64,000 bases of DNA, from contig NC_092676.1 of assembly GCF_964355755.1 (NCBI RefSeq), positions 16,164,288 to 16,228,287 of the forward strand, given 5' to 3'. The position numbers were made by a program, and so were the translations under genes. Shown piece by piece: positions 1 through 64,000 of the stretch (within the stretch, counting starts at the first letter, position 1; each line of letters starts with the position of its first letter). Under the pieces are notes generated by a model. That model was not told the origin of the DNA, made no database searches, and saw only the letters and a list, made by a program, of their open reading frames with translations. Source of the stretch: Antedon mediterranea. Taxonomy: Eukaryota; Echinodermata; Crinoidea; Comatulida; Antedonidae.

Positions 1-271
1 TTTTGATTAAGACAGATGATACCTACTGTAGGGTATAGTTAAGAGGTTATTGAAAAATTGTTTAAAAAAGAAATATGTCAATACGTTTATTGACGCAACC
101 AAACATTCCTGGTTTAATGTAAAATAGTATACGCTTTATAACATTTATATTCCAAACTCAACAATAACGCAGAAGAACCCTATGACGACGATTATGAAAA
201 TGTATTATTGTACAAATTAACCGTTCGATGTTTATTGTCTTGATGCGCTACTGTTCTATTTTGAAAATAAA
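1..271 (+). pseudogene. 3' UTR of a deiodinase-family copy lying left of the window, with SECIS-like element
   Basis: The first 271 bases align closely with 29229-29473 and more loosely with the 3' UTRs of the two intact deiodinase genes (52.7-52.96 kb and 59.74-59.88 kb). They end in the same AATAAA signal (266-271). No coding exon is in view, because the preceding exon 5 would lie outside the window. It may be the 3' end of a working gene or of a relic. The SECIS quartet has CGAT (226-229) where the other copies have TGAT, so decoding function is possible but unproven. Confidence 0.6.
176..236 (+). promoter_or_regulatory. SECIS-like element of the left-edge deiodinase copy
   Basis: ATGA (182-185), the ACGATTA strand, an unpaired A run, the TGTA...TACA mini-helix and the TTAACCGT return strand are in the same order as in the other copies. 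The 3' quartet reads CGAT instead of TGAT, which keeps the GA needed for the non-Watson-Crick core. The apical mini-helix keeps its pairing. Confidence 0.5.
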
Positions 272-879
272 TGTTTTATCAATTTGATAGTGCGGTATGT
301 GTTGTCTGTCACATATGGCGCGCCTAGGTGTTCATAAGTTAGATGTTTTTATTTATTAACACTTTGTCAATTTAATAGTGCGGTGTGTGACGTTGTATTG
401 AAACACATCCAGAACACATCAGCAAGACTTATCACGAAATCACACCAATTCTAATGTTAATGTTAAATGTATTAATCTGGTCCTTATGCTCAACTGAAAA
501 CTAAGGGAATTCGGATTAGGGCCTCCACGAACCCACGAGCTTCATTGACTTCTAGTTCCGCTTCGTATAAATCATAAAATAGCTATGCTCACGTTCAAGT
601 CTATCAATAGTGTAGGTACATTTCCCGTATGCTTAAACCTTATGTACCATTTCGTATCTTGCGTGCATCTGATCATCTAATAGTGTAGTTGTAGACCCTG
701 TTTAGTATCTGTTGGAACCGTAACATGTGCAAAACGTCACATTTGTGCAAGCAACAACATTATGTGCACACAGGGCAGCTTCATATATTTATTTTAAAAT
801 CCACTACCCACTGATTACAAATGTGATAAATGTAAATATAAAGTGATCCATTTTGAACTTAAATATACTGTCATAGAAT

Positions 880-1010
880 ATTATTTCTGATAAACTTTTG
901 TTTTTACTTGGAAATAGAATTTTGTCAAGTATAGTACTTGCTTTGTTTGTTAGCACAATAGCTACAATTTTTAAGTTATCATTTCAGAACATTGCCTATC
1001 TACTTCCACC
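880..1010 (+). repeat. Short dispersed repeat shared with 55390-55560
   Basis: The stretch around 'caagtatagtacttgctttg' and 'ttagcacaatagc' recurs, with insertions, at 55430-55560 just upstream of the second intact deiodinase gene. It looks like flanking DNA carried along in the deiodinase duplications. A 69-codon open frame over it (898-1107) is hydrophobic but not conserved between the copies, so I do not call a gene. Confidence 0.4.
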
Positions 1011-1954
1011 TTCTCATTTTTCGGTGATTATTTTAACTTTAGTTTTGGTAATTATTTCTGCGTTTGACATAACGTATGGCCATCTGATTTTTAAGATTCG
1101 TCTTTAGCATTTGAATTGAAAGATATCCAATTTCTTCTTGTCTTCCCCCTCATTGATTTTCCATTACAGATTTGACTAGTAGTCCGGTGACAAGAGCGGG
1201 GAATCACCACCCGAATAGGTACAAATTACCATCCAACTTTTCTACAGTAGACCGGAATTTAAGATAAACGATCAGGATAGGAAGCGTTTTCGAGATATAA
1301 GGGGTCAAATTTAAAAATTGACTAATTACAACAATGTATTATGCACAATTTGGTCTTTTATTACAGTTTTATGATTATAGGTGTCTATTCAATCACCTTA
1401 TGAAAACAAATCCTTTGTGATTAAGGGTCAAATGTAAATATCGACCAATTATAGAACGTACCTATATATAACCAAATAAAAACTAATATTTAACAAAAAT
1501 TGAATGTTTTCTCATCCTGTCTCATCAATCATACGCAATGTAAGAGAGAGCGAATACATCATTTCATCAGTTGACATAAGGTCAATTTCACCAGTTGACA
1601 TAAGGTCAAAGGTCAACATTTTGATATGTTATTTTTAGATCACAATGGTTTGATCCTTATAAATTCATGAATATGTATGATTTGTTTAAACATGTATGTG
1701 TTAATCATCGAAATCATAGTATAATTAACATAAGCGTATTGTTTGATAATTATTGTCACTGTTTTTTTGTGAAATTAATATTTATTGCGGTTAAATAAGA
1801 TCATCAGTGTTCGTCAGGTTTAATAGTAATATCTCATCGGTGGTTTCTTCGCTACAATGTACAGTACTTCGTGCGTTGCGAGTATTGTGCTGTTCTTCCT
1901 AACGTTATTTACATAGCGTTTGGAGAAGAGCATTGGGTAACGAAGTAACTGCTA
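1011..1954. other. Non-coding interval, nothing recognised
   Basis: AT-rich sequence without a supported gene. The only local structure is a short direct repeat of 'agttgacataaggtca' near 1567 and 1591. Confidence 0.5.
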
Positions 1955-2920
1955 AAAGGTGAGAAACCTTCTTTTTCATTTTTTAATCTCTGATTCTGTA
2001 ATTATGTTGAATGGTATGTTTTTCTGGTCTCCAACTTAATTTAGGCCTAAAGCGTTATAAAAAAATACAAAATATGCTTACAAGTTTCAATTACAAAATA
2101 ATACTTATTTTCATAAGATACATCATTATGGAATAACAAAAATAACCCTTTAATATTTTGGAGAAACTTAAATAAGCCGAGACGGCATTGAGGCTAGTTC
2201 TACCAGAAAAAAACAATCAAAAAGTATATAAAAATAAACATTTCAACAGTAGTCGAAAAATAAATAAATAAATAATGAAAAAATAAATAAAGGAAAAAAC
2301 AAGAATGAGTAACAGAAATTAGTAAGCTACAAGCACAACACGGTACAGAACAAAATCACATCGTTTCGAATCAATTTAGCGTGATGCTGTTAGCCATCAC
2401 TGGTACCGTTTCACCAATGATGTTGACACCAGTCTACTACGATGAGGTAGCATCTCCGACTTCAGACTAGGATGTTTTTTTTCTACTTTATAAAAAAATC
2501 CTTACTAGATACTAAAGCTTAATAACTTTACGAAATGTTTTATTTTTATAAATTACTTATTTTTAACATTACAATCATATTATAATCTATTTTAATGATT
2601 TTATTTTGTATTTCTTACAAACCAAAACTTAACAAAGTGAAGATTAATTGTACATTATCTTAAATAACTATTCCAATTTTTTTAAATTTTACAATTTTAT
2701 TGCCTAACAACAAGTATTACTCTTTATTTAAATCATTATTGTTACAATTAAAATCTATATGCCAATAACCTGTTTATTCTTTATTTAAATCATTATTGTT
2801 ACAATTAAAATCTATATGCCAATAACCTGTTTATTATTATTATTTATAATCTTTACGGTTCCGTTTTCTTCTCTTTGTGATGATATTTTTTGCCCATTTT
2901 AACTTAGATTTACTTAAAGA
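1955..2920. repeat. Dispersed ~0.9-kb repeat, copy 1 (second copy 20901-21800)
   Basis: Starting at 'aaggtgagaaaccttc' this stretch matches 20901-21800 almost base for base over long runs. It includes the segment around 'accgtttcaccaatgatg' and the AAATAAATAAAT tract. Copy 1 carries an extra tandem duplication of about 60 bp (2708-2768 and 2777-2834) not present in copy 2. There is no open frame of note and no obvious terminal inverted repeat. The class is unknown; it could be a non-autonomous element or an LTR fragment. Confidence 0.7.
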
Positions 2921-3299
2921 TGTATTGTCCCTTGAAACACAAAAAATGAAGTTAAAAATATTCTAAATTTAAATTGGCCATATCAAAGTAATATTTAAAG
3001 TTGTTCATTTTAAGTCGAAAATTCCAGCTAAAAACAAGTTTACGTAATTAACAGTCAAATTAATTTTATTACATTTCGTCTGGAAAATCGTTGTAAGCAA
3101 AAGTAAACAAAGATTTCAAATCACAAGTATGCATTATGCATGATGCTAATTAGGATTGTTTATAACTCGTCACGGCTGAGAAGGTGTTTTCACACAGATC
3201 GCTAGGAAGTTTTATGATTATGCATACAGAGTAGCCAAACAAGCGTGTTGCATTATGAGATATGTTTTGATCAAAAACTTTGACTGAAAGTCAAAGTTA

Positions 3300-3621
3300 T
3301 TTTTTGTTGGCCTGACACAGCATGATGTCAGTTTCCAGTGTTCTATGGTCTACCGACAGACTACTCATTTCGCTTTTCGCCCAAATCTTCCCGACACTTG
3401 ATGCTACAAATATCAGGCGTCAGAACAAGCCATGCTCGCCCAACCTCCATACGAGGTATTAAATAGCACGCACTCTGTATTCTTTTAAAATGGACATATA
3501 TTCTTTGACATGGACCAACATATCAGTAGAGTGACCATAGCTATACAATCGGCACATGTAGGTTTAAGTCCTCGACCATTGTGCTGGTGGTAGTGCAAGT
3601 CTTCTCGAATAAGGACTTAAA
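3300..3621 (+). repeat. Segmental duplicate, left part (partner 26390-26690)
   Basis: This interval matches 26390-26690 (shared runs around 'gtcagaacaagccatgctc' and 'attaaatagcacgcactc'). The match resumes at 5502 after the LINE insertion. The partner copy is uninterrupted, so it serves as the empty site for the LINE. Confidence 0.8.
3608..3621 (+). repeat. Target-site duplication, left copy, of the 3622-5501 LINE
   Basis: AATAAGGACTTAAA here is repeated exactly at 5502-5515 next to the poly(A) tail. The uninterrupted partner near 26690 has a single copy with one change. Confidence 0.9.
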
Positions 3622-3622
3622 C

Positions 3623-5388
3623 TTCTGCATAAGCCAAGGATATTTTCCTGTGGAATGGAAAAAATCAAATGTCATTCCTCTGCATAAAAAAGGCAATAAA
3701 TCCCTTATTGAGAACTACCGCCCTATATCCATACTTTCCAACTTTGCAAAAATTTTTGAGCGTGCAGTTTTTGATGTAGTATATAAATACTTTGTGGATA
3801 ATAAACTTCTTACTCAATTCCAATCTGGTTTTACACCAGGTGACTCGACAACGTATCAACTTCTTTATCTTATAGATACATTTAATAGAGCTTTAGATTT
3901 AAGGAAAGAAGTAATCTCGGTATTTTTGGATATTTCCAAAGCCTTCGATAAAGTTTGGCATAATGGGATTATATACAAATTAAATCAATATGGAATTAAT
4001 GGCACTCTTCTAAAATGGTTCCAAAGTTACTTAAACTGACGTGAGCAACGTGTTATTATTGAAGGAACTACCAGTCCTTGGGTGACCATTACAGCAGGAG
4101 TACCCCAAGGATCTGTTTTGGGTCCATTTTTATTTATTGTATTCATAAATGATATGGTTGATAATATCAAATTTACTATTAGTTTGTATGCAGATGATAC
4201 TTCGTTATATGATATTTGTACAGATCGTAATATTTCAGAACAAAAATTAAATGGTGATCTTAATGTCATTTATAATTGGGCAAAAAAATGGAAAGTAACA
4301 TTCAATGCTAACAAAACGAAAGCTATACTGTTTACACGTAAACATTTAGATAACTATGTTAGTTTAAATTTCAATAATGTAAATCTACAATTTGTAAATG
4401 ATCATAGGCATCTTGGTGTAATGCTTAATGCAAAACTCAAGTGGGATTCCCATATCCAATCTGTAATTAACAAAGCGTCTTTATCTTTAAATATGCTACG
4501 TCGTGTCAAACATATTCTACCTCGACAGGCTCTCTGTCACATTTACATATCACACGTTAGACCATTAATGGAATATGCAGCTCCTGTTTGGTGTAATATT
4601 CCAGATAAATTAAGTGATGAACTAGAAAATATCCAGATTTCTGCAGGTAGAATATGTACTGGCGCGTGGAAACATACAAGTCATAATGCATTAAGACAAG
4701 AATTAGGCTGGTTATCATTGGAAAAACGTAGACAATTTCTTAACCTAATACTGTTTTTTAAAATTATTCATAAGTTAACACCAGTGTATCTTTACTCCTT
4801 ATTTAATTTTTCTGACAATATTGAAGTTTATAACTTGCGTAACATCCGAAATATAATAATTCCATTTTGTAAGACCACATCATATCGTTTATCTTTGTCC
4901 CATCTATTATAACACATTGGAATGAGTTAAATAATGAAATAAAAAATTCGTCATTTCTTGTTGAGTTTAAAAAATTGCTACTGAAATCCAATTTGTTTGA
5001 AACAAAAAAACGATCTTATTATGATACAGGTGATAAGAAGATTAACCAAATTCACACTAGAATCCGACTTGGTTTCAGCTGTCTCAATTCACATTTATTC
5101 TTACATGGACTTCGGGACAATCCAAATTGTACTTGTGGCTTTAATGTTGAGAATCCGCTTCATTTCTTATGTTACTGCCCTAATTATAATACACAAAGAG
5201 ATATTCTACTTGTAAGCGCTAACTCAATTATTGAGGATATCTTAGCCAAGGATTTTTCTTTAACATTTAATTTTACATTTTTAAGTGAAATTTTTATTTT
5301 TGGTTCCGATCTTCTTTCGAATTGTGAAAATGCTTTATTATTTTATTATGTACAACAATTTCTTGTTAATTCTGGAAGATTTAATTGA
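3623..5388 (+). pseudogene. LINE ORF2 remnant: reverse transcriptase plus C-terminal region, one stop and one frameshift
   Basis: The first open part (to 4039) carries RT fingers and palm motifs (ending DISKAFDKVWHNG). An in-frame TGA stops it at 4037-4039. The same frame continues through GVPQGSVLGPFLF and the catalytic YADDT to about 4895. A frameshift there moves the C-terminal part, with the CxC...HFLCYCP cysteine/histidine cluster, into another frame (4975-5388). It lacks the endonuclease because of the 5' truncation. One nonsense change and one frameshift make it dead. Confidence 0.9.
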
Positions 5389-5429
5389 TGTTTCTGTTAG
5401 TTTTTTTAAAATGTTGTATTTGTTAATCT

Positions 5430-5473
5430 GAGGCGCCTTGAAGCTAAGATGGTTCCATCTTGTAAGGCGCCTC
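5430..5473 (+). other. 3'-UTR compound hairpin of the LINE
   Basis: The outer stem GAGGCGCCTT (5430-5439) pairs perfectly with AAGGCGCCTC (5464-5473). The inner stem AAGATGG (5446-5452) pairs with CCATCTT (5455-5461) around a two-base loop. Such 3' hairpins are candidate recognition sites for the element's own RT. Confidence 0.8.
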
Positions 5474-5501
5474 TGTGTAATATACTGAATAAAAAAAAAA
5501 A

Positions 5502-6296
5502 AATAAGGACTTAAAACTGGAGGTCCAGTGTACACATCATAGCTCGTGTGCACTTTAAACAACCAATCTGGGTGTCTTTAAAGTGGGTTTGAAATGATTG
5601 AAATGAAATTGTTTAAAACTGTTCGTTGTTCGTTGTAATAGGTATATATTACAGAACATGCCTATTGGAATTCGGTTATTAATAACTTCACAAATAAAAC
5701 AAGAAACTTATCTGTATCTTTCGTTCAAGATATTCAATAGCACGCCCTCTGCATTCTTTCAACATGGACATAATGTTTTAGTCGGAATGTTTTAGTCGCG
5801 TGCAAACGCGACTAGACAGCTCACTATGTCGGTCGGTTGGTCGGTCAGTCGGTTGGTCGGTAAACACTAACTCAAATTTGAGCACGCGACTGCATCCATG
5901 TATATGGCCTTGTTTGACATGAATCCTTATATTTCCTCTTAGTAATAATTGTAAATAAAATGTAGAAATCTAATAAACGCAGCTCTTGTTTGGTGTCATA
6001 AAACAAGTAAGATAAGTATCCATCGATACCATTACATCAATAATTAGCACACTAGAATGTACCATCTCATGCTGAGATTTAATGATTTGAAGATTTGCAC
6101 ATAATTTTATAGACTTTGTTTACACATTTACGTCAAAATAGGTAATTTTCACATTTACCCGCGTTGTGTTTGGGCATTAGTTAGCGATGAATGTTTATTG
6201 TTATCCTCTCGCTATAGTATTTTGTGTGGGGGTTCGTGTGTGTGTGTGTGGGAGGGGGGGGGGGGGGAGTGGGGCGGGATTGCGTTTTGTTTTGTT
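5502..6296 (+). repeat. Segmental duplicate, right part (partner 26690-27730)
   Basis: It continues the match to the uninterrupted copy: the 'ggaggtccagtgtacacatc' segment, a TCGG/TTGG-rich tract (5830-5865), the 'gcacactagaatg' block and a TG/G-run (6237-6272, matching 27690-27715). In the partner the block lies directly upstream of a dead deiodinase exon 1 (28086). It is therefore probably deiodinase 5'-flanking DNA duplicated with the gene. Confidence 0.75.
5793..5905. repeat. Hairpin-rich dispersed repeat with GGTCGGTC tract
   Basis: AGTCGCGT...ACGCGACT forms a hairpin at 5793-5813. A GGTCGGTT/GGTCGGTC microsatellite follows, then a segment ending 'cacgcgactgca'. Related copies without the first hairpin are at 26955-27045 and 53890-54005. 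It looks like a small non-autonomous repeat. Confidence 0.55.
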
Positions 6297-6366
6297 GAAA
6301 TTGTGTATATACCAAACAGAAGCACATCCTAAAGAACTATGGAACTTGACATCTGTACTTCCTAGT
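6297..6366 (+). pseudogene. Fragment of deiodinase exon 4
   Basis: About 65 bases match exon 4 of the intact gene at 58648-58820 almost exactly, including the codons for the IYQTEAHPKELW motif with the conserved deiodinase Glu-Ala-His. No splice sites or other exons are present beside it. It is joined directly to a TRIM fragment of opposite orientation. Confidence 0.8.
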
Positions 6367-6770
6367 GGTTTGATTGTGACTTTCCGAAAGTCATTTTTTT
6401 TCAGTGAATCAATTGAATGTTTGTTTCTGATGAAGTTAATTTGTCTACAGCCATTCTTTTTGATCTCTTCAGAATTATTAATTGTATCCATCATTTTATT
6501 TAATACAATCTTGCCTGATTTCATAGCAGTTGCTGGCTCACTTGTTAATAACTTCTTTAGGAAACTCAAGTTTGTATTTAATTCAGAATTTATTGTTCTT
6601 AAAGTTTTCATTTGTACGTCATTAACTTTCTTTGCATTCTTATAAATCATTTCAAATTTTTTCTTCATTTCATCTGCTTTTTTTTCTGGATTATTTTTAC
6701 CATTTCTTTAACTTGGTTATCAATATCTCTGAGGCTTGAATCTTTGTTTTCTTCCAGTTTGTTAACATGA
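6367..6770 (-). pseudogene. TRIM coiled-coil fragment (copy of part of the 7436-9124 gene)
   Basis: Read on the minus strand this matches the coiled-coil and linker of the intact TRIM gene (8200-8592), including EPATAMKS, IVLNKMMD and FIRN.HSID. It has no RING, B-box or NHL part. The frame is interrupted near 6690 and runs out into unrelated sequence, so it is a dead partial duplicate. Confidence 0.85.
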
Positions 6771-7139
6771 TTTTTTTTCTACATTTTACAGTATACAGTA
6801 GGTGACAAAGGCCTGCGTTGTGTTTTCTCATAAGATATTCTCACTTGTCACCTAGCAGCGTTAATAGATAGAAGAAGTTACTGATCACATTAGGCAAGGT
6901 GTTTTATAGAAAAAAATAGAATTTATTTCTAAATTGTTGCTAAATTAAACTAATATGTACACATTGTCTTAGTTGTATTTTCCATTAATTATGAATTACA
7001 TGCAATATACAAAAAAAAATATGTAATGATAATTAAAGGATAAATACATTTTAATAATTTTAATTTATGCTTAAACAAATTTTAATGGAAATATTATATC
7101 CATGTAATTTATATACATCGAAACAGTTGTTTGTTCAAT

Positions 7140-7420
7140 TATAATAATTAAACATTTTGTTGGTGCTGTCACCGTAATTTGCTACATCAACCATACATGG
7201 GTTATATGAAAAATATGTAATGTAATAAATATACACATTGAATGATTAGATTAAGCATTGAAATACTAAAGATATTATTTATATTTTTTTATTCATTATG
7301 AATTAGGCAAAAATGGATCACATTTAAATATGTACAAAATGTATAATTTGATTTAATAATTTGAATATTTCAATTTATATAGGAAATATTTTAATTAATT
7401 TATATACATGGGGAAGAGTA
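7140..7420 (-). pseudogene. Tandem duplicate of the TRIM 3' end
   Basis: 7145-7203 on the minus strand encodes a diverged copy of the last residues of the TRIM gene (NPCMV.VAN.GDS...KM). The flanking AT-rich bases resemble the real 3' region at 7380-7440. It is a short local duplication of the gene's terminus, lying downstream of the intact stop codon. Confidence 0.7.
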
Positions 7421-7435
7421 GTCTTGCTTTTAATA

Positions 7436-9124
7436 TTAACACATTTTGATTCTGCTGTCACCCAGATTTGCTACAGCCACCATACATGGGTTATGAGAAA
7501 TGATACATAACTGCTGTGGTAAACTAATTCTATCTTCTTTTTTATCAATTCTTTTGATAAAATGTCCATCACTAGTAAAGTGTTGTATTTTGTCTTTGCT
7601 TGCTATGATGATGTTATCATCCTCATCAACTACAACTCCCCATGGGTACATCACCTTACCATCTTCATATCCTTTATTGATGAGTAGTTTCACTGACTTG
7701 TCCTTGTCATCATACAATAATACTTGATGCTGTCCTGCATCTGCTATAAGTACTTTACCAGTTTTTGTAAGTGCAACATCAGAGTATCCACGTTCTTTCT
7801 TCTGTGTTCCTATCCGCTTCAACAGCTGACCATAATGTATGTCAAACACGTACACACATGTAATGTTCCAATCTGCTACATATATAACATTAGTTGCCTC
7901 ATCTATGTGAATACCACATGGATATTTCAATACACCCTTACCAATGGATTTGATCACATGACCATTCCTATCACATACTTGAATGCATTTATTACTGTCA
8001 TCAATGAATGCTATGTTGCCATTCTTCATTCTGCATATTCTGTTAACTTTCACACCCTTTGGTAGTGTAATCTTGCTTATACATTCTCCTGATTGTTTGT
8101 ATTTGTGAATTTCATTTGTGCGAAATGAAACCAGCAAGCAATCATCATCACACTTTGCTACTCCTGTAGGCTCAACCTCTACTTTGATAGGAAGTGGTTT
8201 GAATACAACATTTCCAATGTCAGTTTCTTTCAATAAATCAATTGAATGTTGGTTTCTGATAAACTGAATTTGTCTAGATGTACTGACTTGTTTGATTTCT
8301 TCAGATTTATTAATTTCATCCATCATTTTATTTAATACAATCTCACTTGATTTCATAGCAGTTGCTGGCTCACTCTTTAGAAACTGATTTAAGGAAATCA
8401 TATTTGTGTTTAATTCAGCGTAGATTTTTGTTAATTTTGTAATTTGTACGTCATTAACTTTCTTTTCATTTTCATACTTTGCTTCAACTTTTTTCTTCAT
8501 TTCATCTGCTTTTTTCTGGATTATTAAAAACATTTCTTGAGCTTGGTTATCAATATCTGTGAGACTTGCAACTTTACTTTCTTCTAGTTCTTTAGCATTC
8601 TTTGTGACTACTTTGAGTACATTTTCTATTTTTTGTATCGATTCATTGGCAGCTTTCTTTAAGTTTTCTGATGTTTCCTTAAACGTATTAAATGCTGTAA
8701 CAATGTTAGTTAGTTCATGTTTTCCATCCCCAGCAATGTGCTCCAATTCAGTGCATTCTATGCATATTGGTACTTTACATTTGGTACAATACATTTTCAA
8801 TGGTTGAGCATGAGAGGCGCACAGAGAGGCAGTGCCTTTAATCTTCCTTTTCTGTTCGTGTTGTTTTATGGTTTCCAAGAGGTTGTTAAGAAAGGTATTT
8901 GGGGCAAGTTTTTGAAGCCCTCCTACTGGAATGGGATACTCTTTGCGACAAATAGGGCATGTTAGCGTGCCATGATTGGTTCGAACCCAATTATTCAAAC
9001 ACTTCAGGCAGAAACTATGAAGGCAGTAAAGTGATTTTGGGTCTTGTAGTCTTCCATTACAGATAGAACATTCTAGTACTTTATCATCTATATCCCCAAG
9101 TAAACTAATGTCGTTGCTAGCCAT
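7436..9124 (-). CDS. TRIM-NHL protein (RING E3 ligase, RBCC-NHL), 562 aa
   Basis: This is a complete single-exon frame. The RING finger is C3HC4: Cys19, Cys22, Cys34, His36, Cys39, Cys42, Cys56, Cys59. B-box 2 has Cys102, His105, Cys113, Cys116, Cys121, Cys124, His129 and His136. A coiled coil follows to about residue 290. NHL-type beta-propeller repeats (about 325-562) show the recurring G-I/V-x-V/I-D-...-I-Y-V-A-D pattern. The family members (TRIM2/3/32/56/71-like) are ubiquitin ligases whose NHL domain binds protein or RNA; the substrate cannot be told from sequence. On the minus strand TTGCAG ends one base before the ATG, so a 5'-UTR intron acceptor is likely. Echinoderm-type genomes carry many intronless-coding TRIM-NHL genes. 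Two partial duplicates lie just downstream. Confidence 0.93.
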   Translation of the reverse strand: MASNDISLLGDIDDKVLECSICNGRLQDPKSLYCLHSFCLKCLNNWVRTNHGTLTCPICRKEYPIPVGGLQKLAPNTFLNNLLETIKQHEQKRKIKGTASLCASHAQPLKMYCTKCKVPICIECTELEHIAGDGKHELTNIVTAFNTFKETSENLKKAANESIQKIENVLKVVTKNAKELEESKVASLTDIDNQAQEMFLIIQKKADEMKKKVEAKYENEKKVNDVQITKLTKIYAELNTNMISLNQFLKSEPATAMKSSEIVLNKMMDEINKSEEIKQVSTSRQIQFIRNQHSIDLLKETDIGNVVFKPLPIKVEVEPTGVAKCDDDCLLVSFRTNEIHKYKQSGECISKITLPKGVKVNRICRMKNGNIAFIDDSNKCIQVCDRNGHVIKSIGKGVLKYPCGIHIDEATNVIYVADWNITCVYVFDIHYGQLLKRIGTQKKERGYSDVALTKTGKVLIADAGQHQVLLYDDKDKSVKLLINKGYEDGKVMYPWGVVVDEDDNIIIASKDKIQHFTSDGHFIKRIDKKEDRISLPQQLCIISHNPCMVAVANLGDSRIKMC

Positions 9125-9130
9125 CCTGCA

Positions 9131-10346
9131 ATATTAATTTGTAATCAACATAAATTATTTAATCTAACATAGTAATAATGATGGTAATGGTTTTAGCTAT
9201 ACAAACAAACAATATTTGCTAAGAATAACTACAGTCTATTCTTTATTGTTGATATTCAGGTCAAATTTCCAATATTAAATTCATCTACATTCTTATAAAT
9301 TATTTCTTTTAATGAAGTTAGATTGGATTTGAACCCTTTGAAATAGTCCAACACAAAGTTGCTTAACATATAAATTATAATTTGAAACTGCCAAAGACCT
9401 ATATTATTGTAAATAATAAATATTAAAAAAGTCACCTTTTGATAAATGGTTGTACTTAAGCTTCTTATTACGTGCTGACGTGGTTATGGAAATGTAAGAA
9501 AGATTCCAATAGGTGCTGATGTCGTTAATCATTGGACCTGTTATTTAGTATTCGGTTAAAAAAAGTTAAAATTTAATCTCTACATTGAAATTGTATTTGC
9601 TATAAGACAATTTGTCTTAAAATCACTGATTTATCTATTCAATGTTTACCAGACCTAGTATAGGCTCATTACAGAGGCAGCAGGGTTTTTCCAACCATTT
9701 ATTCTTTTTTGACCCTTTACGATGTCCTTCCTAGCCACACCCATCAACTTTAGGCGCCAGCCTATCATTTCCATACATTAATATTAATACGGGTGTAGAT
9801 AATTTCCACAGGAATAAAATTGGTTAACTTTCCAGCTAGGCTGACCCCTCTGGGCTCCTGACAATGAAATTTATCGCATGACTGTCCAATTGATATACAT
9901 TAAAAGATCATTATACAACTACCATCTTGTCTTCATCTTCCTATCTATAATATGCGGAACATCATTTGAATATAGACCTAGGCCTAGTCACATACACTAA
10001 TCACTAATATATAATCAAACATCGTATACTCTATCCGTATACTATCTAACCAATATTAAACAATCTTTCTATCGACTAAAGCCGAAGTACAGTAAGTATC
10101 TCGGGACCATTCTATATAATCACCACCAGGAGGTAGGCTTACTTTATCAAGGCTTCTATGAATGGATGACTATAGTTGGGAGCAGGAACGTTAGAAACCC
10201 AGTACCGTTTTACGATCATTCGGGAATTCCCTCACGATATATTCAAACGTTGAGAGCGCTCTACTTCATGGAGAGATTTTTTTTTTTGCATGTCCGTATT
10301 TTGATTTCACACTTGTTTTTTAAGATGTTATACGTGTGAATACAAC
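9131..10346. other. Non-coding interval upstream of the TRIM gene
   Basis: This should contain the TRIM promoter and 5'-UTR exon on the minus strand, but I cannot place them. No other gene or repeat was recognised. Confidence 0.4.
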
Positions 10347-11896
10347 TTACAGAGATCTTTTTTTTGCATTTAAATATGTTGCTGTATGTTTATTATCTAT
10401 AATGTTTGCCTATTGTTTATTATCTAATGTATCAATAAATTACAAAAGATATATATTTTCCTTTAGTCATTTATAAGCCTATTTAAACTTTTACATTTTC
10501 CCCATTGTGTACTGCTGCTATTGCTGTTTTACTTATTCGCCAGTTTCTAAATGTTTTTCTAAAGTATTCATAATGGACAAATAATATATCAGTATCAGTA
10601 TATTTAGTGTGGTCGGTGAAGAGACAGTACTATGTAAAGAAAAATGTAATAAGTAAAATAAATATTTCTAACCAATTATGAACCACTAAACAAAAAAATC
10701 CTGCCGCAACGTATCGTAGATGCAACATAAGAAAATACTCTTCTATCTATTTTGCATCCCCTCTTACGATCGATAATCAATGACGAACGTAAAACAGAAA
10801 CGGTGTTGAACACGTAAGGCTCGCCCAACACAAGATGTTAAAAACATCTTTCAGGGCTTTTGCCTTCATTTTTTGATATACTTTATAATTCTGTACAATC
10901 CTGTTTCTTGTTTTCCTACTGTATGTATTCAGATTCTGTAAATAAATGTCTATTGAATTGAATTGAATTGAATTGAGTTCCTTATTGTGATGACACGTTC
11001 TTACGGCGCACTTTGCGTCGATCTGAAAACCAATTTCAGCTCTTAAAATATTTCCTGGAACAAATTTGACAGTTCGTCCCAATAGCTTACCATGAACTAA
11101 CGGAGCTTTACGTTATATCTTTTTATTGTCAAAATAAAAAATAATGGGCCTACTGTATAAAAATTATGATTTGACAAAGGGCTAAATAGAACGATAGGCA
11201 TCTGCGTATTCTGCAAATGTTGCTCGATCGTTAATGTATATATAAATTTACGTAAGGGCAAAATTCGGTAAATCGCGCCTTACTTCTAGAATTTTTACTC
11301 GATGGTATATAAAGTTGGTTCGTACTTTCGGTACTGATTTAAACCACCTGATGTAACCCTGTTTACTAATTAAATTAAGTTAGATAATTAGTTATTGACG
11401 ATTAAAACGAATTTAGGTTCAACGATTTGCCCCAAATAGGGGTGTTTTATGATCGTGGTATACACTGTCTAATGGATGTCCATCTTGAAAAATACCCGCC
11501 ACAAAAATGCGAGGAGGCTTCGCATTTTCCTATCTCCTCCTACGATAATTGTTTTTAATAGCTGAAAACCGGTTGAACAGCTAGAGTACATCATAATGTT
11601 GAAGACAGGCCGATTTTCTTAAAAAAATACTACGTTGATAGATTTAATATATGATTATACAAATGTATTGATTTGCGATGAATGGAACATACCAATCTCT
11701 CAGTCTGCCAGAGTTTGGTTTAACACAAGTAGGTAAATTTATGCCACACGGTGCCGTAGCGAGGTGTTCAACACCGTTTCTGCTTTACGTTCGTCATTGT
11801 ATCGATCGTAAGAGGGGATGCAAAATAGATTAGATAAAAGGCAAATATTATAGATAATAAACATAGCAAAATACTTCAATGAAAAAAAAGGATCTC
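10347..11896. repeat. Inverted-repeat element (foldback-like), arms 10347-10411/10740-10815 and 11765-11896
   Basis: The left-arm segments 'gagatctttttttt...' (10347-10411) and 'gcatcccctcttacgatcg' through 'ggtgttgaacac' (10740-10815) reappear as reverse complement at 11840-11896 and 11765-11835. The interior is unrelated, apart from a GAATT-repeat SINE/LINE-like tail at 10953-10976. The right arm ends exactly where the BEL LTR begins. No transposase frame is visible. Confidence 0.65.
10953..10976 (+). repeat. (TTGAA)n simple-repeat tail of a SINE/LINE fragment
   Basis: Four GAATT-type repeats follow 'aaataaatgtctattgaattg'. This is the kind of 3' terminus left by a short retroposon. A similar tail is at 63042-63066. 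Confidence 0.5.
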
Positions 11897-12353
11897 TGTA
11901 AGGAAAGTGCTTTATAATGAACAATAAGCACTGAGATTCCCCTGTGTTTGAGATGATTTATTCAGAAACAAGATCTCATTCAAATCTGAAAACATGAAAT
12001 ATAAGTCATAACTTACATGTTAGAAACAAGAACTGACGTATGATTGAATAGCTATTACAGTATTATTATTAACATTTGTTCAATAACTCACTGTTTGTCA
12101 GGCAAATCCCTAGCATAAGCCTACTGTCATACGTTCGACCCCTCAAATTACACTCATTAGTAACTAAACATATATTAAACTGGTACTGGTTAGCATTCAT
12201 AAACTTTAGTTTCACTGGTTAGCATTTATTAACTTTCGTTTCTTTTCAGCCCTTTCCAAACTACTACAATATTCACGCGCGTTTAACATCCGGGATAGCA
12301 ACTGACATAATCCTGGGTGCGCTCTACAACTCGGATTTGCTATAAATCCTACA
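11897..12353 (-). mobile_element. BEL/Pao 3' LTR
   Basis: The 457-bp block starts TGT and ends ACA. Its first ~229 bp repeat at 20671-20899 with few changes. On the interior side the plus strand reads TTCCCCC, which is a GGGGGAA polypurine tract on the element's own strand. That identifies this as the 3' LTR of a minus-strand element. Confidence 0.85.
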
Positions 12354-12475
12354 TTCCCCCAGCAATGAGGAAATCTCATTAAAATACAAATTATTAATAC
12401 AAATTTAACTTAAACAATGCAAACTCAAAACGTCTTCATAAACGTATCATAACTCACTTAAACTACATTGGTCAT

Positions 12476-15400
12476 TTATTCCCATTGATCAAGCTTTATC
12501 AGTTTCACAACAGGACGCTTATAAACCTTCTCGTGTACTTTTACGTCTACTACTCTCACTCTGTCATCTTCACTGGGGTAGGCCTTTACTATCTTTCCTA
12601 CTAGCCAATCTCCCCTTTGACTTTGGTTATCAATAACTAATACTACGTCTCCTTCCTTTAGGTTTTCACTATCCTTATGCCACTTTTGTCTGATTTGCAA
12701 ACTAGGTAGGTATTCGCCTATAAACTTCTTCCAGAATTGATCGGCTATCAACTGGCTGTGACGCCACTGTTTTCTACTTCGTACTTCATGCGGTTGGAAT
12801 GCAATTGGTGGTAACGCAGGATCTCTTCTACACATCAGTAATAAATTGGGAGTTATGGGGTCTACGTCAGCGATGTCGGAAGAGGCATAACCTAGAGGTT
12901 TCGAATTAAGCATACCCTCAACAAACTACTTCACTCACAACTTTGTTCTTCAAAGCAGCATTTCAGTGCATTCTTTACTGATCTAACCTCCCGTTCCCAT
13001 ATTCCTCCAAAATGAGGGGCATTAGGAGGGTTGAACCTGAAGTCTACTTGCTGCTTAGCAAGTTTATTTTGCAGTTCATTACTCATAGCTTTGAAACATT
13101 CATTTAGTTCTCTTTCCGCCCCTTTAAAATTAGTTCCGCAGTCAGATAGCAACTCTTTAGGTGTCCCTCTTCTTGCGACAAATCTTCTGTATGCCATGAG
13201 AAACGTGTCTGCATCCATGCAACTTATTGTTTCTAGATGAATGGCTCTCATGGTAAGGCACTTGAATATAATCCCCCATCTCTTTTCTTGTAATCGTTTC
13301 ACGTTAACTATTATCGGTCCCCAACAATCTACTCCGGTGGAGTGAAACGGCTGTTTACCAACTCTAACTCTGGCTTCCGGTAAGTCTGCCATTATTGGCA
13401 CTGTAGCAGCCTTTCTCCATTTTTGGCACTCTATACATTTTCTTAAGATTGACTTTATCGTGTTTCTTCCTTTCAGAATCCAATATCTTCTTCGAACATA
13501 AGCAAATACCTGATTTGGTCCAGCGCTATGACAGAAAACATTACTATCTATTCGTTTGATTAGTAATTTAGTGATGTGGTGGCTGGGATCAAGTAATACA
13601 GGGTGTAAATCAATGTCCAGATCTACTGCTTTTTGGAGTCTACCTCCAACTCTAATTAATCCTGACTCATCCCATTGTGGGTCCAAGCTAACTAGTCGGC
13701 TACCTTTTTGCACATTTTTCCCACTCTGCAGCAACTGCACTTCTTCTGGGAAACATTCTCTCTGAACTTTGCGTAAGAGCATCGGTTCCAGATCTCTCAC
13801 TTTCTGCACATCTAATGCTTCGGAATCTACTCCGTATATCGTCTGTCTATATTTTTCTAACATATCTTCCCATGTTCAAAATTCTGCTACATTTAAATCA
13901 CCTGAGTTTACAATATTCCCACAAAACTTTACTCCTTTTTCTTCTTCTTTGACTTCCTGCATTTCAATTCTTTCATGGAGCAATTCCTTCATGGGTAGTT
14001 TGAGGAACTCGGGTCCATTAAGCCATCTACCATTTATGCTTTCTACTGGAATCCCTCAGGATACATCATCCGCTGGGTTCACGCTGCCTGGCACATGTCT
14101 CCAACTCTTTATCTCCGTTTTACTTTGAATCTCTGCTACCCTGATGCCTACAAATGATTTGAAGTGACTACTGGGCTTCCTCATCCAACCCAGAACTACC
14201 ATGCTGTCTGTCATTATGATAATCTCATTGAACCTCAGTGTTAATTCTTCGGTTACTGTAGCTTTCATTCTATTATAAAGCGTGTATCATAGGCTCCGTC
14301 CTTCAGTTTCCATCGTATATATGCGCAGGCGCCAAACGCCTTCTCAGAGGCATCACAGAAAATCACCAATACCACCTCATCTGAAACATTATGTGGAGTC
14401 AAACATCGGAAGAATGTTACATCATTAATCATTTGAAATTCCTCGAACAGTCTTTTCCATTCGCTTTCAGTTTGTTCAGTTAACTTCTCATCCCAATCAA
14501 CTCCTGTCTCCCACAATTCTTGAATTCTTATTTTTGCTTTTACCGTCACTGGTGCTACAAACCCAATAGGATCAAACAACCTTGCTATGATACTTAGTAT
14601 CTTCCTCTTTGTGAGTGCCTCTGTCCAATAATTACTTTGAATACAAATACATCCTTACTCGGTATCCATCTGATTCCTAGAACTTTCTCTACACTACTAA
14701 TCATTGCAACTTCTTTCGCTTCAACTTGGACCTTTTCTGCTATCTTTTCATTTGATACCCATCCCTTTACTGAGAATCCACCATTGCTTAGTATCTTGTC
14801 TATGTATTGAATTAACTTAATTGCGTCGGGTTTGGACTTCACTGATGGACATATGTCGTCCATGTATGTATCTCTCACTATTACTTTAGCGGCCTCTGGG
14901 TATTCAGTTTTACTTTCTAGTGCCATGGCCGGGACTGGCTTGTCGCCAAAAGTGAGAACTTGCTTTATATATATATCAGGCTCTCTGTCGAACTCCACAT
15001 CTCGCCATAGGTATCTGTGAACGTGTTGGTCAATCTCCGGGATGCGGATTCGATGATACATTTTCGATATATCTCCGAGGATGGCAATGCGATTCTCTCG
15101 AAAGCGTAGTATTACTCCGACTAAGTTGTTTAAAAGGTCTATGGTGTCTCCGTTATATCTGTTTGAAGCATTGAACACAATCCGGACTGGTGTGGTTCTG
15201 TTCTCCGGTCGGTTCACCGAGAAATGCGGAATATAATGGACAGGGCCTTGATAACAATTGACTTCAGACTTGGTCAATTTTCTGGCGAGTTGCATTTGCA
15301 CCATTTCATCTATTTGATGTTGGTATGCTTTTGCATGTTCTCTATTTTTTTGTTAATCTCCTTTCTAACACACCCAACATTTTTTCCGCTTGATGTTTAT

Positions 15401-15975
15401 TGTCCATCAGGTTAAACGGATCTCTTACCCATGGGTAGGAAACTGTCCACTGGTTCTCCATCTTGATACATGAGTCTTCCAGTAACTTTGTTTCCATTTC
15501 CTCGTGTACAATCTGACTCTTCTTACAGCTACATGATCCTACATCTACTCCCATTGCTTCAGTTGACCAGAAATCTGCAAGGTCAACAAGTTTACTGATT
15601 TTAACATGCATTATCCGGTTGTTCAGCGTGGAATTACCACCACCACCGTAAACAGTCCATCCCAGAAGCCACAATTCCATCCCCTTCTAGTATTTTTCCT
15701 GTGTGAAGGTAAGCATAGTTTACTCCTATTAGAATATCAATCGGTCCAGCCTGTCTTTTCAGTGTACCCTCCTTCATCTCGAACAATTGTTCCAGCTTTC
15801 TAAAATTTACATCAGGATTATCACTTATGTCGCTCATTCCGATGGCCTTGATTTTATGTATTTTCTTTGGATTCTCACCTACTAACTGTATGTCATAGAA
15901 TTTTGTATCATATTTTTCCTCCTTACCTCCCACAGTGGTCAACGCTGCTGTAACATTTTTACCCTGGATACCCAA
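12476..15975 (-). pseudogene. BEL/Pao pol remnant: protease, RT, RNase H, integrase, DUF5641-like C-terminus
   Basis: The pieces in order on the minus strand are as follows. A protease-domain region spans 15342-15975. RT is at 14594-15304, with FNAS, GDISKMYHRI and the catalytic TYMDD. RNase H is at 14056-14579 (FCDASEKAFGA, MTDSMVVLGW). Integrase is at 12931-13863, with an HHC2-type zinc region ending CIECQKWR, Asp in GVDCWGP, Asp in LSDCGTNF and Glu in GIWEREV. The C-terminal domain is at 12476-12913 (GDVVLV...RGDWLVGKI). In-frame TGA codons (for example between DDVS and GIPVE at about 14056) and frame changes separate them. The family's integrase usually has Asn where SDC has Cys. Confidence 0.9.
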
Positions 15976-17280
15976 ACTGTTAACAAAGCGCCTTCCCTTA
16001 TGAAAGTACCTTGGGAGCCGTTGTCTAACATCACATTTGCTTTCTTGCTTGTGTTTCCATTAATTACCTCAACTTCAAGTACCTGCAGTAATGGTTCATT
16101 GTCAATTACACTTCTGGACAGACCTACCAATCCCACGTTCCCTGGATGCAGTAAAGGATGGTGATACTTGTCACAACATTGTTTATCTACCAACTTGTTA
16201 CATTGTTTTCTTCTGGTGCAATTTGCCATCCGGTGATTTCGGCCTGCAATTTCCAAGCATGCAAAACATGTATGTTTTTACTTTACCTTTTTCATGCTTT
16301 CATCTGAGACTCAGTTTTAACATAGCTTCACATTGGTCAGTCCAGTGGTCATCATTTTGACATACCCATCATTTATGGTATTCTGTTTTGGCAGCAGTTT
16401 GGTTTACTCTCACCTTGTGCTTTTCTTGGGGTTTTTGCTGTTCCTGGTTTCCGAAGACTGGGTCACTAGTTTCCAAGGCTGCAGTTTTTACAAACATAAC
16501 AATGTCTTTCAATGACGGATTAGTTCCTTTGGCCTTGATCTTCTGATTCTCTCGACACCACCTGTTTTGGAGAAACTTAGGAAAACCATCAATTATTTGC
16601 TTTAAACTAGCTTGATTGTTCAATTCATTTAAATACTCAAGTGCACTTAGTGCCTCATAACAGTTTTCAATGTCATCTGAAAACTCCCTTAAACTATGAA
16701 CATTCACCTTTCCTCTAGTCAAAATCTTTTGAACCCATGCCTGGACAATGATTGCTGTATTACCAAATCTTTCCCTTAATGTGTCCCAAGCTGCTTTAAA
16801 TCCTTCAGTGGGTGGTTTCATGACACAGAATTGAATTGCATCCAGAGCTTTACCTTTACAAAATAATATTAAGGTGTTCAACTTAACACTATCATTAACT
16901 CCTGACATCATGCTCTGGTAAGAAGTTATAAAGGAATGATAATATACAGGGTCCCCATCATAATGTTTCAGTGGTGTACGAGGAAGTGATAATGCCTTTA
17001 CTAGACTATCCCAATTACCTTCAGTTTTATCAGTAGATACATTATTATTGTTTACATTAGCTTCAACAACATTAGGTTGATCTACAACATTATGATTTTC
17101 ACTATTGTTTACCTTATCATTAACTATAGTATCAGGTTGAGTCTTTTCTAATGTGTCTGTTTCAACATCTTGAATTGCTTTTGCCGCTAGGTTGTTAGAT
17201 ACTGTTTTAGTCTTATATTCAGTCTTGATAGCATAGACTTCTGCCATATATTCCTTTTGGCATCTGTAATAAATTACCAT
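15939..17280 (-). pseudogene. BEL/Pao gag (C-terminal part) and start of protease
   Basis: 16369-17264 encodes a gag-type region rich in charged residues with LPRTPLKHYDGDPVYYHSF, typical of the BEL/Pao gag domain (DUF1759-like). The remaining frame (15939-16256) has a His/Cys knuckle (H..NCTRRKQC...CCDKYHHPLLHP) and the protease motif VMLDNGSQGTFI. The apparent start at 17280 lies in the inserted gypsy LTR and is not a real start. The true gag N-terminus is beyond the insertion at 20402-20617. Confidence 0.85.
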
Positions 17281-17337
17281 TCCCTAACATATAGAGTAAC
17301 AACCGCTCGGAAGCATACGTGAGAGGAATTCGTGACA
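17265..17337 (+). mobile_element. 5' LTR of nested gypsy element, internally deleted
   Basis: The first 36 bases and last ~37 bases match the two ends of the 449-bp 3' LTR (19943-20391), joined directly. About 375 bp are missing, including the TATATAA seen in the 3' LTR. It is flanked on the left by CATC, the same four bases that follow the 3' LTR. Confidence 0.85.
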
Positions 17338-17695
17338 TAATTTGGTGGCAGCGGTGTTCGACATAATTTGGTGGCAGCGGTTATTTCAATCTACTGTTCG
17401 ACTTAACTGTGTATTTATCTACTGTTGTGATATTTTGTGGTAGCAGTTTGATCTACTGTATTTTGCCATAGATTGGTGGCTGTTTTAAGATCAACTGTAC
17501 TTTATTGATATTTTGTGAAAGCGGTACTTACGATACTGAGATATTTTACGGAAGCCGTGGTGCTACGTTTTGTTTAATCGTAAGTACACAAACATTGTTT
17601 TAAGAACAGTACATTATTTATTTGGAGCAGTAGACTTGTGAACGTCTCGGTAACTACGATTAACTAGTAACAAGACCCTCATCCAGATTTAAAAT

Positions 17696-19869
17696 ATGGC
17701 TGATAAACAATCAACAACAAGATCCGGTAGAGAATACAGCGGCGGCGATGAATCTGATTCTGAAGTAGAATCGGTTCAGTCATTACAACCTGAACAACAG
17801 GCAGAAGAGTCTGTACCAACCAGTGGACATAACCCTACAGGGGCTGACTCATCTTCAAAAGATTTGTTGTTGTTGATGCAGCAGCAAATGCAACAGCAAA
17901 TGCAGCAGCAAATGCAACAGCAAATGCAGCAACAAATGCAACAGCAGAATCTTATGATGCAGCAGATGATGGAACAACAAGAACGTTTACGTCAAGAAGA
18001 TATGGAAAGACAAGAACGTTTACGTAGGGAAGATATGGAGAAACAGCAAGCATTAGTAATGGCGTTAATGGATAAGCAAAAGGACAGTGAGGAGAAACGA
18101 TTAAAAGACATAATGAGATTGAAGGAAGTTCAAATTGCAAAACTTTCTGATAGTGAAGATATTGAAAATTATCTCACTACGTTTGAACGAATTGGCGAAG
18201 AGAACACTGGGTAGTAAAACTGATACCACATTTGACAGGCAAAGCAAGAGCAGCCTATGCATCACTACCAGTGACAGAAAGTAACCAGTACGATATAGTG
18301 AAGAAAGCAATATTACAAAGGTATGACATAACTGAAGAGACATATAGACAAAGGTTTAGGTCAATTAAAAAGAAAAGTGAAGAAAGTTATAGAGAAATGT
18401 ATGTTAGGTTGAAAGATTTATTTACGAAGTGGGCTAAGCCTGCTGATAAAAGCAAAGATGATTTAGCTGAAATTGTTATTTTAGAGCAATTGATAGATAT
18501 TATGCCCACATGGGTACAAATATGGGTTAAAGAACATAAACCAGACTCTGGATTAAATGCTGCGGAATTAGCAGATAATTATTTTCAAGCTAGAAAAGGT
18601 ATCGATTTTGAGAACAAGTTTCAAAATAGAAAACACGAGAATAGAAACAACCAGGAGAAAACAGTCAAAGGCACTCCTGAAGTTGACAGTAAGGGTAATA
18701 ATAATCCCCCTGATAACTTTCATAAATCACAATCTGACGCTAGACAACCTCTCGTTTGTAGACGGTGCAAAAAAGTAGGCCACATAGAACGATTTTGTCG
18801 AAGTAAGGATGGCTTTTTTTCGACAAAGACAGATACTGTTTCAAAACCATGTACACCTTACATTTGTAGAGGTCTAGTTGAAGGATGTGATTGTGAAATT
18901 TTGATAGACTCTGGATGTGATATGACACTTGTTCATTCTGATTTAGTAGCGGCTAAGAAAATTAATCGCGCGGAGCAAGCTAAAATTACATGCAGGTGCG
19001 TCCATGACCATGTCCAAGCCTATCCTACTGCATTCGTCAATATTAAGGTTAATAACGAAGACCATAATTTGTTGGTTGGGGTTTCCAGCGATTTACCAAG
19101 AAATGTAATTCTTAGTAGGGACTTTCCTAAATTTGGAGACTTATTAGGGAAAGGGAATAAGAATCATGCTAGGCATAGTTTTGTTGCCACTAGAGATCAT
19201 GCTAGAAAAGAAAAACTAAAAGAGGAAAACGAATTAAATTCGGAAAAAGCTTCTGGGGTTATTTCACGTCAGTTAGATGATGTGGTTAATTTTCAAGAAG
19301 AATTTGGACATTTAGATGGCCAACTACTCAGTGACAACCCTCCCAAGGAAAAAGTTCATAAAACTAGAAGTGAGAAACGAAAAGTTAGGAAAGAGTTTGC
19401 AAAAACAAAGGAAGCTCAATCTAGCCAAGATAGTGAATTAGACATTTTAGATATTGGCAGAGATAAAATTAAGGATTATCAGGTTAAGGATAGAACTTTA
19501 ATTTCACTTCGAGAACAGATGTTAGTACAGAAAGATGATGACACTATAAAGATAGTCTGTAAGGATGGAATTTTATTTAGGCAAGTTTTCACTAAACACC
19601 AGACAGAACCAATAGAGCAATTAGTAGTTCCATATCCTTGCCGTAATAGTGTTTTGAAAGTTTCACATGATATTTCTTTGACAGAGTATTGTAAAGTCTC
19701 AAAGTATAAAACTAAATTGAAGGCCCCGATGATTGCTATGTCAGTAATTGTTAGTGAACCATTCCGACCAATTTACATGAATATTGTTGGTTCATTATTA
19801 GTAATTATTAATCATTATGTTCTATGTTATTATGGCGTATTTAAGTTTTATAGACTAGGAGTGGGTTAA
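17696..19869 (+). pseudogene. Gypsy gag-protease-integrase remnant (one frameshift)
   Basis: 17696-18214 has a glutamine/methionine-rich tract (CAG/ATG repeats near 17876-17950) and a charged coiled coil. A frameshift at about 18200-18210 leads to 18232-19869. That frame has a SCAN-like gag region (YREMYVRLKDLFTKW), a CCHC knuckle (CRRCKKVGHIERFC) and a protease with catalytic LIDSGCDMTLV. It then has an integrase-like N-terminal stretch (KDGILFRQ...QLVVPYPCRNSVL), cut short after a VSEPFRPIYMNIVG motif. The zinc-binding and catalytic parts of the integrase are largely lost. Confidence 0.85.
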
Positions 19870-19942
19870 ATTTTGCCACGTCCGTGTATACTTGCCCCTC
19901 AAAACTCCAAGAAAGAGTTTTGAGCTCAGGAAGAGGGGGGAG

Positions 19943-20391
19943 TGTAATAAATTACCATTCCCTAACATATAGAGTAACATAGTATTTACATGAACATTCT
20001 AGAATAAGATGTTTTGATTTAAGAAACCATGTATAATTAACAACAATCACAATCAGGAACATTCCAGCATGCTATTAATAGAAACTGTAATCATGTAATA
20101 ATGAGAAGTATAAAGAATGATCTAGAAGGATAGGAGCATCTTGTATATAAAGGGATGTAAACTATTGTAAGGTTGTTGGATTAGAGGTTGGATATTATAT
20201 TGTAAAGTTATTGTGAAGCTGTTGTTTAAAGTGCTTACTGGATTGTTAAAAGTTGAAGTTGATTGAAATTAAAGCTTTGTTTTGAGTTATTTTACAACTT
20301 TGTGGATTTGGTGTGTATATTTTTATGTCACAAGGGAGTTCCTAAAGTATTTTCAACCGCTCGGAAACATACGTGAGAGGAGTTCGTGACA
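19943..20391 (+). mobile_element. 3' LTR of nested gypsy element
   Basis: 449 bp starting TGTAATAAATT and ending TTCGTGACA. It contains a promoter-type TATATAA near 20148 and lies directly after a polypurine tract. Confidence 0.88.
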
Positions 20392-20401
20392 CATCTTATC
20401 A

Positions 20402-20617
20402 TCAATCTTCTTCCTTTTGAAATTCATCATCATCGTTTATCAACTCGACTAACTCCGCATGAGATTGCTCAATGGTTTCAAACGTTCTTTTAAGTCTTAA
20501 TAGTCCTTCTTGCAGCTCTTGCTCCGATGGTTGGCTATCAACGAGTTGTCTCAATCCACCTAAGGCTCTTGTTAAGGTTCCCTTGCGGTTTCTTCTGGTT
20601 ACCTTTAGCTTGTACAT
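20402..20617 (-). pseudogene. N-terminus of BEL/Pao gag, cut off by the gypsy insertion
   Basis: 71 codons starting MYKLKVTRRNRKG and continuing with a Leu-rich helical region (LTRALGGLRQLVDSQ) are typical of the gag N-terminal helical domain in this superfamily. The ATG lies 54 bp inside the 5' LTR boundary (20671). A stop precedes the insertion point and the frame differs from the gag continuation at 17264, so the gene had also decayed by point changes. Confidence 0.75.
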
Positions 20618-20670
20618 TTGGTCGTTCTCTATACCTTCCTTGTGCGTCAGTCAGTAAAAACAATTTGAAT

Positions 20671-20899
20671 TGTAAGGGAAGTACTTTATAATGAACAATA
20701 AGCACTGAGATTCGCTTGTGTTTGAGATGATTTATTCAGAAACAAGATCTCATTCAAATCTGAAAGCATGAAATATAAGTCATAACTTACATGTTAGAAA
20801 CAAGAACTGACGTATGATTGAATAGCTATTATAACATTATTTCTTAACATTTGTTCAATAACTCGCTGTTTGTCAGGCAAATCCCTAGCATAAGCCTAC
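20671..20899 (-). mobile_element. BEL/Pao 5' LTR, truncated
   Basis: This matches 11897-12125 closely, then stops abruptly at 'cctac'. From 20901 the sequence is the dispersed ~0.9-kb repeat. On the element's strand only the 3' half of the LTR remains, so the promoter is lost. Confidence 0.85.
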
Positions 20900-20900
20900 T

Positions 20901-21800
20901 AAGGTGAGAAACCTTCTTTTTCAATTTTAAATCTCTGATTCTGTAATTATGTTGAATGGTATGTTTTTTTGGTCTCCAACTTAATTTAGGCATAAAGCGT
21001 TATATTACAAAATATGCTTTCAAGTTTCTATTACAAAATATTTATTTATTTTCATAAGATACATCATAATGGAATAACAAAAATAACGCTTTAATATGTT
21101 GGAGAAACTTAAATAAGCCGAGACGGCTGTGAGGCTAGTTCCACCAGAAAAAAGCAATCAAAAAGTATATAAAAATAACCATATCAAGAGTAGTAAAAAA
21201 ATAAATAAATAATGAAAAAATAAATAAAGGAAAAAAAACAAGAATAAGTGAAAGAAATTGGTAAGCTACGACAACAAGATACAGAACAAAATCACATCGT
21301 TTCGAATTTAGCGTGATGCTGTAAGCCATCACTGGTACCGTTTCACCAATGATGTTGACTCCAGTCTACTACGATGAGGTAGCATCTCCGACTTCAGACT
21401 GGAATGTTTTTTTGTTGTTTTTTTTAATAGTTTTTTTTTCTTCTGCTTTATATAAAAAAATCCTTACTAAATACTAAAGCTTAATAACTTGAAAGTTTTT
21501 TTTTATAAATTACTTATTTTTAACATTACAATAATATTATAATCTATTTTTAATGATTTTATTTTGTATTTCTTCCAAACCAAACTTAACAAAGTGAAGA
21601 TTAATTTTACATTATCTTAACTATTCCAATTTTTTTTTATTTTACAATTTTATTGCCTAACAACAAGTATTACTCTTTATTTAAATCATTATTGTTACAA
21701 CTAAAATCTATATGCCTATAACCTGTTTATTATTATTATTGTTTATTTTTTGTGATAATATTTTCTTTTTCATTTTAACTTAGATTTATTTAAGTAAACA
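20901..21800. repeat. Dispersed ~0.9-kb repeat, copy 2
   Basis: Matches 1955-2920 but lacks its internal 60-bp tandem duplication. Its left end sits exactly at the broken BEL LTR. Confidence 0.7.
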
Positions 21801-22749
21801 GTATTTTTAAATATTAAAAGTTGTATTTAAAGTTAATGGTGTTTTCACCAACAATTCTTATTTCTACATTGTGATTCATCTAAAATTTGTTAATTGTTTG
21901 TCAATGAATTTGTCTTATCAAACAATATTCAGTATATCTAAACTTTTAAGTACCTTATTTTGTCTTAACGTATATTATGTTGTCTTAACTTATGTTACCT
22001 GTATCTTAATTTGTTTATCTATCTTCAATATTAATTCTCCAGAAAGAATAGTTCTTTACTTATTTCCAGTTTCTCTATAATGGCGTTAATTACTAAATAT
22101 GCTATTGCGGATGGCTTTACTGTTGTAAGAGATATTTTATTCGTTATCAAATATTCTACAGATTCGTGTCTCACTCTTTCTATTCTTCGTTTGTTATTGT
22201 TGGTTGTAGCCTTGCTCATAGCAATATCGCAATAAGTATGAACAAAATCAAGACACGTGACACTATTGAGATTAAAGTTTACTATCTTTAATATTTTGAA
22301 TTCTATTTGTGCTATTTTTTAGGATTATAGAAGCCAAGATTCTGGAGGCGATCACATGCAGATGATGTGTTTAGATTGGTATCGTTCAGCACATTTCAAT
22401 GCAAGGCAAAATGATGCAGTTGCCAATTCCTCCAGATCACAAAGTTTAAATGCTGTGTTATCACATTTTAGTACATTTTCTATAATTGTAAGTCTACGAT
22501 GGACTATATTATAATCGATTATGTATTCACAATGAATGAGTTCAGATCGAATATTATATAAAAAACATCTACCATATGATCTTTGACTGATTGTGATTCA
22601 AATTGTGCCCATGGATTTTTAGATTCAGATTATTCACGATCAATTACTGAATAAAAATATTCTTTATTAGATTCAAGCTCATAGTTTTCATTTGAAATAT
22701 TATCATTAGAATTGTTATCACTACCTGGAAAATGAAACAAAACATCACC
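21801..22749. other. Non-coding interval, nothing recognised
   Basis: AT-rich; short open frames only, without recognisable motifs. Confidence 0.4.
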
Positions 22750-22789
22750 ATTGCATACTACTACAACAGTGCTATTAATCCTAGAATGC

Positions 22790-23265
22790 TCTTTCATTAT
22801 GCTACTACAACTGTTGCTACTACTACTATCACTGTCGTTACTACAACTACTACTCCTTGACTTAGTGCCACTACTAGTACTGCCACTGTCGATACTAATA
22901 CAACAACTAGTAGACAAAGTGCCACTACTACTACTCCTTGACTTAGTGCCACTACTAGTACTACCACTGTCGATACTAATACAACAACTATTAGACAAAG
23001 TGCCACTACTACTACTACTACTGTTACTACTACTCCTTGACTTAGTGACACTACTAGTACTACCACTGTTGATACTAATACAACAACTACTAGTTAAAGT
23101 TCCACTAGGCCTACTACTGCTGCTGCTGCTGCTACTGCTACTGCTACTGCTGCTGCTACTACTACTGCTGCTGCTACTGCTACTACTACTGCTGCTACTA
23201 CTACTGCTACTTCTACTAGCCTACTACTACTGCTGCTGCTGCTGCTGCTACTGCTACTGCTGCTC
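22790..23265. repeat. Compound trinucleotide (CTA/CTG) repeat with ~95-bp higher-order units
   Basis: The left part (22850-23095) is a minisatellite: the units 'gacttagtgccactactag' to 'tactaatacaacaacta' recur three times with small changes. The right part (23112-23262) is an almost pure (CTA)(CTG) mixture. Long poly-Leu, poly-Ser and poly-Val frames over it are by-products of the repeat. Confidence 0.9.
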
Positions 23266-23282
23266 TTACTACTTTCATTCAT

Positions 23283-24900
23283 TCAGGCTTATCGCCTGAC
23301 TTTATTTAATTTAGGCCTCTGGCCCCTAGTAATTAACAAAATAATAATTACATTGAAAAATAAAGCAATTTATGGTCACAAGATAAATGAATTAGTTAAT
23401 TTCGTTCTCTAAACAAAACATATATCTTAACTTATAAGCATGATAAATATATTTAGATAGATTATCAATAATTATTGGATCCTGTGATGACAATAAACGG
23501 CAGAATTTAAAAGTATTTGGATTTTCCAAAAATAAAGAAGGTATACATTTTTTTCTGATTTCCTTGTAACGAGAGCAAACCGTAACAAAATGATATTCAT
23601 CTTCAACTTCATTTATATTACATATTTTACATAACCTATTGATGCGCTCTATTCTTTTCCACCTTCCCTTCTCTACCTCTAGTTGAAGTGTGCCCAGTCT
23701 TAGTTGACTTAAAGCTCGCTTATATCTAGTATCAAGGGTCTGTAGTAAGTATCCATCTACTCCGAAATTGTTTTTGAACATTTTATAATATCTTGATTTT
23801 GAAGAAATATTTATGCTTTCATGAAAGGATTGGCGTTCCATATCGGTCAGCCTTTTCTTTTTTATTTTATTAATTATATAAAATTTATCAAGGACATTAT
23901 TTTGTGAAAACCATATGTTTCCATGACCAATAGAGCATAACATACGTTTTACATCGCTTACCCAACAATTACTATTATTTTGCGCTTTATGAAGTTAAGA
24001 TTTTTCTTCGTATATTTGTCCTCGTTCATATTTACTAGTCTTACCCAATAACGGATAACATTGAGTACACTTTCGATTGATAAATAGAATCGTCCACATT
24101 CTCCTCTAATTGAAACATTTGTGGCTGATTTCCCGACCCCTAAAACATATCTTACAGAAACTATTTTGAATATCATCAATTTTGTTGTTGTTTAGTTTTC
24201 TCCATATTTCACTATCATACAGTATAATTGGGTTTATTTTAACATCAAATAAGTAGTTTCAAATATTCACTGGTAGATGTCCATATTTCTGATATAATAT
24301 ATTTTTGAGTGAGAAAGGTGCTTTATTAGCCTGTGTATTATTTTGTTCTCTGGCATTTTCCCAATTTCCTGAACAATCGAAAGTGACTCCAAGATATTTA
24401 AGAGATTTTACTATTTCAATTTCTTTACCAAGATAATTCCACTTTTCGTAGTTCTTAAGTTTTCAATTTTTTTAAAATACTATTATTTTACCTTTGTCAA
24501 TGTTAACTACCAATCCCCACCTATTACAATAATATGCTAATTTATTTAAAAGATCTTGTAATGAGTACACTGTATCACTGATTAAAACTAGATCATCTGC
24601 ATATAGTAGGTGATTAATATTTATGTTATCAATTTTTATTTTGTTTCGATTTTCAGCAGTATGTAATAACTCAGTTATATCATTAATCCAAATATTAAAT
24701 AATAATGAAGATAAAGGTAACCCTTGTTGTATTCCTACTTCACATTTAAAGGATTCTCCAATTTTGTTGCCAACCTTTACATGCCCTTTTAGTTTACTAT
24801 ACATTGTTTTATTAACTTTGATTTTTTTACCTTTTATACCAGCTTTTCTTAGTTTACTTATAAGGAAAGCGTGTCTAATAGAATCGAAATATTGTTTTGT
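23283..24900 (-). mobile_element. 5'-truncated, degenerate LINE (RT plus C-terminal region)
   Basis: On the minus strand the fragment begins in RT palm motif A (FDSIRHAFL, about 24889). It passes GIQQGLPLSSLLFNI and the catalytic LLYADDLVLIS (24472-24804), then decays through frameshifts. A C-terminal region ends with the RLCKICN...EDEYHFVTVC cysteine/histidine motif (23392-23943). The 3' terminus has a short TGAATGAATGAA repeat near 23273-23285. It may belong to the L2/CR1-like group. Not functional. Confidence 0.85.
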
Positions 24901-25306
24901 TTTGTTTTGACGTTCTAATTAATTTAGCGGATAGGCGTAAGTTATTTGATTTAATTTTTATTTTTAAGTTTATGAACTCAATTTTTCATGGTAATTTTGA
25001 AGTGTACTTTCCTATTTCTGTTCCACAATATCAATTACGTAATCCTGCTTTATTTTCTATAGCAAGTATAGCAATATTACTAAAAATGGTTTTGTTAATC
25101 GTTTGCCTAAGTTGATGATGGATCTGTTGATATTTTTTTGATTCACTTGCTTGTTTCCGTCTAATGTTAGTAATATCTAAATGTTGTCTTGTTATCTGTT
25201 GATTTTTGCTTGTATATATTATTATTATTATATTTTATGACTTTCAACCCTGTTAATTTTGACGTTTGGTCACTGTAGGGTGATGATAAAATAAAAGTTT
25301 AAAAAA
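24901..25306 (+). pseudogene. LINE C-terminal/3'-UTR fragment, plus strand
   Basis: The codons for DRRKLFDLIFIFKFMNSIFHG and a following YQLRNPALF resemble the region after RT in Jockey/CR1-type ORF2. The fragment ends in an A-rich 'aaaataaaagtttaaaaaaa' (about 25285-25306). It abuts the minus-strand LINE head to head. Confidence 0.6.
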
Positions 25307-25859
25307 ATAGTACGTACATAATTTAGATTTTAAATCGAATAGAGAATGTTTACAAAATAAAACGGAGGATTCCTACAAAATACGGCAGCTCCTTTCATTA
25401 CCACATATGACAAGTTTGTTATGTCTTCAGTTATTAAGTCGTTCCAAACTTAAGGAGTTGTGTTGTGTTTGTGTTGGTCGGCGATTATTATTTGAAGTGA
25501 TGTGTTATTGGGGAGGTGTTCCGGGCGTTTATTCAAATATATACCATACTAATTGTTATATTATATTATTCTGCGACACAGTGGCCCGTTTCGGCCTTAG
25601 AAGGAAAACGGTTTAAACGGCTTGCAACATGGGCAAAAATCTCCCAGGGTCCTAACGGGACACAAATAGCGCACAGTTATACAGTCCTGCCAGCTTACTC
25701 AACAACTCGGCTAACTAGTATATGGTTGTGTGTCGTGCCTCCTTGGGATGTCCAGGTGTATTTGTGTATATTTCGATGTGGAAAGATTGTACCAGTTATC
25801 ACCAAGTAGTTTAGACCGCAATAGTCAACAAGTGTTTCAAATGCCGTGTTTCCACATTA

Positions 25860-26330
25860 TTCTTCCGTATCCTTCATTTTCCTTGCCCACTTATGCATAA
25901 AAAATCTCCCATTACAATAAGTAGATCGTGTGTGTGCATGCTGTTCATGACTGATTGTAGAAGTTGTCTTTCTCTTCTTCGGTTGCATCATTTGTTGGTG
26001 CATACGTTTGGATGATTGACAATTCATGAATTTTTAGAACAATCTTGCATATATAATTCTACTATTTATTAGTTTCCATTCGAATAGTGATTTCTCGGCT
26101 TTCTTTGACATCATTAGTGCCACACCGTGACGTTGTCTTCTCTCCCTGAAAATATTACTATCTCTCCTGTGCTAAATCTGACTCTTCTAAATCCTAGCCA
26201 TTTGCATTCACTTACTCCTAGTATATCGATTCAACATATCTATTTCTTTTGCCAGTTGTGCTGATTTCCCAATTGTGGACAATGTTCTGACATTCCCACA
26301 CCCAACATTTTTAATTTCTTGTGGCTTGGT
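25860..26330 (-). pseudogene. LINE AP-endonuclease fragment
   Basis: The minus strand reads, with stops, NVRTL, GKSAQLAKEIDML, RRQRHGVALMMS and KSLFEWKLINSRII. This is the N-terminal pattern of the apurinic-type endonuclease of RTE/CR1-like LINEs. No intact frame remains. Confidence 0.6.
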
Positions 26331-26389
26331 TATTGACGTCCTCTCGGCGTTGGTCTAACAGCGTCATACTTTCCACATACGTGATGTTA

Positions 26390-27730
26390 TCATCAGCTGG
26401 TATTTGGAGTTTCTAGTGTTCTATGGTGTTTTATTTCGCTTTTCGTCCAAATCTTGAACTAGCCGATCCCGACACTTGATGTTACAAATGTCAGGCGTCA
26501 GAACACGCCATGCTTGCCCAACCTCCATACGAAGTATTAAATAGCACGCACTCTGTATTCTTTTAGCATGGACATAATATTCTTTGAAATGGATCAACAT
26601 ATCAGTAGAGTGACCATACAATCGACACAGCTAGGTTCAAGTCCTCGACTCTTGTGCTGGTGGTAGTACAAGTCTTCTCGAATAAGGATTTAAAACTGGA
26701 GGTCCAGTGTACACATCATAGCTCGTGTGCACTTTAAACAACCAGTCTGGGTGTCTTTAAAGTGGGTTTGAATGAAATTTAAAAACTTGTTTAAAACTGT
26801 TAGTTTTTCGTTGTAAATAGGTATATATTACAGAACATACCTATTGGAATTCGGTTCATTAATAACTTCACAAATAAAAAAAGAAACTTATCTGTATCTT
26901 TCATTCGAGATATTAAATAGCACGCCCTCTTTATTCCTTCAACATGAACATGTTGCTCACAGCTCACTATGTCGGTCGGTTGGTTGGTCGGTTGGTCGGT
27001 CGGTCAGTCGGCTGGTCGGTAAACAAATTTGTATGTGGCCTTGTTTGACATGGATCAAAACATCAGCAGTCAAGTGGTCAAGGTAGGAACAATGGCAATA
27101 CAATCGGCACAGGTTCAAGACACTGCGCTAGCAGTAGAACAAGTCTTATCTTTTCGGATATATGTGGTAGTACCTATGTGTCGTCCACTTCTGTGCGTAA
27201 TTCAGCCCAGGTTATTCCCCCGTTTACCTATTTTACCTATTTACAAAATTACAAAAAGCAAAATATCAAGTATCTCTCTCACTCATTCCATTAGTTAACA
27301 GTAATTATTATTATGAAATACAAACAAAAAAATGCAATGATGTCGGGAATGTGGTTGTTACCTGTTGCTGTTACAATATTTCCACATATTGAAATTGAAG
27401 TGAATCTTTAAATTTCCGTATATTAATAATTGTAAATAAAATGTACAAATCTAATTAACGCAGTTCTTGTTTGGTGTCATAAAACAAGTAAGATAAATAT
27501 CCATCGATACCTGTACATCAATAATTAGCACACTAGAATGATTTGAAGATTTGCACATAATTTTATAGACTTTGTTTACACATTTACGTCAAAATAGGTA
27601 ATGTTCACATTTACTCTCGTTATGTTTGCGCATTAGTTAGCGATGAATGTTTATTCTTATCTTCTCGCTATAGTATTTTGTGTGGAGGTGCGTGTGTGTG
27701 TGGGGGGGGGGGGGGAGATTGCGTTTTGTT
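26390..27730 (+). repeat. Segmental duplicate, uninterrupted copy (partner 3300-6296)
   Basis: Matches 3300-3621 and 5502-6296 without the LINE. It ends in a TG/G-run (27690-27715) 370 bp before a dead deiodinase exon 1 and includes bases resembling 55560-55640 upstream of an intact deiodinase gene. It therefore represents deiodinase 5'-flanking DNA plus small repeats. Confidence 0.75.
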
Positions 27731-28367
27731 CGAACCTTAGTTAATATATGGCTCCTACCCACTCAAGCTAGCCTTTTGGAGGTTGCCACCATCTTTTGCT
27801 TTCAAATTTTTATAATACTGAAATATATTGAAATAGAAATACTGATATTCTTTTTCTCGGATGAAAGCAATGATGTGTACATTCTTGTCATGTGTTCCTT
27901 TTTAAAACCTTATTATTATGTTTCCACCTTTTCTGCAATTAAAAGAAATAAATGTGTTTTTTTTAATTTGATATATGATTTATTTTTCAGAGACAAATCC
28001 AGCTTAAACGATCTAGGCCTAATACTGTAATGTATTAGGCCTAATACATCAATATTGGTTGTATTTGTGTTTACGCTCTAGCACTATGGAGGACCTCGGT
28101 TGGGACAGCGAGTTAGCTATCAAGATTTTAAGACGGCTTATGTATGCATCTGAAACAATTGAATCGGTGAAAGAATGTGTAGATTTCAAAGAAAGTTACT
28201 CGTCAATTTCCAGGTAAAGAATACGTTCGGATTTTTGTTTTGAAATTAGGATTTGCATTATGTAGGTTTTACTTGTTAAAGGACAACTTGACCGACGACC
28301 ATCTTTTAACAACGTATTAGGGAGGGATGTACGTACATATAATTTCAGAACCATCGCGAGATTAAGG

Positions 28368-28522
28368 CACTGTCACTTGTGATGAAACAAGATATACTCT
28401 ATGAAAAGCTTATGCAAAAAAGAAGAAGAAAAGATAAGCAAGGGCGGTCGCAGAACTATTTTATTTGCATAATCTTTTCATAAAGTATATCTTATCTTAT
28501 TGTTTTATCACAAGTGACAGTG
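28368..28522. repeat. Small hairpin element (MITE-like)
   Basis: CACTGTCACTTGTGAT at the left and ATCACAAGTGACAGTG at the right are near-perfect inverted repeats extending about 50 bases on each side. It interrupts a duplicated block whose other copy (near 28838) lacks it. Confidence 0.65.
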
Positions 28523-29376
28523 TAAATATGGTTAGTGAAATATTTCGTAGATTTGTCCACATGACTATGTTTGAGTGTCTCACATTCATGTACACATCCC
28601 AATGTTATTTATGATTGAGAAATTTGTAAATGAGATCATTGTAAATTAGAAGCCTTAAACAACAACATTTGACGGGTTGGTTCATTCAAACAAATGAATA
28701 AGGTGTTATATAGTATTGTTTAAAAGTGGCATAGGAAAAACAACGGCCTTAAAGGACAACTTGACTGAGGACCATATTTTTACAACGTATTAGGGATGTA
28801 CATATAATTTCAGAACAATCGCGAGATTAAGGATATTGCCACACGCGCTTGCCGTACAGCCGTTGCCGTAAATTGATGTGACGTCACAGGTGCATCGCAA
28901 AATCGACTTAATGAGTTCAGATAAGCAAAAGAAACAATAAAAAAAAAATCAACATTTATATTTTTTGATTTATTTACAAAGTAGGGGTTGCCCAAGAGTC
29001 CAGGACTGGGCGTAGATAACGAGTATTTGCGAAGCGAATTTTGTTAAATGACACCCCTAGATGGCCGGAAATGGTACTTTTGCACGTGCAATTCACGATA
29101 AATGGCACCTCTAGTTCACCGAAAATAACATTTGAAAAAGTTAAAGCTGCTGCTATAAATATATATTGAGCAAAACGTTAAATTGTATTATTTTGAAATT
29201 AATTCTAAATAAGTCAGTAAAAGCACTTTTGATTAAGACAGATTATGCCTGCTGTGGGGTATAGAACATAGAAATATATCAATACGTTTATTGACGCAAC
29301 CAAACATTCCTTGTTTATTGTAAAGTAGTATACGCTTTATAAAATATATATTCCAAACTCAACAATAACGCAGAAG

Positions 29377-29437
29377 AACCCTATGACGACGATTATGAAA
29401 ATGTATTATTGTACAACTTAACCGTTTGATGTTTTAT
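29377..29437 (+). promoter_or_regulatory. SECIS element of the dead deiodinase copy
   Basis: ATGA (29383-29386), the A run, the TGTA/TACA mini-helix and TGAT (29427-29430) are all intact, identical in layout to the working copy at 59794-59841. It outlived its coding exons. Confidence 0.75.
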
Positions 29438-29714
29438 TGTCTTGATGCACTACTGTTCTATTTTGAAAATAAAATGGGTTTTTTTCAAATTACTCTATAA
29501 CGCTTATTAAGTATGGTAAATATATTGTGCTTTATATAACTTAAGGCCCATTTACACTAGACCGATAACTATTGACGATATGAATAGATAAAATATTTAA
29601 AAAGGTTTTATTCTAGAACTATTGGATAACAAATTATGTCTTTGATTAAAATAATGTTTCCACACGTCCAATCAAGTGACGCCATGATTAGTATAGCTAT
29701 ACTATATTGACGAT

Positions 29715-30733
29715 ACAACGATGCTATAGCTGTGTTAACAGAGACTTGGCTGAATGATGCTACTATTGATTTTGTGAATTGTTCCGGTTTTAAAAAGTTC
29801 ACGAAGAATAGATGCAACAAGAGAGGTGGTGGTGTTGCTATTTTGGTGATGATTTTGCCTGTGAATCTTGCATTGCACATGGTAGCTGTAATTTCGAATG
29901 CTTTTGGATAAAGACAACTATTCCAGGTAGTCACTTTATATTGGAGCTATTTATTATCCACCGTCTGCCGCTAATGCGGATTTGTTGATTGAGCACATTG
30001 TTGATACAATTGATAACATTCGTTCTATGGATTTCGCTGCTCCTATTGCTATTTTGGGTGACTTTAATGACCTAGATCTAGCTGAGCTGGAAGTGAATGT
30101 TGGACTGTCGCAAGTTGTTAACTTCGCTACACGAAAGGATGCCCTGTTGGACAAGATATTTTTGAGTCGTGCTGATCTTTACCATCTTCCGCAATGCTTA
30201 GCGCCACTGGGTCGGAGTGACCATAATGCCATCCTATTGGAACCACTGATTGAATTACCTCAGCACAAGCGTCTATCAGTGCGTTCTCAGCCACATTGTG
30301 ACTCCTCTGTTTTGTCCTTTGGTCAATGGGTGACAACCCATGAGTGGAATGATGTGCTGAATATTGAGGACGTCAATCGAAAACCAAAATGTTCTCTTCA
30401 ATTTTGAATGGTGCTTTTAACAAGATCTTTCCTGTGCTGATTAGGAACAAGCGCACTGCTGACAAGCCCTGGATGTCTGACAAGATTCGAAGATTAATTG
30501 TCTCTAGACAAAATTTGTTTCGTAGGTTTGGTAGAACGGATGAGTGGCGTTCAATTCGCAACTTAGTCCAAGATTGTATTAGAAAGGCTAAAAAAATTCC
30601 TTATTAAGTCTTAAACGTAACAACCCTGCCATGTGGCATAAAGGTATTAAACAACTATGTAATCTTAAGACTAAAAATACTAATTTTACCATGCCTGGGC
30701 TGTCCAAAGTTGAAACTGCCTCTGAGATCAATT
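29715..30733 (+). pseudogene. LINE fragment: AP-endonuclease and linker
   Basis: Codons for AVLTETWLNDATIDF and RGGGVAIL, then ILGDFND and the catalytic-type SDHNAIL, mark the endonuclease. The downstream linker (30389-30607) reads KPWMSDKIRRLIVSRQN. It ends at 30733 in the same codons (LSKVETASEIN) that start the next LINE piece at 38610. It thus belongs to the same family as the 37623-46362 element but is a separate copy. Frameshifts are present near 29890 and 30390. Confidence 0.8.
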
Positions 30734-32094
30734 AATTTTTGGTAGAATAATAATCCTGAAAAGTCTTGCACTATCTAAATTAACATATGCTGCAAATATC
30801 ACTGATGTTCCAAAATATGTATATTAGTAGGCCTGTTAAGTGACCCAATCCTTCAAATTGTGATAACATTCTGAAACTTTGCACAGTTATTCATTAGGGT
30901 GTCAAAAATATGAAATGGAAGGGTTGCACAAAATTTGGTCAGGGGAAAGCCGCCATTTTGGATTTCAAAATGGCGGACCGAAATTGTTCACTTTTCAGGT
31001 ATATCTCTGCTAAATAGGCACCTAGAGTTCTGAATTTAGGTGCAAATAATATGGTAATGGGGTCACCAAACATATTGGTATAACTAACATTTTAATTGCA
31101 TGGCGGCCATTTTGGATTTCAAAATGGCGGACTTCAAATTTTCACTTTTTAGGTATATCTCTGCTAAAGAGGCACCTAGAGTTCTGATTTTAGGTGCAAA
31201 TTATATGGTAGTGGGGTCACCAAACATACTGGTATAACTAACATTTTGATTCCATGGCGGCCATGTTGGATTTCAAAATGGCGGATTTCAAATTTTCATT
31301 TTTCAGGTATATCTCTGCTAAAAAGGCACCTAGAGTTCTGATTTTAGGTGCCAATTATATGGTAATGGGTAACCAAACATATTGGTATTTAACTGACATT
31401 TTTATTGCATGGCGGCCATTTTGAATTTCAAACCTACAGTTATAATTTTAGGTACAAAGTATATTATAGTATTGAGGTCAACAAACATATTAGTATAACG
31501 TCTTTGATTGCATGGCGGCCATTTTGAATGTAGCTCAACCCGTACTGGCTTTACACTATTTGTTTATCTTCATAATTACATGCATTTAACACGGACACTT
31601 ATTGTAGGTCACATTTTCCCTGGCAACCACACAGCTCTGTACATCGTAAATCACTCTTTCTGCATTTACAGCATCCAAGATCACAGTCGGTGTGTCCACA
31701 GCGAATTAAAACCTTTCTGACATCTGAAAGTTCCGGCAATGAACTCCAAGCTGGACTAAATTTTTTGCCGTCCTTCCTCTATCCCCATTTCGCTGGGTCC
31801 TGTTCAACCCTGAATGCATCTAGACAGTCGTACCACTTCCTGGCTTCCGTTTCAAATGTTCTCTTAATGCCGCAGATGTTGGGGGATATTTTCAATAGTC
31901 TTTCTCTTGTAAAAAGATATCGTCTTGCATCATTAAATGTTCTGCAGTAGACATAGTTACAACAAACTGTTCTAGATAATCTGTGTCTGTTTCACTGACT
32001 GTCTGTTTCCTACAGACAATGACATCCTCTCAAAAACTGGAGTCATACATGGCATCTTTTTCAAGGTCTCGTTAAATGTAGCTTTACCTTTTCC

Positions 32095-32373
32095 TTAAAC
32101 AGATGAAGTTCTATCACAACCGCTAATGGCATGAAAGAACAAGTAAGCGGCTGATGCTTGTGATCCAAGAGAAGAAGCAATCTCGTGTATTGGGATGTAC
32201 TTCAAGTGCTTCCCCACTCCAAACTCGATCCGAAGCTCGTGGATGCCAGGTATTTTGTGGAAAGCTGACAACAACATCACTGTGTACAGTCTTGATAATG
32301 CGTGGAAAATTTCAGCGGCAAGTTTAACGTGAACAAACATACGTTCATCTACCTCTTCTATGTTACATGGCAT
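32095..32373 (-). pseudogene. Foldback-internal protein fragment, left arm
   Basis: The minus-strand frame reads CNIEEVDERMFVHVKLAAEIF, then FHKIPGIHELRIEFGVGKHL and FFHAISGCDRTSS. It is the mirror copy of 33077-33397. I recognise the pattern (acidic E-x-D/A-x-R-MFVH, GVGKHLKYIPIH, FHA-x-x-GCD) as a widespread transposon-associated family of unnamed metazoan proteins, from memory only. The spaced acidic residues could suit a PIN/FEN-type nuclease; that is inference. Partial and probably dead. Confidence 0.6.
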
Positions 32374-33076
32374 CAGCGATTGTATATTTACTGGTTTGTT
32401 ACAGCTCTGTCTCCCAAAGACCCTACAAACATTCCGTGATTTGTGCCAATGTTCTCTACTACTTCAGTTACAATAAATGAAAACAACTCTGATTTGTTGT
32501 CATCAAATCTAAAAAATGTGGTCCAATTGTTGGGCATGCTCCCGCTGGCTTTAACGACCCTGCTTACACCAGAGACGCGGTTTGAACGCGTACCAGACTT
32601 TAAACTGTCGTTAAAGTATCTATCGTGTCACTGATCAAAGTTGATGGTTGTATGACACTTGATATATACTCAATGAATGTCTTCGAATCATTGGGTCTGA
32701 GCATATTGATTATTGCTGGTCCATCTAACACCTTGGCAGCAACTAATGGTGCTTCATTTTGTCGTACAACCATATATAGACCATCAACTTCGATCAGTGA
32801 CGCGACCAGATTTGGTTTTCGATAGATAGTTTAACGACGGTTTAAAGTCTAGTACACGTTCAAACCGCGGCACTGGTGTAAGGAGGGGCGTCAAAGCCAG
32901 TGGGAGCATGCCCAACAATTGGACCACATATTCGAGATATGATGACAACAAATCAGAGTTGTTTCATTAATTGTAACTGAAGTAGTAGAGAACATTGACA
33001 CAAATCACGGAATGTTTGTAGGGTCTCTGAGAGACAGAGCTGTAACAAACCAGTCTGTAAAAATATACAACCGCTG

Positions 33077-33450
33077 ATGCCATGTAACATAGAAGAGGCA
33101 GATGAACGTATGTTTGTTCATGTTAAACATGCCGCTAAAATTTTTCCGCGCATTCTTGTCAAGACTGTAGACAGTAATGTTGTTGTTATTTCATTGTCAA
33201 CTTTCCACAGAATACCTGGCATCCACGAGCTTTGGATCGAGTTTGGAGTGGGGAAGCACTTGAAGTATATCTCAATACACAAGATTACTTCTCTTGGATC
33301 ACAAGCATCAGTCGCTTGTTCTTTCATTCCTTTAGCAGTTGTGATACAACTTCATCTGTTCAAGGAAAGGAATTTGAGACGATGTCATTGTCTGTAGGGG
33401 ATGTTAGTGACACAGATTATCTAGAACAGTCTAGATGGATTCAGGGTTGA
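33077..33450 (+). pseudogene. Foldback-internal protein fragment, right arm
   Basis: Frame 33077-33397 reads EEADERMFVHVKHAA, TVDSNVVVISLSTFHRIPG and EFGVGKHLKYISIH. A frameshift near 33330 transfers the remaining SCDTTSSVQGKEF motif to the next frame (33232-33450). It keeps TVDSNVVVI, which the left-arm copy has lost. The two arms therefore decay independently. Confidence 0.6.
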
Positions 33451-35699
33451 ACAGGACCCAGCAAACTGGGGATGGAGGAAGGACGGCAACAAATTTAGTC
33501 CAGTTTGGAGTTCATTGCCGGAACTTTCAGATGTCACAAATTAGGTTTTAATTCGATGTGACACACTGACTGTGATCTTGGACGCTGGAAATGCAGAAAG
33601 AGTGATTTATGATGTACAGAGCTGTGTGGTTACCAGGTTTGAGCTACATTCAAAATGGCCGCCATGCAATCAAAGACGTTATACCAATATGTTTGTCGAC
33701 CTCAATACCATATTATACTTTGTACATAAAATTATAACTGTAGGTACCGTACTGAAACATTTTGAGCTTGCCATTTTGAAATTCAAAATGTCCGCCATGC
33801 AATCAAAATGTTAGTTAAATACCAATATATTTGGTGACCCATTACCAGTTGCACCTAAAATCAGAGCACTGTGTACCTTTTTAGCAGAGATATACCTGAA
33901 AAGTGAAAATTTGGGGTCCGCCATTTTGAAATCCAACATAGCCGCCATGTAATCAAAATGTTAGTTATACCAATATGTTTGGTGACTCCATTACCATAAT
34001 TATAATTTGCACCTAAAATCAGAATTCTAGGTGCCTTTTTAGCAGAGATATACCTGAAAAGTGAAAATTTGAAGTCCGCCATTTTGAAATCTAACATGGC
34101 CGCCATGCAATCAAATGTTAATTATACCAATATGTTTGGTGACCCCACTACCATATATTTTGCATTTAAAATCAGAACTCTAGGTGCCTCTTTAGCAGAG
34201 ATATACCTGACAAGTGAAAATTTGAGGTCCGCCATTTTGAAATCCAAAATGGCGGCTTTCCCCTGACCAAATTTTGTGCAACCCTTCCATTTCATATTTT
34301 TGACACCCTAATGAATAACTGTGCAAAGTTTCAAAATGTTATCACAATTTGAAGGATTTGCCTAAAATATGCACCTTAACATGCCTACTATATACACAAG
34401 TTACAAATCTAATATATAATTTTATTTGGAACAATAAAAGGGAAAAGATAAAAAGAAAAACTCTAATTGGTGATGTTGAGATGGGAGGCATTAAAATGCC
34501 TGATTTTACTCTTCATGTTAACGCACTCATGTGTGGCTGGTTAAAAAGAATTATGAATGATGATGGTGCTAAATGGAAACATATTCAAATGTATTATATT
34601 AAAAAAATATGTGATGTTAATGTTTTACTTAATATGTCATGTTATAACATTATTGATGTTAATTCTGATAAAATTCCACTGTTTTACAAAAATATGATAA
34701 AAACCTACATAAATTATAACAGAATCTCTAAAAAAAAACCTGAAACTTATAACGATATAATGAATGAGCAACTGTGGGGAAACCACTACGTTAAACTAAA
34801 AAAATCGCTTTTCTACAAGCATTAGATTGACAGTGGCATTATCAGTATTAAAGACATTGTTAATAAGAACACTTTTTTAACATCAAACGAAATACTGGTG
34901 AAACTACAATGTAAAACAAACTGGTTAAATGAGTATTTGTGCATTATTAAGGCAATACCAATTCAATGGAAACGTATTATTAAGGAGGTAGATATTTTCA
35001 ATTGTGATGATAATGATGAATTAGTTGGGACCAAGTATGAGATTAATACTACCAAACTAATATACTCATGGTTTGTGAAAGAATATTTCATTATTCCAAT
35101 GTCACAACTAAAATGGGAAGAGTACTTCAATGATAACAACATTGATTGGAAAACTTCTTGGTTACGGAAAGTATGTAAAATGAAAGATAAGAAACTAGCA
35201 CAATTCAATTATAAGATGTTACATAGAATACTGCCTACCAACAAACGGCTGTATCAGTGGAAAGTTAAGGAAACACAAACGTGTGACAAATGTGGAGAAA
35301 TTGAAAATGAAAATCATTTGTTTTTTAGTTGTAGATTTATTCAGAAATATTGGAGGAAAATGCTTAGTATCTTTATAAGTTTAAATCACAATAATATATC
35401 ATTTAAACAATTAATACTAGGAACGGGAGATAAGCTAATAGATTATATTTACACTTTTGCAGCATTTACTATTTATAGAATAAAAATGTTATCTGCACTA
35501 AATAAGCCAGTGGGTAAATCTTTATGGAATTCATTTAAAAGCAATATGTTATATAACATTGAATGTGAAACATATAACAATAAAGAAACAAGTATAGAAA
35601 AATGGGTAGCTTTAAGAAATAAGATTATGATAATATAATTTCTAATTTGATACGATTAACCGAAAAAGAATTACAGTGATACGGGTTACTGGTGGTACT

Positions 35700-36772
35700 G
35701 AGCTATTATTGTTTTTTTTATCATGTGTAGTGAATTTATCTTAGTTGGTTCCGAGCTTTCTCAGGCGTATATATATAACTCCACGCGACGTATACAGTCA
35801 CTGAATGATAACTCATACAAAAAGTATATTTAACTCAACTAGAACTTTTATTCCTTGTAATTCGATTAATACATCTTTCTACCACTACCAGTCAAGCCTT
35901 AATATTCTCTTTATCAACTTTCCGTTTATCTACTCTGATCTTATTCTCTCTTCTCGTTTATCTACTCTGATCTTATTCTCTCTTCTCCCTTAATATCTAT
36001 TACATTCTACTTTTATACTGGATATGCAAATTTTAGGCTTCAGAGGAGGATAACATTTTCCCTCCAAAAATTATACGATTTTGATTGGCTAATAATAAGG
36101 CGGACCTGGTCTAAAGCATCCTTCTCTAAACACAGAGAATCACAACATCAATAATATGACATTCCTCTTTTTGGGAAAAAGATTGTGTCAATCTTTCCAA
36201 CAATTTAACATTTAAAACCATTTTACTTTAAACTATCTACTAATAACACCTCTATAATATTATTATGCACGGCTTAATCCATCTGCATTTCCATTTAATG
36301 ATCCTTTCTTGTAAATAACTTTAAATTGATATCCTTGTAAAAACAGAGCCCATCTCATAAGTCTAACATTGGCACCCTTCATTGAGTCCATCCATCTCAA
36401 TGCCTGGTGGTCAGTATGAACTTGAAATTCACAACCATACAGATAATACTTAAGTTTATTGATAGCCCAAACAATAGAGAGGCACTCTTTTTCTGGCACA
36501 GAATATCTCTGCTCATGTACAGATAACTTTCTACTTAAGTACACAATGGGATAATCATTTCCCTCACCATCTATTTGGCTCAGCACTGCACCTATGCCAT
36601 AATTTGAGGCATCGGTTTGCAATATAAACATCTTATCAAAATTTGGGGCTTCAGAGGAGGATAACATTTTCCCTCCAAAAATTATACGATTTTGATTGGC
36701 TAATAATAAGGCGGACCTGGTCTAAAGCATCCTTCTCTAAACACAGAGAATCACAACATCAATAATATGACA
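35700..36772 (-). mobile_element. Internally deleted gypsy element: LTR start - RNase H - polypurine tract - LTR
   Basis: On the minus strand an LTR starts TGTCATATTATTG at 36772 and again at 36161. The two share about 125 bp exactly. Between them is only the RNase H end of pol (36263-36667), then a purine tract (AAAAAGAGGAA) just before the second LTR. The second LTR extends to roughly 35,720, with a TATATATA near 35,770. The 5' LTR is cut after ~120 bp and fused to RNase H. Confidence 0.75.
36263..36667 (-). pseudogene. Gypsy RNase H domain fragment
   Basis: ILQTDASNYGIGAVLSQ, YLSRKLSVHEQRYSVPEKEC, VHTDHQALRWM and the terminal GNADGLSRA are the canonical Ty3/gypsy RNase H signatures. The frame ends in a stop immediately after GLSRA, as in elements where RNase H is the last pol domain. 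The first ~7 residues come from LTR sequence across the deletion joint. RT is missing. Confidence 0.85.
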
Positions 36773-37002
36773 TCATGTATATAAATATATTGTATAATCC
36801 GGGTTGTAAAATGAAAACAAACAAATGAAAATGTGTGAACTATTTTAAAACGGGATAGATGATAATGATGATACTGTCAAGTGTATAAAAAAATATAAGA
36901 AAATTAATGAAAAAAGGAGTAATACAGAATTCATATATGTAAAAATGTTACTTATGAACTGTAACGACATTTACAAGTTAAATAATACGATTTTATGTAA
37001 TA

Positions 37003-37560
37003 TGAGATTTGATTTTGATTTGATTTGATTTGATTTATTTCGGCATCAGTACATAAAATATCACAGACATACAATTAAAATTGGCAAATATAAAAATACC
37101 AATATAAAACAAGGATGCCAAGGATAACTTATAAAAGTCCTCTACGGACTTGTTTCCAATGAGGTCCTTTGAAAGAACAGCAAAAAAGACAAACAAAGCA
37201 ACATAAAAAAAATACAAAAAACAGCAAAAAGGACAATCGAAAAAAGAAGAAGCGCTAATTAAATAGTTTCTAGAGCTAGTGAACGTTCCTGTAGATACTT
37301 TTTAACTTTACTTTTAAAACAACAAACAGTTTGTGATTCCTTAATGTTAATTGGTAAATTATTCCATTCTTTAATAGCATTGTAAAAAAAGGTCACATGT
37401 GCCATTGGCTTGATAGTTGGGATTCTAAAATTAAAATTGCATCCCCTAGTATTGTAATTATGACTGTCTGAAATTATAATAAAACGATTGCATAAATAAG
37501 GTGGACAACAATGATTATATATTTTAAAAACATGACAGACTCTAAGAAATTCGACAATAA
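37003..37560 (-). pseudogene. LINE C-terminal fragment with (AAATC)n tail
   Basis: The minus-strand frame includes HNYNTRGCNFNFR and FFYNAIKEWNNLPINIKE, then FKSKVKKYL, the standard end of Jockey/CR1-type ORF2. The 3' end is a GATTT/AAATC repeat at 37003-37036. The 5' end is truncated at about 37560. Confidence 0.8.
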
Positions 37561-37673
37561 TATATATATATAAGATAATATGAATGTGAATAAAAGTGGT
37601 GTTTGCGCCACAAAAGAGAAACAAAAACTATGTAATCTTAAGACTAAAAATACTAATTTCACCATGCCTGGGC

Positions 37674-38600
37674 GCGATTTTTTTTTTCGTACATAAGTTG
37701 GGGACCCCCTCATGAAACGTCACAAAATAAACATGAATAATTCATCAGTTAAATTTTCTTGTTCCGTGTGCACCCAAGCGTATAGCAACAAGAAGTGATT
37801 ACACAAGTGCGGTACGATTCTAGGCCTCCTATCTCCGCTGTTGTTGCGGCGTGCGATTTCATAGAAGAATAGCGGCGTTTTGTGTGGATTGTTGAAATAA
37901 TTAGCCTTTAGTTTATGGTGCTTTTAATATAATTTATTACTAAAGAATTACGTGTTAAAATTATAGTTTCTATTAATACTATTAGGCCTAATTATTAGTC
38001 TCTAAACCCATGTCTATTCTAGTAGTAGCTGTGTGGGTGTGTGTGACCTGTGTGTGTTAGGTATGACCAAAGATAGTTACACTATCTTTGGTATGACACA
38101 ATCCGAGTAATAAGTCAGCAAAATTAAACAATAAACATTACACAAAAATACATTTTTTATTCTCGTGGGTCAAATCTTCCCATCTCATGTGTACGCGCAT
38201 TTTTAAAGTTCCTTTGAGTACATGCATATTGTTTGATAATAAAATAGCAGAATTAAAAAAATACAGTACACAAATTATACACATTCTTTATTCTTGTGGG
38301 TCTAAGCTTTCTTTGGGCAATGTCCAATGAATTACTACTTAGTTTAATGTCTTGCCTAGCTGTCGATTAGCCTCGACTCGACACATTTTGTGTGAAGAAG
38401 AGTGCGCGAAGGCAATCACGTGAATTGACTTAGAATCCTAGGCCTACTGTAGAAAGTATCGTATCGCAGTTGTGTAATCACTTCTTGTTGCTATACGCTT
38501 GGGTGCACACGAAACAACAAATTTAACTGATGAATTATTCATGTTTATTTTGTGACGTTTCATGAGGGGTCCCCAACTTATGTACGAAAAAAAAAATCGC
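37674..38600. mobile_element. Mutator-like TIR element, 927 bp, non-autonomous
   Basis: Terminal inverted repeats of about 140 bp begin GCGATTTTTTTTTTCGTAC and include 'tcatgaaacgtcacaaaat'. It is flanked by a 9-bp duplication TGCCTGGGC (37665-37673 and 38601-38609). The 9-bp duplication and long TIRs are typical of MULEs. No transposase frame is present. A perfect small hairpin (accaaagatag/ctatctttggt) lies at 38065-38091. Confidence 0.85.
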
Positions 38601-38609
38601 TGCCTGGGC

Positions 38610-39152
38610 TGTCCAAAGTTGAAACTGCCTCTGAGATCAATGCCCATTTCTCTAGTATTTCTAATGCCATCCCTCCTCTTAATTTAAACGATTTGCCTGC
38701 TTATCTCCCAGCCCCTGGGCCACCACCTTTAATATATGCTGGTCAGGTCCTAAAAGCCCTTTGTAATCTTAAGCCTAACAAAGCTGGCCATCCAGATGAA
38801 CCCCCTATTAAATTATATAGAGATTTTGCTCCTGAACTGGCTGAACCTGTTGCGGATATCTTCAATCATGCATTGAAGGATGGTGTTTTCCCTGACCTTT
38901 TGAAAAGGCTACTGCAGTTCCCATTCCTAAAACTGTGAATGCTAGTTCTGTCTCTGACCTTAGACCTATTTCCCTTACCTATATTCTTGCCAGGGTATTT
39001 GAATCTTTTATTGTTAAGTGGATTCTTGAAGATATTAAGGGTAAATTAGATTCTCGTCAATTTGGTAGTAGGAAAAAGGCTTCCTCAACTATCTTGTTAG
39101 TCTTATTGACTCTACACTCAAAGATGTTGAGAAGGGTAAATGTTATGTTAAC
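38610..39152 (+). pseudogene. LINE ORF2 piece: linker and RT fingers
   Basis: It encodes SKVETASEINAHFSSISN, then LKPNKAGHPDEPPIKL and, after a frameshift at about 38930, SVSDLRPISLTYILARVFE. It stops at the foldback insertion in the codons KGKCYVN, which continue at 40904. Confidence 0.85.
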
Positions 39153-40894
39153 GGTTCTAGGACACCTACCCCCTAGACAGTTACCCCCCGGATGTTTACC
39201 ACCCGGACAACTACCCCCTTAGGACAACTACCCCCCGGACAACTACCCCCCGGACAACTACCCCCTTAGGACAACTACCCCCTTAGGATAACAACCCCCC
39301 GGACAACTACCCCCCGGACAACCACCCCCTTAGGACAACTACCCCCCTTAGGATAACTACCCCCCGGTCAACTACCCCTCGGTCAACTACCCCCCGGTCA
39401 ACTACCCCCCGGTCAACTACCCCCCCCCCCCCCATCCAAAAGTAGACAAATATATAGGACCGGTTTCTGTAAAAATGAAATCATCTGTTTTTAACGGGTG
39501 TTTCGAAACTAGAGACCCGAGACCAGAGACCTGACACGAGACCCAATACGAAAAGGGAGACCTATATTTGGGTCTCCCTTTTCGTATATTAGGGTCTCCC
39601 TTTTCGTATAGTGTGGTCTCTCTTTTCGTATAGTGGGGTCTCCCTTTTCTTATACTGTAGTGGGTCTCCCTTTTCTTATAGTGGGTCTCCCTTTTCGTAT
39701 ATTTGGGTTTCCCATTTTGTATATTTGGGTCTCCCTTTCGTATAATTGGGTCTCCCTTTTCGTATATTTAGGTCTCCCTTTTCGTATATTAGGGTCTCCC
39801 TTTTCGTATAGTGGGGTCTCCCTTTTCGTATAGTGGGGTCTCCCTTTTCGTATAGTGGGGTCTCCCTTTTCGTACGTGGGTCTCCCTTTTCGTATATTTA
39901 GGTCTCCCTTTTCGTATTGGGTCTCGGGTCTCTGGTCTCGGGTCTCTAGTTTCGAAACACCCGTTTTTAACCGATTATTCTGTTTAACAGCACGCTAGAC
40001 CCTAGATGTGCTAGATTTAAAGTACCGTATTTATTGAAAAAACGGCCTGGGCTATTTATTGTTTAGGTGGTTTTTAGGTGGACATTTATTGGAAGAAAGT
40101 TGTTTATTCAATGGGAGGGGTATAATCTAATGGAAATAGACGCCGATTATTCCATATGATATTTCATGGGAGTGACATGGTCACCGTTTATTTGAGGGGA
40201 ATTTATTTAAAGATCGACGTTTATTCGGTGAGTGAACATTGAGGCCAAATATCAAAAGTGATATTATTCTTCAAGTGTACAAAAATACATATATGACAAA
40301 TTTGAGACAAAAATTAATTCTTTTAAGACCAGTGGTTATCGAAGCATTGTCCTGACGCAAAAATTATTATTATTATTAGCGAACCCAGTCTTTACAGTAA
40401 ATACAGGGAGTACTATATAATACGTTCGACTATCCTATGATCATGTGTGACAATCTTCAGTTTATACCAGGCTATATTTATGTTCAATCTTTTACTTTTG
40501 TTTACAATAATGAATAGTAATTCGTCATTAAAATATAGTTATTAATTCCTATTATACACTGTTGCAGAGTCAGGTTGTTGAATGGTCTGGGTGGTTAGGG
40601 TGTTCTAAAGGGATAGTTTTCTGGGTGGTAATTGTCCGGGGGGTAATTGTCCGGGGGGTAATTGTCCGGGGGGTAATTGTTCCTAGGGGGTAATTGTCCG
40701 GGGGGTAGTTGTCCAGGGGGTAGTTGTCCTAAGGGGGTTGTTGTCCTAAGGGGGTAGTTGTCCGGGGGGTATTTGTCCGGGGGGTAGTTGTCCTAAAGGG
40801 GTAGTTGTCCTAAGGGGGTAGTGGTCCAGGTGGTGGTTGTCCGGGGGGTAGTTGTCCGGGGGGTAAATGTCCAGGGGGTGAATATCCGGATACG
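39153..40894 (+). mobile_element. Composite foldback element, copy 1
   Basis: 1742 bp flanked by TATGTTAAC (39144-39152 and 40895-40903). The arms (39153-39432 and 40617-40894) are arrays of a 15-bp unit, CGGACAACTACCCCC, with a 17-bp TTAGGACAACTACCCCC variant, in opposite orientation. The terminal bases GGTTCTAGGACA and, inverted, CGTATCCGGATA are related. The single-copy interior includes a second, nested foldback (39496-39962). No coding capacity. Confidence 0.9.
39496..39962. mobile_element. Foldback nested inside composite copy 1
   Basis: Inverted ends GGGTGTTTCGAAACTAGAGA and TCTCTAGTTTCGAAACACCC (perfect) enclose about 16 tandem ~21-bp units of the GGTCTCCCTTTTCGTATA type. It is flanked by the 9-bp duplication GTTTTTAAC (39487-39495 and 39963-39971). 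Confidence 0.9.
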
Positions 40895-40903
40895 TATGTT
40901 AAC

Positions 40904-41605
40904 CTATGTGCCACTGACTTTACTAAAGCTTTTGATCGTGTTGATCATAATGTTATTATTATAAAGTTGATTGAACTGGGTGTGAGACTGTGAGGTCGTC
41001 CATAATTCCCATCGCCTGCAGGTTTCTCAATTCCCGTTCTCTCAACACCAAGTTTGCTGGGATTTTGTCATCTTCCAAGTCACTGACTTGTGGTGTCCCA
41101 CAGGGGACATTGCTTGGCCCTGTACTTTTCCTAGTACTTATTAACGATGCTTGTGTTGATTGCTGCAGACGATGGAAATATGTGGATGACCTCACCTTTG
41201 GGGAGGTCGTTCGCAAAGGTGATTTGCATTCCATGCAACTGTTAGATGAGTGTTTGGTGTTCATCCAAAAATATGATACCCAAACCCTCCAAATGCCATA
41301 TCTTGGTTGTCAATTTTCTTAAGGACAAGTCGGATGATATTATATCGCCTTCTTTTAGTCTGAGTGGTTCAATTTTACAAGTAGTTGATCACATGACGCT
41401 TCTTGGTGTAATCATTCAAAATGACCTGAAATGGGAACTTAACACTAACAATATTGTGTCTAGAGCTTCTAGACGTTTATTTTCCATGTGCATTTTGAAG
41501 AAAGCAGGAATCTTAATTAATGATCTGTTGACTGTTTATATGGCGTATATAAGACCTATTTTAGAATATGCTGCCCCTGTTTGGCATGGCGCTATCACTA
41601 AGGAC
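40904..41605 (+). pseudogene. LINE ORF2 piece: RT palm and thumb
   Basis: Codons for CATDFTKAFDRVDHNV, CGVPQGTLLGPVLFLV and the catalytic YVDDLTFG are present, then LLGVIIQNDLKW and YIRPILEYAAPVWHG. Stops near 40990 and a frameshift near 41300 inactivate it. It forms the spacer between the two opposite foldback copies. Confidence 0.88.
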
Positions 41606-43365
41606 CGTATCCGGATATTCACCCCCTGGACATTTACCCCCCGGACAACTACCCCCCGGACAACCACCACCTGGACCACTACCCCCTTAGGACAACTACC
41701 CCTTTAGGACAACTACCCCCCGGACAAATACCCCCCGGACAACTACCCCCTTAGGACAACAACCCCCTTAGGACAACTACCCCCTGGACAACTACCCCCC
41801 GGACAATTACCCCCTAGGAACAATTACCCCCCGGACAATTACCCCCCGGACAATTACCCCCCGGACAATTACCACCCAGAAAACTATCCCTTTAGAACAC
41901 CCTAACCACCCAGACCATTCAACAACCTGACTCTGCAACAGTGTATAATAGGAATTAATAACTATATTTTAATGACGAATTACTATTCATTATTGTAAAC
42001 AAAAGTAAAAGATTGAACATAAATATAGCCTGGTATAAACTGAAGATTGTCACACATGATCATAGGATAGTCGAACGTATTATATAGTACTCCCTGTATT
42101 TACTGTAAAGACTGGGTTCGCTAATAATAATAATAATTTTTGCGTCAGGACAATGCTTCGATAACCACTGGTCTTAAAAGAATTAATTTTTGTCTCAAAT
42201 TTGTCATATATGTATTTTTGTACACTTGAAGAATAATATCACTTTTGATATTTGGCCTCAATGTTCACTCACCGAATAAACGTCGATCTTTAAATAAATT
42301 CCCCTCAAATAAACGGTGACCATGTCACTCCCATGAAATATCATATGGAATAATCGGCGTCTATTTCCATTAGATTATACCCCTCCCATTGAATAAACAA
42401 CTTTCTTCCAATAAATGTCCACCTAAAAACCACCTAAACAATAAACAGCCCAGGCCGTTTTTTCAATAAATACGGTACTTTAAATCTAGCACATCTAGGG
42501 TCTAGCGTGCTGTTAAACAGAATAATCGGTTAAAAACGGGTGTTTCGAAACTAGAGACCCGAGACCAGAGACCAGAGACCCGAGACCCAATACGAAAAGG
42601 GAGACCTAAATATACGAAAAGGGAGACCCACGTACGAAAAGGGAGACCCCACTATACGAAAAGGGAGACCCCACTATACGAAAAGGGAGACCCCACTATA
42701 CGAAAAGGGAGACCCTAATATACGAAAAGGGAGACCTAAATATACGAAAAGGGAGACCCAATTATACGAAAGGGAGACCCAAATATACAAAATGGGAAAC
42801 CCAAATATACGAAAAGGGAGACCCACTATAAGAAAAGGGAGACCCACTATAAGAAAAGGGAGACCCCACTATACGAAAAGAGAGACCACACTATACGAAA
42901 AGGGAGACCCTAATATACGAAAAGGGAGACCCAAATATAGGTCTCCCTTTTCGTATTGGGTCTCGTGTCAGGTCTCTGGTCTCGGGTCTCTAGTTTCGAA
43001 ACACCCGTTAAAAACAGATGATTTCATTTTTACAGAAACCGGTCCTATATATTTGTCTACTTTTGGATGGGGGGGGGGGGGTAGTTGACCGGGGGGTAGT
43101 TGACCGGGGGGTAGTTGACCGAGGGGTAGTTGACCGGGGGGTAGTTATCCTAAGGGGGGTAGTTGTCCTAAGGGGGTGGTTGTCCGGGGGGTAGTTGTCC
43201 GGGGGGTTGTTATCCTAAGGGGGTAGTTGTCCTAAGGGGGTAGTTGTCCTAAGGGGGTAGTTGTCCGGGGGGTAGTTTTCCGGGGGGTAGTTGTCCTAAG
43301 GGGGTAGTTTTCCGGGTGGTAAACATCCGGGGGGTAACTGTCTAGGGGGTAGGTGTCCTAGAACC
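41606..43365 (-). mobile_element. Composite foldback element, copy 2 (inverted relative to copy 1)
   Basis: 1760 bp, the reverse complement of 39153-40894 over its full length with very few differences (one mismatch in a ~250-bp interior stretch I compared). It is flanked by CTAAGGAC (41598-41605 and 43366-43373), different from the duplication at copy 1, so it is an independent insertion. Confidence 0.92.
42538..43006. mobile_element. Foldback nested inside composite copy 2
   Basis: The inverted counterpart of 39496-39962, with the same ends and the same flanking duplication in inverted form (GTTAAAAAC at 42529-42537 and 43007-43015). The nesting therefore happened once, before the composite element moved. 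Confidence 0.9.
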
Positions 43366-43373
43366 CTAAGGAC

Positions 43374-43541
43374 ATGTCCAAGTCTATTGAAAAGGTACAA
43401 AATAGAGCATTGCGTATCATGATAGGTAACAACTATTTATGCTAGGTAACAACTATTTGTGCTATGATCATGCATTGTCTGTTACTGGTTTACCTACTCT
43501 TGTTGAGAGAAGAAACAAACTTGTGTTGTCTTTCGGGGAAG
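43374..43541 (+). pseudogene. LINE ORF2 piece between foldback copy 2 and hAT element
   Basis: Codons for SKSIEKVQNRALRIMIGNN and GLPTLVERRNKLVLSF continue the LINE C-terminal region. A 16-base local duplication (ggtaacaactattt...) adds to the decay. Confidence 0.8.
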
Positions 43542-45978
43542 CAGGGGTGGCGCCAGGATCTTCCCGACGCGGGGGCTACATTCCCCGACGAGGGGGCTAT
43601 GCGAGCATCACTAGGCTGGGGGCCAGGGGGCCGCCAAGGGCCCCCGGTGGGGGTCCAGGGGGAGAATCCCCCGGAAGCAACGCGTTCTAGCGTCATTTGA
43701 GGTCATTTTAATCAGATTTAGGGTAGCCATTTTTTCTATTTTTTATAATGCATAAATAAAATACTGCGTGCAAAAAAACGATGCGCGATGTCTGTTTCAA
43801 TCCATATTTTTCAATTCAAAAAATAAAAGTTCAAAGAAAATTTAGAAAAATAGAGTTGGAGGTCCCGGAAATTGGACTTATTATACTTCAAAACATGAAA
43901 CAAAATATATAAGTCCCTATCATGGTTGTGACTGAGCTAAGAAATGTTTGAAAAATAGAGATGTTAGGTCCCGGAAAATGCACTTCTTGTACTTCGAAAT
44001 ATGACCAGCTTTATTGTTGGGGCTGAGCTAAGAAAATGTTTAAAACTAGAGCTGCAGGTCTTTAAAAAATTGCATTTTATACTTTGGAAACATCAGGCCT
44101 AGAGGCTTAAAATACGCAAGAAGCGTAGACCTTTTTCAGTCGGGGAAATAAGTTTATTCCTCCCAAGTGTATGCGTGCGTACCATCTGGACTTCCGAGTG
44201 GTGAGAAATTCATGACATACAGGACATTGCAAATGTAATAACTAGCTATAATAAGATGTTGGCTAAGCGAAAATGGCATGTTTTTTGTTTAGTAATGGAT
44301 GAAAAATTTATTTTAGGTGCCCCACGGTACAGAAGGTTACTTGTAAATTAAAAAATTGGTGAACATACGAACTATAAACATAATTCGTTTTTGCTGTAGT
44401 GTAGCGTACGTCGACGCAGTACACGACGTAACCGTCGGTAAACTTCGCCTGGAAAATAACTACAGTACACATTTTGGTCCCTGGATGGAACATGATATCA
44501 CGCGTCTCGACCCAACGTTGAACGATTCGTACAAAGGGATACCGCCAGACAAGTGCGTACCTAGCTATTGTTTAGTAGTAAGTTAGATCGCTGGCAATAA
44601 TGCATGCATACGGTATTTATAAAGTGCATAATATCACTCTGACGTACTCTCACGGTCAATGAAACGTCGCGGTTTTCTAGGCGCTGAAGCTAGCTACGAA
44701 GTGAACGCGAACGCTTTTTACTGTATATTATATTCCCCGACAAAAAGTACCCGTGTTCCCTTCGGTAACCGTCGGTAAACTAAACATTTTGGTCCCTGGA
44801 TGGAACTTGATATCACGCGTCTCGACCCAACGTTGAACGATTCGTACAAAGGGATACCGCCAGACAAGTGCGTACCTAGCTAATGTTTAGTAGTAAGTTA
44901 GATCGCTGGCAACTATGAATGTGTTATGCGCGATTTGAACGATTTGCGCAATTTGAAATTGCGCAAAAAAAATCCTTGCGCAATTTGAATTGAAACATGT
45001 GTTTCAAATTGCGCAAGCAACGTATTAAATTGCGCAAGTAATCTGCAAATTGCGCAAGGTTTTTCGACAGATTGTGAAATCATGCACACCCATATTTTTA
45101 TAGTAATTTCTAAGAATGATTCAAAATTAAAGATAAATATCGCATTTCCTTATTTAAGTAGTGCAAATATTGTTATAAGTTAGCATACCGTCGAAGAACC
45201 GACGAAGGAAAACGAAGCGGTGGTGTTCCACCAGGCGGGCGCGGCGCGGGCGGCCGGCTATACTACTCTAGCCTAGCTAGGGTCTGGACTACTGATACTG
45301 ACTAGGTTACATGGCCTAGCTTAAACTAATATTAAAAACTTAATTTTTACATTTATTTTGATTTATTTCAAGTTACAGTGATAATATTATTTAATTGTAA
45401 TAATAAATGTTATGTATTTATTATACACATGTTATCTTCGCATTTATTATGTTTTATTTTGAGTTATTTAGTTTTCAATAAATTATTAATATTATAATAC
45501 CGATTGTCTGGTAGAATTTTGTTGCGCAATTTGAAAATTTACAGTTCGTTTTCAAATTGCGCAAAGGTGTCATATTGCGCAAGAACTATCTTGCGCAATT
45601 TACAAATTGTGCAGCGCAATTTAAAATTGCGCAAAGATTTCCTTGCGCAATTTGTAATTGCGCAATTTTAAATTGCGCAAGAATTCTTTGCGCAATTTCA
45701 AATTGCGCAAGGATTTTTTTGCGCAATTTCTAATTGCGCAAAACGTTCAAATCGCGCATAACAAATGCATAAAAGTGCATAATAGCCCTCTGACGTACTC
45801 TCACGGTCAATGGAACGTCGTGGTTTTCTAGGCGCTGAAGCTATATGAAGTGAACGGGAACGTTTTTAACTGTATAAAATTATTATATTCCCCGACAAGT
45901 ACGGGGGGGGGGGGCTAGGTTCCCCGACGAGGGGGCTAGAGCCCCCGTAGCCCCCACCTCCCGCTGGCGCCACCACTG
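43542..45978. mobile_element. hAT-type non-autonomous element, 2437 bp
   Basis: The termini CAGGGGTGGCGCCAG and, inverted, CTGGCGCCACCACTG are followed by C/G-rich subterminal repeats (GGGGGCTA...CCCCGACGAGGGGGCTA). An 8-bp duplication CGGGGAAG (43534-43541 and 45979-45986) and CAG ends fit the hAT superfamily. The interior has a tandem duplication of ~130 bp (about 44470-44600 and 44790-44915). It is interrupted by another palindromic element. No transposase frame. Confidence 0.88.
44922..45763. mobile_element. Palindromic element nested in the hAT element (TTGCGCAA arrays)
   Basis: The ends TGTTATGCGCGATTTGAACG and its exact reverse complement lie at 44922 and 45763, flanked by AATG (44918-44921 and 45764-45767). 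Both subterminal zones are packed with short palindromes of the TTGCGCAATTT...AAATTGCGCAA type (44940-45060 and 45525-45745). The duplicated hAT interior near 44600 shows the unoccupied equivalent. No coding capacity. Confidence 0.85.
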
Positions 45979-45986
45979 CGGGGAAG

Positions 45987-46362
45987 GCTTATTAAAATCC
46001 GAGCTGTTTAGAGAAATACTTCCCCCTCTTCATAAGCCAGCTCGGTCTCTCAGATTCAACCGCTTTCTAGAAGTACCTCATTGTAAAACCAGCAGACTTA
46101 GGTCGTCTCCAGTTCCCACCATGGTGGATATAATTAATAGGCACCACTAGCTCTTTTTTAGATATGTAATAAGTGAATGTTTTAAGGTTTTTTATTCATG
46201 TATGTTTTTAATTTTATGGTACGATATCTAATTTTAATAAGATGTTTCTATTTTTATAGCAATTTTAACTAATTTTTAGTCATTTGTAATACAATTCATT
46301 TCAGTCGATCCTTGACTGTCGTTTTGTAATATATTTTTATATACCGAATAAATAAATAAAAT
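45987..46362 (+). pseudogene. LINE 3' terminus
   Basis: It continues the ORF2 C-terminus (LLKSELFREILPP, SRLRSSPVPTMVDIIN), a stop at about 46148, then a 3' UTR ending in the (ATAA)n tail at 46348-46361. Confidence 0.85.
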
Positions 46363-47500
46363 TACTTACGAAACCTGAAATGAGAATTTGTAAACTCGGA
46401 CTGGGCATGTGCACACCATAAATCACGTCTGGAAGAAGAAAGTTAGATAAAAAAATCTGCTGATAAATTACTAGTCACTTCATTCACGTGAGATTTGATC
46501 TGCCCATGCACATTACACGAACTAATGACGTGACCAAATAGAGCATATCAGGTTATTTTACGTTACACAAATATTATTATTGTTAAATAACAAACAAAAA
46601 TTTATTTCTGCTGATTTTTCTGGTATGAACAAAAAACGCCAAATAATTCTACCAGATGGTTGTTAATACATAAATAAACAAGAAATATTTCTCACAAAAA
46701 ACGCTGCTCGCTTATTGAAAAATATTTTTTATTTCAAATGTTTTTGAATGTGTCATTTTATTGTCACATAATAGTTATTTTACCTGAAAAAAAATGTAAT
46801 TTAAAGCAACAAATACTTAAATTGTCTGTCAGACAATGGTTTGGGGTTTCTTTTCTCTTTTTATATGTGAATAAATATTATTTTTTTGTTACAGAAGTGA
46901 ATACTCAATTTTAGTCACTTTAGTTAATTTTATTGCTAAGGTCAAGTATGGGGGTCACTTCATCACCCTAGATATTTCAAGTGTGAAGTATCCTATTACA
47001 AACACAAACTTTTATGGACTGTTTTGATAATAATTCAATGAATATCTGACAGTGAATATACCAAAAATGCTTGGGATTTGTAATTTTAGCATGACTTGTC
47101 CTAATATACTCTTTTCCCAGACTTTTTTGGGTCTACTGTAGCAGCTGGAATCAATAAATTATAGTGGAGTTTCCATTTTCGCAAAACTGTCGTCCTTAGA
47201 ACTATAACTGCTGCTTGCTTTAGCTTTTGATTGAGTAGTCCTAATGGGACGTAGCGGGCTAGAGCAGCAGCGTGAAAAGCCAGGGTAATAATAACAAACA
47301 AGGAGTACTGTGCCAAAGAAGACATAATAGGTCTACTGGTATATTTTGTTTACTGTAACTTAAATGGACTAGTGGACAAGTAAATAGAAGGTCATGTAGG
47401 TTAGCTCCGCCAAAATTGAATCAAAATCACTATTCCTGAACCATTGTCATCCGATCGCCGTGAAATAATCGACTTAAGATTCAACATATTACAATATTAT
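46363..47500. other. Interval with one possible small secreted-protein frame, otherwise non-coding
   Basis: AT-rich sequence with no recognised repeat. The only frame with features is 47101-47325 on the minus strand (74 codons): Met, then a hydrophobic stretch (LFVIITLAFHAAALA) that could be a signal peptide, and a C-terminal KKSGKR (dibasic with preceding Gly). No homology recognised; chance is quite possible. Confidence 0.3.
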
Positions 47501-47505
47501 AGGAA

Positions 47506-48360
47506 ATGGCAGCCCGATCAACTCGTAAATCTAACTTACGTTTAACATTTGACCAAGCTGTTTCTGAAAGCCCTCCTACTGCATCTACTATCGATCCAGG
47601 TGAGGGCTTAACTGACCTTCGGCAGGAAATTCAAAAGCTCGCAGGAGAAATGCGAGGTAGGCTTGACGTACTACTTAAAAATCAAGATACATTATTACGA
47701 AGGATGGATAAGATGGAATCTATTCAAAAAGATATTGACAAATCTGTAGCTTATACTGCAGAATAAGTAAGTGATCTAAAAAAAAAAATGTTGATCTGAC
47801 AAATAAATAGCAAATATTTCAACAGCAATGGATAATACTCTACAGTCATTACAACGTCTGGAGACACAAATCGTAAGTCTTTAACGTCATTCCCGTGGGT
47901 TTAACCTTAGATTTGGTGGTATTACAGAAGAAAAGGGTGAACAACCCCTGAAAAAATTCAAGATCTCATAACCAACAAACTAGGCTATCCCGACGCTGAC
48001 ATTGAGGCGGCTCACCGTACCGGAAAACCACCCAAAACATCAGCTGACAAACCGCGACATATAATCGGTCGTTTTGTCTACAGGTCAGATCGACGTATCG
48101 TGTTAAAGCGCACTTAAACTCAACTCAAGGAATGTGACACGTTCGTAATTGAGGACTTACCTGCTGCAGATATTGCCAAAAAGAAATCATACAGAAAAAT
48201 AATGCAGAAAGCATATAACGAAGGTAAGAAACCAGTTTTTTTCGGAACGGAAATCTGTATATAAATGGAAGGTTGTATGGCCGAATTACACAACTTTGAA
48301 TCATACTTCCTACAGGGAGTAATATTGGAGCGTTTATTATTGAGCTTTTCCCCAAATATA
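47506..48360 (+). pseudogene. L1-like LINE ORF1 remnant
   Basis: 47506-47766 is an ORF1-type N-terminus with a coiled coil (LRQEIQKLAGEMRGRLDVLL). Beyond a stop, the shifted frames read FNLRFGGI, then DADIEAAHRTGKPPK, RHIIGRFVYRSDRR and IEDLPAADIAKKKSY. This is the RRM-like and C-terminal domain pattern of L1/Tx1 ORF1 RNA-binding proteins. Multiple stops and frameshifts are present. Confidence 0.75.
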
Positions 48361-48829
48361 TTTTGTTGACTAACTAACTATAGGCCTAATATAAACTTTT
48401 AATATTTTTGCTGTTTTCGTTCCGGTACATGCCGATCATGATTTACGTTCATAACAGTGTTCTCATCATGAAGACAGAAAACAACTACAGAATTTGCATA
48501 ATTATATGCACATGTGTTATTTTTGAATACCTTACTATGTATGTTTAACATGTTCTCATTGTCGGTCGGTTTTACCGAGCGGCGTTAACTTGTTCCTTCT
48601 TTTTGGTCGTTTATTTTATGCAGTGTACTGGTATCATTTTATTATTTGTAGGTATAAAATCATTAACACTTGGGTATTTATATTTTTGGAATTGACTATA
48701 TTATTATGTTATCATGTGATATGGTTTGTTCAGAGCAACTCATAATACAAAGAGCAACCCACCAGTTACTAATACTGTTACGAATTAAGTTTCAGAAATA
48801 CCAATAATTGAAATCGACTAAATGAACTC

Positions 48830-49513
48830 AAATGTGATGTGTTTGAGTCTATTGCAAATTTTGTAGGAAACTTTGATCTAGATCCTGACCAAAATTTCTA
48901 CAAAAACTGCACAAACGTTTCTAATTATTTTCTTTGTAATCAATTTGCATGTAAATTTAACACAGTAGATACTCAAACAAGTTTTTCTAGTATCCACTTT
49001 AATGCAATAAGTCTCGTAAAAAATTTAGATGCTATCATCTTTTCAATCAAATCTTACTAAATTAACATTGCTCCAAAAAAGAATAATACGTATCATAATT
49101 TCAAAATCTTCTTTTACAGCTTATACCGGTCCTCTATTTAAGAAACTTAATATAATGACACAAAGATATAAAATGTTTTGCCTCATTCGTTCCAAAACAT
49201 ACAAAATGTAAATAGTTTTAAAAAGATTGCAAAATATTATTTATTATCAAACAATACTTAGCGGCCTTATGTGTGTTTTTTTGTTAATATATTTACCTTT
49301 AGCAATATTGAAAATGTATTAATATGATTTATACTGCAATTAAAATGTACCGCTTTACGTTTTATTGTTATTTTCATTTCCATGTCTTATATATGTTTTG
49401 TTTGCCTTTGAATGTTTTGTTTTGGCGTCCCTGACACAAGCTTTTGCTTTTTTGGTGACGCCACCATTTTGGAAATAAATGTTGATTTTGATTGATTGAT
49501 TGATTGATTGATA
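48830..49513 (+). mobile_element. Internally deleted LINE with (TTGA)n tail
   Basis: 48839-49040 encodes the lead-in to the endonuclease (SSIHFNAISLVKNLDAI). It joins, without any RT, to the C-terminal segment (LTLLQKRIIRIIISKSSF, TGPLFKKLNIM). A 3' UTR and a TTGA/GATT repeat tail (49482-49512) follow. The two frames overlap at the joint, indicating a simple large deletion. Confidence 0.75.
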
Positions 49514-50173
49514 GTCCTGTTTACTGGTGCCTGGGATTTATTTATTATTATAACATAAAGTCTTGGGTTTAAATATCACTGAGCTGGTAGTTGGATTTCA
49601 GTAAAGAATTCGATTCAGCCGAGGTAGGTGTATCATTTATTTAAAGTTATACCAGTAGATCAGGGTAAGTTGTAAATAATGTGGAATTGTTCTATATATT
49701 TTTTATCGTTGTTACGATGCGTAATAATGCTATTTTGCCAAAACAGCTACGAAACTGAACGAAAGTGCCAAAAAACAGGATAAACTCAATATAAACTGTA
49801 CCACTGACAATGATGATACTGAGTGTTTTTACCAACTTTTACATCCAATCATCTACAATAAAATGATTGAAAATAATTTAAATAGATGGTATATGATTAG
49901 ACATTTACCGTATAAATTTATCTTTTGCGATCATGTTATTTTTGTCGGTGTCTTTTATTATCGATTTTATTTTAAAATATCATTAAATTTAACATTTAAA
50001 AAATGAATGTAAAGAAAGCGTTACGTGGAAATGTTGCGTTGTGTTTCCAGTATACCTTTCGGCATAATACTGTACCGTACTCAGAAAAGAAAATTTAAAT
50101 ATTCCACCCTTAAAGTATGGATGTAGATATTGGTAGGGCCTATATGATTTTTTAAAATAAATATTGCAGCAGT
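49514..50173. other. Upstream region of the first intact deiodinase gene
   Basis: No other gene recognised. TTGCAG ends four bases before the ATG at 50174, so part of this interval may be a 5'-UTR intron. The core promoter cannot be placed with confidence. Confidence 0.4.
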
Positions 50174-52575
50174 ATGGAGGACCTCGGCTGGGACGCCGAG
50201 TTGACAATTAAGATTTTAAGACGACAGAAAGAACTTATGTTTGCATCTGAAACATTGAAATCTTGTGAAGAACGTTTAGATTTCAAAGAAAGTGACGTGC
50301 TAGTGCATTATCAGGTAATCATTTAATAAAAGCCTAACCAAAATGTTTCCTTTCCTTGCATTACTGATGAAGACGAGACAGTCTCGAGTTTGTAACTTTA
50401 TTCCAGTTTGGAAAAATGGTGTACCACACAATTTAATATTATTATTATCTGTTTATTCACCTTTCAAAACCCTTGCAATTTCGTGAACCCACCATTTCGT
50501 TTTATCTGATTTCTAACCATAGGAAATAAAGAAAGAGGTTGATAATCAGGTACTGAGTGAATTGGGCATTAAGGTACCGTCTGATTTTTCTGGTATTATG
50601 CCTTATGTTGACGCAAACTTTTCCAATAACCAAGAGGTGTGTACAGCGTGATCGTTTTATTTTATCCACATATATGTCTTGTTTAAACGTGTTAATCATC
50701 ACAGTTAATGATATCAGCATTAATTCACATTGCTACCATGCATACTTCCTAATATACGCATTGTTCACGTAATTTATTATAATTTAATTTAATTAATAAA
50801 TTATTTAAAATATATGAAATAATAGTCTGATATCTGATTTTAGGTTAAAGAAGTATTGAGGTACAGGAATTACACAGAACTTGGTAAAGATGTTTTAACA
50901 GTTGGAGGAACATACCCAGATGTTGACTTGTTTTCAGTTGAAACACATGACAAATACCCGCTTTCAAGCCTTCATCTTCACAAGGAACGCCCTTTTCTCA
51001 TCGTTACATCATCAGCATCCTGACCTCCGTTTCAGGTGCAGTGTTTGTAATTTTGCGGCTTACAGGATTAAGTGGGCGTTTATTCATAAATATAATTTGA
51101 AGAGAAGTTGTAATTTTTTATATTTTCTGAAACAGTCTTTTTGTTTTGGCAGTATGTACACGATCGACTGCATAATTGTTATTCTATTTTATTAAGTTTA
51201 AAGTTCAAGTACCACTTTTATTGAAATATAAGAGATATGAACTGTTTCAATGAGATGAAAATAAACTTTAAAAAAATGAGTTGGTCTCTAATGGGTGAAT
51301 AAAAATAATATTAGCCTATCTAATACTTTTCTTTATTTATTAAGAGAATTCATAAGAACAAAATGTGATCAGCCTGAACGTCTAAGCTGGATTTAACTTT
51401 AAACTGCTGATAGTACAAAATGATAATTTTTTTTTTAACGTATGCCGCTCTATCGTTTTAACGTTTGCAAAATGTAACTTTCTTCTGTTTGTATATCTAT
51501 AGGCAATCGGGAAAGGTGGTGGTCTTTCTAGATTGTTCGATGACTATAAAGATAAGGTAGATTTCTTGTGTATATACCAATCAGAAGCACATCCTACGGA
51601 GCAATGGAGCTTAGGCCCTGTACACAACAGTATTTCACAACATACTACGATAGATGAACGAAAACAAGCTGCTATGTATGTTGGATATTTTTCATGTTCT
51701 GTATTGTGCATACTTAACAATTATTTTATCTTTTCCATTTTTACGTGTCACCTCTACTGTAAGTGAACCTACTGATAAACCGATTGACTGAACACACAAC
51801 TGACACTAAACAACTAAGCATGACTGCCACTGAACCAAACTACCTCTGACTAACTAAATATGGAAGATTAACAGTAAACGTAACTAACAGACAATACATT
51901 CAAATAATACTACTAAACCAACAGCGACTGACATTAAACTAGGTCTAACCGTGACTGACACTACGCATAATACAGTGACTGTAAGCTAGGTCAAAAGTGA
52001 CTGACATTAAACTAGGTCAAAAGTGACTGACATTAAACTAGGCCTAACAGTGACTTACACTAAACTGGCCAAACAGTATTCTGAGAATAAACTCCAAATG
52101 ACCATAAATCGAATTGACATACACCTTGATCATCGTCGACACAGCAGTTAAATTTTAATAAAATATCATTGATTTTTTCTTTGAATAAAGGAATTTGATG
52201 ATTTTTTTCCTCTTTTGTGGCGTTCACCACTACTTTTATTCATATTAACTTCAAAAAGATAAATACATAATTTCAATGTATCTGATATCATATTCATTGT
52301 TATTTTTATATATCTATAGGAACTTGATCAAAGTTGATGAACAACATTACTCAGTTTTTACAAGTGATCCCTTCTCTAATACACAACTTCGTCTGGTGTG
52401 TGATAATATGGATAATCAATTCAAATATACATTCAATGCTCATCCAGATAGAATATACCTGATACAAGGAAAGAAGTTAATGTATATTGGTAGAAACATA
52501 ATATCACAAATGAAAGAACCAATGAAATTAATGACAGACGAAGCCCACCAGATACTTGAACAGATTTTCAAATAA
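50174..52575 (+). CDS. Iodothyronine deiodinase-like selenoprotein (copy A), five coding exons, 291 aa with Sec145
   Basis: Exons: 50174-50314, 50523-50636, 50844-51035, 51503-51675, 52320-52575, all with GT-AG borders; the frame is kept throughout (phases 0,0,0,2). The in-frame TGA at 51021-51023 lies in SSAS-Sec-PPF, the deiodinase active-site context. Downstream are IYQSEAHPTEQW (family Glu-Ala-His), ISQHTTIDERKQAA and LVCDNMDNQF...PDRIYLIQGKKLMYIGRN. All are hallmarks of the thioredoxin-fold deiodinases, which remove iodine from thyroid hormones or related iodotyrosyl compounds. A SECIS lies ~300 bp after the TAA and AATAAA at 52956-52961. The usual N-terminal membrane anchor is not seen in these exons. 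A tandem paralogue with the same exon lengths lies 3.5 kb downstream. Substrate and direction of deiodination cannot be inferred. Confidence 0.93.
51923..52070 (+). repeat. Minisatellite in intron 4 of deiodinase A
   Basis: Units of about 26-30 bp of the form 'gtgactgacattaaactagg' repeat five or so times. The matching intron of copy B has only a degenerate ACTGAC/AAACC-rich stretch. Confidence 0.7.
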
Positions 52576-52865
52576 GCTATCTTAATTGATTTCATATTTA
52601 ATATAATGAATATTTCATATTAACTTGTGGGGTTATGTCTAATGTTTTAGTTTTAAAGATTGTATAAAAAATGTTGTAAGCATCAGAAATCTTTCCAATA
52701 CAAATGTGATGTTGCAATGAGTGACTCGGTGCTGTCTAATAATTTCATTGCATTGTATATTGGTAATTACTATCTATTTAATTGGCGCATGCAAATATTC
52801 GGGGTTTAAATGTAAAATATTGTATTATACATTAGTATGTTCCAAACATAACAATAGCGTAAAAG

Positions 52866-52925
52866 AACATTATGATGACGATTATGAAACTGTATTATTT
52901 TACAACTTAACCGTTTGATGTTTAT
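52866..52925 (+). promoter_or_regulatory. SECIS element (form II) of deiodinase A
   Basis: The quartet ATGA (52872-52875) faces TGAT (52916-52919), giving the tandem G.A core. The helix strand ACGATTA pairs with TAACCGT (one A.C mismatch). An unpaired AAA lies 11 bases above the quartet. A short TGTA/TACA mini-helix caps the structure. It directs Sec insertion at the TGA at 51021. Confidence 0.85.
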
Positions 52926-52955
52926 TGTCTTGATGCGCTATTGTTCTATTTTTAA

Positions 52956-52961
52956 AATAAA
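52956..52961 (+). terminator. Poly(A) signal of deiodinase A
   Basis: AATAAA 30-odd bases after the SECIS, at the same relative place as in copies at 266, 29468 and 59878. Confidence 0.75.
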
Positions 52962-53529
52962 TGTTTACTCAATTATTTAATCTAAACAACCATGTGCATG
53001 TTCATTTATGCTTTTCACACATTTATTTATTACAGTAATTTAATGATCATAGGAATGAATACTGAATCAAGCATGATGATGCTTTGTAGGTACCAATAAT
53101 GAGTCGATGCTTGGGTGGTTTAATGAGGATGATTGTTTTAGAAAGTTTAGTACTACTGTATACATTATAACACATCCGAGTGTATCCTTGTCTTTTGATT
53201 GGTTAATTTCGCATCACGTGCCGTTCAGTATTTAGGTCTATTGCACGGTAAAGTTCTATTCAACGGTTCTATTACACAACAACAGTGGGAACCCTATCAG
53301 TAACAGAATGGATTAAAAATATATGAAACAATTGAATAAGTGATATCAAAATATTATATGGAACGCAAGAGTCTGGTGGCTGCAATGTACGTCATCTATA
53401 ACTTCTACTCCGTGTCCAAAATGGGATCATTTCGTCTTGCCTCCAGCCTATCCTTCGACATTAATTTAAGATTGAGATGGCGGATTGATTTAGTTTTCTA
53501 TAAAGCGATGTGTTACAAAACAGATAATA

Positions 53530-53890
53530 AATACTGTGTATTAGTTAAATATCCGCAATTCCACCTTGTCGTGAGCGAGCATCTTCCATCCACTAATAAT
53601 ATGTCTTACAGTTTCAGTAGAGTCTCCACACAATCTACATAACGGTGTTTCTAATCTATATTGTATTTTTATCGCATTCGTTCTTAAAGCTTGTTTTTGA
53701 GCAGCTAGTATCAATCCTTCTATCTCCTTCTTCAAAAAACCATTCCTAAGCCATCTCCAAGAATATCCATGTAGGGCTTTCTCTTTCCAGCCCTTGGTTT
53801 TCTCCTCTTGCCACCTCTTCTGCTAATCTATAAGATTTCCTTTTTCGTCTAACACCTTCTCATTTAAAGCAAATTGCAGCATCCTCTGTA
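53530..53890 (-). pseudogene. LINE C-terminal fragment
   Basis: Minus-strand codons read MLQFALNEKVLDEKGN, KEKALHGYSW and, in frame 53541-53735, EIEGLILAAQKQALRTNAIK and CRLCGDSTETVRHIISG. This is the well-known end of RTE/CR1-like ORF2. Internal stops are present. Confidence 0.75.
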
Positions 53891-54010
53891 GTATTTTTAC
53901 TCTACTCACTATGTCGGTCGGAGGGTCGGATGGTTGGTCGGTCGGTTAGTTGGTCGGTAACTAACTCAAATTTGAGCACGCGACTGCAGCCATGTATATG
54001 GCCTTGTTAT
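53891..54010. repeat. GGTCGGTC-tract dispersed repeat, third copy
   Basis: Matches 5820-5912 ('ctcactatgtcggtcgg' and 'gagcacgcgactgca...tatggccttgtt') and, less fully, 26955-27045. Confidence 0.65.
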
Positions 54011-54769
54011 CAGAAGGGTATATTTTAAAAGGGTTAATTAACGACTCCCACTGTGCTTCTTTGCTGTTGAAAAATAAGTTGGGTTATTAACAATTATCAA
54101 TGCGTATTTATATTTTGTCGTCAGTCGTTAGTTGTTCTAGTGTAAAGAGGGAATTTAATCTGGAATCAGGAGACTTAAGTTCCGAACCAATAGTGTGTAT
54201 TTTTATTGCGTACAGTATGTACTATTTTTTGATGTTGAGTCTTATGTTTGTAAGGCCTACAAAATAAAATTAGCCTTATTTCAATTAACAAAAATTTATT
54301 GAAATCATAAAAAATAAATAAAACAAAATAGAGAATACAAGGAACCAAAAACAATGTTAATAATAATTAGAACAGATTACAAAATATCGACGCCAGTCTT
54401 CCTTTTATTTTTAGCGTTGATTTTCAATTGTAAAAGAAATAACACAAGGATCTTTATCAATAGGCCTATTTGTCAAATAAATATAATACACATAGTTAAA
54501 CTATACATGCTTTTACACAAACCTTTAATCGCTTTTTAAAATACTTTATTATATTGTTTTATTTTTAAAAGATTTCTAAAGACAAAAAACAACACAAACG
54601 CATAACAATTGTTATAAGCAAGCAATAACTATGCAAATAATAATTTAAAAAAATATATCGCATACATTTACTTTACCATATTGTAAACACATGCATTTCA
54701 ATTTCAAAATGTTATTTATATTAAGTTACACTCTAATAATAAAATTTCATAGTCTCACTGTTCATGTTA
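54011..54769. other. Non-coding AT-rich interval
   Basis: No recognised gene or repeat. Short open frames have no known motif. Confidence 0.4.
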
Positions 54770-55040
54770 TAATAGGAGTGAGTGAGTGCCATGGTTCTGG
54801 TGGTAGAAAGAGTCTTCTCGGATAAGGACTATAAACCGTAGGTCCAGTGTACACATCTAGTTCGTGTGCACTTTAAAGAACCTAGTACATCTTTCGAGAC
54901 GAGTAGGGGGTTACCCCGGTGTATTAGTACATCACGCCACTGATCACCAACTGGGCCCTCTGGGAGACCAGTCCTTGACTGAAGAGGTTACCCAGTATAA
55001 ATATATATTTCAATCAATCAATCAATCAATCAATTTCAAT
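54770..55040 (+). mobile_element. SINE-like element with (CAAT)n tail
   Basis: The body is related to the 'gataaggact...ggtccagtgtacacatc' segment of 3590-5560 and 26640-26730. It continues through a GAGTAGGGGGTTACCCCGGTGT block and ends in a CAAT microsatellite (55013-55035). This is the layout of a short retroposon with a simple-repeat tail. Confidence 0.6.
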
Positions 55041-56043
55041 CTAGCAAAGATCTGTACTTTGAACAGTACTATGGTGCTGGTATAATATTTGATCACTATA
55101 GTATTAACTAACCGAGGTAAGTAATTTTTTTCTTTTGCCTTTTCTTTTTATTTTTTTATGTCATAGAAACCGAATAAACAAACTAAAAAAAAACAGTATG
55201 TAAGGCTACCACCGTACGTTAAGATAAACCCTGTTTTTTTTCTTTTAAACCTTTGTTACTCAACGTCGGTAAAGGGTTTTAATTGTGCTATATATTCACA
55301 CAAACATTACTTTACAAGTGTACCTTCGCCAAGTGCAAGCCTTTGAACCATTATTATTTACCTCCGCCAAGGAGGTATTGTAGTCGATCGCATGTGTTTG
55401 TCTGTTTGTTACTTGGGAAAATAACATGTTGCCAAGTATAGTACTTTATTTGCTTATTAGCGTGTAGTAGTACTTTCTTTGTTTGTATGTATATTATATG
55501 TTTGTTTGTATGTTTGTTGGTTAGCACGATAGCGCTTACAATTTTCAAGTTATCATTCTGAATTTTTTGGTGTAGATAAGTATATACTTACAGACCATGC
55601 CTATTGAAATTCAAGAAAATCGGTTTATTAATAACTTCAAAAATAAATTAACTAGTGTTAAAAGATAAACAGAGCAGTCTTCAAGTAACAAGTAAAGTGA
55701 AATTGCATTTTCCCGATAACTACTTGTTCAAAAAATCGAATATTTTTATACAAGAGGCAAGAATTATAATTTTTGATCTGTAATTTTAAAACATAATTTG
55801 ATTTAATGTACAGGTTTTTTTTTATAGGAGTAGTTTAAAAAAAACCTATTTCTTTTAAAATTCAACCGCTTGTTTTTCACGTTGCTGCTCAATTGTTAGT
55901 CAAATGAGACTATTGTTAGTTGATAATTAGTTTTTTTAGTTCCAGAACATGCATATTGTTTTTCAGGAAAATTGATATATTGGTCATGTCACAAAAGCTT
56001 ATCTTTCATACGATGTATTAAATAGCATTATCATAACAGCAAC
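55041..56043. other. Upstream region of the second intact deiodinase gene
   Basis: 55390-55560 resembles 880-1010. 55560-55660 ('cagaccatgcctattgaaatt...ttattaataacttc') resembles 5648-5700 and 26825-26880, so the flanking DNA was copied with the gene. A CAG ends four bases before the ATG (56044), as in copy A. Confidence 0.5.
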
Positions 56044-59000
56044 ATGGAGGACCTCGGCTGGGACGCCGAGTTCACCATCAACATTTTAAGACGACAGAAA
56101 GAACTTATGTATGCATCTGAAACAATGAAATCGTTTAAAGACCGCTTAGATTTCAAAGAACATGACGTGTTAGTGCATCTTCAGGTAATTATTTTAAAAC
56201 ATCTTTACCAAAGTCATCTATCCTGTTTAAAAAGCACATAATTAGAACATGCCTATTTATAAAATCAAAAGGTTGTATTTTATCTGGAAATATTAATTGG
56301 TAGTTTTATTTATACTGAAAATTATTAAATAAATGCGGTTAAAAATCGAATTTTGATTTGCTTAATATAGGCCTATAGCTTCTGTATGCCCTTTTTGAAG
56401 AAACAGTTAAATAGAGCTATTTTTGCCTGAAACGTCTTATAAACGTCATTACTTCTATTTGGGCATAGGTACGGTACGGTACACTGTAAATGTGTACAGG
56501 TGAATGTCCTTACAAAGATAGGCTGACATGATATATTTCTTATTTCTAGAACTTAATCTGGTCATTGCAGACAAACAAAAAATTTTTGTCTGTAAGCTAT
56601 CTGAAATGTTTTATTTGCATTATGATAAATGAAATATTTCTAACCTGTTGCCTATAGGCTATATGATAATAATAATGCGATTAGGCCTACTGTTTTCATC
56701 TAAATAAACCGGGTATCTGACACTACGTGAAAATATTTATTGGCATAGAGAAGATATAAGTACGTTTTAAATATCTAACCCTCTTGCCTATATTATTACT
56801 ACTGGGAAGTTAATCTTGTTTCCATTAGCGAGCCTATTGGTACATATGGTTGCGATTTTTTCACAAAAAGTTAATGTAAATATACCCATGCGCATTATTA
56901 CATTTTATTCGCGCGAATAAATTCGCTTATTGGAAAATAGATGTTCTTTTTTGTTTTTATTATCATTTGTAACAAGACCCTATCATATTATAGTGTATCA
57001 ATATTTTATTAAACATTTTCATGCCATCACCATTGAGTATTTTATATATTTATTTATCTAATCGAAGAAAATTAAAGGAGAGATTGATTATCAAGTACTG
57101 GACGAATTTGGTGTAAAGGTACCATCTGATTTTCCTGGTATTTTGGCTTACGTTGACGCAAAATTTTCCAAGAACCAAGTGGTAGGTAGTAAAATTTGAA
57201 GCATGACTTAACTTTCGTTTAAACGTGTAGATCATCGAAATCATCAGCATAATGCCGTAACTTCATTGTGTTTTTCCTTTTGAGGTAATCATAAAATCAT
57301 AACTGCAGCGTCATAGTCATCGGAATGATCTCGGGCATAGGTACGATACGGTACACTGTAAATGTGTACAGGTGAATGTTCTTACAAAAATAGGCTGACA
57401 ACATATTTCTTATCTCCAGAACCTAATCTGGTCATTGCAGACAAACAAGAAAAATGTTGTCTGTAAGCTATCTAACATCCACTGAAATGGTTTATTTGCA
57501 TTATGATAGGCCTAAATGTTATATTTCTGACCTATATAAGATAATAATAATGACTTAACTTTAATTTAAACGTGTAGATCATCAAAATCATCACCATAAT
57601 GCCGTTAACTTCATCGTGTTTTTCCTTTTGAGGTTAATCATATCATCATATATAACTGCAGCGTCATAATTTTTGGAATGATCTTATTTGTTCGACAATA
57701 TCATGCTACTCAGACGAGTTATATACTCGCCGTACACATTCTGACTGATTTTCTGACAACTTTCATAAAATGTAATAAGGCCCAAGTAATGCTCTATCTG
57801 TTTATTACCTATTTACCTGGGTAAGTTATTGATCTACACACAAATTAACGATAATTTACAATTAATTACAATTTACATAATATAATATAATTACAAATAG
57901 CAGGCCTACATAAATATTCGGTTTCACTCCTGAAGACTTAAATATGTGAACATCTTGTGTATTTGCTTGTGAACGAATTATTACCTTAGAGTTGGCAATT
58001 AAACTTAATTTACATTAGGTTATGGAAGAACTCAGGTACAGGAGTTTCACTGAAATCGACCAAGATGTTTTAACAATTGGAGGAACATACCCGGATGTCG
58101 AATTGGTCTCAGTTGAAACACATGACAAATACCCACTTTCAAGTCTTCATATCCACAAGGAACGCCCTTTTCTCATCGTAACCTCATCAGCATCCTGACC
58201 ACCGTTTCAGGTAATTGTAGGCCTACAATTAGCGGTTTCTACTAATGGAAATCTGATACGGTACAAAATAAACACTTTCTGAGTGTTCTGCATCAAATCT
58301 ATATCAACGATCAACATCATCGTAATTTAATAGATAACTTAAACAAACTAAATATCAACAATGTTTCTTTTTAACCGTTTCTGCATGCAATATACAGTTT
58401 TGCCAGTAGGTCAGTTTTACTATTTTATACCAGTAATATTCTCAGAATATAAAAAGTACTAAAAAGAAAGCAAGAGGCAAGAACACTGTCTCTTTGTATT
58501 ATATCGGCATTTATATTTAGAAATATGTGTTATGCTTAATGGTACTGTTATTTACTTCGGCCTTATTGTTGATTTTAGTGAGGACCCGGTATAATGTTGA
58601 AACAATATTTTGTTTGTATAATTTAACTTGTTGTTTATTTATTACAGGCAATCGTGAAAGGTGGTGGTCTTTCTAGATTGTTCGATGACTATAAAGATAA
58701 GGTAGATTTCTTGTGTATATACCAAACAGAAGCACATCCTAAAGAACTATGGAACTTGGCATCCGTACTTAGTAGTATCCCACAACATAGCACGATTGAT
58801 GAAAGAAAACAAGCAGCTATGTAGGTTGAACAATTTTCTTTGAAAACTTTAAATTGTGAATATTCGCAAATTATTGTCTACCGCTTATCAAATTATAAAT
58901 AAAAATTCGGTAATAGTATTGACTAGATGGTGCTGACAATAACCATCCACAAAAACAAATAAGTGGTCTACAAACAATAAACAGCACTGTCAATTACTGA

Positions 59001-59495
59001 CTACGAAACTCCCTACTGGACTTTATTTAAACTAAACCTAACTCACTAAGCCTACTATTAAGCAAAACTGACACCAAACCCAGTCTACTAGTACTAAATA
59101 CCATGCTGGCAATAAAGACGACCCAACGAATCCAACTGACCGACTTTAACTAAACACAATTGATTGATTGTTTCTATTTCATCATGATTAAAAATAAAAC
59201 TTGGATATTTTCATATACAATCTTCTTTATCTATAAAAGGAATTTGATCAAAATGGATGAACAGCTTTACTCAGTTTTTACAAGTGATCCCTTCTCTAAT
59301 ACACAACTTCGTCTGGTGTGTGATAATATGGATAATCAATTCAAAACTACTTTCAATGCATTCCCAGATAGAATATTTCTAATACAAGGAGAGAAGTTAA
59401 CGTATATTGGTAGAAACATAATGTCACAGATGAAACAACCAATGAAATTAATGACAGATGAAGCCCGTCAAGTACTTGATAAGATTTTTGAATAA
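56044..59495 (+). CDS. Iodothyronine deiodinase-like selenoprotein (copy B), five coding exons, 291 aa with Sec145
   Basis: Exons: 56044-56184, 57068-57181, 58019-58210, 58648-58820, 59240-59495. Their lengths (141, 114, 192, 173, 256) equal those of copy A exactly; only introns differ in size. The in-frame TGA (58196-58198) sits in SSAS-Sec-PPF. IYQTEAHPKELW, PQHSTIDERKQAA and LVCDNMDNQFKTTFN...PDRIFLIQGEKL follow. Exon 2 uses a poorer acceptor (TCGAAG) than copy A. A SECIS is at 59788-59848 and AATAAA at 59878-59883. The frame is open apart from the Sec codon, so the gene looks functional. The role is that of a thioredoxin-fold, Sec-dependent deiodinase; substrate unknown. No hydrophobic anchor is seen in the N-terminal 100 residues. 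Confidence 0.93.
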
Positions 59496-59787
59496 ATATA
59501 TAATAAATGGCAGCATTTAGCAGCACTGTAGTGTAATAGTTGTTAGTATAGTAATGAATACAAAATAAAAGAAAATAAATAACACTGTATCATCAGGTCG
59601 ATAAAACGTGTCGAATATGACTCACTATGATATATATAATATTAAAATAGATTTGGATTTAACGAAGATATAAAACAAAATTGTGTATTAATATATTAAC
59701 TATGCTATAGATTCATTCACTAGCTGCGTCTTATAGGAATTGAAATATACTGACATTATAGTTCCAAATATAACAATAACGTAAAAG

Positions 59788-59848
59788 AACATTATGACGA
59801 CGATTATGAAAATGTATTATTGTACAACTTAACCGTTTGATGTTTTTT
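59788..59848 (+). promoter_or_regulatory. SECIS element (form II) of deiodinase B
   Basis: ATGA (59794-59797) faces TGAT (59838-59841). ACGATTA pairs with TAACCGT. An AAAA bulge lies 11 bases above the quartet and a TGTA/TACA mini-helix closes a six-base loop. Nearly identical to the copy at 29377-29437. Confidence 0.87.
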
Positions 59849-59877
59849 GTCTTGATGCGCTACTGTTCTATTTTGAA

Positions 59878-59883
59878 AATAAA
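59878..59883 (+). terminator. Poly(A) signal of deiodinase B
   Basis: AATAAA directly downstream of the SECIS, conserved in position with the other copies. Confidence 0.75.
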
Positions 59884-60463
59884 TGTTAACGCTATAACGT
59901 TTGTGTATATTGAATACCTTGACTTTTAAGTAGAATAAAAAAAAGCAACAGTAAACATAGGCCTACGATAATAATATTATGATTCTCTGTGCTGTATATC
60001 CACATATGACAGTATTCGTCTAGTATCATGGCAAATTCCATGATACAGTATCGAATATCGGCTAATGAATGTTACATGCTTAGAGGATTAAACGGGAGTA
60101 GAACAACAATAAATAGATGTCTTAATAAATACATATGTATGTATGTATACATTAATGCATGACTTCGAAGCCCGGAACATTAGACGTAATAAGATGTACA
60201 GTATGCTGACCCTGGCTGTTGTATTACTCATCAAGTGAGAATCTCTGAAACGTGCTTTACTTTGGCTAAAACATTTTGATAATTATTCGGCGTTGTCTGA
60301 CCAATAGACAATTTCACAAACCACGTGACCAGCTAAATAAATGACGTCCTCCTCTTCTGAATTTAGTAATCGTTGAAATCTCTCTTCGCCGTCATCACGA
60401 ACAACGAGATCTTCTTCTCAACCACTCCCTAATACACCTAATCCACAACATCTACAGCTTAAA

Positions 60464-64000
<3,537 letters not shown>

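Follow-up and report, generated by a model that had tools for sequence, protein, structure and literature searches.

In the crinoid Antedon mediterranea, a cluster contains three genes that are intact and one or more dead copies, and comparisons of profiles, structures and motifs support the assignment of the intact genes, here called A, B and C, to the selenoproteins of the deiodinase superfamily. The three genes are real, intact and under selection. They probably represent an expanded tandem cluster of anchor-less selenocysteine (Sec) enzymes of 291 residues, in which UGA is read by means of a SECIS element and which would reductively deiodinate iodothyronine-type substrates. Genes A and B lie within the window, that is, the whole stretch of 64,000 nucleotides that was analysed (C7:16164288-16228287), which belongs to a contig of 30.5 Mb in an assembly of 354 Mb and 18 contigs.

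Gene models and layout of the cluster

Genes A (50174-52575) and B (56044-59495) each consist of coding exons of 141, 114, 192, 173 and 256 nt, identical in length between the two genes, and all of their intron borders are of the GT-AG type. Joining the exons yields in both cases a frame of 291 codons whose sole interruption is a TGA at codon 145 (51021-51023 in A and 58196-58198 in B), which stands in the context SSAS-*-PPF and is followed further on by EAH. The exons are the following:

50174..50314, + strand: gene A exon 1; start MEDLGWDAE, GT donor, ATG context with A at -3 and G at +4
50523..50636, + strand: gene A exon 2
50844..51035, + strand: gene A exon 3; holds the predicted Sec TGA at 51021-51023 (SSAS-U-PPF)
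51503..51675, + strand: gene A exon 4; EAH and QH, deiodinase loop
52320..52575, + strand: gene A exon 5; stop TAA
56044..56184, + strand: gene B exon 1
57068..57181, + strand: gene B exon 2; acceptor tcgaag, donor gtaggt
58019..58210, + strand: gene B exon 3; holds the predicted Sec TGA at 58196-58198
58648..58820, + strand: gene B exon 4
59240..59495, + strand: gene B exon 5; stop TAA
L005:6308-6448, 6602-6715, 7049-7240, 8961-9133 and 9445-9700, + strand: gene C exons

For exon 2 of gene B, starts at 57067 and at 57069 were rejected, as both give stops, and 57068 is the correct one. In all three genes, an AG dinucleotide resembling an acceptor precedes the ATG by a few nucleotides, and each may therefore begin with a non-coding exon. 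Gene C (L005:6308-9700, corresponding to C7:16160607-16163999) ends about 290 nt upstream of the window; it has the exon lengths and the TGA of A and B, and its frame is intact. The nucleotide after the TGA is C in all copies. A preliminary description of this DNA had proposed two five-exon genes of equal exon lengths with an in-frame TGA in SSAS-Sec-PPF and an EAH motif; splice borders and open 291-codon frames bear out the gene structures, and the motifs are confirmed in A and B. Both tandem genes are indeed intact, but the count of two fell short, given the third gene upstream and the presence of dead copies.

The dead copies are represented by remnants that are situated between genes C and A:

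28086..28229, + strand: exon-1 remnant of dead copy D; in-frame 9-nt deletion and diverged end, runs into a stop
29360..29457, + strand: orphan SECIS of dead copy D, whose exons 2-5 are missing
6301..6366, + strand: exon-4 scrap, LCIYQTEAHPKELWNL; 94% identity to gene B over 66 nt

The region around the orphan SECIS (29227-29473) and gene C's 3' flank are 85% identical. A genome-wide protein search returned 16 matches, all of them on C7, which correspond to the five exons each of A, B and C plus a lone exon 1. Queries with DIO2 and with the Pfam profile, in an exon-by-exon search that is weak, detected no other deiodinase in the genome, and no relatives were found among viral contigs. The same genome contains a match to the bindin core (2.3e-28), a protein not known outside echinoderms, in line with an echinoderm host. 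COX1 was searched for without a match, and mir-2 likewise gave none among the 60 candidates scored out of 132004. The three intact genes together with at least one dead copy support the earlier suggestion that the family has expanded in this lineage.

Family assignment and proposed activity

T4_deiodinase (PF00837) was the only Pfam family matched (5.7e-22 for A and 1.2e-23 for B), and matches in the PDB were limited to DIO3 (7.8e-12) and DIO2 (7.5e-11), in agreement with the initial reading of the genes as deiodinase-like selenoproteins. DIO1-DIO3 (PDB 4tr3/4tr4 for DIO3 and 9h48 for DIO2) resemble the A, B and C proteins in the position of Sec within the family motif S-x-(T/S)-U-PPF, present as SSAS-U-PPF in all three, and in the deiodinase-specific loop EAHPxxxW...QH...R, which is intact in A, B and C; they also share the origin of Sec from TGA and the location of the SECIS at the 3' side. 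In DIO3 numbering, Ser167, Sec170, Pro171, Pro172, Tyr197, Glu200, His202, Trp207, Gln218, His219, Arg225 and Arg260 are identical in the three proteins. Roles have been described for the residues of the deiodinase loop (PMC7506546), and several of the kept residues are needed in DIO1/DIO3, where mutants at these positions show reduced or no deiodinase activity (PMC7506546, PMC9141512). The alignment to the solved DIO2 and DIO3 structures supports a predicted thioredoxin fold with a peroxiredoxin-like N-terminal module.

Identity over the matched part amounts to 37% with mouse DIO3 and 30% with DIO2. In contrast to DIO1-DIO3, the window models are devoid of an N-terminal membrane anchor (the top 19-residue hydropathy is 0.61 within residues 1-100 and 1.45 anywhere) and their N-terminal part of about 100 residues is unmatched. 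A further coding exon upstream of these models is conceivable. Deiodinases of non-vertebrate chordates reportedly have no membrane part either (PMC8699336). The proximal Cys of DIO1/DIO3 is replaced by Ala in A, B and C, as in DIO2; the distal Cys is located elsewhere, and the window genes have five coding exons. Relative to DIO3, Thr169 is replaced by Ser and Phe258 by Pro, the latter being also present in DIO1, Arg275 is seemingly displaced by one residue, and about 14 extra residues follow helix D. A Thr169-to-Ser mutant of DIO3 shows about 60% lower activity (PMC7506546). In a tree of 16 rows, composed of the window proteins, vertebrate DIOs and bacterial proteins and without invertebrate DIOs, the window proteins occupied a long branch apart from the vertebrate and the bacterial rows. 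The window proteins do not clearly group with the vertebrate DIOs in this tree, from which orthology to a particular vertebrate DIO type does not follow.

On the basis of these features, a mechanism can be proposed in which UGA codon 145 would be decoded as selenocysteine through a Form-2-like SECIS located approximately 270-460 nt past the stop codon. The Sec selenolate, lying in a thioredoxin-type pocket, would attack the iodine of an iodinated phenolic substrate and iodide would be removed reductively, while a Tyr/Glu/His network may serve as a proton relay and anchor the loop that holds the ring (Tyr/Glu/His/Trp/His as in deiodinases). The resulting Se-I or Se-OH species would be reduced again by an outside thiol, as suggested by the Ala that occupies the site of the proximal Cys of DIO1/DIO3. 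We infer the catalysis, the reductant and the location of these proteins from their sequences, and iodothyronines or their derivatives would be the most likely substrates. The substrate could nevertheless differ, because Thr169 has become Ser, the proximal Cys is gone, Phe258 has become Pro and about 14 residues have been added after helix D. Iodotyrosine metabolism, which had also been suggested for these genes, found no support in the Pfam comparison, where T4_deiodinase appeared and no nitroreductase match was obtained. Iodotyrosine deiodinase (IYD) is a flavoprotein with a nitroreductase fold and stands outside the deiodinase family. Since iodotyrosine deiodination belongs to a flavoprotein, iodotyrosine is, judging by family, unlikely to be the main substrate.

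The alternative that survives best, although it seems unlikely, is that these members of the deiodinase superfamily share its fold and Sec but have substrates other than thyroid hormones. They would then be soluble enzymes, either similar to thiol peroxidases or reductases or dehalogenases acting on different iodinated or brominated aromatics of dietary or seawater origin. The changes at the proximal Cys, Thr169 and Phe258, the apparent shift of Arg275, the extra loop, the unmatched N-terminal region and the missing membrane anchor all fit this alternative, as does a tree that does not unite the window proteins with DIO2/DIO3. It is also favoured by relatives containing Cys in Planctomycetota and Verrucomicrobiota (L027-L038), which share with the window proteins a core with FGSCTCPPF and EAHP at 23-35% identity, but differ from them in having Cys in place of Sec, in possessing a proximal Cys, in lacking the His of the QH position and in an N-terminus that by eye looks exported. 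We know of no thyroid hormones in Planctomycetota or Verrucomicrobiota. Against it, the EAHPxxxW...QH...R loop, which is common to DIOs and has been linked to thyronine binding, is intact, and the proximal Cys is likewise absent from DIO2 (PMC11592359). Deiodination of iodothyronine-type compounds is the reading that we retain as probable.

Coding constraint across the TGA and SECIS elements

The in-frame TGA has coding constraint on both sides and selection persists past it. Among the pairs formed by A, B and C, dN/dS was 0.35-0.48 before the TGA, and after the TGA it was 0.20 (A/C), 0.21 (A/B) and 0.28 (B/C). Amino-acid changes after the TGA as few as those observed occurred in 0 of 1000 neutral simulations for each of the three pairs (P at most 0.002), and under random substitution, with 117-166 substitutions, the probability that the frame stays open with the Sec TGA as its only interruption was 0.0002-0.002. 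The genome contains two tRNA-Sec genes with anticodon TCA, which scored 79.2 and 77.8 bits against a gathering score of 47. Sec insertion at UGA codon 145 is the predicted outcome of decoding.

The 3' flank of each gene contains a SECIS-like hairpin about 270-460 nt beyond the stop codon, one for each of the intact genes, all of which are on one strand:

52849..52946, + strand: gene A SECIS; Form-2-like, core ATGA / AAA / TGAT
59771..59868, + strand: gene B SECIS; descriptor, conservation and fold, Rfam SECIS_1 below gathering
159..256, + strand: gene C SECIS; inside the window, with the C exons upstream of it

Pairwise comparison of the whole gene regions revealed that the sole block that aligns outside the exons is a stretch of approximately 130-200 nt of the 3' flank, with 83-92% identity, which contains the SECIS. 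The sequence of the element of gene B is ATGACGACGATTATGAAAATGTATTATTGTACAACTTAACCGTTTGATG, and the lower stem across copies reads AACAATARCG/CGCTAYTGTT. The folded elements contain tandem G.A pairs within an AUGA core, an AAA bulge of unpaired A's and a mini-helix, features that match the description of Form 2 SECIS elements (PMC3328465). A descriptor combining ATGA, AA 9-13 nt later, NGA, a helix II of at least 7/8 pairs and a helix I of at least 5 matched the 3' flanks of A, B and C, with dinucleotide shuffles giving approximately 0.0125 matches per kb per strand. At gathering scores, Rfam yielded no match anywhere in the window. In E-value mode, SECIS_1 reached 17.3 bits on gene B against a gathering score of 35 (E 2.1) and no SECIS match was obtained on gene A; matches to a snoRNA and to HOTAIRM1 were below threshold and were regarded as chance. 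Two A-C mismatches interrupt helix I in the elements of B and C, so that in free folding these show no greater stability than shuffles. The earlier proposal of a 3' SECIS for each gene is thus upheld, as a SECIS-like hairpin, by position, descriptor and conservation, with Rfam SECIS_1 staying below gathering.

These results bear on the possibility that A, B and C are pseudogenes, or copies in decay, with the TGA, a standard stop codon, as a true stop and the downstream frame as a relic. The cluster does include dead relatives (copy D and the exon-4 scrap), yet this possibility is very improbable, given that three copies keep their frame open before and after the same TGA, that dN/dS after it is 0.20-0.28, that splice sites have been retained and that the SECIS is better conserved than introns and flanks; the selection test rules out, for the three genes taken together, that they are decayed copies ending at the TGA. 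An assembly artefact, in which the copies would be unmerged alleles of a single gene, is hardly credible: near-identical tandem genes are a frequent assembly error, but dS between the copies is 0.32-0.50, on account of which this explanation was rejected, their amino-acid identity is 72-80%, their introns fail to align and all copies sit in order on a single contig of 30.5 Mb.

Relation to known deiodinase clusters

The cluster is of a known kind in a new species, similar clusters having already been published in other invertebrates. Branchiostoma (amphioxus), Trichoplax and Lottia contain tandem deiodinase clusters (PMC3473315), which are alike in that Sec-containing deiodinase genes with SECIS elements adjoin each other and differ in that A, B and C belong to another lineage, all lie on one strand and have one SECIS each. 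Many deiodinase loci are also found in another echinoderm, the sea urchin (PMC9856734), and in its larvae three of these loci are upregulated by T4 (PMC10250714), a likeness drawn by description and not by sequence. In light of the published tandem clusters and the many sea urchin loci, the expansion is unsurprising. An invertebrate pair of Sec deiodinases with TGA and a 3' SECIS, McDx and McDy, is known from cloned transcripts of Mytilus coruscus (PMC8481496); likened here by description, these proteins have 258 and 242 residues, in contrast to the 291 residues of the A, B and C proteins.

The analysis yields three gene models, now complete and corrected, as well as dead copies accompanied by an orphan SECIS and an anchor-less enzyme amenable to assay. 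The three models, of which one is overlooked if only the window is viewed, are accompanied by their SECIS elements and are ready for direct expression and assay. The dead copies illustrate how clusters of this type grow and decay, for example by leaving a SECIS stripped of its coding exons. Thyroid hormones elicit a response in sea-urchin larvae, and the vertebrate relatives of the A, B and C enzymes adjust thyroid hormones. It is doubtful, but conceivable, that the whole deiodinase activity of this animal depends on a soluble, anchor-less Sec subfamily with an N-terminal part of its own and without any membrane-anchored DIO. If true, the deiodination of thyroid hormones or iodo-aromatic compounds in echinoderms would use a layout unlike that of vertebrate DIO1-3.

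Exon 5 of the intact genes and a gene under an archaeal label

The three intact deiodinase-like selenoprotein genes (A, B and C) do not differ at any position over a 52-nt stretch of exon 5 (CDS 655-706).

about 52354-52405: the identical run in gene A

Because this full identity is found despite an overall dS of 0.32-0.50 among the three genes, either gene conversion or a constraint other than that on the protein is possible. Elsewhere, a contig labelled Euryarchaeota (L034) carries a deiodinase-like gene that, set against entries L035 and L038, is very similar to planctomycete genes; the contig is probably mis-binned.

Neighbouring genes and mobile elements

7436-9133, minus strand: uninterrupted TRIM-NHL type ORF of 565 aa with RING, B-box and NHL repeats
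6201-6707, minus strand: second TRIM-NHL type copy, partial
61152-61484, plus strand: alpha-tubulin-like exon, neighbour of gene B
12476-17283, minus strand: retroelement pieces encoding DUF1759 and the zinc-binding domain of an integrase
17693-19869, plus strand: ORF with a SCAN domain (strong match, 1.1e-23)
62817-62875, plus strand: SECIS-descriptor match with a long stem

The longer TRIM-NHL ORF is possibly an intronless gene, and the first coding exon of the alpha-tubulin-like gene likely lies near 60464, with the ATG alone preceding the intron. The retroelement pieces are presumably of BEL/Pao type. In the plus-strand ORF, a CCHC-like knuckle comes after the SCAN domain, as does a region that weakly matches a gag protease; the ORF reads as a gag-like retroelement, here in an invertebrate, whose capsid is of the SCAN kind. 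The long-stem match is probably a palindromic mobile-element end and not a SECIS.

Relics of deiodinase genes

28086-28229: exon 1 of the dead copy D, with a 9-nt deletion
29360-29457: orphan SECIS of copy D, 1.1 kb beyond exon 1
6301-6366: 66-nt exon-4 scrap, 94% identical to gene B

The scrap lies in unrelated sequence and adjoins a poly-G run. Copy D has lost all its catalytic exons and retains exon 1 and the SECIS, and gene finders that search for the SECIS first could be misled by a relic of this kind.
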